In this document: piece by piece, positions 1-64,000 of the stretch
Numbering within the stretch: the first letter of the stretch is position 1
How the letters are laid out: each line of letters opens with the position of its first letter
Origin: Formosa algae
Lineage (GTDB): Bacteria > Bacteroidota > Bacteroidia > Flavobacteriales > Flavobacteriaceae
Direction: 5' to 3'
Length of the DNA stretch: 64,000 bases
Assembly: GCF_001439665.1 (NCBI RefSeq)
Contig: NZ_LMAK01000067.1
Location: 1 to 64,000, forward strand
Notes under the pieces: model-generated
Databases searched by the model: none
What the model saw: the letters and a program-made list of their open reading frames with translations, nothing else
Told to the model about the DNA's origin: nothing
Translations under genes and position numbers: made by a program

Positions 1-296
1 ATTGGAATTAAAAGCAAGGGTTCGTAATCGAATTTTATGCCGAGATAAATAAACACAATTCCAATAATAATCATGATGATATTTCCTCCGGCAGCATTTG
101 CAAAACCAGTGTATTGATAAAATTGTTTAATACCTCCAATGGCTTCAGACACAAAACTACGTTCTGAATCGTGCTCTTGAGTAGATACTGAAGTTGTTGC
201 TGTAGTGTTTGTTGCAGAGCTAAAACTTAATCCTAAAGCAGGTCTTATAAAAACTAGCAACGACAGCACTCCAAATATTAATATTACTTTCTTCAT
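1..296 (-). CDS. oadB: Sodium-translocating decarboxylase beta subunit (OadB family), N-terminal part
   Basis: Read by hand from ATG at 296-294; the frame stays open to the window edge, so about 98 N-terminal residues are present and the gene is cut by the window, not broken. It opens with a hydrophobic segment (about 1-22), then a Thr/Ser-rich linker, a stretch rich in small residues (GFANAAGG) and a membrane helix leading into KFDYEPLLLIP, which matches the start of the conserved core of the OadB/MmdB sodium-pumping beta subunit. In this family the beta subunit decarboxylates carboxybiotin and exports Na+. It follows the biotin carrier and gamma subunit genes on the same strand, which supports the assignment. 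The functional Asp residues lie outside the window. Confidence 0.85.
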   Translation of the reverse strand, partial: MKKVILIFGVLSLLVFIRPALGLSFSSATNTTATTSVSTQEHDSERSFVSEAIGGIKQFYQYTGFANAAGGNIIMIIIGIVFIYLGIKFDYEPLLLIP

Positions 297-358
297 TTTT
301 TTAGTGTTTTTGAACGTCGAAATACATTTTTCTTAAAAATATACTTGTCTGTTAATGC

Positions 359-787
359 CTATTCTAATTCTATCATTACTTCGCTCTGTAAAACTTGCTG
401 CCCAACGGAAACATTAATTGCAGATACCACTCCTGATTTATCTGACGTAATATTATTTTCCATTTTCATGGCTTCTAATACCAGTAATAAATCGCCAGGT
501 TTTACCGTATATCCTACTTTTACATTTAAACTTAAAATGATACCTGGAATAGGTGCTGTTATTTTTACACTACCAGAACCCGAACTCGGATTTTTAATCT
601 TTACTGGTTCCGGAGCTGCTTTAGATGCTGTACGGACAAGAGTTGGTGTTTTTACCGTTTTCAACTCTTCTTTCATTTTAACAGAATATTTCGTCCCGTT
701 TACTTCTAAATCTATTATGTTATTCTCTTGCGAAACAATTCTAACACTGTAACTGTTTTCGTTTATATTGAATGTGAAATTTTTCAT
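359..787 (-). CDS. Biotin carboxyl carrier protein of a biotin-dependent decarboxylase
   Basis: 142 aa. The C-terminal half is a biotinyl/lipoyl domain (about residues 73-142) with the biotinylation motif EAMKM at 105-109, so Lys108 is the predicted biotin site. An N-terminal region of about 45 residues is joined by a Pro/Ala/Lys-rich flexible linker (about 46-72), as in carrier subunits of oxaloacetate and methylmalonyl-CoA decarboxylases. The carrier shuttles CO2 between the carboxyltransferase (MmdA-like, upstream) and the membrane beta subunit (downstream). It sits in the same minus-strand operon, 38 bp after the gamma subunit. Confidence 0.93.
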   Translation of the reverse strand: MKNFTFNINENSYSVRIVSQENNIIDLEVNGTKYSVKMKEELKTVKTPTLVRTASKAAPEPVKIKNPSSGSGSVKITAPIPGIILSLNVKVGYTVKPGDLLLVLEAMKMENNITSDKSGVVSAINVSVGQQVLQSEVMIELE

Positions 788-825
788 GTTTTAATGTCTT
801 TAAATATTCAAAAATTACCCCTTAA

Positions 826-1209
826 CTACCGCTTATTGTACACGCCGTAAATTTTAGAACTCCAAGGCGAGTACATTTTACGAGCTTGTTTAATAGTTAG
901 TATTGCATTTTCATGATCGTGTTGTTCGTTTAAATGCAAATGAATAGCGGTAGAAATAGCCGCAGCTATCTCTCCAGTAAAATCTTCGTTCTGTTTCGGT
1001 GAAATATCTGAAACTTTACGATCTGGTCCTTTAGATATAATTTTATATATGTAAAGCATTAAAGGCAAGGCATATTTAAAGAATAAGGTTAAAATAATTA
1101 AACCTGCAAACACAATTAATAAACCTGTTACTAATACGATATATCCTTCCTCTATAGGATCTACAGGAAGTGCATCTTTGACTTGTATCAATGTTAATAA
1201 ATGTCTCAT
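826..1209 (-). CDS. oadG: Decarboxylase gamma subunit (OadG family)
   Basis: 127 aa with one strong membrane helix near residues 22-45 preceded by a short N-terminal stretch, then a charged cytoplasmic tail. This is the size and topology of OadG/MmdD subunits, which hold the peripheral carboxyltransferase on the membrane beta subunit. Its ATG overlaps the stop codon of the carboxyltransferase gene by one base (TAATG arrangement), which implies translational coupling. Sequence similarity in this family is low, so the call rests mainly on topology and context. Confidence 0.8.
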   Translation of the reverse strand: MRHLLTLIQVKDALPVDPIEEGYIVLVTGLLIVFAGLIILTLFFKYALPLMLYIYKIISKGPDRKVSDISPKQNEDFTGEIAAAISTAIHLHLNEQHDHENAILTIKQARKMYSPWSSKIYGVYNKR

Positions 1210-2768
1210 TATAGCGGAATGTTTGAATGTTTCTTAGGCGGATTTACCTCTTTCTTATTTGCTAATAATTCTAGCGCTCTTACAATTCTAAATCGCGTAT
1301 TTCTAGGCTCAATCACATCATCAATAAATCCGTATTTCGCAGCAACATAAGGATTAGCGAACTTGGTATTGTACTCATGTTCTTTTTCATTGATATAGGT
1401 TTGTTTCTCACCAGCATCTTCTATTTTTCTAATATTAGACCCTTCTAAAACCTCTACTGCTCCTTTAGCACCCATTACTGCAATTTCTGCGGTTGGCCAT
1501 GCATAATTTAAATCGCCTCGCAATTGTTTACAACTCATAACATCGTGCGCACCACCATAAGATTTACGCAATGTAATTGTCACTTTTGGCACTGTAGCTT
1601 CGCCATAAGCAAATAGTAATTTAGCTCCATGTAAAATAATCCCTGCATATTCTTGTCCTGTTCCTGGTAAGAATCCTGGCACATCTACTAAAGTGACGAT
1701 AGGAATATTAAAAGCATCACAGAATCTTACGAATCGTGCTGCTTTTCTAGACGCTTCACAATCTAACACACCTGCATAATATTTAGGCTGATTCGCTACA
1801 ATACCTACAGAACGTCCATTAAATCGTGCAAAACCAACAACTATGTTTCGAGCGTAATCTCTATGTACTTCTGTAAACTCACCATTATCTGTAAGAATAG
1901 AAATGACATCTACGATATCGTAAGGTTGATTCGCATTTTCTGGAATGATATTATTTAAAGCATCGTCTAATCGGTCTATAGGATCTGTACAATTTACTAC
2001 TGGCGCTTCTTCTAAATTATTAGAAGGCAAGTAGCTTAATAGTTTTCTAATTAATAGTAAATTTTCTTCATCGCTATCTGCTAAGAAATGAGATACTCCA
2101 GATTTTGTAGAATGTATTTTCGCGCCACCAAGTTGTTCGGTAGTCACTTGTTCTCCGGTTACAGATTGCACCACTTTAGGTCCAGTTACAAACATATAAC
2201 TAGTTTGATCTGTCATGATTGTAAAATCTGTTAAGGCTGGAGAATATACAGCACCACCTGCACAAGGTCCTAATATTGAAGAAATCTGAGGAATAACTCC
2301 AGACGCCATTATATTTCTTTGAAAAATCTCTGCATATCCAGCAAGAGATCTTACTCCTTCTTGGATACGTGCTCCACCACTATCATTCAATCCAATTACA
2401 GGCACACCAATTTTCATGGCCATATCCATAATTTTACAGATTTTTAAAGCATATGTTTCAGAAAGCGATCCTCCAAAAACTGTAAAATCTTGAGAAAATA
2501 CATATACTATTCTTCCGTCTATAGTTCCGTGTCCGGTAATCACACCATCAGATAAATATATTTGTTTGTCTAATCCGAAAGATTTTGTTCTGTGCGTAAC
2601 AAACATGTCGAATTCTTCAAAACTATCATCATCTAAAAGAATATCTATTCGCTCACGCGCAGTTAATTTTCCTTTTGCGTGTTGCGATTCGATACGCTTT
2701 TCACCACCACCTAATTTTGCTTTTGCTCTTTTTTCAATGAGCTCATTAATTTTTTCTTGATTTGCCAT
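1209..2768 (-). CDS. mmdA: Carboxyltransferase subunit of methylmalonyl-CoA decarboxylase / propionyl-CoA carboxylase beta family
   Basis: 519 aa from the ATG at 2768 ([10 protein letters not shown]), the usual family start; the frame is open further upstream to 2882, but that extension overlaps the epimerase gene and has no family character. Crotonase-fold carboxyltransferase signatures are clear: an N-terminal [10 protein letters not shown] segment, FGGSLSE, the oxyanion-type [22 protein letters not shown], the C-terminal VDVPGFLPG and SYGGA. These enzymes move CO2 between methylmalonyl-CoA/propionyl-CoA and carboxybiotin. The adjacent epimerase, biotin carrier, gamma and beta genes favour the sodium-pumping methylmalonyl-CoA decarboxylase over a biosynthetic propionyl-CoA carboxylase, since no biotin carboxylase subunit is present here. 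Confidence 0.92.
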
Positions 2769-2799
2769 TAGTACGTGTTTTGTTTGTCTTTTTATTAAA

Positions 2800-3207
2800 C
2801 TATTTTTCTTTTGAACAAAGTTCTGTAAGAACGCCTTGGGTTGATTTAGGGTGAAGGAAGCCAATATTAAGTCCCTCTGCACCTTTTCTTGACGTTTTAT
2901 CTATAAGTGTTACGCCGCGCTCTTCCGCTAGTTTTAAAGCTTCTGTAGAATCGTTTACAGCAAATGCAATATGATGCATACCTTGGCCTTTTTTAGCAAC
3001 AAATTTTCCTATTGGTCCGTCTGGAGACGTGCTTTCTAGTAATTCTATTTTAGTTTGTCCTACTAAAAAGAATGCCGTTTTAACTTTTTGGTCGGCCACC
3101 TCTTCAATAGAATAACATTTTAATCCTAATACACCTTCGTAGTATTTAATAGACTCTTCTAAATTCTCAACAGCAATCCCGATATGCTCTATATGTGAAA
3201 TATTCAT
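2800..3207 (-). CDS. mce: Methylmalonyl-CoA epimerase
   Basis: 135 aa, the normal length of this VOC-fold enzyme, which interconverts (2R)- and (2S)-methylmalonyl-CoA. Visible features are the N-terminal HIEHIGIAV strand with the metal-ligand His, the central [10 protein letters not shown], and a C-terminal LTELC with the Glu ligand, as in glyoxalase-like metalloenzymes. It is the first gene of the minus-strand operon and lies 31 bp before the carboxyltransferase. This places the operon in the methylmalonyl-CoA branch (propionate/succinate exchange). Confidence 0.93.
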
Positions 3208-3247
3208 TTTAAAATTATTTATTATGATTATTTATAATGTTCTTTAC

Positions 3248-3255
3248 AAAATTAC
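3248..3255 (-). promoter_or_regulatory. Putative -7 promoter element (TAnnTTTG) of the decarboxylase operon
   Basis: On the minus strand this reads TAATTTTG, a full match to the Bacteroidota -7 consensus, about 40 bp before the mce start codon. I do not see a convincing -33 TTG at the usual distance, so this is tentative. Confidence 0.4.
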
Positions 3256-3381
3256 ACTATGATTATAAGTTAATTTATGATAGTTATCATGTATAACGGA
3301 CAAAAACATCGTGTTATTTCAAACGTTATAAATTATACATTTAACTGATAAACAGCAAATTAAAACCTACACATTTATATT

Positions 3382-4773
3382 ATGAACACAATATTAAGTG
3401 TTAAAATAAAGTTAACAATTACCGTTTTTCTTGTAATTTTCATTTTTTCAATAAACTATATTTTTGCTTATCATTTAATCAGAACAGAGTATGTTAAACT
3501 TATAATACTGTATTTGTCGTTAGGAGCGTTAAGTTACAAACTCGTGAAGATTGGACAGTTAAATTCTAGACAATTAATTGGTGTAGCATGTATATCTAGA
3601 CTTATTTTTTTAGTTGCAACACCAAACTTATCTCAAGATTTCTACCGTTTTATTTGGGATGGGCGTATGATTTTTCAGGGTTATAATCCGTATTTGTACA
3701 CTCCAGACTTTTTCTTTGCCAAAGGAGAGCTTCCTATACCGCAAGCAGAAATCTTGTATAACGGAATGGGACCGTTAAGCGCTTCCCATTTTACCAACTA
3801 TCCGCCTGTTAGTCAGTTTTGTTATTTTATGGCTGCCGTATTTGCAAACTCCTCTATATTAGGTTCAATAATTGTTATGCGCTTACTTATTATATTGGCA
3901 GATATTGGAATTCTACACTTTGGAAGTAAACTTTTAAAACATCTCAATTTACCAAGCAATCGGATCTTTTGGTATTTTTTAAATCCATTTATTATTATAG
4001 AGCTAACAGGCAACTTACACTTTGAGGGCGTTATGCTCTTCTTTCTTGTATTGAGTTTATACCTGTTGCAAAAATTAAAATGGCAATGGGCTGCTGTTGC
4101 ATTTTCGCTATCTGTAGCCACTAAATTAATTCCGTTAATTTTTCTACCCTTTATTTTTAAATATTTAAAACTGAAACAAGGGTTTCTATTTTGTGCCATA
4201 GTAGGACTTATTAACATAGCTCTCTTCTTACCCTTTGTAAGCACAGAATTTATTACTAACTACGCAGAAACTGTCGGGCTTTGGTTCAAAAATTTCGAGT
4301 TTAATGCTAGCTTATTTAACATTGCTAAAGGCATCGGGTTTGCAATTACGGGACATAATAAAATAAAGCTTATTGGTCCTATTATGGCTATGTTAGTTAT
4401 TTTATATATTGCTATTACCACCTATAAAGCAGCATTAAAAGACATGAAAAATCTTTTAGTTAATATGCTACTGCTAATTGCGTTATATTATTTTATGGCC
4501 ACAACCGTACATCCTTGGTACGTGAGTTTATTATTGGTTTTATCTATGTTTACAAGCTATAAATTCCCTTTGGTATGGAGTGTAACTATAATATTTAGTT
4601 ATCTGGCTTATGTCAGTTCAGACAACACAGAAAATTTATGGGTAATTGCTTTTGAATATATTATCGTATATGGCGTATTTATATATGAAGTACTATTAAA
4701 AAAGCAAATAGGCAAGTCTGTTAGTTTGCAAAATGAAGTCGGAAATTCGCGATTAAACGACAATACAAAGTAA
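3382..4773 (+). CDS. Polytopic membrane glycosyltransferase (mannosyltransferase-like, GT-C fold)
   Basis: 463 aa with about 11-12 hydrophobic segments across the whole length. An early loop after the second helix contains QDFYRFIWDGR and QGYNPYLY, a pattern typical of dolichyl/polyprenyl-phosphate-sugar-dependent GT-C transferases (DUF2029/GT87 and PIG-M-like proteins), where acidic residues in the first outer loop are catalytic. NPFIIIELTGNLHFEG is another typical stretch. It probably adds a sugar from a polyprenyl-phosphate donor to a lipid or surface glycan; donor and acceptor cannot be read from sequence. It is monocistronic, divergent from mce, and ends in a strong terminator hairpin. 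Confidence 0.7.
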   Translation: MNTILSVKIKLTITVFLVIFIFSINYIFAYHLIRTEYVKLIILYLSLGALSYKLVKIGQLNSRQLIGVACISRLIFLVATPNLSQDFYRFIWDGRMIFQGYNPYLYTPDFFFAKGELPIPQAEILYNGMGPLSASHFTNYPPVSQFCYFMAAVFANSSILGSIIVMRLLIILADIGILHFGSKLLKHLNLPSNRIFWYFLNPFIIIELTGNLHFEGVMLFFLVLSLYLLQKLKWQWAAVAFSLSVATKLIPLIFLPFIFKYLKLKQGFLFCAIVGLINIALFLPFVSTEFITNYAETVGLWFKNFEFNASLFNIAKGIGFAITGHNKIKLIGPIMAMLVILYIAITTYKAALKDMKNLLVNMLLLIALYYFMATTVHPWYVSLLLVLSMFTSYKFPLVWSVTIIFSYLAYVSSDNTENLWVIAFEYIIVYGVFIYEVLLKKQIGKSVSLQNEVGNSRLNDNTK

Positions 4774-4812
4774 AACGGTCTAAACAACATGAATTTGTTT
4801 AGACCGTTTTTA
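4772..4812 (+). terminator. Strong bidirectional rho-independent terminator
   Basis: A perfect 16-bp stem (4772-4787 with 4795-4810) around a 7-nt loop, with A and T runs at its two ends. It begins inside the stop codon of the glycosyltransferase gene and can also stop minus-strand transcription coming from the polyamine operon. Confidence 0.9.
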
Positions 4813-4904
4813 GGTTTTATAGCTTACATTTTAAGACAACACAGCCTAAGTGTCGCTTTATAAGTGAAAGCTCACTTGAAATGATAATAGTATTTTAAAA
4901 CTGT

Positions 4905-5132
4905 TTACGACACGAGTTTTAAACTATCTATTCTGTAAATTACATCGTCGTCGCTAGCAGAAACTTCTACGAATGTAATTTTAAAGGTTTGATCGATATA
5001 GCTTTCATCATGCTTTAAATCGAATTGTTTTAAAGCGCGAGGATGAATCTCATCAAAAATCATATCCTCACCATTTTCAAACATAAACGTGTATAATCCG
5101 TTTGTGTAAGATTGAAAAACAGCAACTTTCAT
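4905..5132 (-). CDS. Small conserved-looking hypothetical protein
   Basis: 75 aa, no signal peptide or membrane segment, not recognised. It begins MKVAVFQSYTNGLYTFMFENG and is rich in acidic and aromatic residues, like a small beta-rich soluble domain. It is the last gene of the minus-strand run from speA, 23 bp after the acidic protein, with AT-rich upstream DNA suitable for translation start. Position and clean boundaries suggest a real gene, but no function can be given. Confidence 0.6.
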   Translation of the reverse strand: MKVAVFQSYTNGLYTFMFENGEDMIFDEIHPRALKQFDLKHDESYIDQTFKITFVEVSASDDDVIYRIDSLKLVS

Positions 5133-5155
5133 TTTAAGTTATTTTTATTTTTTAT

Positions 5156-5464
5156 TTAATCGTTATCGTCATCTTCTGCATCTTCGTCTTTAACTTCGTC
5201 GAAGTCTACATTGGCTTCATCATCTGCAACATCATCGTCTTCATCGTCTTCAATGTAGTTTTCCATGGCTTTAACCAATCTCACTCCTACTTTTACTAAG
5301 TAAATCGTGTCTTCGGTTTTAACCTCTACAGCTTCAACAATTTCATTCTTTGCATTTCTAAATGAAATGATATCTGAATCATCATATCCATCAGGAAATT
5401 TTTCAACAAGAAGATCTAAAATGTCTTCATTTAATTTTTGGTAGTCTACAATTACGCGTTTCAT
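5156..5464 (-). CDS. Small acidic-tailed hypothetical protein
   Basis: 102 aa in two parts: a folded-looking N-terminal part (about 1-70, MKRVIVDYQKLNEDILDLL, with alternating hydrophobic strands) and a highly acidic C-terminal tail (about 71-102) of almost only Asp, Glu, Ala and Val. Such tails are common on small flavobacterial proteins of unknown function. It starts 16 bp after the deoxyhypusine-synthase-like gene in the same direction, so it is probably co-transcribed with the polyamine genes. The acidic tail could bind basic ligands, including polyamines, but that is only a guess from context. Confidence 0.65.
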   Translation of the reverse strand: MKRVIVDYQKLNEDILDLLVEKFPDGYDDSDIISFRNAKNEIVEAVEVKTEDTIYLVKVGVRLVKAMENYIEDDEDDDVADDEANVDFDEVKDEDAEDDDND

Positions 5465-5480
5465 TCTTTTGTATAACGGG

Positions 5481-6455
5481 TTACATATCTAATAAATAAG
5501 CAAAAACTAATGGAGCAACAATGGTTGCATCACTTTCAATAATAAATTTAGGAGTGTCTATATCTAACTTACCCCAGGTAATTTTTTCGTTTGGTACAGC
5601 TCCAGAATACGATCCATAACTTGTTGTTGAATCTGAAATCTGACAGAAATAGCTCCAGAATGGTGTTTCTGGACGCTCCATATCTTGGTACAACATAGGT
5701 ACAACACAAATTGGAAAATCTCCAGCAATACCACCTCCTATTTGGAAGAAACCAATACCATTTTCTGAATTTGCTGTATACCAATCTGCTAAGAACGTCA
5801 TGTACTCTATACCAGATTTCATGGTACTTGCTTTTAATTCGCCTTTAAGCACGTAACTAGCAAAGATGTTACCCATTGTACTATCTTCCCAACCTGGACA
5901 GATAATAGGCAAGTTCTTTTCGGCAGCAGCATACATCCAAGAATCTTTTAAATCGATCTCGTAATACTCTTCTAGCACACCAGATAATAACATTTTGTAC
6001 ATATATTCATGTGGTAGGTAGCGTTCGCCTTTAGCTTCTGCTTCTTGCCAAATTTTAAAAATATGTTCCTGTAAACGTCTAAACGCTTCTTCTTCTGGAA
6101 TACATGTATCTGTAACACGGTTTAATCCTTTCTCTAATAAATCCCATTCTTCTTGAGGTGTTAAATCGCGATAGTTAGGCACACGCTTGTAATGCGAATG
6201 CGCAACTAAGTTCATGATATCTTCTTCAAGGTTTGCACCTGTACAAGATATAATTTGTACTTTATCTTGACGAATCATTTCTGCAAAAATCTTTCCTAAT
6301 TCTGCAGTACTCATCGCACCTGCTAAAGACACTAACATTTTAGCACCTTTATTTAATTGATCTTCATACCCTTTTGCAGCATCTACTAAAGCAGCGGCAT
6401 TAAAGTGTAAATAATATTTTTCTATAAAATTTGAAATTGCTCCTTTAGTACTCAT
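5481..6455 (-). CDS. Deoxyhypusine synthase-family protein, probable homospermidine synthase
   Basis: 324 aa. Family features: an N-terminal NFIEKYYLHFNAAAL segment, SLAGAMSTAELG (NAD-binding region), a central CPGWEDSTMGN, GFFQIGGGIAGDF, and a C-terminal SGAVPNEKITWGK with the active-site Lys at about 296, aligned with the catalytic Lys of eukaryotic deoxyhypusine synthase (SGAxxDEAVSWGK). Bacteria have no eIF5A substrate, and many bacterial homologues make homospermidine from putrescine or spermidine. The gene overlaps agmatinase by 11 bp in a speA-speB operon, and homospermidine is the typical major polyamine of Flavobacteriaceae, so homospermidine synthesis is the best inference. Confidence 0.85.
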   Translation of the reverse strand: MSTKGAISNFIEKYYLHFNAAALVDAAKGYEDQLNKGAKMLVSLAGAMSTAELGKIFAEMIRQDKVQIISCTGANLEEDIMNLVAHSHYKRVPNYRDLTPQEEWDLLEKGLNRVTDTCIPEEEAFRRLQEHIFKIWQEAEAKGERYLPHEYMYKMLLSGVLEEYYEIDLKDSWMYAAAEKNLPIICPGWEDSTMGNIFASYVLKGELKASTMKSGIEYMTFLADWYTANSENGIGFFQIGGGIAGDFPICVVPMLYQDMERPETPFWSYFCQISDSTTSYGSYSGAVPNEKITWGKLDIDTPKFIIESDATIVAPLVFAYLLDM

Positions 6456-7383
6456 CGTCTTCTATGAATTTTGATGTGTTATTTTTTTGTGTTTTACTTT
6501 CGAATGTGTTGTCGTAGTCATCGTCTATGTTTTCATCCATAAATTTATAACTCAACATTTTATAATACAATTTTGCGGCAAGAAAATCTGAAGATTTTTC
6601 TTTTTTGTTCGGACAAAGCTCTACAATGTCAAATCCTACCACGTTTTTTTCTTCAAAAACTTTCTTTAAAAAGTCTAAGGTTTCGTACCAAAATAGTCCT
6701 CCTGGCTCTGGAGTTCCGGTGCTTGGCATAATAGATGGATCTAACGCATCTAAATCGAATGTAATAAAAACATTCCCTGTCATTTGCTCTATAGCGCTAT
6801 CCATCCAAAACTCGTTAGCCGCTAATTCGTGAGCGAAATACGTCTTTTCAGGATCCATAACCGTGGTTTCTTTAACATCCATAGAACGAATTCCAACTTG
6901 AATTAAATTGGTTGTTTGACTCGCTTCGTAAACAGCACAAGCATGATTACATGTCGAGCCGTGGTACGATTTACGTAAATCTGCATGCGCATCGATATGT
7001 AATACCGTTAAATCGTTAAAACACTCATTAAACGCTCTAATAGACCCTATAGAAATAGAATGTTCGCCTCCAAAAAGAGTTACAAACTTGTTCTTCTTTA
7101 TATATTTCTTGGTCATTTTATGAACGGCATCTACCATAGCTTCTGGCGAGCTGTTTTCTGTCACCGCATCTGCCAAGTACACACCTTGTTGGTACACTTC
7201 AGTTTGTGTCTCAATATCGTACGTTTCCATATTTTCAGAGGCATCTAAAAAGGCTTTTGGCCCTTTGTCTGCACCTTTTTGCCATGTACTTGTACCATCA
7301 TAAGGTACTGGAATTAATACAATTTTAGCTGTTTCTAATTTTGCATAATCTTCAGGAATTCCAGCATACGTTTTATAGCTCAT
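6445..7383 (-). CDS. speB: Agmatinase (ureohydrolase family)
   Basis: 312 aa. The binuclear Mn2+ site motifs are present: GGEHS (His about 108), HIDAHADLR (Asp131, His133, Asp135) and FDLDALDPS (Asp210, Asp212), followed by GTPEPGGL. The family hydrolyses agmatine to putrescine and urea. Gene order speA-speB favours agmatinase over arginase. The C-terminus carries an extra acidic, low-complexity tail of about 30 residues that overlaps the next start codon by 11 bp, and the 5' end overlaps the speA stop by 11 bp, so the three genes are probably translationally coupled. Confidence 0.92.
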   Translation of the reverse strand: MSYKTYAGIPEDYAKLETAKIVLIPVPYDGTSTWQKGADKGPKAFLDASENMETYDIETQTEVYQQGVYLADAVTENSSPEAMVDAVHKMTKKYIKKNKFVTLFGGEHSISIGSIRAFNECFNDLTVLHIDAHADLRKSYHGSTCNHACAVYEASQTTNLIQVGIRSMDVKETTVMDPEKTYFAHELAANEFWMDSAIEQMTGNVFITFDLDALDPSIMPSTGTPEPGGLFWYETLDFLKKVFEEKNVVGFDIVELCPNKKEKSSDFLAAKLYYKMLSYKFMDENIDDDYDNTFESKTQKNNTSKFIEDDEY

Positions 7384-8773
7384 TGTAACCTAAAATTTTA
7401 AGTAAGTCTTCACTTTTTTGTTGTTCGCTAAATAATTTTGTGGTGATGTTACCATCTTCATCCTTATCTATTAAGATATGTTTTGGAGTCGGGATTAAAC
7501 AGTGTTGTAATCCACCAAAACCTCCAATAGTTTCTTGGTAAGCTCCCGTATTAAAGAAGCCAATATATAAGGGTTTATCTTTGTTATATTTTGGTAAGTA
7601 AATCGCATTCATATGCTGTTCACTATTGTAATAATCGTCGCTGTCGCAAGTTAAACCTCCTAATAACACACGCTCGTAACTTTCGTGCCAACGGTTAATT
7701 GGCAACATAACAAAACGTTTGTTTATAGCCCAAGTATCTGGCAAAGTTGTAATGAAAGATGAATTTATCATATTCCATTTTTCACGATCGTTTTGTTGTT
7801 TTTGATACAAAACTTCGTAAACCGCTCCTCCACTCTCACCTACTGTAAAGCTACCAAATTCTGTAAAAATATTTGGCACGTCGACTTCTTCCTCTTCACA
7901 AACCATTTTAATCTGGTGTAAGATTTCATCGACCATATATTCATAATCAAACTCGAAAGCCAATGAATTTTTAATAGGAAAACCACCACCAATATTTAAA
8001 CTATCTAAGGTTGGGCATATCTTTTTTAATGCCGTGTACACCTTTAAACATTTTAATAGTTCGTTCCAATAATACGCATTATCGCGGATTCCAGTGTTTA
8101 TAAAAAAGTGGAGCATTTTAAGCTCTACTTGATCGTTATCTTTAATTTGTCTGTTGTAAAAAGGGACAATATTTTTGTATCCAATTCCTAATCTAGAGGT
8201 ATAAAACTCGAACTTTGGCTCCTCCTCTGAAGCGATACGAATTCCGATACTGTATTTACCATTAATTTCTTCAGACAACAAATCAATTTCTTCGTAATTG
8301 TCTATGATTGGTACACAGTTTTTATGTCCTCCATTAATTAATCTAGCAATGTTAGTCACATATTGTGCACGCTTAAAACCGTTGCTAATCACAAAAGTTT
8401 CATCTGTAATTTTACCTTCTTTCTTTAAACTTTCTACAATATCAATATCGAAAGCCGAAGAGGTTTCAATATGAATATCGTTTTTTAAAGCCTCGTGTAA
8501 CACATGTTTAAAATGTGAGCTTTTTGTGCAATAACAATAATTATACTTCCCTTTGTACTCGTTCTTTTCTATAGCTTTTGCAAACCATCCTTTAGCACGG
8601 GAAATGTTGTTCGATATTTGTGGTAAATAGGTGAACTTTAAAGGTGCACCATATTCTTCTATCAATTTCATTAAATCTATATCGTGAAATTGTAGTGTTT
8701 TATTACGTAATTTAAATTCTTCTTGTGGGAAATAAAAAGATTGATTTATTAGATCAATGTATTTAGTATTCAT
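7373..8773 (-). CDS. speA: Arginine decarboxylase, PLP-dependent (alanine racemase-fold type)
   Basis: 466 aa, a compact form compared with the roughly 630-aa enterobacterial SpeA. The fold-type III barrel is recognisable: the PLP Lys lies in YCTKSS (about residue 84), then HIETSSAFDI, GGGFPIKNS, and a C-terminal domain with GLTCDSDD and a dimer-contributed substrate site. It converts arginine to agmatine and CO2, first step of the route completed by the overlapping speB and the deoxyhypusine-synthase-like gene. It is the first gene of its operon, with a 339-bp non-coding leader upstream where the promoter must lie. Confidence 0.9.
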   Translation of the reverse strand: MNTKYIDLINQSFYFPQEEFKLRNKTLQFHDIDLMKLIEEYGAPLKFTYLPQISNNISRAKGWFAKAIEKNEYKGKYNYCYCTKSSHFKHVLHEALKNDIHIETSSAFDIDIVESLKKEGKITDETFVISNGFKRAQYVTNIARLINGGHKNCVPIIDNYEEIDLLSEEINGKYSIGIRIASEEEPKFEFYTSRLGIGYKNIVPFYNRQIKDNDQVELKMLHFFINTGIRDNAYYWNELLKCLKVYTALKKICPTLDSLNIGGGFPIKNSLAFEFDYEYMVDEILHQIKMVCEEEEVDVPNIFTEFGSFTVGESGGAVYEVLYQKQQNDREKWNMINSSFITTLPDTWAINKRFVMLPINRWHESYERVLLGGLTCDSDDYYNSEQHMNAIYLPKYNKDKPLYIGFFNTGAYQETIGGFGGLQHCLIPTPKHILIDKDEDGNITTKLFSEQQKSEDLLKILGYNEL

Positions 8774-9112
8774 GATTTGATGATATAATAATTAAAAAAA
8801 ATAATTTACGCAGACTATTCTGCATAATACAATTTATTATGTTAACTATTTATCAAATCTGAATTTGACTATGGGTTGTAGGAATAAAGCCATACACATG
8901 TTGGCTTTTAATTATGGAGTATGCGGAAGTTAGCTCTAAAATTCGGTTGCTCATCTGATAAGCAGCTTTTGAATATGACTTCCTAATTTTCAAAAGCCCG
9001 AACACAGAAACACTTTTCATGATGTTCAGCTAAACGCTTATACAAATGTGCTATAAAAAATCGAAAAAAAAACTTTTTTTCGATTTTTTTTCAAAAACTT
9101 TTAAATACTGAA
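8774..9112. other. Non-coding spacer upstream of speA with hairpin-forming repeats
   Basis: 339 bp without a credible gene. It holds the terminator of the upstream pseudouridine-synthase-like gene (9055-9091), a perfect 9-bp inverted repeat (8965-8973 with 8989-8997, 15-nt loop) and shorter complementary pairs (GGAAGT/ACTTCC flanking it). It must also contain the speA promoter. I recognise no known riboswitch or tRNA here. Confidence 0.6.
9055..9091 (-). terminator. Rho-independent terminator of the RluB-like gene
   Basis: A perfect 16-bp stem (9055-9070 with 9074-9089) with a 3-nt loop, made of A/T runs around a central TCG/CGA. In the minus direction it follows the end of the 9113-9973 gene by about 20 bp. 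The low GC content makes the hairpin weaker than its length suggests. Confidence 0.75.
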
Positions 9113-9973
9113 TTACAGCATTTTAAGACTAATAACTTCTTGTTCTGTTAGATGTTTCCAGTGTCCGCGAGGAATATCTTTTTTAGTAAGTTGTCCAATA
9201 CTAACACAATCTATCTTTTCGATATCGTATTTTAAATAATCAAAAATGGTACGGATTATTGTACTTCCTGTATTTTTAACCTTTAAACCAATTTCTTTTT
9301 TAGAACCTTTATCAATATAACTTATCTCTTCTACTGCTACAAGCTTGCCTTCTACTTTAAAACCTTCCTTGATTTTTATAAAATCTTCATGTTTTAAGTT
9401 TTTATTCAGCTCGATATGAAATAACCTAGGTACTCCATTTTTAGAGTTTGTAAACTTTTTTGCAACATCTTCATCATTAGTAAATAGAATTAACCCTAAA
9501 GAGTTTCTTCCTAAACGCCCAATAGGCTTTATTTTAGAAGACGTTGCATTTGCTACTAAATCCATTACGGTACGACCTTTACCTTCACTTGTAGTTGTAG
9601 CAAAACCTTTTGGTTTATTTAAAAGCACATAGGCTTTCTTTTCTGGGTTTACACGCGCACCATCAAAACGTATTTCGTCTTCAAGTTTAACCTTGTATCC
9701 CATTTCGGTAACAATCTTACCATTTACAGAAACCAAACCTGTAGAAATATGCATATCGGCATCGCGACGTGAGCAAATACCTGAGTTTGCAATATATTTA
9801 TTTAAACGAATATCGCCTGGATTCGATTTCTTTGGTTCAGACTTAGGTGTATTATTTGTAACAACCTGTTTTTTTATAGGCGCATTTCCTCTTGCATAAC
9901 TTGTATTTCGTGAATTTCCTGATCCGCGTCCTGAAGCTTTTCCTTTTTTATTGCTGCCTTGTTGCTTATTCAT
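9113..9973 (-). CDS. RsuA/RluB-family pseudouridine synthase paralogue lacking the catalytic Asp
   Basis: 286 aa. Order: a basic, Gly/Ser/Asn-rich tail (1-52), an S4 RNA-binding domain (about 54-100, LNKYIANSGICSRRDAD), then the pseudouridine-synthase fold. The catalytic motif normally reads GRLD; here it is GRLGRNSLG, with Gly at about 155 (codon GGA). The later conserved basic segment (usually NRxVRRxF) is changed to STIIRTIF (about 237-244). The C-terminal LTKKDIPRG and WKHLTEQE remain. S4 and fold are intact with no stop or frameshift, so this appears to be a maintained, probably catalytically inactive RNA-binding paralogue rather than a decayed gene. It is preceded by the isoprenoid genes and has its own -7 element. 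Confidence 0.85.
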   Translation of the reverse strand: MNKQQGSNKKGKASGRGSGNSRNTSYARGNAPIKKQVVTNNTPKSEPKKSNPGDIRLNKYIANSGICSRRDADMHISTGLVSVNGKIVTEMGYKVKLEDEIRFDGARVNPEKKAYVLLNKPKGFATTTSEGKGRTVMDLVANATSSKIKPIGRLGRNSLGLILFTNDEDVAKKFTNSKNGVPRLFHIELNKNLKHEDFIKIKEGFKVEGKLVAVEEISYIDKGSKKEIGLKVKNTGSTIIRTIFDYLKYDIEKIDCVSIGQLTKKDIPRGHWKHLTEQEVISLKML

Positions 9974-9993
9974 TGTGATGTATTTATTTTGTG

Positions 9994-10001
9994 CAAAGAT
10001 A
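9994..10001 (-). promoter_or_regulatory. Putative -7 promoter element (TAnnTTTG) of the RluB-like gene
   Basis: Minus-strand TATCTTTG, about 20 bp before the start codon at 9973. This fits the Bacteroidota consensus and would give a very short leader. No clear -33 TTG was found. Confidence 0.45.
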
Positions 10002-10040
10002 TACTATAATTTACGATTTCTTATTTTTATGTAAATCCTT

Positions 10041-10946
10041 TTAAAAAAGGCGGTTTAAAACCAAATCTACATCTATAAGTAGTAGACTAAATACACCAGA
10101 AAAAATAATAAATTTTAGAATATTATGAAGAATTAAATAATGTTTTTTTGAATCTGAATTCCATAACAACACCAAAAACAGAGCCAATAAAAACATGGTG
10201 AAATAAAAGAAATAATACATGTGGCCAATATCAAATCTTGTAAGCAAGAAATAGGCTGGCACAAATGTTAATGTAGCTAACACGGTTAGCATAATTTTTG
10301 AATAGTTCTCGCCATATGCTATAGGGATAGTTTTATAATTCTGAACCAAATCGCCAGGGATATTTTCTAAGTCTTTAATTAACTCGCGCATTGAAATGAT
10401 TAAAAATAGATAAGTCGCATGCACAAAAATAACGTGCTCGAAATTCTGATAATACATAAAAATTGCAAAGAATGGCGTTATGGTTAAAATGGCAGATGTA
10501 ACATTCCCGACAACAGGCATTTTTTTTAATTTGTGTGAGTAAAACCAAATCCCGAAAATATATAAGGCAAAAAAGATAACAGCCTTAAATGATACATAAC
10601 TGGCCATAATTACAGCAAGCAAATTAAGTACAAAATAAAAGGAGAGTTTTACATTCTGACTAATTAACCGATCTAGCATCGATTTTTGAGGCCTATTAAT
10701 TAAGTCCTTTTCGGAATCGTAAAAATTATTAATAATGTATCCGCCAGCAATGGTTGCTGAAGATGCCAATACCAACATAAATAAATTAAGATCGAAAATA
10801 ACCTCACGAACTGGTTTTTCGTGCGCTAAAACATACACTGCTGTAACATATTGCGCAACAACAACCATAAGTACATTATAGCCTCGTACTACAGAAAACA
10901 TACTGAAAAATTTCAACAAAATATGTTTATGTTTTCTAGAGAACAT
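10041..10946 (-). CDS. UbiA-family prenyltransferase
   Basis: 301 aa with about 8-9 membrane helices. The first Asp-rich motif is NNFYDSEKDLINRP (about 73-86): the usual NDxxDxxxD has its first Asp replaced by Asn (Asn74), while Asp77 and Asp81 are kept. The second motif is RELIKDLENIPGD (about 188-200). Such proteins in Bacteroidota are often annotated as geranylgeranylglycerol-phosphate or homogentisate/menaquinone-type prenyltransferases; the acceptor cannot be decided from sequence. It lies 48 bp downstream of a mevalonate kinase-like gene, so a link with isoprenoid supply is reasonable. A short GC stem followed by eight T (minus strand, 10992-10973) separates the two genes. Confidence 0.8.
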   Translation of the reverse strand: MFSRKHKHILLKFFSMFSVVRGYNVLMVVVAQYVTAVYVLAHEKPVREVIFDLNLFMLVLASSATIAGGYIINNFYDSEKDLINRPQKSMLDRLISQNVKLSFYFVLNLLAVIMASYVSFKAVIFFALYIFGIWFYSHKLKKMPVVGNVTSAILTITPFFAIFMYYQNFEHVIFVHATYLFLIISMRELIKDLENIPGDLVQNYKTIPIAYGENYSKIMLTVLATLTFVPAYFLLTRFDIGHMYYFFYFTMFLLALFLVLLWNSDSKKHYLILHNILKFIIFSGVFSLLLIDVDLVLNRLF

Positions 10947-10994
10947 AGCTATAAATTAAAAAAGAGGGAGTTAAAAAAAATGGGCTTCGGCCTA

Positions 10995-11924
10995 CTAGAA
11001 ATTGTAAACCACTTCTAGTTTATAAGCATGAAGTGCTTGTTTTGCTTTTTCAAAATCTTCAGCAAATCCAAGAATATAACCACCGCCGCCAGAACCACAA
11101 AGTTTTAAATAGTAATCGTTAGATTCTAACCCTTTTTTCCATAAGTCGTGAAACTGCTGTGGAATCATAGGCTTAAAATGATTTAAAACAATTTTAGATA
11201 ATTGTTTAGTATTTTTAAATAACGACTTAACATCGCCTTTTAAGAAATCATCTACACAAGCATCGGTATGTTTTATAAACTGATCTTTAATCATGTTTCT
11301 AAACCCTTCTTGCTTCATGTTTTCCATAAAGATTTGAACCATCGGAGCTGTTTCTCCAACAATACCACTATCTATTAAAAACACTGCACCTTTACCATCA
11401 CTTTTTTGAGATGGAATACCCGTTGCTTCAATATTATCTTTAGAGTTAATTAAAATAGGAATACTTAAATAACTATTTAAAGGATCTAAACCTGAAGATT
11501 TTCCGTGAAAAAAAGATTCCATTTCTGAGAAAATGGTTTTCAACTTTAATAATTTTTCACGTGTAAGATTTTCTAGAACTGTAATTTTATCTTGTGCATA
11601 CTCATCGTAAAGTGCGGCGACTAATGCACCGCTACTTCCTACGCCATAGCCTTGAGGAATAGACGAATCAAAATACATACCTGCATCGATATCTGCATTC
11701 AATTTTACAACATCAAAAACCACTAAATCTGGATTAATAGTAGCTAAATAAGCCGCATAACGATTTAAACTTTCGTTAGACTTTATTGTTTTTTCTGTTG
11801 GTGTATCCATTAATTTTAAAGCACCATTATAAAAACTATAAGGAATAGACAATCCCTTGCTATCTTTTATGATACCATATTCACCAAAAAGTAAAATCTT
11901 AGAATAAAATAAAGGTCCTTTCAT
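10995..11924 (-). CDS. mvk: GHMP kinase, probable mevalonate kinase
   Basis: 309 aa. N-terminal YSKILLFGEYGIIKDSKGL corresponds to motif 1 of mevalonate kinases (the KxxLFGEHxV region), the ATP loop is IPQGYGVGSSGAL (about 89-101), and the C-terminal Gly-rich motif is LCGSGGGGYILGF. Mevalonate kinase makes mevalonate-5-phosphate. It follows mvaD on the same strand across a 210-bp spacer. No phosphomevalonate kinase gene is visible here, so whether this GHMP kinase performs only the first step or whether another enzyme acts elsewhere cannot be decided. Confidence 0.8.
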   Translation of the reverse strand: MKGPLFYSKILLFGEYGIIKDSKGLSIPYSFYNGALKLMDTPTEKTIKSNESLNRYAAYLATINPDLVVFDVVKLNADIDAGMYFDSSIPQGYGVGSSGALVAALYDEYAQDKITVLENLTREKLLKLKTIFSEMESFFHGKSSGLDPLNSYLSIPILINSKDNIEATGIPSQKSDGKGAVFLIDSGIVGETAPMVQIFMENMKQEGFRNMIKDQFIKHTDACVDDFLKGDVKSLFKNTKQLSKIVLNHFKPMIPQQFHDLWKKGLESNDYYLKLCGSGGGGYILGFAEDFEKAKQALHAYKLEVVYNF

Positions 11925-11950
11925 GTATACACAATTACAAATTGTTGCTG

Positions 11951-11958
11951 CAAAATTA
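11951..11958 (-). promoter_or_regulatory. Putative -7 promoter element (TAnnTTTG) of the mevalonate kinase gene
   Basis: Minus-strand TAATTTTG about 27 bp before the start codon at 11924. It suggests that the kinase and prenyltransferase genes can be transcribed separately from mvaD. Confidence 0.4.
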
Positions 11959-12011
11959 ACAATTAAATTCTGTTTATATACTTATTTACACAATAAATCG
12001 TTGTACTACCA

Positions 12012-12042
12012 TTAACGCTATTCCACTGACTCTTAACGCTAT
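12012..12042. repeat. Two direct repeats TTAACGCTAT spaced by 21 bp
   Basis: TTAACGCTAT occurs at 12012-12021 and again at 12033-12042, exactly 21 bp apart, two turns of the helix. The pair lies in the spacer 90-120 bp upstream of the mevalonate kinase start. It looks like a tandem protein-binding site, but no protein is known for it. Confidence 0.4.
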
Positions 12043-12134
12043 CGCTGTTTTATAAGGGATTACGCACAACAAGTATCCTTTTCCAATCTGTTTTAAATGT
12101 TAAATATAAAGGATAAGTACGTCTTATTTATATT

Positions 12135-13220
12135 TTATATGGTAAGTGCTTTCGCTCCAAAACCAATTTCATCACAAATGTATTGTCCGTTTTGGCAATG
12201 GCTAGCTAATTCGTTTTTTATAAAATCTAAAATTGCATTGGCTTCTGCTTTTGGGTATAATACATGCACATTGGCACCTGCATCTAAAGTAAAACCAATA
12301 TGTAATCCGGTGTCTTTTCTAAACGCCCAAATTTTATTAATAACCTCTAAAGTGTTTGGCTTCATTAAAATAAAATACGGCATACTTGTCATCATCATCG
12401 CATGCAGCGTTAGAGCCTCACTTTCTATAAGCGAGATAAAGTCGTCTAAGTTTCCTGATGCTAAAATAGGCTTCAGGTTTGCTAAATTATCATGTGCTTG
12501 TGCAAAACGTTGTGTTGCAAAAGGATGTCCGTGCATTAAATTATGCCCAACGGTACTACTTACCTGTTTTTCACCTTTATCGACTAATAAAATAGTGTCC
12601 TGATAATTTTTAAAGTTATCATGAACGGCATGCGGATATTTTACACCAAATAAATCCGAACTAGCTTCTACAGTAGTATTTTCTCCCCAAACAATAATAT
12701 CGCCTTCAACACTTCTACACGCAGATCCAGATCCTAAACGAGATAGAAATGACGCCTTCTTATTAAAAAATGCAGTAGTCATTTCTGGCTGAAGTTCTTT
12801 CTCTAAACTCATTAAACACAAGGCCAAAGCACTCATTCCGCTTGCCGATGATGCAATTCCAGAACTATGCGGAAATGAATTTGATGTTTCAATTTTAAAT
12901 TGAAATTGTTTTAAAAACGGCAAATAGATTTCTACACGTTCAAAAAAGGTCTTAATTTTTGGCTGAAAATCAGGTTTATGTTCACCATCTAAATACACTT
13001 CAAAATTAAAAGCTGATGGATCTTCATTTTTAGCATACGATAAAACCGTTGTGGTTTTACAATGATTTAACGTAAAACTAATAGATGGGTTTTCTGGAAT
13101 TTGATGTTTCTTTTTCCCCCAATATTTCACTAAAGCAATATTACTTGGCGATTCCCAAGATACTTGGCCTTCTGAGATTTGATTATCGTAAGGCTGAGGA
13201 ATAAATTGTTGTTCGGTCAT
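12135..13220 (-). CDS. mvaD: Diphosphomevalonate decarboxylase
   Basis: 361 aa. Typical GHMP-fold decarboxylase motifs: SNIALVKYWGK near residues 26-36 (substrate-binding Tyr/Lys), the P-loop SSGIASSASGMSAL, GSGSACRS with the conserved Arg, and the C-terminal FTLDAGANVHVL with the catalytic Asp region. The enzyme decarboxylates mevalonate-5-diphosphate to isopentenyl diphosphate. Flavobacteriia use the mevalonate pathway, consistent with the adjacent mevalonate kinase. It appears to have its own promoter (-7 element at 13240-13247). Confidence 0.92.
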   Translation of the reverse strand: MTEQQFIPQPYDNQISEGQVSWESPSNIALVKYWGKKKHQIPENPSISFTLNHCKTTTVLSYAKNEDPSAFNFEVYLDGEHKPDFQPKIKTFFERVEIYLPFLKQFQFKIETSNSFPHSSGIASSASGMSALALCLMSLEKELQPEMTTAFFNKKASFLSRLGSGSACRSVEGDIIVWGENTTVEASSDLFGVKYPHAVHDNFKNYQDTILLVDKGEKQVSSTVGHNLMHGHPFATQRFAQAHDNLANLKPILASGNLDDFISLIESEALTLHAMMMTSMPYFILMKPNTLEVINKIWAFRKDTGLHIGFTLDAGANVHVLYPKAEANAILDFIKNELASHCQNGQYICDEIGFGAKALTI

Positions 13221-13224
13221 GAAT

Positions 13225-13761
13225 TTATAAATCTGAGCACAAAGATAACAACTTCTGCATCGTTTTAAAATTTCTTGTGGTTGCTGAAACTTTTAATTTC
13301 CGTTCAAAAAAATTGTTATTGCATTTGGCTTTCCCATATCCGTTTCCAGGAAAAACATATACACATGTAGCAGTAATTTTAAAACTTTCGTTAACAAACT
13401 GTTCTTTTGAAGCCGTCTCTATAGCATCTTCTGAAGGCATGTGATGTAACAAAGTGAAATATGTAGATTCAAACTGTGCTTTATCCAAGGGGTTTACTTC
13501 AAAAATAGTTTGTAATTCTGAATACGTTTTCACCAAAACGGGCACTTCAAAATGAAAGGTGTTTTGAATAGCTTCTGAAATTTTTCTCTCTATTACTGCG
13601 GAAGATTGCTCTGAAGTTTGAAACACCACATTCCCACTTTGAATATAGGTTTGGACATTTTTGAAACTTAATTCGTTCATTAATGCGCGTAATTCTGCCA
13701 TGGGAACTTTTTTCTGTCCCGCAACATTTATACCCCGAAGTAAAGCAACATACGTTATCAT
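13225..13761 (-). CDS. DUF1697 family protein
   Basis: 178 aa from ATG at 13761 (MITYVALLRGINVAGQKKVPM), the family's standard opening; the frame is open upstream to 13806, but that part overlaps the oxidoreductase gene. LLRGINVAG, YIQSGNVVF and the C-terminal ATTRNFKT motif identify DUF1697. Function is unknown for the family. The start codon overlaps the previous gene's stop (ATGA, 4 bp), so it is translationally coupled to the flavoprotein. Confidence 0.88.
   Translation of the reverse strand: MITYVALLRGINVAGQKKVPMAELRALMNELSFKNVQTYIQSGNVVFQTSEQSSAVIERKISEAIQNTFHFEVPVLVKTYSELQTIFEVNPLDKAQFESTYFTLLHHMPSEDAIETASKEQFVNESFKITATCVYVFPGNGYGKAKCNNNFFERKLKVSATTRNFKTMQKLLSLCSDL
13240..13247 (-). 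promoter_or_regulatory. Putative -7 promoter element (TAnnTTTG) of mvaD
   Basis: Minus-strand TATCTTTG about 20 bp before the mvaD start codon, lying inside the 3' end of the DUF1697 gene. The octamer is identical to that before the RluB-like gene. Confidence 0.45.
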
Positions 13762-14975
13762 AATTGTTGTGTGATAGATTTTGCAACAATAAACGCACCT
13801 GTCCACGCATTCTGAAAATTGAATCCCCCCGTTACAGCATCAACATTAATTACTTCACCAGCTAAGTATAAGTTGCTATGCAATTTACTTTCGAACGTTT
13901 TAAAATTAATTTCTTTTAAATCTACTCCACCAGCAGTTACAAACTCGTCCTTAAATGTACTTTTTCCATCTACTTTAAACACGGCTTGCGTTAACTGAGC
14001 AGCTAATTGTTCTAACTGACTTTTATTGATGTCTCCCCAACGACTTTCCTCGGTTAAATCTGAAGCCAATACTAATTGTTGCCATAAGCGTTTGGGTAAA
14101 TCGAATTGTGCCGATTTATATACAGACTTTCTAGCAGCATCCAACTTAACCTGCTTTAAATTGTCTAAAACCGTATTAAAGCTTTGCTTTACAAAATTGA
14201 CTTCTATATTAAATTTATAATTACGCTTAGCCAATTCTATAGCACCAAAGGCTGATAATTTTAAAATCGCTGGTGCACTTAACCCCCAATGTGTTACCAA
14301 GAGCGGTCCTTCAGAGTATAAATCGGTATCTAAAACAGTCACGGCAACATCTAGTGCCACGACACCTGGAATATCTTTTAAACGCTTATCTTTTATATTA
14401 AATGTGAATAACGAGGGAACCGGTTGGGAAATGGTATGTCCTAAATCTTGAAGCAGATTCCACATTTTCGGGCTGCTTCCTGTGGCTACAACCACAAATT
14501 TTGAAGTAAAACTCTCATGATTTGTTTCTACAGTCCAATAATCTCCATCTTTTGTAATGGATTTTACACCAGAATTAGTTAAAACCTCAACCTGATGTGC
14601 TTTAGCTGTATTTAAAAAACAATCGATAATGGTTTGTGAGGAATTAGACATTGGAAACATTCTACCATCGTCTTCAATTTTAAGTTCCACACCATGATCT
14701 TCAAACCAAGCCATTGTATCTCCTGTCATGAATTGATGAAACGGTCCTAACAATTCTTTTTCGCCACGCGGATAATATTTTACAAGTTCCTGCGGAATAA
14801 ATTCGGCATGTGTGACATTACAGCGCCCGCCACCAGAAACCTTAACCTTCCCCAGCACATCTTTACCACGTTCTAAAACAAGAACCTTTAAGTTAGAGTG
14901 TTTTTCGGCAATATTAATAGCGGCAAAAAAACCTGCAGCACCTCCTCCAATTACTATTACATCGTGTTGCTTCAT
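13758..14975 (-). CDS. NAD(P)/FAD-dependent oxidoreductase, HI0933 (BaiN-like) family
   Basis: 405 aa. The N-terminal dinucleotide fold DVIVIGGGAAGFFAAIN (about 5-21) is followed by GGRCNVTHAE, characteristic of the HI0933 flavoproteins, and a C-terminal ETVxVDAVTGG-like segment (EVINVDAVTGGFNFQNAWTG) that closes the FAD site. Related proteins are flavoproteins of unclear substrate; BaiN is linked to reduction of bile-acid intermediates in gut bacteria, but that role is not expected here. The gene overlaps the GDPD gene upstream by 4 bp and the DUF1697 gene downstream by 4 bp. Confidence 0.88.
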   Translation of the reverse strand: MKQHDVIVIGGGAAGFFAAINIAEKHSNLKVLVLERGKDVLGKVKVSGGGRCNVTHAEFIPQELVKYYPRGEKELLGPFHQFMTGDTMAWFEDHGVELKIEDDGRMFPMSNSSQTIIDCFLNTAKAHQVEVLTNSGVKSITKDGDYWTVETNHESFTSKFVVVATGSSPKMWNLLQDLGHTISQPVPSLFTFNIKDKRLKDIPGVVALDVAVTVLDTDLYSEGPLLVTHWGLSAPAILKLSAFGAIELAKRNYKFNIEVNFVKQSFNTVLDNLKQVKLDAARKSVYKSAQFDLPKRLWQQLVLASDLTEESRWGDINKSQLEQLAAQLTQAVFKVDGKSTFKDEFVTAGGVDLKEINFKTFESKLHSNLYLAGEVINVDAVTGGFNFQNAWTGAFIVAKSITQQL

Positions 14976-15661
14976 ACTTTATCGGGTGTATCAGAAATAA
15001 TAGCATGTACACCATATGCTTTCATGCGTTTTATGTCGGCCGCATCATTTACAGTCCACACATTTACATTGTAGTTTTTATCTTGAGCCAATTTTACATT
15101 ATCGCGATTTACGATTTTAAAATTAGGATTAATCGCTTGTGCACGTATGGTTTCTGCAACCGCTAAAGCTTCATCCATATTATCATTTGTTAATACTCCA
15201 AGCGGAATGTGTCTATTCGTTTTAAAAGCATCTTCCAATTCATGATAATCAAAACTAGACACTAAAAAATCGGTATACGCCCAACCTTTATGATCTACAT
15301 AATCTTGAATAGTAAGACATGTCGCTTCAGCAGTATGCTTTCCTTTTAATTCAATATTTAAAAGACTCTTTCTATCAATTAACTGAATTACTTCTTCTAA
15401 AGTCGGAATTTTATATTGCCCATCTACTAAAAAATCTTTCAATTCAGAAAGCGTATATTCTTCTAGTTTACCATTACCATTTGTCATCCGATCTAAGGTA
15501 AAATCATGAAACACGACCAACTCACCAGAAGCACAACAATGTACATCGATTTCGATACCATCTACATTAAAATCTAATGCCTTTTGTATCGATTCTAATG
15601 TATTTTCTGCAACATAGGCTTTCGCACCACGATGACCTATAACTAAGCATTTGGATGTCAT
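14972..15661 (-). CDS. ugpQ: Glycerophosphodiester phosphodiesterase
   Basis: 229 aa, the size of cytosolic UgpQ-type enzymes. GHRGAKAYVAENT (about 8-20) carries the catalytic His/Arg, EIDVH the metal Glu/Asp, and VVFHDFTLDR the second His. It hydrolyses glycerophosphodiesters to glycerol-3-phosphate and an alcohol. No signal peptide, so it is cytoplasmic. It overlaps the flavoprotein gene by 4 bp and starts 7 bp after tesB, all in one operon. Confidence 0.9.
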   Translation of the reverse strand: MTSKCLVIGHRGAKAYVAENTLESIQKALDFNVDGIEIDVHCCASGELVVFHDFTLDRMTNGNGKLEEYTLSELKDFLVDGQYKIPTLEEVIQLIDRKSLLNIELKGKHTAEATCLTIQDYVDHKGWAYTDFLVSSFDYHELEDAFKTNRHIPLGVLTNDNMDEALAVAETIRAQAINPNFKIVNRDNVKLAQDKNYNVNVWTVNDAADIKRMKAYGVHAIISDTPDKV

Positions 15662-15668
15662 TTCACTT

Positions 15669-16538
15669 TTATTTCTTGACCATCGGACGCATTAAACCTT
15701 CTTGCGCCACACACGCTATAAGTTTTCCATCTCGAGAAAAAATATTTCCTTTAGCAAATCCGCGTGCATTAGATGCATTAGGTGTTTCTATAGAATATAA
15801 CATCCAATCGTCGTAATCGAAATCTCTAAAAAACCACATAGAATGATCTAAACTTGCCATTTGTGTATTTCCGAAATGTGCTTTACTGGCATGTGGTAAT
15901 AATGCTGCTGCGAGGATATTATAATCTGATATATATGTTAAAACTTGCTGTTTAGTCGCTAAATCTGAATCTTGAAGTGGATCTTTAAGTTTAAACCACA
16001 CGTTAGAGTACGGTGGTAAATTTTCCTGTTTTAGCGGATTAACAACTTCTACAGGTTTAAATTCTATGGGGCGTTCTATTTCTAAAAAATGTTTGGTGAT
16101 TTTAGGCAACACACTTCCATACCTCGATAACATTTCTGTCCAACTTAATAATTCTTCCGGCTGTTTTAAGTCGGCATTCATTTGTATATGATGATCGTAT
16201 CCTGATTCTAACTTATGAAAAGATGCAGCTAATATAAATATAGCTTTTCCGTTTTGGCTAGCAAGCACACGGCGTGTAGAAAAACTTCCGCCATCACGCA
16301 CCTCATTTACGTCGTAAACAATAGGCAGATTAAGATCACCAGCTTCTAAAAAATACGCATGCAAAGAATGTAAAACACGCTGATTTGTAATGGTTCTATA
16401 CGCTGCATTTACAGACTGCGCTAAAACTTGTCCGCCGAAAACATGCGGACTACCAATAGTTTTGCTTACACCTTCAAATTGTACTGAATCTATAGATTTT
16501 AAATCTAATAACTCTAATAGCTCATTTGCTGTCTTCAT
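15669..16538 (-). CDS. tesB: Acyl-CoA thioesterase II
   Basis: 289 aa, standard TesB length with a double hot-dog fold. Recognisable segments are SPHVFGGQVLAQSVNAAYRT (about 28-47), RDGGSFSTRRVLASQNG (about 82-98), and the C-terminal SLDHSMWFFRDF with the active-site Asp/His region and ARGFAKGNIFSRDGKLIA. It hydrolyses medium- and long-chain acyl-CoA. First gene of the tesB-GDPD-flavoprotein-DUF1697 operon. Confidence 0.92.
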   Translation of the reverse strand: MKTANELLELLDLKSIDSVQFEGVSKTIGSPHVFGGQVLAQSVNAAYRTITNQRVLHSLHAYFLEAGDLNLPIVYDVNEVRDGGSFSTRRVLASQNGKAIFILAASFHKLESGYDHHIQMNADLKQPEELLSWTEMLSRYGSVLPKITKHFLEIERPIEFKPVEVVNPLKQENLPPYSNVWFKLKDPLQDSDLATKQQVLTYISDYNILAAALLPHASKAHFGNTQMASLDHSMWFFRDFDYDDWMLYSIETPNASNARGFAKGNIFSRDGKLIACVAQEGLMRPMVKK

Positions 16539-16629
16539 ATATTATGTCTATTAAGTTTCAAAACTATTAAAATGATTTTTGAGAACCTCATTTTAATTTG
16601 CTTTTATCTGATATGAAATTAGATTTCAT

Positions 16630-16676
16630 AAAAAAAGGCACCAAATCTATGTAACGAATTACACAAATTTAGTGCC
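16630..16676 (-). terminator. Rho-independent terminator after the hemerythrin gene
   Basis: A 12-bp stem with two G-U pairs (16637-16648 with 16665-16676), 16-nt loop, followed on the minus strand by seven T. It lies 28 bp after the stop of the hemerythrin-domain gene. Confidence 0.85.
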
Positions 16677-16703
16677 TGAATAAACTAACTAACCAACCTA
16701 AGT

Positions 16704-17138
16704 TTATCTATTCTTTTTCATATATGTTTCATATTTAGAAGCTAAATCTAATTTATCTTTTTCTGACAAAGTTTTACCTGCCAGTTGAAAAAACGCATGT
16801 TCTTCATCTTCTAAATGATGTTCTACTTTTTCTTTTAAATTTTTAGCAATTTTAAGCCAGGCAGACGAATCGTATTCGGTTTCTTCAAGCTGCTCAATCA
16901 ATTCATCAATTTCATGATGCTCTGCAATACCATGTCTTGCATGATCTTGCATCATATCTGTAGAGATTAAAGGCTTATAAAAATGACGCTCTTCCGCATC
17001 TGCATGTACCTCTAATTCATTTCTTACAGCTTTAAAAAGCTCATCTCTTCTAGAGGTATCGCCTGAAGTATCTACCAATTTATCTAACAAATCGCGCTGA
17101 ATATCATGATCGTGTCTTATGGCTTCAAAAATGTTCAT
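16704..17138 (-). CDS. Hemerythrin HHE domain protein
   Basis: 144 aa, nearly all one four-helix hemerythrin domain. The diiron ligands can be assigned: His in IRHDHDI (about 8-11), HADAEERHFY (about 48-57, HxxxE), HHEID (about 77-81), and HHLEDEEHAFF (about 112-122). These proteins bind O2, NO or act in iron and oxidative-stress handling. It lies 21 bp downstream of the YtxH-type gene, so both are likely expressed as a general stress pair. Confidence 0.9.
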   Translation of the reverse strand: MNIFEAIRHDHDIQRDLLDKLVDTSGDTSRRDELFKAVRNELEVHADAEERHFYKPLISTDMMQDHARHGIAEHHEIDELIEQLEETEYDSSAWLKIAKNLKEKVEHHLEDEEHAFFQLAGKTLSEKDKLDLASKYETYMKKNR

Positions 17139-17159
17139 ATCTAAAAATTTAAAGGTAGA

Positions 17160-17525
17160 TTATGCTGTTACGGTAGATTTTTTGATTCCGTTTTTAGCTT
17201 CATCACGATAGTGTCTATTTTTTGTTTTTAATACTTCTAATTTTTTTTCAAGAGCATCAATAACTTCATTAGACTTATGACTAGCGTCTGTTACAACATG
17301 TTCTAATTGCTCATCTAAAGTTTGTTTTTTAACATTCACTTTTTTAGCAATTGTATCGGCTAATTCTGAAGCGTGATCTGCAATTTTTGTTTTTGTAGTA
17401 TCTGCTTCTTTAGCAATCATTTTACGTGTTTTACTTCCTTTGTCTGGAGCAAATAATATACCCATTGCTGCACCTAATGCAGTTCCTGCGACAACTCCTA
17501 TAATTGTAGTTCCTAAATTTTTCAT
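17160..17525 (-). CDS. YtxH domain protein
   Basis: 121 aa. An N-terminal glycine/alanine-rich membrane helix (about 4-27, TTIIGVVAGTALGAAMGILFAP) followed by DKGSKTRKMI and a long Lys/Glu/Asp-rich amphipathic helix is the YtxH (general-stress, gas-vesicle-like) signature. The C-terminal part is probably coiled coil. The family's role is unknown but it is stress-induced in several bacteria. Preceded by a -7 promoter element and followed by the hemerythrin gene. Confidence 0.88.
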   Translation of the reverse strand: MKNLGTTIIGVVAGTALGAAMGILFAPDKGSKTRKMIAKEADTTKTKIADHASELADTIAKKVNVKKQTLDEQLEHVVTDASHKSNEVIDALEKKLEVLKTKNRHYRDEAKNGIKKSTVTA

Positions 17526-17557
17526 TGTATTAATTTTAATGGTTAAACTTAATACTT

Positions 17558-17565
17558 CAAAGGTA
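17558..17565 (-). promoter_or_regulatory. Putative -7 promoter element (TAnnTTTG) of the ytxH-hemerythrin pair
   Basis: Minus-strand TACCTTTG, 33 bp before the start codon at 17525; matches the Bacteroidota -7 consensus. Confidence 0.45.
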
Positions 17566-17632
17566 GGATGATAGTACAGCTTAGATTGACTCTAATCGTT
17601 TTAAAATTGATCGTATTAGATTGATTTTAAAC

Positions 17633-18601
17633 TTAACGCCATGCTAAGGCACTGCGTTCTTCCCAATACAACTGAGACGGTGAAGCGAATATTTGAAGTT
17701 GTTGAATTTCTTCTGTAGCAAGCTGAAATGATAAAGCTTTTAAATTATCTTGAAGCTGAGGACTTGTTAAAGCACCACTTAAAACTACATGAGGCTCTAA
17801 ACTATCGATTACAAAACGTAAAGCAATGGCATCTATGCCCACATTATATTTCTTGCTCAATACATGAAAGTAAGTGTAAGCAGCCTGGTAATTTGAAAAG
17901 GTGTCGTTCGGGAATACACGCCCATTTGCTAAAGCCTCTTTTATAATAACGGTTTTTTGATCGCCTAAAAGTGTTTTTAAAATTTTAAATGTAGATTGCT
18001 CAAACACATTATAAGTAACTTGAAAACTGCTAAATAAATCTTCGCCTTCTATATTAATGGTTAAAGCTTTTTCTATAATTTCTGCTTGATTGGAACCACT
18101 AGTAGATATTCCTATTTGAACACCTGTGTCTTGTTTTATTTTATGAAGTTCTTTAAGCACATCTGTATTTGTAAAAATACCACTCTCAAGCGTTGCAGAA
18201 TGCACCTGATAAATTTTTAGTTCGGGTAAAAGCACTTGAGAAACTTGCCATTGTTCTAATAGTTTAGGCAGAGAATGCTCTTTAATTTCATGTTTCCCTT
18301 CATACCCCAATTCCCAATTAGCCATATAAGTATAGCCCCATTTTGTACTTAAAGTCACATCTGGATAGGCTCTTGAGTTATGCCAATCGATTAAAAATTG
18401 TTCGCCTTTACCATAAGATGGTGCAACATCAAAATACCGTACTCCAAAACGATAGGCATCATCTAAAACCTGCATGGCATTAGCTTGAAACACCTCTTGA
18501 GTTTGTGGAATATCGTCTTTCTTAATATTTATATATTCTGGTCGCCCAATAGCGGCTAAACCTAATCCTATTTGAGTATGTTTTGGCATGTTGTATTTCA
18601 A
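17633..18601 (-). CDS. Aldo/keto reductase
   Basis: 322 aa. The tetrad of the family can be placed: Asp and Tyr in RYFDVAPSYGKGE (about 54-66), Lys in STKWGY (about 80-85) and His in YQVHSA (about 128-133). Similar proteins include D-threo-aldose 1-dehydrogenase and pyridoxal 4-dehydrogenase types, NAD(P)H-dependent; the substrate is not predictable. It follows egtD after a 65-bp gap in the same direction and may be read with the redox cluster. Confidence 0.88.
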   Translation of the reverse strand: MKYNMPKHTQIGLGLAAIGRPEYINIKKDDIPQTQEVFQANAMQVLDDAYRFGVRYFDVAPSYGKGEQFLIDWHNSRAYPDVTLSTKWGYTYMANWELGYEGKHEIKEHSLPKLLEQWQVSQVLLPELKIYQVHSATLESGIFTNTDVLKELHKIKQDTGVQIGISTSGSNQAEIIEKALTINIEGEDLFSSFQVTYNVFEQSTFKILKTLLGDQKTVIIKEALANGRVFPNDTFSNYQAAYTYFHVLSKKYNVGIDAIALRFVIDSLEPHVVLSGALTSPQLQDNLKALSFQLATEEIQQLQIFASPSQLYWEERSALAWR

Positions 18602-18666
18602 TTTAAACTCGAAGTTACTAAACTATATTTAAATTATTGCCACATAAATCAGTTTTCAAACTTTAG

Positions 18667-19605
18667 CTATTTTTCCCAAAGACTATCTGTAAAATAATGC
18701 TTACAATCTAAAAAATGTTCATTGGTTTTAAAACCAGTAAGCTCTGCCAAAGTTTCAATATCAGACACACTATATTTTTTTGAAAGCTCTGTCCAAATTA
18801 ACTCGTTTTGCTTGAACACAACAGCTTCTCCTATAGCATTAAAATGAACGGTTTGCGCTTTTAAACTCACCAAATAACTTTTTACTTGGCCGTCTGTAGG
18901 ATTGTAGTGACAATAAAAATCGAAATCGTCTAATTTAAAATCGGCATCAAATTCGCGATTCATTCGCTGTAATAAATTCAAATTAAAACGCTTTGTCACT
19001 CCAAGTGAATCGAAATACGCTTTTTGAATGGTTAAAGGATTTTTCTTTAAATCGAAACCGATTAATAACTTATCGCCTGTATTCATATTATCATTAAATA
19101 AGCGCAGTAAATTTAAAGCATCTGCCCTTAAATAATTCCCAATATTACTCCCCAAAAACAATAACAAATTCGGTATGGTTTCTGTAGACATTTCTTTTAG
19201 AATTTCAAAATAATCGCCTACTTGAGGTTTTATTTGTAATTCTGGTAATCGTTCTTTTAACTTAGCGCACAACATGCTAATAGCTTCTTGCGAAATATCT
19301 ATAGGCACATAATTAAAAGGAATATTTTTGGAAACGAGATATTCTAATAATTTAAAGGTTTTAAACCCATCTCCAGCACCCAACTCTATAATATTAAAAG
19401 GTTCTGAAAACTCCAAAGCGCGATAAATTTTTTCTGCTTGAAGCGACAAGATTTCAAATTCACTATCTGTTAAATAGTAATCTTGCATTTGCATGATTTC
19501 TTGAAAAATCCGACTGCCGGCATCATCATAAAAAAACTTTGAAGAAATGTGTTTTTGTTCCGCTTGTAAGCCTTGAACAATTTCTGGTATAATTGTGGTT
19601 TCCAT
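18667..19605 (-). CDS. egtD: L-histidine N-alpha-methyltransferase (ergothioneine)
   Basis: 312 aa, the EgtD length. Features: FYDDAGSRIFQEI (about 25-37), typical of the DUF2260/EgtD family, the SAM loop IIELGAGDGFKT (about 92-103), LGSNIGNY (about 150-157) and a C-terminal LAELTGF...HYFTDSLW. EgtD trimethylates histidine to hercynine. The start codon lies one base beyond the egtB stop, so the two are coupled. No egtE or egtA is visible nearby. Confidence 0.93.
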   Translation of the reverse strand: METTIIPEIVQGLQAEQKHISSKFFYDDAGSRIFQEIMQMQDYYLTDSEFEILSLQAEKIYRALEFSEPFNIIELGAGDGFKTFKLLEYLVSKNIPFNYVPIDISQEAISMLCAKLKERLPELQIKPQVGDYFEILKEMSTETIPNLLLFLGSNIGNYLRADALNLLRLFNDNMNTGDKLLIGFDLKKNPLTIQKAYFDSLGVTKRFNLNLLQRMNREFDADFKLDDFDFYCHYNPTDGQVKSYLVSLKAQTVHFNAIGEAVVFKQNELIWTELSKKYSVSDIETLAELTGFKTNEHFLDCKHYFTDSLWEK

Positions 19606-19606
19606 A

Positions 19607-20752
19607 TTATTTTACTAGTCTAAGTCCTGAAAATTGCCAACGCATACTGGCGTGAAAAAAATTGCGATATGTTGCTCTACTATGGTTTGCTACTGTGGCA
19701 ATTGATGCGCCACGAAGCACCATTTGATTCACCATAAATTTGCCGTTATATTCTCCCAATGCGCCTTCTGCCTTGGTAAAATTAGGATACGGCATATATG
19801 CACTATAGGTCCACTCCCAAAGTTGTCCCCATTTAAATTTGCTTGAAGCTGCTTCCCATTCGAACTCGGTTGGCAAACGCATTCCTTTCCATTCGGCAAA
19901 AGCAAAAGCTTCATAGAAACTTAAATGCATCACCGGTTCATTTTTTGGCACTTCCTGAAATCCGTTTAACGTATACTGATGCCAAACGCCATTCACTTTA
20001 TGCCAATACAAAGGCGCTTTAATATCTTCTTGCTGAATAAAATCCCAACCCTCGGCATGCCATAAATTAAAATCTTGATAACCTCCGGCTTCTATAAAAG
20101 CGATATATTCTGAGTTACTGACTAAATTTTTACTGATTTGAAAATCTTGAAGATATACCTGATGTACACCTTGCTCGTTATCATAACAAAAAGAATCGGA
20201 TTGATGCCCAATAGTATATAACCCTTCTGAAATGTTAATAAATTCTGACGGGCTGATTACCGGCTCTAATTTTAAATTGTTTTGAATACTAGGAAATGTA
20301 GGCTGATTTCCTAAAATATATTTTATATCGTAATAAAATAATTCCTGATGTTGTTGCTCATGATTAATCCCTAATGCTATAATACTTTTAGCCTCTTCTG
20401 AAACTGCTGTATCTAAAAAAGTTAACAACTGTTTGGTAACATAATCACGATAGGCGTAAACAGATGCTACACTTGGGCGTGTCATTAATCCACGATTGGG
20501 ACGCAATACACGTTCGCCAGCATTGTTATAATAACTATTAAATAAGTAAGCGAAATCTTCACTAAAAACCGTGTAATCTGCTACAAATTTTTGAAGTACA
20601 AATTGTTCAAAAAACCATGTTGAATGTGCCAAATGCCACTTAGGAGGCGATACAAATATAGCAGGTTGTACCGAATAATCTTCGGTAAGTAAAGGCTCGC
20701 AAATCGTTTTAAAACGTTCTCGCGTATGTGCAAATTGGTCTTTTAATGTCAT
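19607..20752 (-). CDS. egtB: Ergothioneine biosynthesis sulfoxide synthase
   Basis: 381 aa: an N-terminal DinB-like helical domain and a C-terminal formylglycine-generating-enzyme-like domain. Iron ligands are visible: KWHLAHSTWFFEQF (His about 43) and the HX3HXE motif HEQQHQE (His131, His135, Glu137). The C-terminal RLPTEFEWEAAS and SGLRLV segments are typical of the FGE fold. EgtB joins hercynine to cysteine or gamma-glutamylcysteine through O2. Because egtA/egtC homologues are absent nearby, use of free cysteine is possible but not shown. Paired with egtD. Confidence 0.92.
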   Translation of the reverse strand: MTLKDQFAHTRERFKTICEPLLTEDYSVQPAIFVSPPKWHLAHSTWFFEQFVLQKFVADYTVFSEDFAYLFNSYYNNAGERVLRPNRGLMTRPSVASVYAYRDYVTKQLLTFLDTAVSEEAKSIIALGINHEQQHQELFYYDIKYILGNQPTFPSIQNNLKLEPVISPSEFINISEGLYTIGHQSDSFCYDNEQGVHQVYLQDFQISKNLVSNSEYIAFIEAGGYQDFNLWHAEGWDFIQQEDIKAPLYWHKVNGVWHQYTLNGFQEVPKNEPVMHLSFYEAFAFAEWKGMRLPTEFEWEAASSKFKWGQLWEWTYSAYMPYPNFTKAEGALGEYNGKFMVNQMVLRGASIATVANHSRATYRNFFHASMRWQFSGLRLVK

Positions 20753-20823
20753 GAGTTGGCTGTTGATTACAAAAATGTAAAATAGCCCTCATTTTCATTA
20801 ACTGTATCACATAAAAAAAGTGC

Positions 20824-22041
20824 TTATTCGATACTGGTTTCTATTTCAGTATCGGATTGCAAGGTTTTATGTACCGGACATTTAGAAGCTATTTCCTTTA
20901 ATCGTTCTTTTTGTTTGTCGTCTAAATCTCCAATAAATTTCAAAGTTTTCTTTAAATAATCTATTTTCCCTGCTGGCTTACCATCTAATTTTAAATCTTG
21001 ACTATGTTTTTTAGAATAGGTTATATAAACATAGACTTCTTGTAAATCCCACTTTTTACGTTCTGCATAAAGCTTAAGGGTCATGGCTGTACAAGCTGCT
21101 AAACTGGCACTTAAATAATCGTATGGCGACGGACCAAAATCATCTCCGCCCACACTCTCTGGCTCATCGGCAACTAGCGTATGCTTTTTAGTCTGAATAT
21201 TTGTTGTAAAATGGTCTTCTTTAAGATTTAAATGCGCCACCAGTTGTTCACCTTGAGTATCTAATATATCGCTGTCTTTAGCGTCAAAATAACGTTGCAC
21301 CCATGCCCCAATAACATTACCAGCATAGACACTATCTCTGGAGTTTGTTAATAAATGATCGGCTTGATCTAAACTGACAAAACTTTTAGGATGATGTGCT
21401 GTTTTATATAATCGTTCGGCATTATCTATAGGCACAATAGCATCAAAAGGTGCATGCATTATAAGCAATGGTTTTCTTAAATTTTCGGTGATAGCTATTA
21501 AATCTGTTTTACTAAAATCGTCTACAAATTCTTTATTAATATTAAATGGTCGGCCTCCAATATTAACCTCAACATCGCCTTTATCTTCAATATCATCAAA
21601 ACCATGAGAAAATAAATGCGTAACATGATCGACTGTAGCAGGAGCTCCAATAGTGGCTACCGCTTTAACCGACTCTAATTTTGAAGATGTAACTATCACT
21701 GCTGCACCTCCTAAAGAATGTCCAACCATCAATGCGGGAGCTTTGTAATGCGTCTCTAAATACGCACTTACAGCAAGCAAATCGGACACATTTGAAGAAA
21801 AATGACTATCAGAAAATTCACCTTCGCTTCGCCCTAATCCTGTAAAATCGAAACGTAATACTCCAAAATCGTGATTGGTTAACGAACGACTAATATTTTT
21901 AACCGCAGACAACGTACTTGTACACGTAAAACAATGTGCAAATACAGCAAAATAATTTGGATTCTGATTTGCAGGCAACTCTAAATACGCTTGAAGTTTT
22001 TCTCCTTTTTCGTTTTCAATGACTAGTTTCTGACTTTTCAT
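20824..22041 (-). CDS. Alpha/beta hydrolase-OsmC fusion protein
   Basis: 405 aa in two domains. Residues 1-265 are an alpha/beta hydrolase with nucleophile elbow VGHSLGGAA (Ser about 109), [13 protein letters not shown] upstream and a C-terminal DQADHLL His. Residues about 275-405 are an OsmC/Ohr-like domain with the redox Cys in [12 protein letters not shown]-like [10 protein letters not shown] (about 314-323) and in SKCPVHKTL. OsmC proteins reduce organic hydroperoxides. The fusion is a known bacterial architecture; it might release a peroxidised acyl chain and reduce it. It lies between selO and egtB in the redox cluster. Confidence 0.92.
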
Positions 22042-22077
22042 ACGGTGATTTCTTTTAGTACTATTAATAGTGTAAGC

Positions 22078-23649
22078 TTACGAACTACATGATAACATAG
22101 AACATCCTACTTTATTTCGTGCCCATTCTGGGCGTTTTGCAAACCATTTTTCAGCCGATTCTTGCTCTGCATAAGGTTGCTTTAAGAGTTGAAACAATTC
22201 ATCAATTAAAGCATAATCGCCTTTTTCAGCATCATCTATAGCCAATTGCGCCATATAATTTCGAAGCACATATTTTGGATTAACAGCATTCATTTTCTCG
22301 GCACGCTCTGCATCTGATAGTGTTTCTTGTTGTAAACGTGTCCCATAATCTTGAAACCATTGCTGCCAGAATACTTCAGCATCTTTAGGCATTGTTTGCG
22401 GATTATAAAACGCATCTTGAATAAGATCTAAACCGTTAGACTTTTTATCTTTTTCAAATTTTGATAAATTTCTGAAGAAAATAGTCATATCTGTTTCCAT
22501 CATTTGCAACACATCTTCTAAACGCTGAATCAGTTTTAAATCTGTTTCATCTTCAGTAAATAGTCCAATTTTAGATCGCATCATCTGCAAAGACTTAGTT
22601 TCAAACTGGGTTCTATAGTCATCTAAAATAGCTTGTAATGCTTCTACATCTTCAATTAAAGGAAATAATGCATTAGCCAATTGGTATAGATTCCACAATC
22701 CAATATTAGGCTGATTCCCATACCTGTAACGTTTATGCTGACGATCTGTAGTATTTGGTGTCCACCCAAAATCAAAACCTTCCAACCACCCGTAAGGGCC
22801 ATAATCTATGGTTAATCCTAGAATAGATAGATTATCTGTATTCATTACACCGTGAACAAAACCTACACGTTGCCAATCGATAATCATATCTAATGTACGA
22901 TTAGAAACAGTTTTAAAAAATTCCAAATACACGGCTTTTGAAGGCGCTCCTAACTCGGGATAAAAATGCTTTATAGTGTAATCTGTTAACTGTTTTAAAG
23001 TTTTAGTATCTTCTCTTGAAGCCAAAATTTCGAAACTTCCAAAACGTAAAAAAGATGGAGCCACACGACACACAACAGCACCTTCTTCATACTCAGAATT
23101 TCCGTTGTACATCACATCTCGCAACACCTGATCTCCCGTTACGGCTAATGATAAGGCACGAGTAGTTGGCACACCTAAATGATACATGGCTTCGCTGCAT
23201 AAATACTCGCGAATAGACGAGCGTAAAACAGCTAATCCATCGGCAGTTCTAGAATACGGTGTAGGTCCTGCGCCTTTTAATTGTAAAGCCCAACGTTGAT
23301 TTTTATATTTAATCTCGGTTAAATTAATTGCACGCCCATCGCCCAATTGCCCTGCCCAATTTCCAAATTGATGTCCGCCATAACACATCGCAAATGGCTT
23401 GGTGTTCGGTAATACTTCATTTCCTGTAAAGACATTTAAAAACTCATCAGACTGACTTTCTGTTTCCGAAATGCCTAAGGTTTCTAGTAGTTCTGGTGAC
23501 ACATGCAGCAATTGCGGCTGAGACGTTTTCTTGGGTGTTACGTAAGAAAAACACGCTTCCGTTACTTGTCTTCTGCCATTCTCTAAAACTGGATCTGCAG
23601 GAAGCTCTTTAGTGAATGTATCTTCTATATGTGTTTTAAAAGTTTTCAA
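22078..23649 (-). CDS. selO: Protein adenylyltransferase SelO (YdiU family)
   Basis: 523 aa, a pseudokinase-fold AMPylase. Diagnostic motifs: MCYGGHQFGNWAGQLGDGRAI (about 88-108), LKGAGPTPYSR, LRSSIREYLCSEAM, HGVMNTDNLSILGL and DYGPYGWLEGFD with the metal-binding Asn/Asp. The C-terminus ends GCSMLSCSS; the position that is selenocysteine in some animals is an ordinary Cys codon here. SelO AMPylates redox enzymes and protects against oxidative stress. It starts 6 bp after the msrA stop, so msrB-msrA-selO form one unit. Confidence 0.94.
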   Translation of the reverse strand: MKTFKTHIEDTFTKELPADPVLENGRRQVTEACFSYVTPKKTSQPQLLHVSPELLETLGISETESQSDEFLNVFTGNEVLPNTKPFAMCYGGHQFGNWAGQLGDGRAINLTEIKYKNQRWALQLKGAGPTPYSRTADGLAVLRSSIREYLCSEAMYHLGVPTTRALSLAVTGDQVLRDVMYNGNSEYEEGAVVCRVAPSFLRFGSFEILASREDTKTLKQLTDYTIKHFYPELGAPSKAVYLEFFKTVSNRTLDMIIDWQRVGFVHGVMNTDNLSILGLTIDYGPYGWLEGFDFGWTPNTTDRQHKRYRYGNQPNIGLWNLYQLANALFPLIEDVEALQAILDDYRTQFETKSLQMMRSKIGLFTEDETDLKLIQRLEDVLQMMETDMTIFFRNLSKFEKDKKSNGLDLIQDAFYNPQTMPKDAEVFWQQWFQDYGTRLQQETLSDAERAEKMNAVNPKYVLRNYMAQLAIDDAEKGDYALIDELFQLLKQPYAEQESAEKWFAKRPEWARNKVGCSMLSCSS

Positions 23650-23655
23650 TAATAT

Positions 23656-24192
23656 CTATTTTAATTTATCGGCATGCATAGCTCTTAGCTTAGCCAGTTT
23701 TGGACTAATAACAGCGGTGCAATATCCTTGTGTTGTATTATTTTCGTAATAATCTTGATGATACGCTTCGGCTTCAAAAAACGGTCCTAAAGCACTGAGT
23801 TCGGTAACGACATTATGATCAAAATAAGGTTGCACTTGTTCGATAACAGTTTGCGCCAAACGTTGCTGTTCGTTATTATGATAATAAATTACAGATCGAT
23901 ATTGCGTGCCACGGTCTGCTCCTTGTCTGTTTAAAGTCGTAGGATCGTGAGTGGTAAAAAAGATAATTAAAATATCTTGTAATGAAATGACATTAGTATC
24001 AAATGAGATTTGAACCACTTCTGCATGCCCTGTTAAACCCGAGCAAATTTCACGATAGGTTGGTATTCCAGGAGCTGTACCTCCAGTATATCCTGACACC
24101 ACTTTTTCGACACCTTTCACGTGTTGAAAAACAGCTTCTACACACCAAAAGCATCCGCCTCCCAGTGTGATTTTTTCTATGGTTTGACTCAT
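23656..24192 (-). CDS. msrA: Peptide-methionine (S)-S-oxide reductase
   Basis: 178 aa. The catalytic motif GGCFWC is at residues 12-17 with the nucleophilic Cys14, followed by VSGYTGG and the conserved TCSGxTGHAEVV-type segment (SGLTGHAEVVQI), RYRSVIYYH-like YRSVIYYHN and QDYYENN near the C-terminus. It reduces methionine-S-sulfoxide. It is cytoplasmic (no signal peptide) and is followed closely by selO. Confidence 0.95.
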   Translation of the reverse strand: MSQTIEKITLGGGCFWCVEAVFQHVKGVEKVVSGYTGGTAPGIPTYREICSGLTGHAEVVQISFDTNVISLQDILIIFFTTHDPTTLNRQGADRGTQYRSVIYYHNNEQQRLAQTVIEQVQPYFDHNVVTELSALGPFFEAEAYHQDYYENNTTQGYCTAVISPKLAKLRAMHADKLK

Positions 24193-24196
24193 AATT

Positions 24197-24643
24197 TTAA
24201 GCTTTCTCTAAGGTTATAGATTCAGAATTCACACAATAACGTAATCCGCTAGGTTCCGGACCATCAGGAAAAACATGTCCCAAATGTGCATCGCAAGTAT
24301 TACACATCACTTCTACGCGTACCATGCCAAAAGCGGTATCTTTTTCGTACTTAATGGCATTCTCTTGTATGGGCTGAGTGAAACTTGGCCACCCTGAACT
24401 GGATTCAAATTTTATTGTAGAATCGAATAACAGAGTACCACAACACACACAACCGTATTTTCCGGCTTCATGTGCACTACAAAGCGCTCCTGAATGTGCT
24501 GCTTCTGTTCCCTTTAATCGTGCTATTCTAAACTGCGCTGGTGTTAATAACTCACGCCATTCATCATTAGGTTTCTCTACTCGACGCTCAGGCTCTGGAT
24601 TTCCATTTACTGCAAAATCGATAACATTTTTCCATGTAAGCAT
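24197..24643 (-). CDS. msrB: Peptide-methionine (R)-S-oxide reductase
   Basis: 148 aa. MsrB features: two zinc CxxC pairs (CVCCG and CNTCDAHLGH), GWPSFTQPI, and the catalytic Cys in RYCVNSES near residue 137. It reduces methionine-R-sulfoxide, complementing MsrA, 4 bp downstream. It is the first gene of the msrB-msrA-selO unit; the N-terminus has no signal peptide, so repair is cytoplasmic. Confidence 0.95.
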   Translation of the reverse strand: MLTWKNVIDFAVNGNPEPERRVEKPNDEWRELLTPAQFRIARLKGTEAAHSGALCSAHEAGKYGCVCCGTLLFDSTIKFESSSGWPSFTQPIQENAIKYEKDTAFGMVRVEVMCNTCDAHLGHVFPDGPEPSGLRYCVNSESITLEKA

Positions 24644-24828
24644 ATGATTTTCTTTCTTTAAGTGTTAAACTTATAATACAAAGATGCCGATTTACTATTA
24701 CTGATAAAAATATCGCTTGTTAATAATCTTACAATTTTTTGAAATGTAAACGACATAGTTATTAAGACTATAAATAACCCTTTTCCTTACAAATAAGTTG
24801 ATGGTAATACCACGCCTTTTAAACGCAT

Positions 24829-24869
24829 AAACCCTATCGCAATCCATTTAATAGATCACCATAGGGTTT
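24829..24869 (-). terminator. Putative terminator hairpin at the end of the minus arm of the alpha-glucan locus
   Basis: A perfect 9-bp stem (24829-24837 with 24861-24869) with a 23-nt loop lies 24 bp after the stop of the last GH13 gene. It lacks a long T run on the minus strand, so it may be a 3'-end stabilising hairpin instead. Confidence 0.5.
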
Positions 24870-24892
24870 AAAATAAGAATACAGCTTTGTTA

Positions 24893-26566
24893 TTATTTAG
24901 AATCGTGAGCCAATTCCAACAACACCATACTGTATTCATTATTTAAAATAACATTTCCATTTTCAACCGTAACAGTAGTGTTTGAATACGCATCATGAAG
25001 ATTCATGCGTTCTGGGAAAGCCTTTCCAACAGGAATAATTTTCTTTCCTTTTTCAAGATTTAAGCCAATAACTACAGCTTCTTTAAAATCGCCATTCACA
25101 TATGTTCTAGAAAACACATAAGGTGACTGTGAAATCATTTTATGTCTGCCGGCTCCAACAGCGGGATGGTTTGCTCTAAAGCGACCAAGAAGTTGCCAAT
25201 GAGATAAAATAGCTTTTGTTGTTGGGTTAGACTCTATATCGTCCCAATTCATAAACGTTCTTAAATTGGCATCACCTGTTGCACCATCAGCGTGTAAAAC
25301 ACGTGCAGATTCATCGCCATAATAAATTTGAGCAGCACCTTGCGTAAGCAATAATCTATTGGCAGATTCAAAAGGTTTTTCTCGCATTGGATCAAAAGGT
25401 TGTCCATCATCATGCGAGCTTAAGTAATTTAAAACACTGTAATCTTTTAAATCGTTGTGGAGTATACTATCGTATTTGACAAACATAGATTCATAATCCA
25501 TTTGTTGAGCATTCCATTTAAACTCAAAATTGATTAATTGATTAAATGCTTTATCAAAATAATTGACTTTACGATCGCCAAAATCGAATGCCTTTTCGTT
25601 ACTAATGGCATAATTATAGACTTCTCCAACAAGATAAAATCCATTATCATCCAAGACTTTATCTGGATGTTCTGTTTTAAACTGAGCAAAAGCAGTATCG
25701 ACAACTTTTCTGAATTCTCGCCACACATAAGGTTCTGTATGCTTAACGGTATCTACTCGATAGCCATCTATACCAAACTCTGTAATATAGTCGGCTAACC
25801 ATTTCATGATATAAAAACGCGGAGCTCTTGGATATCCTGTTTGTTCGAAAAAGGCATCTAATTCTGCTACCTCTTTTTCATAACGTCCTTCTGCCTTCCA
25901 TTTTGCGATAAGTTGTGGTGGCAATTCTACAACCTCGTTACTTTCTGTTCTAATGTCTGGTAAGTTTTCAACCAAAGTACAGCTTACAGTACTATCAAAA
26001 TCATGATAATCGCAAGCTGGGCCTGTTCTCACCCAACTTTCAGGCCAAACAGGATCTTGTTCTGTAACAGGACCTCTATGATTAATTACAGCATCTAATA
26101 CAATTCTGATGCCTTTACTATGGGCAACTTCTATAAGCTCTTTAAGGTCTGCTTTGGTTCCAAAATCGGGATCTAAATTGGTCCAGTCTTTAGTCCAATA
26201 GCCATGAAAACCGTAAGACAAACCTGTGCCTTCATCTGTTCCGCCATGTATTTGTTCTACAATTGGTGTCATCCAAATGGCATTAACACCTAAATCTGTA
26301 AAGTAACCTGCTTTAATTTTTTGAGTTACTCCTTTTATATCTCCACCTTCAAAACCACGTAATACACCTGTTTCTTTAGTTCTACCGAAATTATTGTCGT
26401 TAGACGTGTCTCCGTTATTAAAGCGATCGGTTAGCATAAAATAGATGGTAGCAGCATCCCACTCGAAAGGTGCTTTAACACTACTGTTATCCATTGTCTT
26501 ATCTGTTTTATTTTGACACCCTGTAAGCATACATCCTAATATTAAAACTACTATAAAGTTACGCAT
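24893..26566 (-). CDS. GH13 alpha-amylase, lipoprotein
   Basis: 557 aa. A signal peptide ending in lipobox LTGC (Cys17) anchors it to a membrane. The four GH13 regions are intact: I VLDAVINH (about 155), II GYRVDTVKH (nucleophile Asp about 268), III LVGEVYNY (acid/base Glu about 312) and IV LSSHDDGQ (about 385). It opens with a calcium-site-like MLTDRFNNGD segment, as in cyclomaltodextrinase/alpha-amylase lipoproteins. It hydrolyses alpha-1,4-glucan, probably at the cell surface or periplasm, as the SusG counterpart of this locus. Last gene of the minus arm, 3 bp after the other GH13 lipoprotein. Confidence 0.92.
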   Translation of the reverse strand: MRNFIVVLILGCMLTGCQNKTDKTMDNSSVKAPFEWDAATIYFMLTDRFNNGDTSNDNNFGRTKETGVLRGFEGGDIKGVTQKIKAGYFTDLGVNAIWMTPIVEQIHGGTDEGTGLSYGFHGYWTKDWTNLDPDFGTKADLKELIEVAHSKGIRIVLDAVINHRGPVTEQDPVWPESWVRTGPACDYHDFDSTVSCTLVENLPDIRTESNEVVELPPQLIAKWKAEGRYEKEVAELDAFFEQTGYPRAPRFYIMKWLADYITEFGIDGYRVDTVKHTEPYVWREFRKVVDTAFAQFKTEHPDKVLDDNGFYLVGEVYNYAISNEKAFDFGDRKVNYFDKAFNQLINFEFKWNAQQMDYESMFVKYDSILHNDLKDYSVLNYLSSHDDGQPFDPMREKPFESANRLLLTQGAAQIYYGDESARVLHADGATGDANLRTFMNWDDIESNPTTKAILSHWQLLGRFRANHPAVGAGRHKMISQSPYVFSRTYVNGDFKEAVVIGLNLEKGKKIIPVGKAFPERMNLHDAYSNTTVTVENGNVILNNEYSMVLLELAHDSK

Positions 26567-26569
26567 AAT

Positions 26570-28459
26570 CTATTGTAATTTTAAGATAAATGATTGTAAA
26601 GGCTCTACCTTAATTTTAACTTCCGCACCTTGATCTGTGACATGTAACTGTGCGGTGTAGGTATTATATAACTGATCTGTTAATGTATAATCGCCGGGTT
26701 GTAATTGCCAAGCCTCAATAACTCCTTTTGGTAGTTTTAAATAAAATTCTGTACCATAATTAGCATCAAAATTATTGACAATAATTAATTTTTCATTGGC
26801 ACTCCAACGGGCATAAGAGAATTGTTTTAATCCGTAATGTTCTGTATGGTATGTATTATATTCATGAAGGTCTTGATACTCGCCCATTAAAGCGTCACTA
26901 GTAATAGTAAAGTTTAATAATCGCTTATAAAAATCATATAGTTCTAGTTCTTCTTCGGTAGATTGTCCACCATCGAATTGCTTATTATTCACCCAGCGAT
27001 TTAATGTTGGTACAGTTCCATAATCAAAAATAGATGTTCTAGACGGATCTCCAAATCCTAAATCTTCTGCACCAGGTTCTCCAAATTCTTGTCCGAAATA
27101 AATTAAAGTTGGCGACGTACTAATGGTTGCTGAAACCACCATAGCAGGTTTTGCTTTTTGAGCATCGCCAGCAAATTCTGGACTTGCAATACGCTGTTCA
27201 TCATGATTTTCTAAAAAATGCAACATATGGTGCTCAATATCTTTTAAATCGCGCTGAATTGGCCAAATATCATCTGTTTTTCCCCAACCTTGCATGACAT
27301 GTTTTAAAGTATCATACAACTGAACCTTATCGTATAAATAATCCATTTTTCCTTTACGGATATAGTCTCTATACAAACTAGGATTATACACTTCTGCTAA
27401 TAAAAAGGCTTCTGGATTTTCCATTTTTATTGCTGAATTCATATAGCTCCAAAACTCTACTGGAACCATTTCTGCCATATCGTAACGGAAACCATCTACA
27501 CCTTTTGCTGTCCAATACAGAGCTATCTCTTTAAATTTTATCCAAGAATCCGGCACGGTTTTATCTTTCCAAAATTCGAAATGTGCTTTGTAATCTTTAG
27601 CATCAAATCCTTCTGGTAAACTATCAAAATCATGATGTCCATCTGTAGTTATTCCATAATTAATCTTTACTGTTTCATACCAATCGTTTGGATCTGGTTG
27701 CGGTAAACGCGATCCATTTCCAGTCCATTTAGATGGATTTTCATCAAATTTTCCATCTAATAAAGCATTGCTTGTATCTCCGCCTAATGGCACATAACCA
27801 TTTGGACGTTCTGGCACTACAAATGGCTGTCCTGGATTATAATAAAAATTATTATTGACATGATACACTACTGTTTTATCATCGGTCTCACCAAAATCTG
27901 TTACACCTTCTGGCTTACTTATACTTTTGTAATTTCGTGCCACATGATTAGGTACAATATCTATAATCACTTTTAATCCAGCCTTATGAGAACGTGCTAT
28001 TAAAGCTTCAAATTCTTGTAAGCGATTCGCTGGATCTGCAGCTAAATCAGGATTTACATTATAGTAATCTTTCACCGCATAAGGCGAACCTGCACGTCCT
28101 TTTACAACATCGGGATCGTCGTTACTAATACCATATGCCGTGTAATCTGTAATAACATCATGATGTGGCACACCTGTATACCAGATATGAGTTACTCCTA
28201 AATCTTTAATCTCGGTTAAAGCCTTATCTGTAAAATCGTTAAACTTTCCTACGCCGTTTTCTTCAATGGTTCCCCAAGGTTTATTTGTGGTATTGGTATT
28301 TCCGAATAAACGTGTAAATACTTGATAAACGACTTCTTTTTTTGGTGCGGTAGCAGTCTCTGCTTTAATATTTTCTTCCAATGTCTCTTTCTTTTTTGAA
28401 TCACAGCTGATTAAAACTAATAAAATCATTGCAATTGACACTATACGTTCTTTAATCAT
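26570..28459 (-). CDS. GH13 alpha-glucan hydrolase, lipoprotein
   Basis: 629 aa. The N-terminus is a lipoprotein signal ending LVLISC (Cys19) and a Lys/Glu-rich linker. Catalytic regions: I IIDIVPNH (about 166), II GFRYDMAE (Asp about 323), III LLAEVYNP (Glu about 352), IV LENHDEQR (about 418). Compared with ordinary amylases it has long insertions between regions I and II, including the YYNPGQPFVVPERP stretch. A C-terminal beta domain (about 520-629) ends the protein. Exact specificity (amylase, neopullulanase or branching-linkage enzyme) is not determined. It shares 1 bp with the GH31 stop. Confidence 0.9.
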   Translation of the reverse strand: MIKERIVSIAMILLVLISCDSKKKETLEENIKAETATAPKKEVVYQVFTRLFGNTNTTNKPWGTIEENGVGKFNDFTDKALTEIKDLGVTHIWYTGVPHHDVITDYTAYGISNDDPDVVKGRAGSPYAVKDYYNVNPDLAADPANRLQEFEALIARSHKAGLKVIIDIVPNHVARNYKSISKPEGVTDFGETDDKTVVYHVNNNFYYNPGQPFVVPERPNGYVPLGGDTSNALLDGKFDENPSKWTGNGSRLPQPDPNDWYETVKINYGITTDGHHDFDSLPEGFDAKDYKAHFEFWKDKTVPDSWIKFKEIALYWTAKGVDGFRYDMAEMVPVEFWSYMNSAIKMENPEAFLLAEVYNPSLYRDYIRKGKMDYLYDKVQLYDTLKHVMQGWGKTDDIWPIQRDLKDIEHHMLHFLENHDEQRIASPEFAGDAQKAKPAMVVSATISTSPTLIYFGQEFGEPGAEDLGFGDPSRTSIFDYGTVPTLNRWVNNKQFDGGQSTEEELELYDFYKRLLNFTITSDALMGEYQDLHEYNTYHTEHYGLKQFSYARWSANEKLIIVNNFDANYGTEFYLKLPKGVIEAWQLQPGDYTLTDQLYNTYTAQLHVTDQGAEVKIKVEPLQSFILKLQ

Positions 28460-30843
28460 TATAATATTATTTTAATTTCTAACTCAGATTCCGTTTCCCA
28501 TATTACAGGTATTTCCAGAATATGTGTACGTTTATTATATGTAAACGGCGTCTCTTTTTTTCCGATTTTTACACTTTGTGGTTCAGTTTGCATGTTATGA
28601 ATGGTGAGCTGAATACGTTTAGCTTGATTGGCATACGATGCTCCTGTATTGGATGTAAACCTGTATTGAATCCCTTTTTTATCATTTACATATAAAAAAT
28701 TAAGCATTTCATAAGCGCCCTTTTCAAAGGCTTCAAACGTTTTACCGTCATCATTATATAAATCATAGCTACTTTTTAAAACCGTATCATCATTATAATA
28801 ATGAAGTATCAAATCTTTTCCGGTGTAGGCCTTAGTGTTTTGCATGGGCTTGGCCATTGGGATAAATGCACCAGCTTTAACATACGTTGGAATACTATTT
28901 TTAACTACAGCAACCGTTTTAGATTGTCCGCCTTGAATCTTTTCATCTGAATAAAAATCGAACCACACATGATTTTTCGGAAAATACACGTCATGCGTTG
29001 TTACTCCGGCTTCTAGTATTGGCGACACTAAAAAGGCATCTCCCCAGTAATAGGTATTCGCAATATTTTGAAGATTGCTATCATCTGAATTTTCAAAAAA
29101 TAACGGACGCATTAATGGTGTTCCTTTTTGATTATTTTGAAACGCTAGATTGTAATTGTAAGGTAATAGTGCATAACGTAATGTTATGGCTTTTCGCGCT
29201 AAGTTTTTAGCATTTTCTGCTCTAAAAACAGGTTCGCTAGCCACTTCTTCTTGAGCATGAGGTCTATAAATAGGTTGAAACACGCCATATTGCAACCAAC
29301 GCACATACAACTCATCATCTAAATTATCGCCAGCAAAACCACCTAAATCACTATGCATATAGCCTAAACCTTGCATGCCCATTTGCAAAGCAATTTCTGG
29401 CTGACTTCGTAAGCCACCCCAAGTTCGATTTACATCGCCAGACCAAGGTATTAAGCCAAAGCGTTGCGAGCCTGAATAGCCGGCACGCATTAAAACAAAA
29501 GGACGCCTTTTATTATTAAAATCCAAACTACTTTCGTAGACTAATCTGGCCCAATCATGACCATAGATATTATGAACTTCGTCTGCCGTTCCTGTGGCAT
29601 GAATTAATGCTTTAGGATGCACTTCTGGCTCGCCTAAGTCTCCCCAAATACCAGACACACCCATTTTAAATAAATCATTATAAATTCCGGAAAACCAATT
29701 AAAACCAGATGTACTATAAATATCGATAAGTCCCGTATTTCCAAAAAAGAAATCGTAAGTATAAGGATTACCTACAGAATCTTTTGCCATCACATCTTGC
29801 GCTACAGCCTCTTGCCATTTGTTTGATGAGGTTAACACAAATGGCTCGGTAATTAAAACAGTATTTACACCTTGAGTTTCAAAATCTTTAATCATTTTTT
29901 CAGGTGTTGGAAATGAATCTCTATCGAAAACTAAATTCCCCATAGTGCCTTCTACCGTTTTTCCAAACCAATATAAATCTAATATCACTGCATCAACGGG
30001 AATGTCTTCCTCTTTAAATTTAGAAACCGTCATTCGAGTTTCTGCTTCAGAATGGTATCCAAAACGACTAGAAAAATTCCCTAAAGCCCAACGTGGTGGC
30101 ATGGGTTGCTTTCCTGTTAAAGTGGTATACTGGTCCACGATATCTATCCATGAATCTGCTGCAATAACTTGATATGTTTTACGTCCTGAAATGGTCTCAT
30201 AAGTTAACGTATTATCTTGTTTGCTATCTAAATCCAGATATCCAATTGGTGCATTATCAAAGTGAATCATATATTTTTTAGACGACATCACGATAGGCAA
30301 TGTAAAATTCATTAGTTCACTATGGGATTCATAACCATAATGTGCCCGATTATATAATTGCAAACGGTTACCACGTCTATTCATCCCCAAGGCTCTTGCG
30401 CCTCCGCCATAAAGGACTTCAGAATCGTTTAGATTAAACTGAATCGCTTCACCATCTTCAAGTTTTGAATAACCATTCTTTTCAGAAATAACAGGTTGGC
30501 CTTTGTATGTATATGCAATTTGAAATGGCGACTTGGTTATACGCACAGCAATACCAGTAGAGGCTAAAAGAATCTCATTTGGTTTTTCAGAAATCGTACT
30601 AAACGCTTCATATGCTTTTAAAACAACAGCATGAGAATCTGGCTTAATTTGCTCCCCTTTAGGAACAAATGTAGTTTCTACAATGTTGCTATTGTATAAA
30701 CTAAACCGATAAAAACCATCGTTAACCTCAACTTTATAGTGCTTTGCTTCGGGTTCTGCCTGAACAAAAACACGATTTTTATTCTGCGCAACAGTCCATT
30801 GCGATATACATACACAAAATATAATTCGAAATAAATTTTTCAT
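28459..30843 (-). CDS. GH31 alpha-glucosidase
   Basis: 794 aa with a cleavable signal peptide (MKNLFRIIFCVCISQWTVAQ). GH31 core: DLYWFGK, the nucleophile motif GIWGDLGEPE (Asp about 399) and the acid/base segment IPWSGDVNRTW (Asp about 469), followed by the PIYRPHAQ and YRYALLPYNY-like segments. A C-terminal DUF5110-like beta region follows. It releases glucose from non-reducing ends of malto-oligosaccharides, probably in the periplasm. It is embedded in the minus arm between an unrecognised 83-aa gene and the two GH13 lipoproteins. Confidence 0.93.
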   Translation of the reverse strand: MKNLFRIIFCVCISQWTVAQNKNRVFVQAEPEAKHYKVEVNDGFYRFSLYNSNIVETTFVPKGEQIKPDSHAVVLKAYEAFSTISEKPNEILLASTGIAVRITKSPFQIAYTYKGQPVISEKNGYSKLEDGEAIQFNLNDSEVLYGGGARALGMNRRGNRLQLYNRAHYGYESHSELMNFTLPIVMSSKKYMIHFDNAPIGYLDLDSKQDNTLTYETISGRKTYQVIAADSWIDIVDQYTTLTGKQPMPPRWALGNFSSRFGYHSEAETRMTVSKFKEEDIPVDAVILDLYWFGKTVEGTMGNLVFDRDSFPTPEKMIKDFETQGVNTVLITEPFVLTSSNKWQEAVAQDVMAKDSVGNPYTYDFFFGNTGLIDIYSTSGFNWFSGIYNDLFKMGVSGIWGDLGEPEVHPKALIHATGTADEVHNIYGHDWARLVYESSLDFNNKRRPFVLMRAGYSGSQRFGLIPWSGDVNRTWGGLRSQPEIALQMGMQGLGYMHSDLGGFAGDNLDDELYVRWLQYGVFQPIYRPHAQEEVASEPVFRAENAKNLARKAITLRYALLPYNYNLAFQNNQKGTPLMRPLFFENSDDSNLQNIANTYYWGDAFLVSPILEAGVTTHDVYFPKNHVWFDFYSDEKIQGGQSKTVAVVKNSIPTYVKAGAFIPMAKPMQNTKAYTGKDLILHYYNDDTVLKSSYDLYNDDGKTFEAFEKGAYEMLNFLYVNDKKGIQYRFTSNTGASYANQAKRIQLTIHNMQTEPQSVKIGKKETPFTYNKRTHILEIPVIWETESELEIKIIL

Positions 30844-30855
30844 TTTAATAAGACT

Positions 30856-31107
30856 TTAGAAAAGTAATTGGAATATGTAATCTGGTTTGCCATGACGCTT
30901 CGAAATACTCTGCGCCTTCAACCGTGTGTTTATAAAATTAGTCACGCTATAGTCTTCTAACGACCAAACTCCGACAGTTCTTGGTGTGATATATTTAGAG
31001 GAAAACTGGAAAATCTGATCTAATGTTCCTGATGCAATCTCGGCATCGGCAACCTTCAGGCAAACCTTAAAAAGAACAAATAACCCTATAATTAAAAATG
31101 GTATCAT
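30856..31107 (-). CDS. Unrecognised 83-aa protein inside the alpha-glucan operon
   Basis: 83 aa, opening with a hydrophobic segment (MIPFLIIGLFVLFKV) and then a polar part with no Cys lipobox. Not recognised; no repeats or catalytic motif visible. It fits the operon tightly: its start lies 3 bp after the SusA-like GH13 stop and its stop 12 bp before the GH31 start, so it is likely translated. It could be a small membrane or secreted accessory protein or the relic of a larger gene. I cannot tell which. Confidence 0.45.
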   Translation of the reverse strand: MIPFLIIGLFVLFKVCLKVADAEIASGTLDQIFQFSSKYITPRTVGVWSLEDYSVTNFINTRLKAQSISKRHGKPDYIFQLLF

Positions 31108-31110
31108 CTG

Positions 31111-33012
31111 CTAGAGTTTAGTGGTTAAAAGCACAGGTCCTGGATTGGTAAGTTTCAAACTCTGATTCCATGTTACCATTTCTCCGGTAATGATATTTTT
31201 TAATGTTTGTCCAGTTAATCCCAACTCCTCAAAACGAGATACATTTAAGTTAAGCTCATTTTCATTTTCATTTTTATTTAGAATTAAGACCACGGTTTCT
31301 TCTCCCTCTAATCTAGCGAGAACATACACGCCTTGTTCTGGAGCAAAATGAATGGTTTTCCCTTTGTGAATGGCCTGACTTTGCTTTCTATAATTTATTA
31401 TTTTCCGAACAAAATCCTGCATCTCAATTTCAGATGTAGTTAACCCTTCACCTGAGAAAGCATTAACCGAATCACCTTTCCAACCTCCAGGAAAATCTGA
31501 TCTTATAAGTCCATGATTGTCTGGTTTCGAGCTATTCTGCATTAAAATTTCCGTTCCGTAGTACATTTGTAAAATACGTGGCATGAGACACATATAACTG
31601 AACGCCATTTTAGTATTTGCAACATTTTCATGTAACTGTGTAAACACACGATCCATATCATGATTGTCGGGAAAAATTAAAATAGCTTCTGGCTTAGTGT
31701 ATGCAAAATCCATAGCTAATCCTTCGTACATTTTAACAAAACCGGTATCCCAACCTTCCGCTTCATTTAAAGCACTAACAATGTGTTCCTGCATGGGGAA
31801 ATCCATAGTCGATGTTAAATACGACTCATAACCTTCTTTATTTGGTGTACCTGATTGCCAATATCTAACCAGTAAAGGGTTTGTGCTCCACTCTTCTCCT
31901 ACGATACTAAAATTTGGATATTCGTCCATAATGGATTTAGCCCAATAACTCATAAAATATTTATCTGAATACGGATACGTATCTTGACGAATGCCGCTTA
32001 AACCTAAAGTTTCTATCCACCAAATATTGTTCTGAATGATATACTTGGCCATAAATGGGTTTGTCTGATTAAGATCTGGCATACTGGGTACAAACCACCC
32101 TTCTGTCATTTCTTTTTTATCAATTTTTGAAGCGTATAAATCCTGATTTGCAGTGCGTCTATGGTTTGAGTTTTTTAAATCTGTTTGGCTTTCAAAAGCC
32201 TGTTGTTGATTAATCCAATCTTCAAAAGGTAAGTCTTCCATCCACCAATGCAAACTCCCACAGTGATTGGCCACCATATCCATTATAAGTTTTAACCCAC
32301 GCTTGTCCATATCTCGAGCCAATGCTTTATAATCTTCTAAAGTTCCAAATCGTGGATCTACTTGATAAAAATCGGTTATTGCATAGCCATGATAAGATGA
32401 ACTGGACATGTTATTTGTTAATAACGGTGTTGGCCAAATGGAGGTAAATCCTAAATCCTGAATATAATCCAGATGATTAATGATCCCTTGAATGTCTCCA
32501 CCGTGTCGTGCATAATCATCTGCTCGATCTGTACCTGTTTCGTTAAGATTGGTATAACTATCGTTTTTAGAATTCCCGTTTGCAAAGCGATCTGGTGTAA
32601 TTAAATACATAGCATCACTACTATTAAAACCAACATATGCTTCTGCTTTTTTTACACGGGATTTTAACTCGTAATTATAGGTTAATACAGAACCATCTTC
32701 CATTTGAAAACGCAAATCTATAACACCTGGTTTTGTAGAGGCATCTATATTTAAATCGATAAATAAATAATTAGGACTTTTAGCCTGATGCACATTTAGA
32801 ATTGTGACACCTGGATAATTTATGTTTGGAATAGCGTTACCAACAGCTGTTGCATGTACTAATAATTGTAATTCTGTATTCTTAAAACCCACCCACCAAT
32901 TAGGAGGCTCTACACGTGTAATTTGTGCATGAAGCGTAAGATTAAATACTAATAAACCAAAGAAAAGAAGGCCTGATTTATTTGGTGATTTTCGATTTTT
33001 AAATACAGTCAT
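31111..33012 (-). CDS. susA: GH13 neopullulanase/cyclomaltodextrinase (SusA-like)
   Basis: 633 aa. Signal peptide (about 1-30, ending LTLHAQ) and an N-terminal beta domain whose opening VEPPNWWVGFKN is characteristic of SusA and cyclomaltodextrinase. Catalytic regions: I IMDMVANHCGS (about 246), II GIRQDTYPY (Asp about 342), III VGEEWSTNP (Glu about 372), IV FPDNHDMDRV (about 453). A C-terminal beta domain follows. In the starch-utilisation system this periplasmic enzyme degrades imported malto-oligosaccharides and pullulan fragments. It follows the GH65 gene by 109 bp containing a hairpin. Confidence 0.92.
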   Translation of the reverse strand: MTVFKNRKSPNKSGLLFFGLLVFNLTLHAQITRVEPPNWWVGFKNTELQLLVHATAVGNAIPNINYPGVTILNVHQAKSPNYLFIDLNIDASTKPGVIDLRFQMEDGSVLTYNYELKSRVKKAEAYVGFNSSDAMYLITPDRFANGNSKNDSYTNLNETGTDRADDYARHGGDIQGIINHLDYIQDLGFTSIWPTPLLTNNMSSSSYHGYAITDFYQVDPRFGTLEDYKALARDMDKRGLKLIMDMVANHCGSLHWWMEDLPFEDWINQQQAFESQTDLKNSNHRRTANQDLYASKIDKKEMTEGWFVPSMPDLNQTNPFMAKYIIQNNIWWIETLGLSGIRQDTYPYSDKYFMSYWAKSIMDEYPNFSIVGEEWSTNPLLVRYWQSGTPNKEGYESYLTSTMDFPMQEHIVSALNEAEGWDTGFVKMYEGLAMDFAYTKPEAILIFPDNHDMDRVFTQLHENVANTKMAFSYMCLMPRILQMYYGTEILMQNSSKPDNHGLIRSDFPGGWKGDSVNAFSGEGLTTSEIEMQDFVRKIINYRKQSQAIHKGKTIHFAPEQGVYVLARLEGEETVVLILNKNENENELNLNVSRFEELGLTGQTLKNIITGEMVTWNQSLKLTNPGPVLLTTKL

Positions 33013-33054
33013 ACGAGATTTCTCTTCAATTAAAACACATTTAAACCACTAGTA

Positions 33055-33109
33055 TTAGGCTGTAAAACTCTCGCCATTTTCTTATAAAAACAACGAGAGT
33101 AAAACCTAA
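33055..33109 (-). repeat. Intercistronic hairpin between GH65 and SusA-like genes
   Basis: An inner 7-bp stem ACTCTCG/CGAGAGT (33067-33073 with 33094-33100) inside an outer 5-bp pair TTAGG/CCTAA (33055-33059 with 33105-33109). It lies between two co-directional genes of the minus arm and could stabilise or process the mRNA; the T run after it is too short for a strong terminator. Confidence 0.5.
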
Positions 33110-33121
33110 TGAAGGGTACTT

Positions 33122-35419
33122 TTATTCGTCTTCTAAACGCAGACGCATTTTTATATTATTTGCAATAATGTCTAAATCGTCTCCTTTTTCAAGCTTAAAT
33201 TCTGCTCCTTTCTGGGTGACTTTTACTTTTACTACTTGATTTCTGAAATTCACTTTAAACGAATATCCTTCCCATTGTTTTGGTATTTTAGGCTCGAAAG
33301 ACAAGGTATTATCTTTAATTCGCATGCCTCCAAATCCTTCAACAATACTCATCCATGTTCCTGCCATAGATGTAATATGCAGACCTTCTTCAACCTCTTT
33401 ATTATAATCGTCTAAATCCAAACGCGACGTTCTTAAATAGAACTCATACGCCTGATCCATTCGATTTAATTTTGCAGCTTGTATACTGTGTACGCAAGGA
33501 GACAATGAACTTTCGTGAACTGTATAAGGCTCATAAAAATCGAAATGACGTTCTAATTCTTCAGTTGTAAAGTGATCTTCAAAAAAGTAGAATCCTTGTA
33601 AGGTATCTGCTTGTTTTATATAAGGAGAACGCAGTATCCGATCCCAAGACCATTTCTGATTAATTGGTCTAGAAGCTTTATCTAAATCGGCTACCGTTAT
33701 TAATTCTTTATCTAAGAAACCATCTTGTTGTAAATACACATTTTGCTCTTCAGAAAAGGCCAAATACATGTTTCCTGCCACTGCTTTCCATTGCTCTAAT
33801 TCCTCTGGAGACAGTTGAACTTTATTCTGAATACGGTCAAAATCTGCTTCATATTCTGAAGCTACTTTTTTAATATTTTCTATTGCATAATCAATACACC
33901 ACTTGGCAATATAGTTGGTATAAAAATTATTATTTACGTTATTTTCATATTCGTTTGGTCCCGTAACGCCTAAAATAACATATTGTTTTTTCGCTGTAGA
34001 ATAGGTCGCACGTTGTTGCCAAAAACGAGCAATACCAATTAAAACTTCTAAGCCTTTTTCTGGAATATAACTGTAATCGTGTGTATAGCGGTAGTAATTA
34101 AAAATAGCAAAGGCAATCGCACCATTTCTATGAATTTCTTCAAAAGTAATTTCCCATTCGTTGTGGCATTCTTCACCGTTCATAGTTACCATTGGATACA
34201 AAGCTGCACCATTAGTAAACCCTAATTTTTCGGCATTTTCTATAGCACGATCTAAATGATTATAACGGTATTCTAGTAAATTACGAGCGACTTCTTGATC
34301 TTTGGTCGCCATGTAAAAAGGAATACAATAGGCTTCGGTGTCCCAATAAGTGCTGCCTCCATATTTTTCGCCAGTAAAGCCTTTTGGACCAATATTTAAA
34401 CGTGCATCTTTACCAAGATAAGTATGATTTAGTTGCATGATATTAAAACGAATTCCTTGTTGCGCTTTAACATCTCCATCGATAGTAATATCTGCCATTT
34501 CCCAAATTTTAGCCCAAGCCAATTCTTGTTGCGCCAATAAATGTTGAAATCCTAAATCTTGTGCCTTTTCAAGTACCGTTTTGGCTGCATAAACTAATTG
34601 TGAAGCCTCATGATTTCTATCGACAGTATAGCCTCCAAATTTATGAATACTAAACGTGTCGTCTTGCTTTACTTGCTGTGAGTATTTAAATGAAATGCTG
34701 CGTTCTGTATGAGAAACATTAGCCTCTAATGCTAATTTTTCACTATTTATGAAACATTGCGACGCCATAAACGTACAGGTTTTAAACTCTGTTTTCATGG
34801 TATGTGCTTCAATAAAGGCCTTATTCCCGTCTTGGCTAACTGCTGTTGTTTCCCAAAACTTATCGTCCCAATTGGTATCTTCATTAGTGATGCCTGAATC
34901 TAAATATGGCTCAAACGTAATTTCGGCAGTTCCATTTAATGGTGTGATGCTGTAAGAAATGGCACCAACCTCATCCAATTCTAAACTTAAAAAACGTTTG
35001 GCTTCAACAGCAACTACTACATCGTTAGGCAAGGTTGCTTTAAAAGTTCGCGATAACCAGCCTTCTTTCATGTTTAATTCACGCTTAAAAGCTACGACCT
35101 CTTTACAAGTAAATAAATCTAACGGATTACCATTTACAAACACATTAATACCAATCCAACTTGGTGCGTTAAGGACTTTTGCGAAATATTCTGGATAGCC
35201 ATTTTTCCACCAACCTACACGGGTTTTATCTGGGTAGTATACACCTGCGATGTAACTCCCTTGAAATGTTGGTCCCGAATAGTACTCTTCAAAATTAGCA
35301 CGTTGCCCCATGGCTCCGTTACCGATACTAAATAAACTCTCTGACGATTTAACGCGTTCTACATCAAATCCTTCTTCAATAATCGACCAATTGTCTGGTT
35401 TAATATAATCTTGATTCAT
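33122..35419 (-). CDS. GH65 family disaccharide phosphorylase (probable maltose phosphorylase)
   Basis: 765 aa, the normal GH65 length, no signal peptide, so cytoplasmic. Motifs: YWDTEAYCIPFY (about 359-370), ATKDQEVARNLLEYRY, GAALYPMVT.NGEECHNEWE, the catalytic acid in GVTGPNEYENNV (Glu about 487) and a phosphate-binding HESSLSPCVHS. Maltose phosphorylase converts maltose plus phosphate into glucose and beta-glucose-1-phosphate. The adjacent pgmB gene, which uses beta-glucose-1-phosphate, supports maltose over trehalose or kojibiose, although these remain possible. Confidence 0.9.
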   Translation of the reverse strand: MNQDYIKPDNWSIIEEGFDVERVKSSESLFSIGNGAMGQRANFEEYYSGPTFQGSYIAGVYYPDKTRVGWWKNGYPEYFAKVLNAPSWIGINVFVNGNPLDLFTCKEVVAFKRELNMKEGWLSRTFKATLPNDVVVAVEAKRFLSLELDEVGAISYSITPLNGTAEITFEPYLDSGITNEDTNWDDKFWETTAVSQDGNKAFIEAHTMKTEFKTCTFMASQCFINSEKLALEANVSHTERSISFKYSQQVKQDDTFSIHKFGGYTVDRNHEASQLVYAAKTVLEKAQDLGFQHLLAQQELAWAKIWEMADITIDGDVKAQQGIRFNIMQLNHTYLGKDARLNIGPKGFTGEKYGGSTYWDTEAYCIPFYMATKDQEVARNLLEYRYNHLDRAIENAEKLGFTNGAALYPMVTMNGEECHNEWEITFEEIHRNGAIAFAIFNYYRYTHDYSYIPEKGLEVLIGIARFWQQRATYSTAKKQYVILGVTGPNEYENNVNNNFYTNYIAKWCIDYAIENIKKVASEYEADFDRIQNKVQLSPEELEQWKAVAGNMYLAFSEEQNVYLQQDGFLDKELITVADLDKASRPINQKWSWDRILRSPYIKQADTLQGFYFFEDHFTTEELERHFDFYEPYTVHESSLSPCVHSIQAAKLNRMDQAYEFYLRTSRLDLDDYNKEVEEGLHITSMAGTWMSIVEGFGGMRIKDNTLSFEPKIPKQWEGYSFKVNFRNQVVKVKVTQKGAEFKLEKGDDLDIIANNIKMRLRLEDE

Positions 35420-35492
35420 TTTGTTTAAGATAATAGAATAAGGCTTTAGGCTACCGAATATAGATATCGGTTCCTGTTCGCTTTTAAATATT

Positions 35493-36149
35493 CTAGTTGT
35501 TAATTAATTTATTTATAAAGTCTGTAGATATTTCTGTGAAGTCGTTAAAAATATAATCGGCTTCATGCAATACCGCTTTACTACCAATACCTATAGAAAT
35601 CATGTTGGCTGTATTTGCGGCTTGAACACCTGCTACAGAATCTTCGAAAACCACACAATCTTCAGGATTAATATGTAAAGATTTTGCGGCGTTTAAAAAC
35701 ACTTCTGGATCTGGTTTTGCTTTACTAACATCGTTACCATCAACAATGGTTTTAAATTTAGATAAGAGGTTTACTTTTTCAAGTATTACTCTTGCATTTT
35801 TACTAGCAGATCCTAGAGAGACGCCTTGATTGTTTTCTATTAAATAATCTAAAACACGAGGTACATCTGGAAGAATTTCAGAATCGTCCATTTTATTTAT
35901 AAACTCTAAATATTCTGTGTTTTTTAAAGCCATTAAAGCTTGAAATTTATCGTCGGAAACCGTGGTATTTCCCCAAGCTAATATTTTTTTAAGCGACTCT
36001 ACACGGCTTACACCTTTTAGTTGCTCGTTTTGGGTTTCTGTAAAATCGAATCCTAAGCTGTTGGCTAAGTTTTTCCAAGCCAAGAAATGGTATTTTGCAG
36101 TATCTACAATTACACCATCTAAGTCGAATATAAATCCTTTTGTTTTCAT
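35493..36149 (-). CDS. pgmB: Beta-phosphoglucomutase
   Basis: 218 aa. HAD-superfamily motifs: FDLDGVIVDT (Asp9 nucleophile, Asp11 acid/base), the specificity loop KGVSRVESL (about 44-52), SLGSASKNA (motif 2), KAKPDPEVFL (Lys/Pro motif 3) and FEDSVAGVQAA (motif 4). It converts beta-glucose-1-phosphate to glucose-6-phosphate, the step that follows GH65 phosphorolysis. The stop of the upstream transporter gene overlaps its start by 4 bp (ATGA), so the transporter, mutase and phosphorylase are produced together. Confidence 0.95.
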   Translation of the reverse strand: MKTKGFIFDLDGVIVDTAKYHFLAWKNLANSLGFDFTETQNEQLKGVSRVESLKKILAWGNTTVSDDKFQALMALKNTEYLEFINKMDDSEILPDVPRVLDYLIENNQGVSLGSASKNARVILEKVNLLSKFKTIVDGNDVSKAKPDPEVFLNAAKSLHINPEDCVVFEDSVAGVQAANTANMISIGIGSKAVLHEADYIFNDFTEISTDFINKLINN

Positions 36150-37528
36150 GCGTTTTCTAATTCTGGTTGATATGATATAGCGTTTTTATCTGTAATTAAT
36201 AAGTTGCAAAATCCTGCAATAATTAAACTAAAGCCAGCTACTAACATGGCGTTAATAGTGTCGTCTCCAATTAAATTAGAGACAAAATTTATACCTCCTA
36301 TTGCTGCAATGATTTGCGGAATTACTATAAACATATTAAAAATTCCCATAATAACCCCCATTTTATTTGGGTCTACTGCGCTGGAAAGCATGGCATAAGG
36401 CATAGAAAGTATACTTCCCCATGCAATTCCGACAAGAATAAAGGAGTATTTTAAAAACTCTGGTGATGGAATAAAGTACATGGATAAAAATCCTAGCCCG
36501 CCTATAAAGAGCGAGAACATATGTACATATTTACGGTTAATACGTTTTTTAGAGGTGTAAAAAGCTAAAACTAAAGCAAAAGCCATAGAAGACAAACCAT
36601 ACACTCCCATGGAAGATCCCACTAAATTTGAAGATTTTTGAAACGCTGTATTTACAACATCAAAGGCTGCAGCTTGTTCTGGAATTGAAAAATCGTAAGC
36701 AGATTCTATTGGAGCTGGAGTATGATACACATGCTCGGTTAAAGCAGGATTAGCTAAACTCCACATCGTAAAAAAAGCAAACCAGCTAAAAAACTGAATC
36801 AATCCTAATTTTTTCATTGTGGTTGGCATATTACCTATGTTATTGGTAATGTCTGAGATGAAGCTACTCTTTTTAGCCTTTTCTTTTTCGAAAGCTTCCA
36901 TATCTTCTGGAGGATATTCTGAGGTGGTAAACACCGTATATAAAATACTCACTAAAAACACAACAGCTCCAATACCAAAAGCAACTTTAACAGACATAGG
37001 TACAACGCCCATTGCCGCAGCATCGCTTACACCAAGTTTAGAGACCATCCAAGGTAAATTACTAGCTACCCAAGTACCTATACCAATAATTAAAGTTTGA
37101 ACTACAAAACCATAAGACCGCTGAGAATCGGGTAATTTATCGGCTACAAGAGCACGAAAAGGTTCCATAGACACATTAATAGAGGCATCTAAAATCCATA
37201 AAAAACCAGCAGCAACCCATAATACAGGAGAATGCGGCACAATTAATAAGGCAATAGAACTTAAAATGGCACCTATAAGAAAGAAAGGCTTACGTCTTCC
37301 CCACCTCGGACTCCATGTCCGATCACTTAAATAGCCAATAATAGGTTGAATTAGTAAACCAGTTAAGGGCGCAGCAATCCATAACAATGGGATGGCTTCT
37401 TTATCTGCTCCTAATGTTTGAAATATTCGAGACATAAAGCCTCCTTGTAATGCAAATCCGAATTGTATTCCTAGGAATCCAAAACTCATGTTCCAGATTT
37501 CCCAAAAACTGAGGGCACGCTTTTTCAT
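36146..37528 (-). CDS. MFS transporter of the GPH/SLC45 type, probable maltose transporter
   Basis: 460 aa from ATG at 37528 (MKKRALSFWEIWNM), the family's usual start; the longer open frame reaching 37576 lies in the leader. It has about 12 membrane helices. The signature GYLSDRTWSPRWGRRKPF after the second helix matches sucrose/maltose transporters such as MalT/SusT-like proteins. It would bring maltose across the inner membrane by proton symport for the GH65/PgmB route. First gene of the minus arm; its leader holds two overlapping inverted repeats. Confidence 0.9.
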   Translation of the reverse strand: MKKRALSFWEIWNMSFGFLGIQFGFALQGGFMSRIFQTLGADKEAIPLLWIAAPLTGLLIQPIIGYLSDRTWSPRWGRRKPFFLIGAILSSIALLIVPHSPVLWVAAGFLWILDASINVSMEPFRALVADKLPDSQRSYGFVVQTLIIGIGTWVASNLPWMVSKLGVSDAAAMGVVPMSVKVAFGIGAVVFLVSILYTVFTTSEYPPEDMEAFEKEKAKKSSFISDITNNIGNMPTTMKKLGLIQFFSWFAFFTMWSLANPALTEHVYHTPAPIESAYDFSIPEQAAAFDVVNTAFQKSSNLVGSSMGVYGLSSMAFALVLAFYTSKKRINRKYVHMFSLFIGGLGFLSMYFIPSPEFLKYSFILVGIAWGSILSMPYAMLSSAVDPNKMGVIMGIFNMFIVIPQIIAAIGGINFVSNLIGDDTINAMLVAGFSLIIAGFCNLLITDKNAISYQPELENA

Positions 37529-37553
37529 TAATAGTATATTTAAATGAATACCA

Positions 37554-37606
37554 TTGATAAGCGATAAACTTATCAAAACTTATTAGTGAGAAGTAAAAGT
37601 TTTGAT
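37554..37606. promoter_or_regulatory. Two overlapping inverted repeats in the leader of the maltose-transporter gene
   Basis: Repeat A: TTGATAAG (37554-37561) with CTTATCAA (37569-37576), 7-nt spacer. Repeat B: ATCAAAACTT (37572-37581) with AAGTTTTGAT (37597-37606), 15-nt spacer. The shared segment ATCAA belongs to both, so the two hairpins exclude each other in RNA; as DNA they give three half-sites of ATCAAAACTT/TTATCAA type. They lie 26-78 bp before the start codon. Confidence 0.55.
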
Positions 37607-37651
37607 TAAGGTGCTAATATACAAAAGATTTTAAATTAGCTATGTTAAATT

Positions 37652-38692
37652 TTATTTCGTGGACTCTCGCTCTATTAATTCTGTTTCTATAACCACAGTA
37701 CTAACTTGCTCATCTTCAACTTCGTTTTCTAATTTTTCAATTAGTAATTCTGCCGCTACTATACCTATTTTTTTGCCATGCTGACTTACAGTGGTTAAAC
37801 TTGGCATAGCATGTCGGGATAAAACACCATCTGTAAATCCGATAACCTGAAGCTGTTCTGGAATTTGTTTTCCTAATTTTCTGGCCACTTTCATAGTTGT
37901 AATGGCATATAACTCGTTTACCGCAAACACGCCATCTATTTCAGGATTTTTATGAAATAAATCCATTATTTCTTGCTCTAAAATATCGATATAATCTTCA
38001 GACATTAACTTATCGTCTACTTTCAAAATTAAATCAGATTGACTTTCAATATCATAGTCATTTAAAGCTTCAATATACCCCTGAGTTCGTAATCGGCCAA
38101 CATTAACGTAATCTTTGGTGGTAATGATTGCAATGTGTTTACACTGATTTTCTATGAGCTTAATAACGGCTTTTTTTGCTCCTTTTAAATCGTCTACTAT
38201 AACTTTATCACAATGTATTTCATTTACAATTCTATCAAACATTACAATAGGCATACCTTGACTAATTGTTTCGTTAAAATGGTGGTAATCTTGCTGCAAC
38301 ATGGTTTCTTTAGAAATAGACAATATAAATCCGTCTATACTACCATTAGCCAACATCTCCATATTAATAACTTCTTTATCAAACGATTCGTTAGATAAGC
38401 CAATAATAACATTATACCCTTTTTTATTAGCGACTTCTTCGATACCTTTTATCACTTTCGAAAAAAAATGGTGCACAATTTCAGGGATAATAATACCAAT
38501 TGTTTTAGTTTTTCTATTCTTTAAACTTAAAGCAATATTGTTAGGCCTGTAGTGATAGAGTTTGGCAAACGCTTTAACCTTGTCTCGAGTGTCTTCACTA
38601 ATTTCCTTACTATCTCTTAAGGCTTTAGACACGGTTGCTATAGAGACATCTAATTCTCGAGCAATTTGTTTTAAGGTTACTTTCTTTTTCAT
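37652..38692 (-). CDS. LacI-family transcriptional regulator of the alpha-glucan locus
   Basis: 346 aa from ATG at 38692 (MKKKVTLKQIARELDVS), which places the helix-turn-helix at the N-terminus as in all LacI proteins; the frame is open up to 38764, but the extension has no family character. HTH (about 5-25) is followed by SIATVSKALRDSKEISEDTR, then a periplasmic-binding-protein-like sensor domain with GFIL, VMFDRI, and a C-terminal GFTDGVLSRHAMPSLTTVSQ. It lies between the transporter-pgmB arm and the susCDE arm and most likely senses maltose or an alpha-glucan oligomer. Confidence 0.92.
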   Translation of the reverse strand: MKKKVTLKQIARELDVSIATVSKALRDSKEISEDTRDKVKAFAKLYHYRPNNIALSLKNRKTKTIGIIIPEIVHHFFSKVIKGIEEVANKKGYNVIIGLSNESFDKEVINMEMLANGSIDGFILSISKETMLQQDYHHFNETISQGMPIVMFDRIVNEIHCDKVIVDDLKGAKKAVIKLIENQCKHIAIITTKDYVNVGRLRTQGYIEALNDYDIESQSDLILKVDDKLMSEDYIDILEQEIMDLFHKNPEIDGVFAVNELYAITTMKVARKLGKQIPEQLQVIGFTDGVLSRHAMPSLTTVSQHGKKIGIVAAELLIEKLENEVEDEQVSTVVIETELIERESTK

Positions 38693-38793
38693 AACTAGCA
38701 TTTTACAATTGTAAATATAGCACAATCTTGTCATATTTACATATTTTACAGTAATTACGCTCAATATGTGTTAAAATAGAAAAAGTTACTAAC

Positions 38794-38809
38794 ACGAAAA
38801 CGTTTATGT
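38794..38809. promoter_or_regulatory. Candidate LacI-type operator upstream of susC
   Basis: ACGAAAACGTTTATGT is a pseudo-palindrome centred on CG, of the form ACnnAAACGTTTnnGT, the pattern recognised by many LacI-family proteins. It lies 102 bp downstream of the lacI-type start and 115 bp upstream of susC, in the divergent promoter region. Confidence 0.6.
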
Positions 38810-38867
38810 TGAGGATTTCGCAAAACCAAAATTCCAATTAACATAAAATTTACATAATTTTAGTCTC

Positions 38868-38880
38868 GAGAAGTAAAAGT
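38868..38880. repeat. 13-mer shared with the leader of the transporter gene
   Basis: GAGAAGTAAAAGT occurs here, 44 bp before the susC start, and again at 37588-37600 before the MFS gene, between the arms of an inverted repeat. Both copies are on the plus strand although the genes point in opposite directions. It may be a shared regulator site or a coincidence in AT-rich DNA. Confidence 0.35.
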
Positions 38881-38923
38881 ATGAACAAACAAACTAATTC
38901 AGATTTAATTTAATTAATATTGT

Positions 38924-41836
38924 ATGAAAACAATTTTTAACAGTGTATTACTGGCATTGTTTTTTGTTCCAACATTAGTGTTGGCGCAAACAACCGTCAC
39001 AGGAACCGTTTCCGAAAACACTTCTAATTTACCCATACCTGGTGTAAATATTATTGTTAAAGGAACAACCTCTGGGACAGCTACAGATTTCGATGGTAAC
39101 TATGCTCTTTCTGTAAACGAGGGAGATGTTTTAGAATTCTCTTATATTGGTTATAAATCGCAAGAACTAACCTACGCAGGGCAAACCACCCTTAATGTAA
39201 AACTTTTAGAAGATACAGCCGTTTTAGACGAAGTAGTTGTAATAGGATACGGAAGTGTTAAGAAAGAAGACTTAACTGGCGCCGTAGACATGATAAACTC
39301 AGACGATTTTAATGAAGGTCCGGTTTTATCTCCCCAACAATTAATTAGCGGTAAAGTGGCCGGTGTATCGGTAACTTCTGGCGGTGGAGCTCCTGGTGAA
39401 GGACAAAACATTGTAATTAGAGGTCAAGGATCTTTATCTTTAGTAGGTACACCACTGTACGTAATTGATGGATTTCCTATTGATAACGGAAGTGTAGGCG
39501 GCTCTAGAAACCCATTAAACTTTATAAATCCTAGCGATATAGAGAGTATGGTGGTTTTAAAGGATGCTTCTGCAACTGCAATTTACGGATCACGTGCTGC
39601 AAACGGCGTTATTTTAATTACCACTAAAAAAGGAAAAGACAGTGGTTTTAAATTCAATTTAAGTAGCTCAGCAACCGTTTCAACGCCTTTTAATAAGGTA
39701 GATGTGATGTCTGCAGAACAATTTACAACGCTAATAGAACAAAACGGAACAGATGCAAACATTGCCTTATTAGGATCGGCTAACACAGATTGGCAAGACG
39801 AAATTTACAGTAATGCTTACGGATCTGACCATGCCTTTAGCGCAATTGGGAATGCATTTGGAACACCAATAAGAGCTTCAATTGGATATTCAGACCAGGA
39901 TGGTATCTTAAAAAACGACAACCTAACAAGAACAACGGGAGCTTTAAATATTAAGCCTAGTTTATTCGACGATCATTTAAAATTAGACTTAAATGCTCGT
40001 GGTATGTATACAGAAAACACATTTGCAAATACGGGAGCTATAAGTTCCGCAATCGATTTCGACCCTACACAATCTGTATATGATGCAGATTCTAAATATG
40101 GCGGATATTTCTCTTGGATTGATCCAAACACAGGAAACAAACCTAGTTTAGCACCAACAAATCCTGTGGCTTTACTTGATTTGGTTGATGATACATCAGA
40201 AGTACGCCGCTTAGTTGCCAATGCAAAAGTAGATTATAACCTACATTTCTTTGAAGATTTAACAGCAACAATTAACATTGGTATAGACAAACAAAACAGT
40301 CACGGTCGTACGGTAACTTCAGAATTAATTCCTACTCCAGACGAAACTTGGAACGGCTCACGTACCAGTTATACTCAAGAAGCTACAAACAAGTTATTTG
40401 ATGCGTATGTTACTTATGCAAAAACCATTAATGAGAAAAACGCCTTAACAGCTGTTGCGGGATATTCTTACCAATCTTTTGAATATAACAACTTCAGTTA
40501 CGATAGTGAAGATGAAGAAGATGGTGTAGATTACGAATTTATAGATAAATCTAAAAACGTCTTACTCTCTTATTTTGGACGTGTGAACTACACTTTAAAC
40601 GAAAAATACTTAATTACGGCAAGTTTAAGAGCAGATGCATCTTCTAAATTAAATCCAGACGATCGTTGGGGATATTTTCCTTCAGCGGCTTTAGCATGGA
40701 ATATTCATAAAGAATCATTCTTAGAAGATACTGCAGTAAACGAATTAAAATTGAGATTAGGTTATGGAGAAGTTGGTAACGTAAATGGCTTAGACGATTA
40801 TAAGTTTATAACCAGCTATACCGGTAGTCAATCTACAGCAAACTACCAATTTGGAGACAGTTTTTACCAAACCTACAGACCTTCGGCTTTAAACGAAGAT
40901 TTACGTTGGGAAGTAGCACAAACATTAAATATAGGGATAGATTATGCTTTATTTTCTAGACGTCTTTCTGGTTCTGTAAACGTATACTCTAAGAAAACAA
41001 AAGACTTAATTAGTGATTCTTTTGTAGATCCGTTTACCAATTTCGGAAATCAGATTGAAGCCAATATTGGAGACATGGAAAACAAAGGGATTGAATTTAA
41101 CCTGAACGTTATCCCTGTTAGAAACGATAATTTTGAATGGAGCCTAAACTACAACATTGCTTTTAACGACAATGAAATTACAAACCTTCCAGATCAACAA
41201 TACGTTGGAGGTATTAGTGGTGGTACAGGAAATACAGTACAAACACATGTAGAAGGCGAAGCACCTTACAGTTTCTTAGTATACGAACAAGTATACGATA
41301 GCTCTGGTACTCCTATTGAAGGCGCTTATGTAGATAGAAACGGAGATAACATTATTAATGATGATGATCGATATATTAACCACGATCCGTATGCAGATGT
41401 AACCATGGGTTTAAGTACAAACTTAAGTTATAAAAAATGGGATTTGGCTGTAGTAACAAGAGCAAATATTGGAAACTACGTATACAACAACGTAGCTTCC
41501 AGAGCTGGAACTTTAAACAGAGCTACAGAAAACGGAATCTTAACCAATCTACATACAGATTATTACGATACAGGATTCCAATCGTTAACAGATAATGGTT
41601 TACAAAGCGATCATTACGTACAAGATGCATCATTCTTTAAACTAGATAATATCACTTTAGGATATACGTTAACTGAAGCCATTAAAAACACCACATTCCG
41701 TTTTTACGGTTCTGTTCAAAACGTGTTAACGGTAACAGATTACGACGGTTTAGACCCAGAAGTTTATGGTGGAATAGATAACGATTTCTACCCAAGACCA
41801 AGAACATATGTTTTAGGTGTAAATATTGACTTTTAA
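38924..41836 (+). CDS. susC: SusC-family TonB-dependent outer-membrane transporter
   Basis: 970 aa. Signal peptide (about 1-21, ending LVLAQ), a carboxypeptidase-like N-terminal domain (about 23-100, VTGTVSENTSNLPIPGVNIIVKG-type opening), a TonB box-like segment (VVVIGYGSVKKEDLTGAV, about 104-121), the plug (about 120-235, IRGQGSLSLVG and AIYGSRAANGVILITTKKG) and a 22-strand barrel ending VNIDF with the terminal Phe. It imports alpha-glucan oligosaccharides across the outer membrane with SusD. First gene of the plus arm. Confidence 0.95.
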   Translation: MKTIFNSVLLALFFVPTLVLAQTTVTGTVSENTSNLPIPGVNIIVKGTTSGTATDFDGNYALSVNEGDVLEFSYIGYKSQELTYAGQTTLNVKLLEDTAVLDEVVVIGYGSVKKEDLTGAVDMINSDDFNEGPVLSPQQLISGKVAGVSVTSGGGAPGEGQNIVIRGQGSLSLVGTPLYVIDGFPIDNGSVGGSRNPLNFINPSDIESMVVLKDASATAIYGSRAANGVILITTKKGKDSGFKFNLSSSATVSTPFNKVDVMSAEQFTTLIEQNGTDANIALLGSANTDWQDEIYSNAYGSDHAFSAIGNAFGTPIRASIGYSDQDGILKNDNLTRTTGALNIKPSLFDDHLKLDLNARGMYTENTFANTGAISSAIDFDPTQSVYDADSKYGGYFSWIDPNTGNKPSLAPTNPVALLDLVDDTSEVRRLVANAKVDYNLHFFEDLTATINIGIDKQNSHGRTVTSELIPTPDETWNGSRTSYTQEATNKLFDAYVTYAKTINEKNALTAVAGYSYQSFEYNNFSYDSEDEEDGVDYEFIDKSKNVLLSYFGRVNYTLNEKYLITASLRADASSKLNPDDRWGYFPSAALAWNIHKESFLEDTAVNELKLRLGYGEVGNVNGLDDYKFITSYTGSQSTANYQFGDSFYQTYRPSALNEDLRWEVAQTLNIGIDYALFSRRLSGSVNVYSKKTKDLISDSFVDPFTNFGNQIEANIGDMENKGIEFNLNVIPVRNDNFEWSLNYNIAFNDNEITNLPDQQYVGGISGGTGNTVQTHVEGEAPYSFLVYEQVYDSSGTPIEGAYVDRNGDNIINDDDRYINHDPYADVTMGLSTNLSYKKWDLAVVTRANIGNYVYNNVASRAGTLNRATENGILTNLHTDYYDTGFQSLTDNGLQSDHYVQDASFFKLDNITLGYTLTEAIKNTTFRFYGSVQNVLTVTDYDGLDPEVYGGIDNDFYPRPRTYVLGVNIDF

Positions 41837-41847
41837 AAAAAGAATTC

Positions 41848-43461
41848 ATGAAAAATATAATAAATAAATTCACAGTTGGAATAGCCTTAGCGCTTTCAAT
41901 AGTGTCATGTCATGACGATTTGGATCAAACACCTATCGATCCAGATAGTTTTACAGAAGAAGATGTTTTTGCTAATATAGATGAAGCCAAAGGTGCTTTA
42001 GCAAAACTCTATGCAAGTTTAGCATTAACTGGACAAGAAGGTCCCGCTGGAGATGCAGATATTTCAGGAATCGATGAAGGATTCTCACAGTATACACGTA
42101 TGCTATTTAATCTTAACGAACTCACAACAGATCATGCTGTTGTAGGATGGGGAGATCCAGGATTACCAGATTTACACAACTTAAGCTGGTCTTCTGGAAA
42201 CGACTTTTCTGAAGCCATGTATTACAGATTAGGTCAAGAAGTCTCTTTTTGCAACTCTTTTATAGACAATGCAGCTGCTTTATCAGATGCTGAAGCACAA
42301 ACATATATTGCAGAAGCTCGTTTTTTACGCGCATATGCTTATTATAACTTAATAGATTTATATGCGAATGTACCTTTAACAACAGTTGTATCTACAGAAC
42401 TACCTTTACAAAGCGACAGAATAGAATTATTCAATTTTGTTGAATCAGAATTATTAGAAATTCAGGATTTGTTAGCAGAAAGTAACGAATATGGCCGTGT
42501 AGACCAAGTCGCTGCTTGGGCCCTTTTATCTCGTTTATATTTAAATGCTGAAACTTGGATTGGTGAAGATAAATATGCAGATTGTATTACATATTCTAAC
42601 AGTGTAATCAACTCTTCTTATAGCATTAACACAAATGATGTCAATGGAAATGGCTCGGCTTACGATGAGTTATTCTTAGCAGACAACAACAGTAATGGTG
42701 CTCAAAACGAATTTATATTTACAGCAAACTTTGATGGCGTACAATCTACAACCTATGGCGGAACTACATTTTTAATTCACGCAGCGATTGGAGGTAGCAT
42801 GGATCCGTTGGCATATGGTGTAAACGGTGGTTGGGCAGGCCTTAGAACGACAAAAGCTTTAGTGAGTAAATTTGCTAGTTCAATTACTGCTAGAGATAGT
42901 GACGGAGATCCAATAGCTTGGTCAGATCACCGTGCAATGTTTTATACAGACGGACAGGAATACGAAATCACAACCATATCAAACACCTTTACAGATGGCT
43001 ATGCCGTTACTAAATTTTCAAACGTAAATAGTGATGGTAGCCAGGCAAACGATACCTCTGGAGAATTTGCAGATACAGATATTCCTTTAATTAGATTGGC
43101 AGAAATTTACCTAAACTACGCAGAAGCAGCTTTAAGAGGCGGTGGAGGAGATTTAAATACAGCCGTAAGCTTAGTAAACCAATTAAGAGCTCGTGCTTAT
43201 GGTAGCGATACTGGAAATATCTCAATCTCAGATTTATCATTAAGTTTTGTGTTAAACGAACGCTCAAGAGAATTATATTGGGAAGGCTTCCGCAGAACAG
43301 ACTTAATCCGTTACGATTTATTTACAACAGACACTTATGTTTGGCCTTTTAAAGGAGGCTCTAGCGATGGTAATGGTGTAGAATCTTATAGAGATATATT
43401 CCCATTACCAACCAACGTAATCTCTATTAATTCTAACTTAGAACAAAACTCAGGATACTAA
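41848..43461 (+). CDS. susD: SusD-family starch-binding outer-membrane lipoprotein
   Basis: 537 aa. Lipoprotein signal ending LSIVSC (Cys21), then the SusD N-terminal DDLDQTPIDPDSF, TPR-like helices (AEARFLRAYAYYNLIDLYANVPL is the hallmark segment, about 151-173) and the C-terminal RSRELYWEGFRRTDLIRY and FPLPTNVISINSNLEQN. SusD proteins sit as a lid on SusC and hold oligosaccharide. It starts 11 bp after susC. Confidence 0.95.
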   Translation: MKNIINKFTVGIALALSIVSCHDDLDQTPIDPDSFTEEDVFANIDEAKGALAKLYASLALTGQEGPAGDADISGIDEGFSQYTRMLFNLNELTTDHAVVGWGDPGLPDLHNLSWSSGNDFSEAMYYRLGQEVSFCNSFIDNAAALSDAEAQTYIAEARFLRAYAYYNLIDLYANVPLTTVVSTELPLQSDRIELFNFVESELLEIQDLLAESNEYGRVDQVAAWALLSRLYLNAETWIGEDKYADCITYSNSVINSSYSINTNDVNGNGSAYDELFLADNNSNGAQNEFIFTANFDGVQSTTYGGTTFLIHAAIGGSMDPLAYGVNGGWAGLRTTKALVSKFASSITARDSDGDPIAWSDHRAMFYTDGQEYEITTISNTFTDGYAVTKFSNVNSDGSQANDTSGEFADTDIPLIRLAEIYLNYAEAALRGGGGDLNTAVSLVNQLRARAYGSDTGNISISDLSLSFVLNERSRELYWEGFRRTDLIRYDLFTTDTYVWPFKGGSSDGNGVESYRDIFPLPTNVISINSNLEQNSGY

Positions 43462-43478
43462 TATAAAAGCATTATAAT

Positions 43479-44792
43479 ATGAAAAATCTAGTTTCAAAAT
43501 TATTAAGTATAATGTTAGTAACCCTGGCATTATACAGCTGTACCACCGACGACTCGGACACGATTCTAAACGATACAGCCACAACAACACTTACAGCATC
43601 TGCCACAGATATTGTGTTACTTAAAGATAACGAAGGCAGCACAGCTTTAAATTTAAGCTGGACAGAACCAGATTACGGATACAGTGCCATACCAACATAT
43701 ATGGTATATTTTGATGTTGCAGGAAACAATTTTCAAAACGCAGTCACAAAAGATGCTGGAAGCGATTTAGAATACAGCTTACTTACAGAAGAGTTAAATA
43801 CCATTTTACAAACTCTAGAAATCGAAGCTGATATGGAGACCGCTTTAGATGTTAAAGTTGTAAGCATTGTAGGAACTTATACAGTAGCTGCGACCTCTAA
43901 TATTAGCGATATAAATGTAACGGGATATACAGATACTTTAGATTTATCTTCAGTTTGGGGTCTTGTTGGAAGCGCTACAGAAAACGGATGGGACGGACCA
44001 GATATGCCATTCTATACCACTAGTGAAGACGATATTTTTAACGCCTATGTAACTTTAACAGATGGTGAACTTAAAATTAGACAAGACAATAGTTGGGATT
44101 TAAACTATGGTGATACTGGAGCAGATGGGACTTTAGAAGAAAACGGAGACAATATCGTTGTTACCGCAGGAACATATAAAGTAACCTTTAATGCGGGTAC
44201 CTTAACTTATAAAATTGAAGCTTATACTTGGGGACTTGTTGGAGATGCTACACCTAACGGTTGGGATGGACCAGACACAGCCTTAACTTACGATCCGACA
44301 TCAGACCAATGGCGTGCAGTTGTATCACTTACAACTGGTGAAATGAAATTTAGAAAAAATAATGACTGGAGTTTCAACTACGGGGATACTGATGCAGACG
44401 GTAATTTAGATGATGGTGGTGATAATATTGCTGTTACAGCAGGAAACTATCTGGTCACATTAAACCTAAACGAATTAACGTATTCGCTTGAATCTATTGA
44501 AAACCTTTGGGGACTTGTTGGCGATGCCACTCCAAATGGATGGGATGGACCAGACACTGTTATGAATATGGATTATAGCACCGATGGTGTATGGTATTTA
44601 AACGACGTAACACTAACAGATGGTGAAATGAAGTTTAGAGCCAATAACGATTGGGGTATTAATTATGGAGATACTGGTGCCGATGGTATTTTAGACGATG
44701 GAGGAGACAACATCGCCATTACAGCGGGCACTTACGATATTGTTTTAGATTTATCAGACACCTCTAACCCAACATATACGTTAACTAAATAA
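43479..44792 (+). CDS. SusE/SusF-like starch-binding lipoprotein with three tandem modules
   Basis: 437 aa. Lipoprotein signal ending TLALYSC (Cys21), a SusE-type Ig-like domain (about 30-155, LTASATDIVLLKDNEGSTALNLSW), then three consecutive modules of about 90 residues beginning at about 160, 250 and 344. Each starts WGLVGxATxNGWDGPD and contains a GDTxADGxLxxxGDNIxVTAG motif, the acidic pattern found in SusE/SusF starch-binding domains. Repeats 2 and 3 are very close at DNA level. The protein would bind alpha-glucan on the cell surface. It follows susD by 17 bp and precedes a strong terminator. Confidence 0.88.
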   Translation: MKNLVSKLLSIMLVTLALYSCTTDDSDTILNDTATTTLTASATDIVLLKDNEGSTALNLSWTEPDYGYSAIPTYMVYFDVAGNNFQNAVTKDAGSDLEYSLLTEELNTILQTLEIEADMETALDVKVVSIVGTYTVAATSNISDINVTGYTDTLDLSSVWGLVGSATENGWDGPDMPFYTTSEDDIFNAYVTLTDGELKIRQDNSWDLNYGDTGADGTLEENGDNIVVTAGTYKVTFNAGTLTYKIEAYTWGLVGDATPNGWDGPDTALTYDPTSDQWRAVVSLTTGEMKFRKNNDWSFNYGDTDADGNLDDGGDNIAVTAGNYLVTLNLNELTYSLESIENLWGLVGDATPNGWDGPDTVMNMDYSTDGVWYLNDVTLTDGEMKFRANNDWGINYGDTGADGILDDGGDNIAITAGTYDIVLDLSDTSNPTYTLTK

Positions 44793-44798
44793 CAAATA

Positions 44799-44840
44799 AA
44801 TAAGGGCTGTGACATTACTATCACAGCCCTTATTGTTTTT
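44799..44840 (+). terminator. Strong rho-independent terminator inside the plus arm
   Basis: A perfect 14-bp stem (44799-44812 with 44821-44834) with an 8-nt loop followed by a T run (GTTTTT). It lies between the SusE-like gene and the amylase gene that begins 13 bp later, so it should reduce or condition expression of the amylase relative to susCDE. Confidence 0.92.
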
Positions 44841-44852
44841 AAAGCATTCATT

Positions 44853-47711
44853 ATGAAAAAAACTTTACTCGCTTTTATATTTTTAGTTATTACAAGCATT
44901 AACTATGCTCAAGTAACAACAAGTCCCACTACGTTTAACACGTCAGAAACAGTAACCATTACTGTAGATATTTTAAGCTCAGATACAGATTGTAATACGT
45001 TAAGTAATCCTACTAAAGTATATATGCATTCCGGTATTGGAGACGACTCTAACCCTTGGGGTTATAATGTTATTGGGAATTGGGGCACCGACGATGGTGT
45101 TGGAGAAATGACTAACAATAACAATGGTACATGGAGCATAACAATAACGCCAAAAACCTATTATGGCTTAACAGATACTCAGGCAGCTTCTGCCACAAAA
45201 ATGGGCATGGTATTCAGAAATGCTGCAGGAAATCAAGAATTAAAGGCTACAGGATGTTCGGACCTATTTATTAGTGTAGGCGATTTTCAAGTGACTTTAA
45301 ATACCCCAGAAGAAAATAGCACCACAATTCTATCTTCTGGAGAGAATCTAAATATTTCTGCTTCAAATACAGCCGGTAATGCTAATTATACGCTTACCGC
45401 AAACGGAAGTATTTTAGATTCAAAAACAGACATTAAAACCTATTCTTTTACGCATACTAACATCACATCGAATCAAAATTATGAGCTAACCATTACCCAA
45501 AATTCAAATACAGTTACCAAAACCTTTGCTGCACTAGTAAATCCAGGCACCATTTCTCAGGCTATGGCAGACGGATTAGAAAATGGGATCAATTACCATG
45601 AAAGCGATGCGACAATAGCAACCTTGGTTTTAGACGCGCCTCTAAAAGATTTTGTTTATGTCGCTGGAAGTTTCAATAACTGGTCGCCTTCTTCGGCTTA
45701 TGCCATGAAAAAAGATCCTAATTCCGGAATGTTTTGGTTAGAACTAACAGGATTAACTGCTCAAAATATAGAGACCTATCAATATTGGGTTGTAGATGAA
45801 ACACCTATAACTAATACTCCTATTATGGTTAAAACGGCCGATCCATTTTCAACCTTAGTCTTATCACCTTTCGATGATCCTGAAATATCTTCAGAAACCT
45901 ACCCGAATCTTCCTGATTACCCAACTGGTCAAGAACGTGAAGTTACCGTTCTACAAACCGGAATGTCTGAATACGATTGGCAAGTCACAAATTTTGAAAA
46001 ACCTAAAAAGGAAGACTTAGTGATTTATGAAGTCTTAATCCGCGATTTTGATGCAGACAGAAATATTCAAGACTTGATAGATCGGATAGATTATTTTAAA
46101 AATCTAAACGTAAACGCCATTCAACTTATGCCAATCATGGAGTTTGAAGGCAACGAAAGTTGGGGTTACAATACGTCTTTCCATATGGCTTTAGATAAGT
46201 TTTATGGCACAGAAAACAAAGTCAAAGAATTTATAGATGTGTGTCACCAAAATGGTATTGCAGTTATTTTAGATGTCGCTCTAAATCATGCTTACGGCAG
46301 AAATCCGATGGTGCGCATGTGGATGGAAGATCCTGATGGCGATGGTTGGGGCGACCCAAGTAGCGAAAACCCTTATTTTAATACAGAAGCGACACATAGT
46401 TATAGTGTGGGATCCGATTTTAATCATCAACAAACACGCACTCAATATTATGTAGAACGCGTGGTCGAGCATTGGATCACCGATTTTAATATTGATGGAT
46501 TTCGCTGGGATTTAACTAAAGGATTTACTCAAAATTGTACAGCCTCAGACGAAAATTGCACCAATAGCTACCAACAAGATCGAGTAGATATTTTAAAACA
46601 ATATGCCGATTATTCTTGGGATTTAGACGCCACACAATATGTTATTTTTGAACATTTAGGGCAAGATAACGAAGAACAAGAATGGGCTAACTATAAAATT
46701 GATGAAGGAAAAGGTATCATGATGTGGGGAAAAATGACAGATCCGTATAATCAACTTACCATGGGATATGCTTCAGACTCTAACTTTGAAAGAATGGGAA
46801 GTGACGCCCATGGTTTTACAGGAAAACGTTTAGTTGGATATGCAGAAAGTCATGACGAAGAACGCCTGATGTATAAAAATCTTCAATATGGTGCATCTTC
46901 AGGCTCTTACAATGTTAAAGATCTGACTACAGCACTACAACGCATGGAAACTTTAGGGGCGATTACCTTAACCATACCTGGACCAAAAATGATTTGGCAT
47001 TTTGGTGATTTAGGAATGGACAATTCTATCTTTACATGTACAGACGGCTCAGTTTCTTCAGACGATTCTTGTAAGTTAAGCACAAAACCTCAGCCTCAAT
47101 GGACAGAGAATTGGTTAGGAAACGAAAGCAGAACTGCAGTTTACAATACTTGGTCTAGATTAAATGAATTAAAAATTAATGAAGACGTATTTGAAGGTGA
47201 TTACACCATTACCTCTGGAGATTTAACCCCTCGAATTCGTATTTGGAATTCCGATTTAGCCTCAACAGAATTAAATGACGTGGTAATTGTCGCAAATTTT
47301 GATACCACAATACAAACCGTAGAACCAGATTTTCCTAGCACAGGAACTTGGTACGATTTAATGGATGAGACAGGAAAGACTTCAATTTCGTCTACTGATG
47401 CTATTACGTTAGAACCTGGAACTTTCAAAATTTACGGAAATACGATGCCACAAAGTTTAGGCCTAGACGATACACTTTTAGGAGAGACTTTTACCGTTTA
47501 TCCCAATCCATCACGACATAGTTTTCAAATCAATACCAACACCTCAAATGTTAGCATTTTTGATGTTACAGGAAAACGAATAAAACAATTTAAAGGTCAC
47601 TATACGTCAACAGATACATTTGATGTTTCAGAATTAAAACCTGGACTTTATATCGTTCATATTTTAAATTCAGAAGGCCAACAACACGCGTCTAAGTTAC
47701 TCAAGATTTAG
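44853..47711 (+). CDS. Secreted multidomain GH13 alpha-amylase with T9SS sorting domain
   Basis: 952 aa. Signal peptide (about 1-19, ending INYAQ), an N-terminal beta domain (about 20-150), a second Ig-like region (about 155-235), a CBM48-like domain (about 258-345, VYVAGSFNNWSPSSAY), the GH13 barrel (about 385-770) with regions I VILDVALNHAYG (about 470), II GFRWDLTKGF (Asp about 552), III VIFEHLGQD (Glu about 599) and IV ESHDEERL (about 667), and a C-terminal type A sorting domain (about 880-952, YPNPSRHSF ... ELKPGLYIVHI ... KLLKI). It is exported by the Type IX system to attack polymeric alpha-glucan outside the cell. Confidence 0.94.
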   Translation: MKKTLLAFIFLVITSINYAQVTTSPTTFNTSETVTITVDILSSDTDCNTLSNPTKVYMHSGIGDDSNPWGYNVIGNWGTDDGVGEMTNNNNGTWSITITPKTYYGLTDTQAASATKMGMVFRNAAGNQELKATGCSDLFISVGDFQVTLNTPEENSTTILSSGENLNISASNTAGNANYTLTANGSILDSKTDIKTYSFTHTNITSNQNYELTITQNSNTVTKTFAALVNPGTISQAMADGLENGINYHESDATIATLVLDAPLKDFVYVAGSFNNWSPSSAYAMKKDPNSGMFWLELTGLTAQNIETYQYWVVDETPITNTPIMVKTADPFSTLVLSPFDDPEISSETYPNLPDYPTGQEREVTVLQTGMSEYDWQVTNFEKPKKEDLVIYEVLIRDFDADRNIQDLIDRIDYFKNLNVNAIQLMPIMEFEGNESWGYNTSFHMALDKFYGTENKVKEFIDVCHQNGIAVILDVALNHAYGRNPMVRMWMEDPDGDGWGDPSSENPYFNTEATHSYSVGSDFNHQQTRTQYYVERVVEHWITDFNIDGFRWDLTKGFTQNCTASDENCTNSYQQDRVDILKQYADYSWDLDATQYVIFEHLGQDNEEQEWANYKIDEGKGIMMWGKMTDPYNQLTMGYASDSNFERMGSDAHGFTGKRLVGYAESHDEERLMYKNLQYGASSGSYNVKDLTTALQRMETLGAITLTIPGPKMIWHFGDLGMDNSIFTCTDGSVSSDDSCKLSTKPQPQWTENWLGNESRTAVYNTWSRLNELKINEDVFEGDYTITSGDLTPRIRIWNSDLASTELNDVVIVANFDTTIQTVEPDFPSTGTWYDLMDETGKTSISSTDAITLEPGTFKIYGNTMPQSLGLDDTLLGETFTVYPNPSRHSFQINTNTSNVSIFDVTGKRIKQFKGHYTSTDTFDVSELKPGLYIVHILNSEGQQHASKLLKI

Positions 47712-47735
47712 AAGCTTATTTTAGTCTATACTATT

Positions 47736-47771
47736 AACGCCTAGCATCAATTGTTGTTAGGCGTTTTTTAA
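47736..47771 (+). terminator. Rho-independent terminator of the plus arm
   Basis: An 11-bp stem with one G-U pair (47736-47746 with 47755-47765) followed by a T run, 25 bp after the amylase stop. It closes the alpha-glucan locus on this side. Confidence 0.88.
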
Positions 47772-47837
47772 ACCCAAAATGGGATAATCTTTCATAAAAT
47801 AAGTAGGCTTTAAAAACTATAAAAACGGATTATTCCG

Positions 47838-47845
47838 TATTTTTG
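47838..47845 (+). promoter_or_regulatory. Putative -7 promoter element (TAnnTTTG) of the dipeptide epimerase gene
   Basis: TATTTTTG at 20 bp before the start codon fits the Bacteroidota -7 consensus; no clear -33 TTG upstream. Confidence 0.4.
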
Positions 47846-47864
47846 AGTCACAACTCCTTAGTAT

Positions 47865-48875
47865 ATGAAACTTATTTTAAAAGACTACATTCTAGATTTA
47901 AAACATACGTTTACCATTTCTCGAGAATCTATAGATGTACAACCTAGTTTAATTGTGGTTTTAGAAGACGATGGCTTTCGCGGTCATGGTGAAGCCACCT
48001 CTAACCCATACTACAATATTACAGTGCCAATAATGATGGCCGAGCTCTCTAAAGTTAGAAGCATTATTGAAACGACTATAGATGAAACACCTGAAGTGTT
48101 TTATGCTAAAATGTATCCGCTTTTAAAACACAATATGTTTGCACTTTGCGCATTAGACCTTGCTTACAACGACTTATACGCTAGGAAACAACATAAAAAA
48201 CTGTATGAACTTTGGGGTTACGATATTTCTAACAATCCCTTAACCGATTACACTATAGGAATTGATACTGTTGAAAAAATGGTATCTAAAATGAAGGAGT
48301 TACCGTGGCCGATTTACAAAATTAAATTAGGCACTAATGAAGACATTAAAATTGTTACCGAATTACGAAAACACACAGATGCCGTATTTAGAATTGATGC
48401 GAATTGTGGTTGGACGGTCGATGAAACATTAAAAAATGCTATTGCTTTAAAAGCACTAGGCGTTGAATTTCTTGAACAACCTTTAAAAGCCGACAATTGG
48501 GACGGGCATAAAAAAGTATATCAAGACTCTGTTTTACCTGTAATTGCAGACGAAAGTTGCCAGGTCTCTGCAGATATTGCAAAATGCCACAACCATTTTC
48601 ATGGTGTAAATGTTAAACTTGTAAAATGTGGCGGCTTAACTCCTGCCCGAACTATGCTTACCGAAGCACGATCTTTAGGTATGAAAACCATGGTGGGTTG
48701 CATGACAGAATCTTCTGTAGGTATTTCAGCAATAGCCCATTTACTACCATTATTAGATTATGTAGATATGGATGGTGCTATATTATTGGCTAGAGATATT
48801 GCAACAGGTATTACTATAGATAATGGAGTAACACACTATAGCGACTTAAACGGGACTGGAGTCACTTTACTATAA
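47865..48875 (+). CDS. ycjG: L-Ala-D/L-Glu (dipeptide) epimerase, enolase superfamily
   Basis: 336 aa. Muconate-lactonizing-type enolase superfamily member: KxK catalytic Lys in YKIKLG (about 149-154), metal ligands in RIDANCGW (Asp about 175), EFLEQPL (Glu about 203) and IADESC (Asp about 228), and the opposite catalytic Lys in VKLVKCGG (about 252-259). This pattern is that of L-Ala-D/L-Glu epimerases, which convert the D-Glu of murein peptides into an L,L-dipeptide for hydrolysis. The next gene starts 6 bp later. Confidence 0.88.
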   Translation: MKLILKDYILDLKHTFTISRESIDVQPSLIVVLEDDGFRGHGEATSNPYYNITVPIMMAELSKVRSIIETTIDETPEVFYAKMYPLLKHNMFALCALDLAYNDLYARKQHKKLYELWGYDISNNPLTDYTIGIDTVEKMVSKMKELPWPIYKIKLGTNEDIKIVTELRKHTDAVFRIDANCGWTVDETLKNAIALKALGVEFLEQPLKADNWDGHKKVYQDSVLPVIADESCQVSADIAKCHNHFHGVNVKLVKCGGLTPARTMLTEARSLGMKTMVGCMTESSVGISAIAHLLPLLDYVDMDGAILLARDIATGITIDNGVTHYSDLNGTGVTLL

Positions 48876-48881
48876 CAATAT

Positions 48882-49901
48882 ATGGAAGTTAATAAAGCAC
48901 CCAACGATAAAATATCCTTAATGCATAAAAGTGTTTCCTATTTTGGAGGCACTTCTTATTTAGGGCTTGCTACACTTCCAGCATTTCAAGACCAAGTAAT
49001 TCAAGGTATTAAAAAATGGGGAACGGCTTACGGTAGTTCTAGGCATGCCAATGTAAAACTGAGTATATTTAAAGCAGCTGAGCACTTATTAGCTTCTCAA
49101 CTAAACACAGAAGCCTGTGTTACTGTCTCTTCCGGCATGTTAGCTGGCAAACTAATTTTAGATTATTTAGCACAATCGCATACACGTTTTTATCATTATC
49201 CAAATACACATCCGGCCATATTAGCACCCAACAGTTTACCTCTATATATTGAAAACGGATTACACCCCGCATTACTAACAGAAACTGTTGAAGATATTGT
49301 AATCTGTACAGATGCGATACCTACAGCTCATGTACAAAGTATTGACTTTCGTTTTATCAATAATATTCCGAAGCAAAAACACCTAACTTTAGTTGTAGAT
49401 GAATCGCATAGTATTGGCATTACTGGAGACTCTGGAATGGGAATTTTTAGTAAAATACCAACCACACATCTGTCTCAAAAAATTTTAGTGGGTTCTTTAG
49501 GAAAAGCTATGGGCTTACCTGGCGGAATTATTGCTGGAGATTCTAATACGATTGAAAACATAAAAAACACGGTTATGTTTTCCACGGCTTCAGGAATGAG
49601 TCCTGCGTATTTAGAAGCTTACCTTCAATCGGGAGCCATTTATAAGCAACAACAAGATAAACTTAAAGCTAATTTAGATTACTTTTTTGATGGACTACAA
49701 TTAGATGATGCTTTTGTGTACAACACAAATTATCCAAATATTTATAATTTCAACCGTGAGTTTTACGAAGCCTTATTGAATAAAAACATCGTTATCACTC
49801 ATTTTAATTATCCCACACCTCAAGATGTTTTAAGTCGGATTGTTCTATCTGCCAATCATACAAAAGCAGACATAGACTTCTTAAAGCGAGCCCTTAAATA
49901 A
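48882..49901 (+). CDS. PLP-dependent alpha-oxoamine synthase-like / class I-II aminotransferase
   Basis: 339 aa, shorter than the roughly 390-aa BioF/KBL proteins. PLP site is recognisable: VVDESHSIGITG (cofactor Asp and His-like SHS) and GSLGKAMGLPGGI with the PLP Lys. GSSRHANVKLSIFK matches the Gly-rich region of the family. It lacks part of the N-terminal arm. The tight pairing with dipeptide epimerase suggests action on amino acids freed from murein peptides, but its substrate cannot be read. 8-Amino-7-oxononanoate synthase is less likely given the context and size. Confidence 0.8.
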   Translation: MEVNKAPNDKISLMHKSVSYFGGTSYLGLATLPAFQDQVIQGIKKWGTAYGSSRHANVKLSIFKAAEHLLASQLNTEACVTVSSGMLAGKLILDYLAQSHTRFYHYPNTHPAILAPNSLPLYIENGLHPALLTETVEDIVICTDAIPTAHVQSIDFRFINNIPKQKHLTLVVDESHSIGITGDSGMGIFSKIPTTHLSQKILVGSLGKAMGLPGGIIAGDSNTIENIKNTVMFSTASGMSPAYLEAYLQSGAIYKQQQDKLKANLDYFFDGLQLDDAFVYNTNYPNIYNFNREFYEALLNKNIVITHFNYPTPQDVLSRIVLSANHTKADIDFLKRALK

Positions 49902-49908
49902 AGGCATA

Positions 49909-49944
49909 AAAAAAGCGTTTTCAACTTAATGAAAACGCTTTTTT
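49909..49944. terminator. Bidirectional terminator between the PLP enzyme and the second SusD gene
   Basis: A perfect stem (49909-49923 with 49930-49944, 6-nt loop) of A/T runs around GCG/CGC. It serves both the plus-strand epimerase-PLP pair and the convergent minus-strand SusCD pair, whose SusD gene ends at 49966. Confidence 0.88.
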
Positions 49945-49965
49945 ATTAACACACTTAAAAATTAA

Positions 49966-51453
49966 TTATTCATCCCACCACACTGGTGTTACTGGTGTCA
50001 CTTTATTCGCTGCGACAACATCTGGATTTGTAAATTCTTCGGTTGTTGGGTACGTTGCTCGTCTAAACCACTCGCCAGCATAATCACCATCAGAATCTTC
50101 TTCTTCTCTTATGGATAAGCCTTTAAATACATCATCTGAAAAATCGTAACGTCTAAAATCTACAAACGTTTCTGGGTTTAAGAAATTATGAATGTATTTC
50201 TCTTTCATGATGTGTTGTAACATTAATCCTGATTCGCCTACAGCAATTGCGCCGTCTGCTAAATAGTCGGTACCGTCTACATCATACTTAGAGAGACTTG
50301 CTTCTACTCCTGCTAAATACGCTTCGTAAGCCACTGCACTTGATCCAACACTTGTTGTAGATCCTCCATTTGCTAAAAATGCAGCTTCAGCTTTTATAAA
50401 CTGTGCCTCTGCATAACTTATAAGTAATAAAGGTGAATCTATACTCGTGTAATACCCATCTGCAGCAAAACCAGTATTACCTGAAGTACCGTCTGGCGCT
50501 AATCCGCCACCACCACTTACATAACCTTTCCACTCGTCTTCACCACCATTATCGCCAAATACGGGTAAACGTGGATCTATTGTTAACGCATCACTTTCGA
50601 AAGGAAAATAATCACCATTCATAGAACTCACTAACTGACTAGCCAAATCGTTATGATAATTCCCTGTACTTTTGGCTACAACTTCAATAGAATACCAAGG
50701 GTTTTGATCTTCATCATCGTAAAACATTTGAAAATCATCATCGTTAGACACGAATCCATTTTCTATAGTAGATAGAACTTCACTCGCAGAAACAGTTCCT
50801 TTTTGAACCAAATGCAGTTGATAACGTGCTTTTAAGGTATAAGCTGCTCTTAACCATTTATCTGTATCTCCTGCATAAATTAAATCATCTGTTCCTAAAT
50901 ACGTTCCAGAATCGTCTGTTTGTTGCAATTGTGCTATTGCCGTATCTAAAAGCGTAAAGATTTCAGTATAAATACTCTCTTGAGTATCGAAATCTGGAAA
51001 TAAATTATCTTGACCATTTGTGGCTTCTGTATACGGAATATTATTCCATGTATCTGTAGCAACTCCTAGATTAACAGCTGTTAAAATATCGGCTACAGCA
51101 CTATAATGAATTGCTCCTATTTCATCTGCCTTCTCTTTAATGGTTTCTACATTTGGTAGGGTGTATAAATACACGCTAGACCATAAACCAGAGGCTGTTG
51201 TTTCTCCTGAAGCTACACCGCCTTCTCCAACAAAATATTGTGTATAATTACCAAAAGATTGCTCGGCAGAATATTGTCCTGCTAAAGCTCTGTACATGAC
51301 AGGTGCCATTAGATCACTAACTCTTAGCTCTTCCTCTTCTGCGGTACCTGATGGTGTGTTCACATCAAAATAATTATCACTACAGGCAGAAAGTCCAACT
51401 AAAAGCAGTCCTAACATTCCTGTTTTTATTATAAACTTTTTCATCATTTTCAT
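49966..51453 (-). CDS. SusD-like_2 family outer-membrane lipoprotein
   Basis: 495 aa. Lipoprotein signal ending GLSAC (about residue 24; start may be the MKKF at 51444 instead). NYFDVNTPS at the mature N-terminus, FGNYTQYFVGEGG, TWNNIPYTEA and RQHL-type helices such as LKARYQLHL match the SusD-like_2 (PF12771 type) group rather than starch-binding SusD. A C-terminal GYAGEWFRR-like region closes it. It is the lid partner of the SusC encoded upstream and would bind a ligand that is not obviously a glycan; members are often tied to peptide or mixed nutrient uptake. Confidence 0.88.
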   Translation of the reverse strand: MKMMKKFIIKTGMLGLLLVGLSACSDNYFDVNTPSGTAEEEELRVSDLMAPVMYRALAGQYSAEQSFGNYTQYFVGEGGVASGETTASGLWSSVYLYTLPNVETIKEKADEIGAIHYSAVADILTAVNLGVATDTWNNIPYTEATNGQDNLFPDFDTQESIYTEIFTLLDTAIAQLQQTDDSGTYLGTDDLIYAGDTDKWLRAAYTLKARYQLHLVQKGTVSASEVLSTIENGFVSNDDDFQMFYDDEDQNPWYSIEVVAKSTGNYHNDLASQLVSSMNGDYFPFESDALTIDPRLPVFGDNGGEDEWKGYVSGGGGLAPDGTSGNTGFAADGYYTSIDSPLLLISYAEAQFIKAEAAFLANGGSTTSVGSSAVAYEAYLAGVEASLSKYDVDGTDYLADGAIAVGESGLMLQHIMKEKYIHNFLNPETFVDFRRYDFSDDVFKGLSIREEEDSDGDYAGEWFRRATYPTTEEFTNPDVVAANKVTPVTPVWWDE

Positions 51454-51456
51454 CTT

Positions 51457-54400
51457 TTAAAATCCTAAATTAATTCCCATTGAAAAACTCTCACTAAGCG
51501 GAGTCCCTAAACCTGTAAATCCATAGACATTACTTCCAGCACTGTACTGGTTACCTTCTGGATCGTAACTCTCGTAAGGCGTCCATAATAAGATGTTATG
51601 TGCACTTACTGAAAACCCGATACGTTCCATTTTTAATTTCTGTAATAAATCGCCTTTAACATTATAAGTTAAACCAATATTACGAAGCTTTACCCATGAG
51701 GCATCTTGAACTAATATCTCTGCTGCACGGTTATAGTTATTACTAGCTCTATAGTAATCTTGATCGATATAAGCCTCTGTTGTGTTGGTTACAAACCCTC
51801 CAGCGCCATCGTCCATAACTCCATCCATAACCATAGTTTGATCTCTGAATTCAGTTTCAACTAGAATACCATTTCTTAGACTGTTACGTCTACCTGCATC
51901 ATATAAATCTCCGCCTTCTTTCCATTCTACTAAGAAATTAAATCCGAAACCTTTATATGTAAAATTACTTCCTAAAGATGTCGTAAAGTCTGGGAATGCA
52001 TTCCCTACTTTTACACGTTCATCTAAATTAATTTCTGGAATTCCATCTTCGTTTATATACCGTTCTCCATCAACATAAGTCCATTTATAACCATACATAT
52101 CTCCCATTTTATCACCTTCACGAATTTCTGAAGTTACCCCTGCAAAACCTGAATCTGCAAATATTAACGACTCTATATCATCTGGTAAATCCAATACTTT
52201 TCCTTCGTTAGTAGACCAGTTAAACACCAGTTCCCATTTAAGATCCTTACTTCTAATGACGTCGTAGGCAATTAATAATTCGTGTCCGAAGGATTCAAAA
52301 TCTCCTGCATTTCTTACAATACCCGACAATCCTGTTGAATAAGCCGCATCAACTGTAAAAATTTGATCTTTAACACGTGTTTTGTAGTATGCATAATCTA
52401 AACGAATACGGTTTTTAAAAAAACGCAAGTCTACCCCAACCTCGTAAGATTGGTTACGTTCTGGAATCATATTTGTGTCACCTAAAAGTGTACTAGATCT
52501 GTATCCTCCAGCTCCTCCGAAAGGGAAATTCCCGTCAGACACAAAATAGTGCCCTACTTGTCCAAATAAAGGGCCTTTACCCACTTCTGCCCAAGATGCT
52601 CTTAATTTACCAAAACTAAACACGTCTGTATCTTTAACTATTAAATCGTGAATATCGTAAGCTAAACTTACAGAAGGATAAAAGAAAGATCTGTTTTCTT
52701 CTGGTAATGTAGATACCCAGTCGTTTCGACCAGTAAAAGTTAAGAATAATTTGTTTTTATAATCCATTTTTAACTCACCAAAAACACCTACGTTACGCAA
52801 TTGCGTGATTGTTTTTCCTGCAAACATATTAATAGTATTAGAAATGTCGTTAATTCCAGGCACATTAAGTGTTTCTCCACGCTGCCAAGTGTAATCTCTT
52901 TTTGTATCTGAAATTTGATTTCCTACGGTAAGTGTTGTTTTAAAATCGTCGCTCCACTCTTTTTCCATAGCGACTAAGAAATTAGATTCTAAACCTGTAA
53001 AATTAATATTCTGATTAACAATAAATCCACCAACTGCTGCTCCTGCATCTAAATCTGCAGCCACAAAACGGTTTCTTTGGTCTGAATAATTATCTACTTG
53101 TGCTGCATAGGTAACTGTCATCCAATCTAAAGGTGTCCAGCTAAATGTTGCATTTCCTACCCAACGATTCACATCGTCTAATAAAGGACTTGTTTCTAAT
53201 AAATATCTTGGATTATCGATAACTCCGAAAGAGTAATTACGTTGTGTACCATCTGCATTGATATAATCATTAATTGGGAATGTAGCAGAATAATAAGACA
53301 GTGAACTAAATACAGATTTATCTCCACCATTACCTCTGGCACCTCCAGCATTGGTATACGCAATAGAAGTATTCACATTAAAATTGTCTGTAACTTTATA
53401 CCCTCCTTTAAACCTAAAGGTTGTTTTATCGTAATATGTATTTGGTAACACACCTTCTTCACTATCGTTTCCGGCAGAGAAGAAATAATCTATTTTTTCT
53501 GTAGCACCACTAATACTAAAATTAAGCTGTGTATTAACTCCTGTTCTGAATAAATCGTACGGATCGTAAAATTTGTCGCCAGTTAAATCTACTACAGTAC
53601 CATCATCTAAAGTATAAAAATCGTCACTATATTTTGGCCCCCAAGAATAGAATGATGTTCCGCCTAATCTTGTAAATCCGCTATCTGTTTCTGGTGTATA
53701 CAAAGTTCTTGGAGCACCACTATAACCTTCTCTATATGTTTTTTGTAAATCTGGAGTTGTACGAATTTGTCTAAACGTAGTAGACGCGCTCATGTTTATT
53801 TTAGCTTTACCTAATTTTCCTCTTTTAGTCGTAATTACAATTGCACCATTTGCAGCTCTTACACCATACAAGGCTGTTGCCGCTGCTCCTTTTAATACGT
53901 TATAACTTTCTATATCCTCCGGGTTAATATCTGTAGCTCTGTTAGAGAATGAAAATTGCTCTGAACTACTTGGAGAGTTTGAACCTGTACTTGGTAGTAC
54001 ATCTCCAGAAAAGGTATCGTTGTTAAGCGCTAATCCATCTACAATAATTAGAGGTTGGTTATCTCTATCTGGGTTTACCGAAGTGACCCCACGAATTAAA
54101 ATGTCTACACCACCACCTGAAGATCCAGAGGTTTGGCTAATTTGTAATCCAGCCACACGTCCTTGCAACGCTGCTACAGCATTAGATTGTCCTGCTAAAT
54201 CTAAATCTGAGGTTTCAACCTTGGACACGGAATATCCGACTTCCCTTGCAGATTTCTCTATCCCGAAAGCGGTGACTAAAACTTCATTTAAGGCTTCACC
54301 TTCACTCATAACCATAGTTACATTTAAAGTTGCGCCTTCTACACTCATTTCGACTTTTTCATATCCTAAGAATGAAAAAATTAAAACATCCCCTGAATTA

Positions 54401-54594
54401 GCCTTGAGCGCATAATTTCCATCGAAATCTGTTGAGGTTCCAGAAGCCGTTCCTTTTAACAGAATGTTTACACCCGGTAAAGGCATACCATTATCATCTT
54501 TTACAGTTCCTTTTACGTCAATGTTCTGAGCAAATAGCATTGAAAACATAGAAGTAAAAAAGACAATAAAAGAAAGTACATGTGTTTTTCTCAT
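51457..54594 (-). CDS. Second SusC-family TonB-dependent outer-membrane transporter
   Basis: 1045 aa. Signal peptide (about 1-22, ending MLFAQ), carboxypeptidase-like domain (about 24-100), TonB-box-like segment EVLVTAFGIEKSAREVGY (about 104-121), plug (about 122-258) with QGRVAGLQIS, IRGVTSVNPDRDNQPLIIVDG and ATALYGVRAANGAIVITTKRGK, then a barrel ending GINLGF. The N-terminal TonB-box-like sequence with FGIEKSA is characteristic of SusC partners of SusD-like_2 proteins. The SusD gene follows after 3 bp. It is not preceded by a regulator in this window. Confidence 0.94.
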   Translation of the reverse strand: MRKTHVLSFIVFFTSMFSMLFAQNIDVKGTVKDDNGMPLPGVNILLKGTASGTSTDFDGNYALKANSGDVLIFSFLGYEKVEMSVEGATLNVTMVMSEGEALNEVLVTAFGIEKSAREVGYSVSKVETSDLDLAGQSNAVAALQGRVAGLQISQTSGSSGGGVDILIRGVTSVNPDRDNQPLIIVDGLALNNDTFSGDVLPSTGSNSPSSSEQFSFSNRATDINPEDIESYNVLKGAAATALYGVRAANGAIVITTKRGKLGKAKINMSASTTFRQIRTTPDLQKTYREGYSGAPRTLYTPETDSGFTRLGGTSFYSWGPKYSDDFYTLDDGTVVDLTGDKFYDPYDLFRTGVNTQLNFSISGATEKIDYFFSAGNDSEEGVLPNTYYDKTTFRFKGGYKVTDNFNVNTSIAYTNAGGARGNGGDKSVFSSLSYYSATFPINDYINADGTQRNYSFGVIDNPRYLLETSPLLDDVNRWVGNATFSWTPLDWMTVTYAAQVDNYSDQRNRFVAADLDAGAAVGGFIVNQNINFTGLESNFLVAMEKEWSDDFKTTLTVGNQISDTKRDYTWQRGETLNVPGINDISNTINMFAGKTITQLRNVGVFGELKMDYKNKLFLTFTGRNDWVSTLPEENRSFFYPSVSLAYDIHDLIVKDTDVFSFGKLRASWAEVGKGPLFGQVGHYFVSDGNFPFGGAGGYRSSTLLGDTNMIPERNQSYEVGVDLRFFKNRIRLDYAYYKTRVKDQIFTVDAAYSTGLSGIVRNAGDFESFGHELLIAYDVIRSKDLKWELVFNWSTNEGKVLDLPDDIESLIFADSGFAGVTSEIREGDKMGDMYGYKWTYVDGERYINEDGIPEINLDERVKVGNAFPDFTTSLGSNFTYKGFGFNFLVEWKEGGDLYDAGRRNSLRNGILVETEFRDQTMVMDGVMDDGAGGFVTNTTEAYIDQDYYRASNNYNRAAEILVQDASWVKLRNIGLTYNVKGDLLQKLKMERIGFSVSAHNILLWTPYESYDPEGNQYSAGSNVYGFTGLGTPLSESFSMGINLGF

Positions 54595-55051
54595 ATTTTA
54601 AGTTGGTTTTAATATTATGTTAATTTAACATAAAATATATAAACCTCACCCACAACAAGTACTGAATTCTAATTGAAAGCTTCATTTCTGAGCATTTATC
54701 AAAAAGCATTGAGTAAAAATAGCGATACATTAGACGGCTGACTTTTGAGAAGTAAATAATTGCTATTTTGACAAAAAGACAATCTAAAACACTGTTTTAC
54801 AACAGACAAAAAAACATTACCTTTTATAAAAAAAGCATCATTTACCATAAGAAGAGCAAGCTAAAACGTCAATTATTAAGAAACAACCGCAAAAAAACTG
54901 CAAAAAGCGTACTCCTATTTTTTAGACCGTTTAAGACCTATGAAAATTTAGTACATTTATAATTCTGAAGGAATTTATCAGAATTTTATTGTCCCTATTT
55001 TAAAACCTTAGTTATATGCATTGCATTTCTATTTTCAACTTAAAAACGGTT
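54595..55051. other. Divergent intergenic region between SusC and the PBP4-type gene
   Basis: 457 bp. It contains the 19-bp palindrome described separately and must hold the divergent promoters of the second susC and of the DD-carboxypeptidase gene. An open frame at 54768-54962 encodes a lysine-rich 64-residue product of low complexity and is probably not a gene. I see no other structure. Confidence 0.6.
54615..54633. promoter_or_regulatory. 19-bp palindrome upstream of the second susC
   Basis: TTATGTTAA and TTAACATAA form a perfect 9-bp inverted repeat with one central base, 21 bp before the susC start codon at 54594. It looks like a repressor operator or a promoter-proximal hairpin. Confidence 0.6.
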
Positions 55052-56314
55052 ATGTATAAAATCGTTAGCCTATTAATACTATCTACAATTGCTTTAAGTT
55101 GTAAATCTGCAAAAATATCTAAAACCATTACTAAAACAGTTTCTAGTAATTTTTACGACAATCAGTTTACAGGTATCATGATTATAGATCCGGAGACAGC
55201 AGATACTGTTTACCAGTACCAAGCAGAAAAGTATTTTATTCCGGCTAGCAACACCAAAATCGCGACTTTGTTTAGTGCATTAACATTATTAAAAGATAGT
55301 GTTCCTGCATTTTACTATCAGAAAAAAGCAGATACTTTAGTAATACAAGGCATAGGTAATCCAACATTTTTACATCCGTATTTTAAAGATAGTACAGCGT
55401 TAAGATGGGCTAAAAACTATAAGCATGTGAAAATTATAGAATCCTCATTTGCAGACGATAAATTTGGACCAGGCTGGGCTTGGGAAGATTACGACACTTA
55501 CTATAGTCCAGAACGTACCGCTTTTCCCATGTATGGAAATGTAGCGAGCATCTCTAACAGCAGTCAACTAGAAGTCAGCCCAAAATATTTTAAAGACAGC
55601 GTTTTTCAAAAAACAAAAAAAATAAGTAGAGCTTACAATACCAATATTTTTTATTACGATACAACCAAAACACGAGCAGTAGAAATTCCCATTGTGTTTG
55701 ATAGTCTAACCTCTCAAAACCTTTGGAAACATATACTTCCTGGAAAGATAAGTTTTTCTAAATCTAGATTTACAGAAGAACCTAATATAGCATACAGCAT
55801 ACCGTCTGATTCCTTATATAAACGTATGATGTACGAAAGCGATAATTTTCTTGCAGAACAAATGCTTATTATGGCGTCTAGTAACATTACAGATACTTTA
55901 AACACTGCCTTAGTTAGGAATTATATGCTAGATAATTATTTAACTGATTTAAAACAAAAACCACGCTGGGTAGATGGGTCCGGATTGAGCAGATATAATT
56001 TATTTTCGCCATTATCTTTTGTGCAAATACTATCAAAATTATATGCTACAATTCCGCGTGAACGCTTGTTAAACTTCTTTCCCGTAGGCGGAGGATCTGG
56101 TACATTAAAAAGTTGGTACGGCGGAAATCCAGAACCTTATATTTATGCTAAATCTGGAACCGTAGGAAACAATTATTGTTTAAGCGGATTTTTGTTAACT
56201 AAATCTGGAAAAATACTAATTTTTAGTTTTATGAATAACCATTATAAAACACCTACAGCAGAGAATAAAACACGAATGCAACAGATTTTTGAATATGTAA
56301 GAGACACCTATTAA
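55052..56314 (+). CDS. dacB: PBP4-type D-alanyl-D-alanine carboxypeptidase/endopeptidase, lipoprotein
   Basis: 420 aa from ATG at 55052 (MYKIVSLLILSTIALSC); the frame is open from 55016, but this start gives a clean lipoprotein signal with Cys17. Class C penicillin-binding motifs: FIPASNTKIATL (SxxK, Ser/Lys), VDGSGLSRYN (SxN-like) and YAKSGTVGNN (KSGT). It cuts D-Ala-D-Ala peptides or cross-links in murein. It is convergent with, and overlaps by 4 bp, the M14 peptidase gene. Confidence 0.88.
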   Translation: MYKIVSLLILSTIALSCKSAKISKTITKTVSSNFYDNQFTGIMIIDPETADTVYQYQAEKYFIPASNTKIATLFSALTLLKDSVPAFYYQKKADTLVIQGIGNPTFLHPYFKDSTALRWAKNYKHVKIIESSFADDKFGPGWAWEDYDTYYSPERTAFPMYGNVASISNSSQLEVSPKYFKDSVFQKTKKISRAYNTNIFYYDTTKTRAVEIPIVFDSLTSQNLWKHILPGKISFSKSRFTEEPNIAYSIPSDSLYKRMMYESDNFLAEQMLIMASSNITDTLNTALVRNYMLDNYLTDLKQKPRWVDGSGLSRYNLFSPLSFVQILSKLYATIPRERLLNFFPVGGGSGTLKSWYGGNPEPYIYAKSGTVGNNYCLSGFLLTKSGKILIFSFMNNHYKTPTAENKTRMQQIFEYVRDTY

Positions 56315-57786
56315 TCTTTAAAAATTAAGGCATTTTTAAAAACCCTATTCTCTTCATTTAAATTAATTAGAAACCCGTTTACAACAGCATAGTGTACTAC
56401 ATTATCCTTTTGTAATAAAAAAGAAGGATTAACACCAACACCTAAGTTAAACTCCGGTAGCTTATAATTTTCATTAACAATATTAATTGGCAATGCAGTA
56501 AATTTCTCTAAATCTTCTAAGTCTAAAACACGCACATACGTATACCCCTGTTGTAACAATTTGGTAATGGTTTTAGATTTTAAATCGGCTACTGTTTTAA
56601 AGACTTTGGTATATATTTTTCCAGGTATAAGCGTGTATCCTTTTGCATTAAAAGTATCGAACCCATAATAAGTGCTTAAATCGCCCTGATCTATAATTCG
56701 TCCAACATTGTAATAGTCTGCATGTTCCTTAATATCGGTTTCTGTATAATTAATACCTAAGTCTAAAACATATGGTGTTCCATGTAAATTATAGGTCAAT
56801 TCGGTTAATTTTAAGTCGAATAACTTTCTATCATTCTTAGGGATTTTTTCATAATCTGCTATATCTATTTGTTTATACTCTCTATTGGCAATAACATATA
56901 TTGCAGAAAGAATAGACACGTAATTCAGTTTTCTAATTTCTTGTTTCTCTTGGTCGTTTTTATAACCTCCAGATTCAATTAAAATGGCACTTGTTCCCCA
57001 TTTCTGAATATTATCACCAAAAGCTCGTGGCTCAAAATCGTCATTATATCTACCCACTTGTCCAGGCGCATATTGCTGAATTATAGTATTCATATATACA
57101 ATCACTTTCATTGCATTGCCTCTCACGTCATTAACCTCCTTTTCATAATTGTAAGCTGGTGCTAAATAAGATATTGTTGCGGGTTTACTTGTGCGTTCTG
57201 CATTGTAATACCGACTCTGATCGTGTAAATTAAACCCGAAGTCGGCATTTAAACTATCGCGTACACGTTTTAAAATTTGTCCTTCTGGAGATTGCAATCT
57301 CAAAGCATCGCGATTAATATCGATACCCAAAGCATTTCGTCTTTGAAACACCTCTGCCCCATCTGGGTTTAACATGGGTAAAAAATGTAAGGTCAATGCG
57401 CTTAATATAGCCTCTTTTTCGTCTTTAAAGTGATTTCCGTTTAAAAAATTGAAAATGTCAAATATCGCTTGTGTCGCTGTCGTTTCATCGCCATGCATTT
57501 GCGACCACAAAAACACATTTACAGGACCGCTACCAACACTTATTAAATTTATATCTCGACCTTCTATAGATGTACCGACTCTTTTAACGGTATATACATC
57601 ATCAGATTTTAGGGTTTCAATAAACGGTTGAATATCGCTATGTTTTAACCGACGTGTAGTAAACTCTTGAACTTTATAATCATCGTAACCCTTATAAAGT
57701 TGAGATGTAAACGTTACGTTTTGTGCACAAACAGACAAGCTTAAAAGTAAAATAATGCTGTGTAAAATATATTTCATATGATTCAT
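56311..57786 (-). CDS. M14 family zinc carboxypeptidase, secreted
   Basis: 491 aa. Signal peptide (MNHMKYILHSIILLLSLSVCAQ; the start may be the second Met at 57777). Zinc site: HGDE (about 93-96, HxxE) and His in NLHDQSRYY (about 182-190); catalytic Glu in ILIESGGYK (about 269-277). After the peptidase domain there is a C-terminal extension of about 200 residues rich in beta character that I do not recognise. M14 members near murein enzymes often act as gamma-D-Glu-mDAP (MpaA-like) peptidases, a fit with the neighbourhood. Confidence 0.88.
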   Translation of the reverse strand: MNHMKYILHSIILLLSLSVCAQNVTFTSQLYKGYDDYKVQEFTTRRLKHSDIQPFIETLKSDDVYTVKRVGTSIEGRDINLISVGSGPVNVFLWSQMHGDETTATQAIFDIFNFLNGNHFKDEKEAILSALTLHFLPMLNPDGAEVFQRRNALGIDINRDALRLQSPEGQILKRVRDSLNADFGFNLHDQSRYYNAERTSKPATISYLAPAYNYEKEVNDVRGNAMKVIVYMNTIIQQYAPGQVGRYNDDFEPRAFGDNIQKWGTSAILIESGGYKNDQEKQEIRKLNYVSILSAIYVIANREYKQIDIADYEKIPKNDRKLFDLKLTELTYNLHGTPYVLDLGINYTETDIKEHADYYNVGRIIDQGDLSTYYGFDTFNAKGYTLIPGKIYTKVFKTVADLKSKTITKLLQQGYTYVRVLDLEDLEKFTALPINIVNENYKLPEFNLGVGVNPSFLLQKDNVVHYAVVNGFLINLNEENRVFKNALIFKD

Positions 57787-57787
57787 T

Positions 57788-58465
57788 TTATGGTGTTGGA
57801 GTGTCTTTAAATCCGCATTTCAAAGTCCCTAATTGAACAGCCTCTACAAACGATTGTCCTGGATCTGTTTTTTCGGTTCTATAGCCTTGATCTTTTTCTA
57901 ACCAAAGCGGATGATTTTCAAAATTGGTATATTCATAATGACCAATAAGATAATCGATAGGATATTTTTTACTCAAATACTTCACCAATTTAATATTTGC
58001 TTTCACCTGAAGCTCTGTTAAAGGCAAATCTGCAGTTCCTCCTACATTTTCAATCCCAATTGCACAGTGATTTAAACCAATAACATGGCGAGCCATTGTG
58101 GTTTCTGGCATTAATCTATATATCGTACCATCTTGATCTACCAAAAATTGAGAAGACACATTTAAAGGACTAGCTCCTGTAATCTCTTTTCTATAATTTG
58201 GTAATATTGGGTCTTTAAACACCTGATAGGTTTTTTCTAAAGTCGGCACAACGGTCCAGTGTAACACTATCATTTTTGGGACTATTTCAGGTGTGGTTTG
58301 TTCCAATCCGTAATGTCTTTTGAGGTAATCAATGGTTAATACTTTGCGTTCCTCATTAAAAACAATCGGCTTATCTATTATTTGCTTTTCCACACCACAA
58401 GAGACTAAAAAAAGCGATAAAACAGCAATTTTAAGTCCATTTATTGAAGATATACTCATAAACAT
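57788..58465 (-). CDS. N-acetylmuramoyl-L-alanine amidase (Amidase_2/AmiD type), lipoprotein
   Basis: 225 aa. Lipoprotein signal ending LFLVSC (the second Met at 58459 may be the start). Zinc ligands: His in IVLHWT (about 68-73), His in GLNHCAIGIE (about 129-138), and an acidic/Asp in KTDPG. The QFLVDQDGTIYRL strand is the AmiD signature. It removes the peptide from muramic acid and releases stem peptides. Start of the minus-strand pair with the M14 peptidase, one base apart from it. Confidence 0.9.
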   Translation of the reverse strand: MFMSISSINGLKIAVLSLFLVSCGVEKQIIDKPIVFNEERKVLTIDYLKRHYGLEQTTPEIVPKMIVLHWTVVPTLEKTYQVFKDPILPNYRKEITGASPLNVSSQFLVDQDGTIYRLMPETTMARHVIGLNHCAIGIENVGGTADLPLTELQVKANIKLVKYLSKKYPIDYLIGHYEYTNFENHPLWLEKDQGYRTEKTDPGQSFVEAVQLGTLKCGFKDTPTP

Positions 58466-58604
58466 GAAGGTTTTACACTAAAAAAAATGTTATAAAATAT
58501 TATAAGGCAAATAGCTTAAACTAAAAATACAACTTATAAAGAGACCACAACCTAGACATAAGTCTTTTTTTAAGTTGATAACGGATTAAGAAAATAAAAT
58601 TCTA

Positions 58605-58612
58605 TAGTTTTG
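58605..58612 (+). promoter_or_regulatory. Putative -7 promoter element (TAnnTTTG) of the DUF2914 gene
   Basis: TAGTTTTG about 92 bp before the start codon; a TTG at 58575 lies a little far for the -33. Candidate promoter. Confidence 0.35.
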
Positions 58613-58667
58613 AACAAAGAAAATCTAGACGTATTTTTAATAGATAATAATCATTTCCAATAGGCTT

Positions 58668-58679
58668 ATAAGCGCTTAT
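58668..58679. repeat. 12-bp perfect palindrome before the DUF2914 gene
   Basis: ATAAGCGCTTAT followed by a T run (TTTTTTG), 25 bp before the start. Could be an operator or short attenuator-like hairpin. Confidence 0.4.
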
Positions 58680-58703
58680 TTTTTGCTTTATTTAATACTT
58701 AAT

Positions 58704-59819
58704 ATGAAACAGAAATTAATTAATTTTAAGCAAAGTGGCTTACATAGGTTTATACTTAAACATCAAAAATATGCACCAATATTATTTTTTATTGGTGGTT
58801 TTATTTTCGACACTCTCACACTTGGTAGAATAGATAGATTGTATGACTTGGTTGTATTATGCTTACATATGACGTCCTTAAGCATAACCTTGTTTTTATA
58901 TAATTTATCTGATGATGGCGCTTGGAAAAACACCTTTTTAGATCGCTTTAAAGACTATTTCCCTCTAGCTATACAGTTTTTCTTTGGTGGTCTTTCTAGT
59001 GCTTATGTTATCTATTTTTCTAGAAGTGTGTCTTTATCTAAAACAGCTAGTTTTTTCGTGATTTTGGTGGCTCTGTTTTTAGCAAATGAATTCTTAAAAA
59101 AACGAATTTCGAACAAATATCTTCAGTTTAGTATTTACTTTTTTATAAGTTTTACGTTTTTCACCTTTATGATTCCGGTATTTGTTAAAGCAATGAACCC
59201 TACTATTTTCCTAATATCTGGCGCCATAAGCTTAACATGCACCTTGCTTTTAATTACTTTTATTTATGCCAAGAGTCCAAGTACACGCGAAGAAATTAAA
59301 CTAGGTAAATTATTGTCCATAATACTAGCTATTTACGTCACTATAAATGGGTTTTATTATTTCAAACTAATTCCTCCTGTGCCATTAGCTTTACAAGTTG
59401 GTATTGTTGCACACGATGTTACAACTACAAAAGATGCCTATTTGGTTACCTACGAACGACAAGAAGATCTTATTTTTTGGAGAGATTATAATTCTAAATT
59501 TATACATCAACCCAACGAGCCAGTGTATGTGTTTTCTTCTGTTTTTGCACCAACAGCATTACAAAAATCTATTATTCACCGGTGGAAGTGGTATAATGAA
59601 TCTATAAACGAATGGGTAACGGTAGACAATATTAGCTACAATATTACAGGCGGAAGAAACAATGGTTATCGTGGTTACACCTATAAAAACAATATTAAAC
59701 CGGGGTTGTGGAGCGTAGAAGTTTTAACCGAAGAAGAATTACTTTTAGGCGTAATTGATTTTGAAATCATTACAGACAGTAATCTTACTCCCCAAAGGTT
59801 AACACAACATAAGTTTTAG
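58704..59819 (+). CDS. Membrane protein with C-terminal DUF2914 domain
   Basis: 371 aa from ATG at 58704 (MKQKLINFKQSGLHRF); the frame is open from 58683. The N-terminal two thirds carry about six to seven hydrophobic helices. The C-terminal domain (about 230-371) has the DUF2914 pattern: VYVFSSVFAP, IIHRWKWYN, GYRGYTYKNNIKPGLWSVEVLTEEELLLGVIDFE. DUF2914 is extracellular and of unknown function; some members relate to envelope stress. It stands alone between the amidase and the amidoligase cluster. Confidence 0.8.
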   Translation: MKQKLINFKQSGLHRFILKHQKYAPILFFIGGFIFDTLTLGRIDRLYDLVVLCLHMTSLSITLFLYNLSDDGAWKNTFLDRFKDYFPLAIQFFFGGLSSAYVIYFSRSVSLSKTASFFVILVALFLANEFLKKRISNKYLQFSIYFFISFTFFTFMIPVFVKAMNPTIFLISGAISLTCTLLLITFIYAKSPSTREEIKLGKLLSIILAIYVTINGFYYFKLIPPVPLALQVGIVAHDVTTTKDAYLVTYERQEDLIFWRDYNSKFIHQPNEPVYVFSSVFAPTALQKSIIHRWKWYNESINEWVTVDNISYNITGGRNNGYRGYTYKNNIKPGLWSVEVLTEEELLLGVIDFEIITDSNLTPQRLTQHKF

Positions 59820-60253
59820 AATTATTAATTCGCTTTAAAGACACAACACACAAATATTTGTAAATTAGATAATTAACACTTGTAAACATTCAGATTTGTA
59901 AGTTTGGTTTGTAAGTTGTTATTTTATTTCAGGTGAAAACAGCATCAAAAAAACGTCGTTTAAATCAGGGGTTAATCTCACAGCTTAGCATGGTTGTTCT
60001 GTTTTCATACTAGAATCAGACATACAGAATAATAGACTTAAAAATCTTATATTTTTAACACGATTTACAACATTAATTAAATTTAAAACAGCCTCTAAAT
60101 AATATTTTATAAAAAACATGTCTAAAAATTACAAATACGTCATTTAACCATAATAATTTATAGACAATATATAATCTTTTATTTTTTTTTATCACTTCTA
60201 TAAGGATTCGCATAAAAATCACTTAAATTGTAATGTCTTTAACTGAATTATTT
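59820..60253. other. Long non-coding region before the transglutaminase-DUF2126 gene
   Basis: 434 bp with no plausible gene. It contains a candidate promoter (59899-59906), TTTGTAAGTT repeated in tandem (59895-59904 and 59908-59917), and a 9-bp inverted repeat TGAAAACAG/CTGTTTTCA (59934-59942 with 59999-60007, 56-nt loop). Either the gene has a leader of about 330 nt or a small RNA is made here. Confidence 0.5.
59899..59906 (+). promoter_or_regulatory. Putative promoter with -7 TAAGTTTG and upstream TTG
   Basis: TAAGTTTG matches TAnnTTTG, and TTG at 59880-59882 lies 16 bp upstream, close to the usual spacing. This is the best promoter match in the window. Confidence 0.45.
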
Positions 60254-63200
60254 ATGGCATTAAAAATAGTAATATCACACAAAACAAAATACAAATACGA
60301 TAGATTAGTATCGTTATCACCTCATATATTTAGGCTTCGTCCTGCTCCGCATAGCAGAACTCCAATTGAAGCTTATTCAATTAAAATAGAACCAGAGGAA
60401 CAATTTTTCAATTGGCAACAAGACCCTTTTGGTAATTACATGGCTCGACTAATTTTTCCTGAAAAAACAAAAGAGTTATCTATTGAAGTTGAAATTATTG
60501 CGGATTTAAAAACCATTAATCCATTCGATTTCTTTGTTGAAGAAAGTGCTGAAGAATATCCGTTTACGTATAATGAAACGATAAAAAAAGAGCTTCAGCC
60601 CTATTTAGAAATCACAGAACGCGGAAAGCTTCTAGAAGATTTCTTAAAGACTATAGATACTACACCAAGAAAAACCATTTATTTTCTAATAGATATCAAT
60701 CAGAAAATTTATGAGTATTTAAAATATAACATCCGTATGGATCCGGGTGTACAATCTTGCGAAGAAACCCTTGATCACAGAACAGGATCTTGTCGTGATT
60801 ACGCATGGCTATTTGTACAAACTTTACGTCATTTAGGTTTTGGTGCTCGTTTTGTTTCTGGGTATTTAGTCCAATTAAAATCTGACGAAAAATCTTTAGA
60901 CGGTCCTTCTGGTCCTGAAGAAGATTTTACAGACTTACATGCTTGGGCAGAGGTTTATCTTCCTGGTGCTGGTTGGATTGGTTTCGACGCGACTTCTGGA
61001 TTATTGGCTGGAGAAGGCCATATTCCATTAGCTTGTACGCCATCTTTTGAGAGTGCAGCTCCAGTCTCGGGAATGTCTGATGTTTGTGAGACAGAATTCT
61101 TTTTTGAAAATTCTGTAAAGCGTATTTTCGAATCACCTCGTGTAACGAAACCCTACACGGAGGAACAATGGAAAGCCATTTACAAACTTGGATTTAAGGT
61201 TGAAAAAGAACTTGAAAAAGGCGATGTAAGATTAACAATGGGAGGCGAACCCACTTTTGTATCTATAGACGATATGGAGTCTGAAGAGTGGAACACTGCT
61301 GCCGATGGTCCACACAAACGTGAACTTGCAAAAAATTTAGCTGCTAAAATATACGACGAATACGATAACGGAAGTGTACTACATCAAGCGCAAGGAAAAT
61401 GGTATCCTGGCGAACCTTTACCTCGTTGGCAAATTGAAATTTGCTGGAGAAAAGATGGTAAAAAAATATGGCAGAATAAAAATTTATTAGCCCTGTTTGC
61501 AAATAATACGGTGTTGCCAGAAGATGCGGATAAGCTGTTTTTAGAGACACTAACCAAATATCTAGACATTACTGCCAAACACATTATCCCAACTTACGAA
61601 GATGCGTTTTACTTTATTTGGGAAGAAGGTAAATTACCAATAGATATAGACCCTACTAAAGACGATAGTGCCTTATTAGTTAAAGACAAATTAAAACAAA
61701 TATTAAACGACGGAAAATCTAAACCTGTAGGTTATGTTTTACCGCTTAACAATACATCAGATCAATGGTACACTAACAGTTGGCAGTTTAGACGTAACCA
61801 CCTGTTTCTAATTCCAGGAAATTCACCAATCGGATTACGATTACCTTTAGATTCTTTAATTAGAAAACCTGACACGGGAGAATTCCCAACCTATCAGCCA
61901 GATAATTTTTCAACTAAGAAAAAATTACCGAGCTATAAAAACAAAGTGTTAAGACGCATTAGAAAAGTATATGCGGAAGGTTTAACTCCAGACGAATCTA
62001 ATTATTTTATAAGAACAGCCATTTGTGCCGAAGTCAGAGACGATAAATTACACTTATTTTTACCGCCATTAGATTCTGCCGAAATCTTTTTAGATCTTAT
62101 TTCTTCTATAGAATCTACAGCAAGAGAATTACAAATTCCTGTGGTATTAGAAGGTTATGATCCGCCTAAAGATAACAGATTAGAATCGCTTAAAATTACT
62201 CCAGACCCTGGTGTAATCGAAGTCAATGTTCAGCCTGCTAAAAACTGGGAGGAACTTACACATAACACGCTAACATTATACCGCCTTGCAAAAGAATCGC
62301 GTTTAGGTACAGAAAAATTCATGTTAGATGGTAAACACACTGGAACAGGTGGTGGAAACCATGTCACTTTAGGAGGTGTGTCTCCTGCAGATAGCCCATT
62401 ATTACGTAAACCTAGTTTATTACGAAGTTTACTTACATTTTGGCAACATCACCCAGGATTGTCATACTTATTCTCCGGAGCTTTTATTGGAGCAACCAGT
62501 CAAGCGCCTCGTATAGACGAAGCGAGAATGGAAAATTTATACGAATTAGAAATCGCATTTAGTCAGATTCCTAAAGATGGCGAAGTGCCGTTTTGGTTAA
62601 CAGACCGATTATTCCGTCATTTATTAACCGATTTAACAGGAAATACACACCGTGCAGAATTCTGCATTGATAAATTATATTCTCCAGATTCATCTTCTGG
62701 TCGATTAGGAATTTTAGAGCTACGTGCTTTTGATATGCCACCTCATCCTCAAATGAGTTTAATGCAAAACTTGTTGGTAAGAACATTAGTAGCTTGGTTC
62801 TGGAAAAAACCTTACGAACACAATTTAGTACGTTGGGGCACAGAATTACATGATAAGTTTTTAACAGAACACTATGTAAGAGAAGACATTAAAGATATAG
62901 TAGACCAACTAAATAAAGCTGGATATAAATTTCAAGAAGATTGGTTTAATCCGTTTTTCGAATTTAGATTTCCGCTTCACGGCATGGTAGAAATTAATAA
63001 TATTAATTTAGAATTACGTGCTGCTATAGAGCCTTGGAACGTTTTAGGAGAAGAAATGACCGGCGGTGGAACTGCTAGATACGTAGATTCTTCTGTAGAA
63101 CGTGTACAAGTTAAACTTTCTCATTTCACAGAAGAGAGATTTGTATTAACTTGCAACGGTGTTAAAGTAAATTTAAACAACACCGGTGTTAAAGGAGAAT

Positions 63201-63586
63201 ATGTTGCTAGTATTAGATACAAAGCTTGGAATCCACATTCCTCCTTACACCCAACAATAGATGTAGATACCCCTTTGGTTTTTGATATTATTGACACTTG
63301 GAACAAACGTTCTATTGGAGGTTGCACCTATTTTGTTGCACATCCAGGCGGACGATCTTATGAAACTTACCCTATTAATAGCTATGAAGCAGAATCTAGA
63401 CGAATTAATCGTTTCTGGGACCAAGGCCATACACAAGGTGAAATTTTTGAGGTCGAAAAAATTGAACAAGACGATAATAATGCAAGTAGAAATGTTGAAA
63501 CACATGAAGGCTCTAGAAAGTTTAAATACCTAGAACAACCTATTAATTTCGAATTTCCTTATACCTTAGATTTAAGAAAAAAATAG
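60254..63586 (+). CDS. Transglutaminase-DUF2126 fusion protein of the amidoligase-type cluster
   Basis: 1110 aa from ATG at 60254 (MALKIVISHKTKYKYDR), the typical opening of the family; the frame is open from 60233. Residues 1-290: N-terminal region plus transglutaminase-like core with the Cys in GSCRDYAWL (about 180-188) and His/Asp in DLHAWAEVYLPG (about 224-235). Residues about 325-1110: DUF2126, with LTMGGEPTFVSIDD, YAEGLTPDES, TGGGNHVTLGGVSPADSP and FIGATSQAPRIDEARM. DUF2126 is predicted to be a glutamine-synthetase-like amidoligase. Its partners usually include a circularly permuted ATP-grasp protein, which follows here after 7 bp. Confidence 0.9.
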   Translation: MALKIVISHKTKYKYDRLVSLSPHIFRLRPAPHSRTPIEAYSIKIEPEEQFFNWQQDPFGNYMARLIFPEKTKELSIEVEIIADLKTINPFDFFVEESAEEYPFTYNETIKKELQPYLEITERGKLLEDFLKTIDTTPRKTIYFLIDINQKIYEYLKYNIRMDPGVQSCEETLDHRTGSCRDYAWLFVQTLRHLGFGARFVSGYLVQLKSDEKSLDGPSGPEEDFTDLHAWAEVYLPGAGWIGFDATSGLLAGEGHIPLACTPSFESAAPVSGMSDVCETEFFFENSVKRIFESPRVTKPYTEEQWKAIYKLGFKVEKELEKGDVRLTMGGEPTFVSIDDMESEEWNTAADGPHKRELAKNLAAKIYDEYDNGSVLHQAQGKWYPGEPLPRWQIEICWRKDGKKIWQNKNLLALFANNTVLPEDADKLFLETLTKYLDITAKHIIPTYEDAFYFIWEEGKLPIDIDPTKDDSALLVKDKLKQILNDGKSKPVGYVLPLNNTSDQWYTNSWQFRRNHLFLIPGNSPIGLRLPLDSLIRKPDTGEFPTYQPDNFSTKKKLPSYKNKVLRRIRKVYAEGLTPDESNYFIRTAICAEVRDDKLHLFLPPLDSAEIFLDLISSIESTARELQIPVVLEGYDPPKDNRLESLKITPDPGVIEVNVQPAKNWEELTHNTLTLYRLAKESRLGTEKFMLDGKHTGTGGGNHVTLGGVSPADSPLLRKPSLLRSLLTFWQHHPGLSYLFSGAFIGATSQAPRIDEARMENLYELEIAFSQIPKDGEVPFWLTDRLFRHLLTDLTGNTHRAEFCIDKLYSPDSSSGRLGILELRAFDMPPHPQMSLMQNLLVRTLVAWFWKKPYEHNLVRWGTELHDKFLTEHYVREDIKDIVDQLNKAGYKFQEDWFNPFFEFRFPLHGMVEINNINLELRAAIEPWNVLGEEMTGGGTARYVDSSVERVQVKLSHFTEERFVLTCNGVKVNLNNTGVKGEYVASIRYKAWNPHSSLHPTIDVDTPLVFDIIDTWNKRSIGGCTYFVAHPGGRSYETYPINSYEAESRRINRFWDQGHTQGEIFEVEKIEQDDNNASRNVETHEGSRKFKYLEQPINFEFPYTLDLRKK

Positions 63587-63593
63587 ACGATTA

Positions 63594-64000
63594 ATGCCGA
63601 TTGACAAGAATATCCTTTTTGAAAATTATTTTTCAGACTTTAAGAATTACGACGAAGTTCTTAAATCCAATATGTCTGTAAATCCAAATTGGGAAAAATT
63701 ATTAAATAATCTTACCCAAATGGGTAATGAAACCATGATCTCGAAACAAAACGAGATGGATTGGTTAATGGACGAGAACGGTGTAACCTATAATGTTTAC
63801 AATGACCCTAAAGGGATGCACCGTTCTTGGCAACTAAATATTGTGCCGTTTCTTATTCACGAAAAAGAATGGGAAACTATAGATAGAGGCATGCAACAAC
63901 GTTCGGAATTATTGAACCTAACGTTAAAAGACATATATGGTAAGCGAGAGCTTATAAAAAACGGAATTATCCCGTTAGAAGTTATTTATGCGCATCGTGG
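63594..64000 (+). CDS. Circularly permuted type 2 ATP-grasp protein, N-terminal part
   Basis: Read by hand from ATG at 63594; open to the window edge (about 135 residues). Sequence includes GVTYNVYNDPKGMHRSW and QQRSELLNLTLKDIYGKREL, typical of the N-terminus of COG2308-type circularly permuted ATP-grasp ligases. The ATP-binding core lies outside the window. Its start is 7 bp after the stop of the DUF2126 fusion gene, so both belong to one operon; related clusters also carry an alpha-E domain protein and sometimes a second transglutaminase. Confidence 0.9.
   Translation, partial: MPIDKNILFENYFSDFKNYDEVLKSNMSVNPNWEKLLNNLTQMGNETMISKQNEMDWLMDENGVTYNVYNDPKGMHRSWQLNIVPFLIHEKEWETIDRGMQQRSELLNLTLKDIYGKRELIKNGIIPLEVIYAHR

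Follow-up and report, generated by a model that had tools for sequence, protein, structure and literature searches.

The ATP-grasp-like protein encoded directly behind the transglutaminase (TG)-DUF2126 gene of Formosa algae has lost residues presumed necessary for using ATP, and an intact stand-alone relative is encoded on another contig of the same genome. Our preferred reading, to which we assign a probability of roughly 0.55, is that the locus belongs to an amide-ligation module in which the stand-alone ATP-grasp and DUF2126 would perform ligation, with the fused ATP-grasp/alpha-E protein (protein B) as a non-catalytic partner, probably in a nitrogen-linked setting. Assays of the ATP-grasp found beside DUF2126 in such loci could thus be using a protein that is probably unable to use ATP. 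A simple rule, by which ATP-grasps fused to alpha-E are emptied and stand-alone ones intact, tells the enzyme to assay from its partner, and the live enzyme must be sought beyond the cluster, genome-wide. No product of the module was found in the literature searched, nor was a description of the emptied fused branch, with few subscription papers covered by that search.

Organization of the locus

In the window (the whole 64,000-nucleotide stretch analysed), protein A, which combines a TG-like domain and DUF2126 in one chain of 1110 aa, is encoded on the forward strand at 60254-63586. An additional in-frame ATG lies at 60233; position 60254 was preferred because in two relatives (L026 and L027, 1110 aa) the aligned codon is the earliest in-frame start, and the invariant methionine of our 12-row protein A alignment carries no weight, as the row starts were picked by hand. 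Following a spacer of 7 bp (63587-63593), the ORF of protein B begins at 63594 and continues on the same strand past the window end at 64000 to C67:66155 (L006 7594-10155), encoding 853 aa with a circularly permuted (CP) ATP-grasp-like domain and an alpha-E domain. The contig extension revealed a further TG gene, TG(C), starting 2 bp past the protein B stop (C67:66158-67045; 295 aa) and carrying an intact triad. Together, the three genes form an operon-like unit that belongs to a widespread module for amide/peptide ligation, a class already predicted earlier: Iyer et al. reportedly proposed in 2009 a peptide-ligation operon of ATP-grasp, alpha-E, TG and Anbu, with DUF2126 as part of that prediction.

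The original prediction had described a TG-like core fused to DUF2126 with a CP ATP-grasp gene 7 bp behind it, and both points were confirmed by the ORF call and Pfam (CP_ATPgrasp_2 from residue 85 of protein B). It had also named the module type correctly and placed a second TG to the right of the window, where TG(C) indeed lies; the alpha-E partner expected there is present as well, as a domain fused to the ATP-grasp rather than as a separate gene. The fused TG-DUF2126 order, which had been considered special to this copy, is instead the rule, occurring in 81/81 loci that had been found with sequence patterns drawn from both domains, and 11 other full-length PF09899 matches in Bacteroidota, for which PF09899 was the sole query, likewise lie in frames of 1110-1220 aa. 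In 44/53 loci, A and B lie on the same strand at most 300 bp apart, and a TG gene follows B in 49/53, the available sequence of the other four stopping within ~300 bases past B. NCBIfam yielded no match for eight proteins and PADLOC none for five, and a defence-system reading was dropped on the latter result.

The gap of 434 nt before protein A (59820-60253, forward strand) had been called a long structured leader, a description that did not hold, since its folding was no better than that of shuffled sequences (z = -1.18; 13/100 shuffles equally good). Nothing in 55000-64000 reached the Rfam gathering threshold, and the 433 nt upstream in five relatives showed local similarity near shuffle level, two of the five exceeding the top score among 100 single-base shuffles (L027, 25 to 21; L028, 21 to 20). 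A riboswitch or other structured RNA in the gap was therefore rejected. Promoter-like sites numbered 7 against 4.5 expected, and none of the gap ORFs of at least 18 aa had a counterpart in the gaps of the five relatives.

Domains of protein A

Pfam identified Bact_transglu_N at residues 7-82 of protein A (60272-60499, forward strand; 91.6 bits) and Transglut_core at residues 147-246 (60692-60991, forward strand; 66.2 bits). Cys180 (60791-60793), His229 (60938-60940) and Asp245 (60986-60988), which correspond to the catalytic three of the TG superfamily, form an intact triad. These residues are kept in 81/81 proteins A, one of the two search patterns for which contains this His, and in 12/12 rows of an alignment whose members came from a DUF2126 search alone, while the separate TG genes of the loci carry the Cys-His-Asp triad in 56/56 cases. 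The best reading of these domains is that they would act as amidases or transamidases.

The putative GS-like amidoligase domain DUF2126 (PF09899) occupies residues 276-1108 (61079-63577, forward strand), matching 826/826 profile positions with 1264 bits. Its AlphaFold2 model (pLDDT 77.2, pTM 0.79) retrieved GS-superfamily ligases as 48 of the 50 best Foldseek matches, at E values of 0.017-0.47 and TM-scores of up to 0.31, with none of the best 50 at E 0.001 or less. The GS-like nature claimed for DUF2126 thus receives consistent support from matches that are each individually weak, and the model weakly supports a GS-like ligase.

Loss of ATP-grasp residues in protein B

Residues 85-461 of protein B match CP_ATPgrasp_2 (PF14403) over its full length (489 bits, 374/374 positions), and residues 510-837 match Alpha-E (PF04168; 182.7 bits). 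Where intact ATP-grasps show E-D-N, D-D-K and G-G-Y-G, protein B shows N-D-R, E-N-S and N-R-E-S, and B-type proteins as a group have lost E, N, DDK, the NSSQ stretch and most of the Gly loop. The roles presumed for DDK and the Gly loop are assigned from their position. Because the presumed metal ligands E and N, DDK and the Gly loop are lost, protein B is unlikely to be a peptide ligase, and we infer from its sequence that it is non-catalytic. The original prediction had held that a loss of conserved ATP-grasp residues would speak against it, and such a loss is what protein B displays.

In a first set of loci, E172, N174, D331 and K332 were all present in 46/46 stand-alone ATP-grasps, whereas 51/52 fused proteins lacked all four and the remaining one retained E alone, a 159-aa cut B-type protein of L032 being omitted by the length limit of 400. 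The same pattern held in a second set, drawn from 11 DUF2126-free genomes of the Pseudomonadota sample: all 20 signature positions were retained in 11/11 stand-alone proteins, and the fused ones kept N174, D331 and K332 in 0/10 and E in 1/10. Over both sets, the four diagnostic residues occur in 57/57 stand-alone proteins, and fused proteins carry none of them in 60/62 cases and Glu alone in 2/62. Alpha-E was found in 51/51 and 10/10 fused ATP-grasps (protein B itself by Pfam separately) and in 0/45 and 0/11 stand-alone ones, so that alpha-E fusion and signature-residue loss coincide across 62 fused and 57 stand-alone proteins. In a tree built by a quick method, a single branch at 100% SH-aLRT splits fused from stand-alone ATP-grasps; the tree came with warnings of uneven letter make-up and of long branches for L089, L083, L100, L096 and L049, all fused. 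We regard it as about an even chance that protein B is a pseudo-ligase, emptied once before its multi-phylum spread and retained since then in a heteromeric amide-ligating machine as its non-catalytic half, with the stand-alone ATP-grasp/alpha-E pair as the live one.

Some of the substituted positions are themselves conserved within the B-type (G181 in 52/52, E329 and W358 each in 51/52), indicating that protein B is maintained rather than decaying. Other residues are mostly retained (K379 in 42/52, D159 in 44/52, S179 in 42/52 and D173 in 49/52), which leaves nucleotide binding by protein B conceivable; Gly-loop G386 persists in 17/52. The alpha-E domain of protein B carries G526-R527 and E690-Q691 at the ER motif sites; in the 51 rows of fused alpha-E, the first motif keeps E in 40 and R in 51, and the second E in 49 and R in 38. 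A model of the alpha-E domain from the Algibacter lectus relative (L027) reached a pLDDT of 92.2 but matched no PDB entry significantly (best E 0.12). For the structure alignments, some redundant or motif-less rows were dropped, with 65 rows in A2 and L100 left out of A3.

The only solved sequence relative found was 3n6x, a "putative glutathionylspermidine synthase", matched by the stand-alone protein at E 1.5e-151 and by protein B at E 3.1e-81. It is a stand-alone protein with EDN, DDK and GGYG intact in the alignment, whereas protein B has none of the three. The E-x-N-x4-S motif, which appears in E. coli Gss as E330-Y-N332-x4-S337, is common to the stand-alone family and absent from protein B. 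It recurs in modelled trypanothione synthetase, in which Mg is held by E344 and N346 and the substrate by S351 (PMC3581523). When profiles were compared, the stand-alone family did not match E. coli Gss, and the residue mapping onto GspS covers the short motif only.

An intact stand-alone ATP-grasp and its distribution

Contig C2 of the same genome encodes an intact stand-alone ATP-grasp, its own alpha-E and its own TG in line, the last having lost Cys and His. Elsewhere, two long frames that might have been intact fusions were rejected: that of G324 (983 aa) ends after the ATP-grasp, and that of G659 (830 aa) ends 13 residues past the KDTW start, with no alpha-E. Both read as stand-alone proteins whose open frame extends far upstream.

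DUF2126 occurred in 12/296 sampled Bacteroidota genomes and the fused gene, recognized here and in the DUF2126-genome counts below by open-frame length alone, in nine, 9/9 within those 12 (Fisher P 5e-15, kinship uncorrected). In the sample from the phylum of a Pseudomonas, 84/299 genomes carried DUF2126, and 84/84 of these a PF14403 gene. Ten genomes of the Pseudomonadota sample have a fused protein without DUF2126, indicating that protein B is not strictly dependent on protein A; a rule that the fused protein needs DUF2126, which holds in 9/9 cases in the Bacteroidota sample, was dropped because it fails in these ten. At least two PF14403 matches were present, among the matches listed, in 89 Pseudomonadota genomes, a count that omits five weak-only genomes and in which some pairs may consist of fragments or of two stand-alone copies. 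Across 91 DUF2126 genomes, which may contain the same species twice, fused and stand-alone forms were both present in 68 (69 with G324, classed as ambiguous) and the stand-alone without the fused form in 16; two had the fused form alone and one neither (three MAGs), and G364, G365 and G366, with genes cut or partial, were also ambiguous.

Distance correlations over 30 loci, uncorrected for the species tree, were 0.65 for DUF-B, 0.66 for DUF-stand-alone, 0.74 for DUF-C, 0.73 for B-C, 0.71 for C-stand-alone and 0.45 for B-stand-alone. No A-B tie stands out from these values, and the low last one does not argue for B and the stand-alone protein being direct partners. Mean distance was 0.62 for B, measured over its whole length with alpha-E included, against 0.44 for the stand-alone ATP-grasp.

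Proposed mechanism and alternatives

The bifunctional glutathionylspermidine synthetase/amidase of E. coli (Gss) and trypanothione synthetase, in which an ATP-grasp ligase is joined to a papain-like amidase, offer a works-like model for a ligase combined with a cysteine amidase. By this analogy, protein A, a GS-like ATP-dependent ligase (DUF2126) and a papain-like TG domain with a complete Cys-His-Asp triad in one chain, may both make and open or transfer isopeptide-type bonds. The catalytic ATP-grasp would be the stand-alone protein of contig C2, using ATP to activate a carboxylate that is then joined to an amine; this assignment follows from its intact signature residues and from the Yersinia operon, whose ATP-grasp frees phosphate from ATP (PMC6376114). 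Gene order and co-occurrence suggest that protein B may partner TG(C), protein A and the live ATP-grasp/alpha-E pair in a structural or regulatory role or by holding substrate.

Among the alternatives, it is rather unlikely that protein B is an active enzyme of changed chemistry, with a pocket rebuilt around W33, G181, E329, W358 and G360 for another ligand or for hydrolysis, as in Dop, a hydrolase on a ligase fold. The B-specific W33, E329 and W358 (each 51/52 vs 0/46) and G360 (51/52 vs 2/46), together with the retention of K379 and D159 noted above, speak in favour of such an enzyme; yet the alignment has a gap at Gly-loop G385 in 6/52 fused proteins and the CP_ATPgrasp_2 match of L067 ends at position 271 of 374, both hard to reconcile with nucleotide chemistry there, and B diverges faster than the stand-alone protein. 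We consider very improbable the simple reading of the original prediction, that the ATP-grasp adjoining protein A is a peptide ligase acting with DUF2126: the full-length Pfam match and the frequent adjacency of A and B agree with it, but the signature residues are gone in B-type proteins and an intact relative exists elsewhere in the genome. Little credence is likewise given to a RiPP-like modification of a gene-encoded precursor peptide, for which the combination, in a single unit, of two ligase-type folds with domains resembling cysteine proteases might speak. The A/B and B/C spacers leave no room for a precursor, the upstream gap shares no small ORF with the five relatives, and no recurrent short partner emerged among ORFs of at least 90 aa in 81 loci; the search for a precursor near the operon thus found nothing among upstream-gap ORFs of at least 18 aa and locus ORFs of at least 90 aa.

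Protein tagging and degradation around the proteasome relative Anbu, which PMC6376114 and PMC5666114 propose for the four-gene Anbu operon, appears improbable for this genome, even with Anbu-like ORFs in 10/81 loci. A verified Anbu protein (L038 18471-19223), which matched PDB Anbu chains at a best E of 1.4e-65, was used as the query; it detected Anbu in two control genomes and had no match in the F. algae genome (4.29 Mb, 99.73% complete) even with E values up to 1 allowed, nor, as the one query, in 2/4 other DUF2126 genomes. Anbu had been expected to the right of the window, and none was found in the whole genome. No PF00227 protein was found in this genome either, an absence that alone is uninformative on Anbu, since Pfam at E 0.001 misses the verified L038 protein. 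The genome shares the CP ATP-grasp, alpha-E and TG-like families with the predicted Anbu-type operon, and contig C2 has three of its four genes in line; it differs in that Anbu was not found and in that the window copy has, in addition, DUF2126 and the residue-depleted fused ATP-grasp/alpha-E.

Returning to the amide-ligation module with a non-catalytic protein B, its likely setting is nitrogen supply, as NtrC or the nitrogen source acts on genes of these families in Burkholderia and Pseudomonas putida according to PMC5491218 and PMC8050072; the product may, at a guess, be an amide rich in amines or amino acids that serves to store or assimilate nitrogen. In Burkholderia cenocepacia H111, the NtrC-controlled genes I35_5080-83 range from -6.0 to -9.4 in the ntrC-mutant table (PMC5491218) and comprise DUF404/407, DUF403, a TG and a "large protein containing transglutaminase-like domain". 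The large protein is probably a TG-DUF2126 protein. This nitrogen evidence comes from other bacteria, and the passages of PMC5491218 covered do not name a fused ATP-grasp/alpha-E.

Gene content and distribution of the cluster

Our analysis of the Formosa algae locus revealed that protein A (60254-63586, + strand) combines Bact_transglu_N, Transglut_core and DUF2126 (Pfam), and that a circularly permuted (CP) ATP-grasp gene starts 7 bases past its stop, which agrees with the original prediction of a transglutaminase-like (TG) domain fused to DUF2126 and directly followed by an ATP-grasp. The window covers bases 1-64000 of contig C67 (234,971 bases; draft genome of 4.29 Mb, 99.73% complete). This second gene, encoding protein B, runs beyond it to C67:66155 and carries a full CP_ATPgrasp_2 domain together with Alpha-E. 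The alpha-E domain expected to the right of the window was therefore present, but as part of protein B rather than as a separate gene. The second TG anticipated there was also recovered as TG(C) (C67:66158-67045), which starts 2 bases past B and is followed by a DUF58 protein gene on the opposite strand. A separate locus on contig C2 encodes a stand-alone CP ATP-grasp (488 aa), an alpha-E protein (314 aa) and a TG (282 aa); one more TG gene sits by itself on C11 and another near C67:132 kb.

Of 296 sampled Bacteroidota genomes, 12 carried DUF2126; in a sample of 299 genomes from the phylum of a Pseudomonas genome (G350), taken as Pseudomonadota, the count was 84. A scan of genome contigs confirmed at least 591 stretches, of which the best 80 were kept, giving 81 loci with our own; the titles of these 80 span Bacteroidota, Pseudomonadota, Campylobacterota, Nitrospirota, Desulfobacterota, Verrucomicrobiota, Planctomycetota and Poribacteria, and the closest named relatives of protein A among them were Lacinutrix (81%) and Algibacter lectus (79%), both Flavobacteriaceae. 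One stretch, from a metagenome-assembled genome (MAG) titled Helicobacter pylori PMSS1 (L034), carried the cluster with 63% identity to our protein A; the title is probably wrong. Because all 81 loci, located by one TG-domain and one DUF2126 pattern, had the TG-DUF2126 fusion, the fused order is not the special feature of the Formosa algae copy that had been supposed. The DUF2126 profile alone gave full-length matches in frames of 1110-1220 aa in 11 other Bacteroidota genomes. A B-type protein was present in 53 of the 81 loci, a stand-alone ATP-grasp in 45 and both in 30, and a TG gene followed B in 49 of the 53, the sequence of the other four stopping within about 300 bases past B.

Residue loss in the fused ATP-grasp

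Loss of conserved ATP-grasp residues, a check proposed with the original prediction, was found on a broad scale. Our alignment comprised 52 B-type proteins and 46 stand-alone ATP-grasps, those of Formosa algae included, grouped by best score with the closest case 86 bits apart; alpha-E was detected in our B and 51/51 other B-type proteins, and in 0/45 other stand-alone ones. At least 95% conservation in the stand-alone type was seen at 108 columns, many of which remain in the fused type, including P86, R104, D114, P178, G180, R188, G237, E245, D294, G305, N322 and G325 (each 52/52). The presumed catalytic positions were nearly emptied in the fused type: E172 (1/52), N174, D330, D331 and K332 (each 0/52), G385 (2/52), Y387 (0/52), G388 (2/52), D441 (0/52), N473 (1/52), S474 (2/52), S475 (0/52) and Q476 (1/52). 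Others were retained in most or part of it, namely D159 (44/52), D173 (49/52), S179 (42/52), K379 (42/52), R443 (51/52) and G386 (17/52). Taken together, E172, N174, D331 and K332 were all kept in 46/46 stand-alone proteins and all gone in 51/52 fused ones, the exception (L059) holding E alone. Pseudomonadota genomes that lack DUF2126 supplied a second set with the same pattern: 11/11 stand-alone proteins held all 20 signature residues, while N174, D331 and K332 were missing in 10/10 fused proteins (E kept in one, L174), with alpha-E in 10/10 fused and 0/11 stand-alone. In the fused protein of Vreelandella olivaria (L067, 13416-15824), the CP_ATPgrasp_2 match stops at profile position 271 of 374; the part of this ATP-grasp with the Gly loop is either absent or too altered to be recognised.

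The stand-alone proteins share their E-x-N-x4-S spacing with E. coli Gss (E330, N332, S337) and with trypanothione synthetase (PMC3581523). In the simulated model of the latter, as described there, two Mg ions are held by Asp330, Glu344 and Asn346, the ATP phosphates are touched by Lys513 and Lys548, and the substrate by Ser351 (PMC3581523). A profile comparison of the stand-alone family with Gss yielded no alignment, and the mapping of catalytic residues therefore rests on the motif. The fused and stand-alone types fell on two sides of one branch (SH-aLRT 100%), by a quick tree method that warned of long branches and letter make-up. Residues conserved specifically in B (W33, G181, E329, W358, G360) suggest that selection acts on it for some role.

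Co-occurrence of the two ATP-grasp types

Types were told apart by frame length in the genome counts. Among the sampled Bacteroidota, all nine genomes with the fused type lay within the 12 with DUF2126 (Fisher P 5e-15, uncorrected for kinship), and 12/12 of the latter carried a stand-alone-length ATP-grasp. Of 91 other DUF2126 genomes (80 named plus 11 of these 12), 68 held both types, 16 stand-alone only, two fused only, one neither and four were ambiguous, one of which (G324) was later read as both; the two fused-only genomes and the one with neither are titled as MAGs. In Pseudomonadota, a strong PF14403 match was found in 84/84 DUF2126 genomes versus 72/215 others. Of the 89 genomes with at least two PF14403 matches among the matches listed, 79 had DUF2126 and 10 did not, and all 10 held both types. 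In these samples, therefore, the fused type nearly always occurs alongside the stand-alone type, mostly but not strictly with DUF2126. The distance correlation between B and the stand-alone ATP-grasp was the lowest of six pairs (0.45), and such correlations neither prove nor favour direct pairing of the two.

TG, DUF2126 and alpha-E domains

The TG triad was complete in 81/81 proteins A (one locus search pattern included its His) and in 56/56 separate TG genes of the loci, and C180, H229 and D245 were invariant in the 12 proteins A found via DUF2126. In the TG of our C2 locus (L009, 9165-10013, - strand), Ser and Tyr take the place of the catalytic Cys and His. All 20 further TG genes aligned with it have an intact triad, and for 11 of these 20 a stand-alone ATP-grasp lies no more than roughly 3 kb away. 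Formosa algae thus has a live-looking ATP-grasp beside a dead-looking TG, and a dead-looking ATP-grasp beside a live-looking TG. Modelled alone, DUF2126 reached a pLDDT of 77.2 and a pTM of 0.79, and 48 of its 50 best Foldseek matches were GS-superfamily ligases, gamma-glutamylmethylamide synthetase on top, all with weak E-values and low TM-scores. The modelled alpha-E of the Algibacter lectus relative was almost entirely helical (pLDDT 92.2), with no significant PDB match.

Upstream gap and Anbu

The gap upstream of A had been described as a long structured leader, which was not borne out: its folding z was -1.18, with 13/100 shuffles equally good, and it gave no Rfam match. It was barely conserved (2/5 relatives slightly exceeded the best of 100 shuffles) and had no small ORF found in common with the relatives' gaps.

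The proposed partner Anbu was not found anywhere in the Formosa algae genome at E up to 1 with one PDB-verified Anbu query, which worked in two genomes run alongside (E 2.8e-168 in its own source genome; 1.7e-146). PF00227 was also absent, a profile that misses the verified Anbu at E 0.001. Twelve Anbu-like ORFs lay near the cluster in 10 of the 81 loci (L038, L042, L044, L047, L055, L058, L072, L073, L075, L104); the one in L038 matched PDB Anbu chains (E 1.4e-65) and no Pfam family at E 0.001.

Proposed function and neighbouring genes

In the literature searched, no paper was found for "DUF2126", nor any description of an inactive ATP-grasp branch. The system class was reportedly predicted earlier by Iyer et al. 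(2009). In the Anbu operon of Yersinia bercovieri, the ATP-grasp frees phosphate from ATP, and specific binding of its operon mates to Anbu was not seen (PMC6376114). On nitrate versus ammonium, P. putida PP_2685 (Anbu) and PP_2688 (ATP-grasp) were up ~22-fold and ~16-fold (log2 4.44 and 3.99; PMC8050072). B. cenocepacia H111 has an NtrC-dependent cluster of four genes, for DUF404/407, DUF403, a TG and a large TG protein (PMC5491218), and marine metagenomes show an association of domains for urea metabolism with DUF403, DUF404, DUF407 and Bact_transglu_N (PMC3597751). From these published nitrogen and ATP data we infer that the module carries out amide ligation and is linked to the supply of nitrogen; the stand-alone ATP-grasp and DUF2126 would be its ligases and the TG domains its amidase or transamidase parts. 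Protein B would be inactive and serve as a non-catalytic partner within the module, which may have a nitrogen setting in Formosa algae as well.

Left of the cluster, 47865-58465 encodes (Pfam) an MR_MLE (enolase-superfamily) protein, an aminotransferase-type PLP enzyme, a SusD-like/TonB-receptor pair, an S13 D-Ala-D-Ala carboxypeptidase, an M14 peptidase and an amidase_2, which look like genes for muropeptide uptake and recycling. A starch/maltose utilisation locus at 28459-47711 holds GH31, GH13 cyclomaltodextrinase-like, GH65 and LacI-type proteins (Pfam) and, judged by eye, beta-PGM-like, MFS and SusC/SusD-like proteins and a second amylase.
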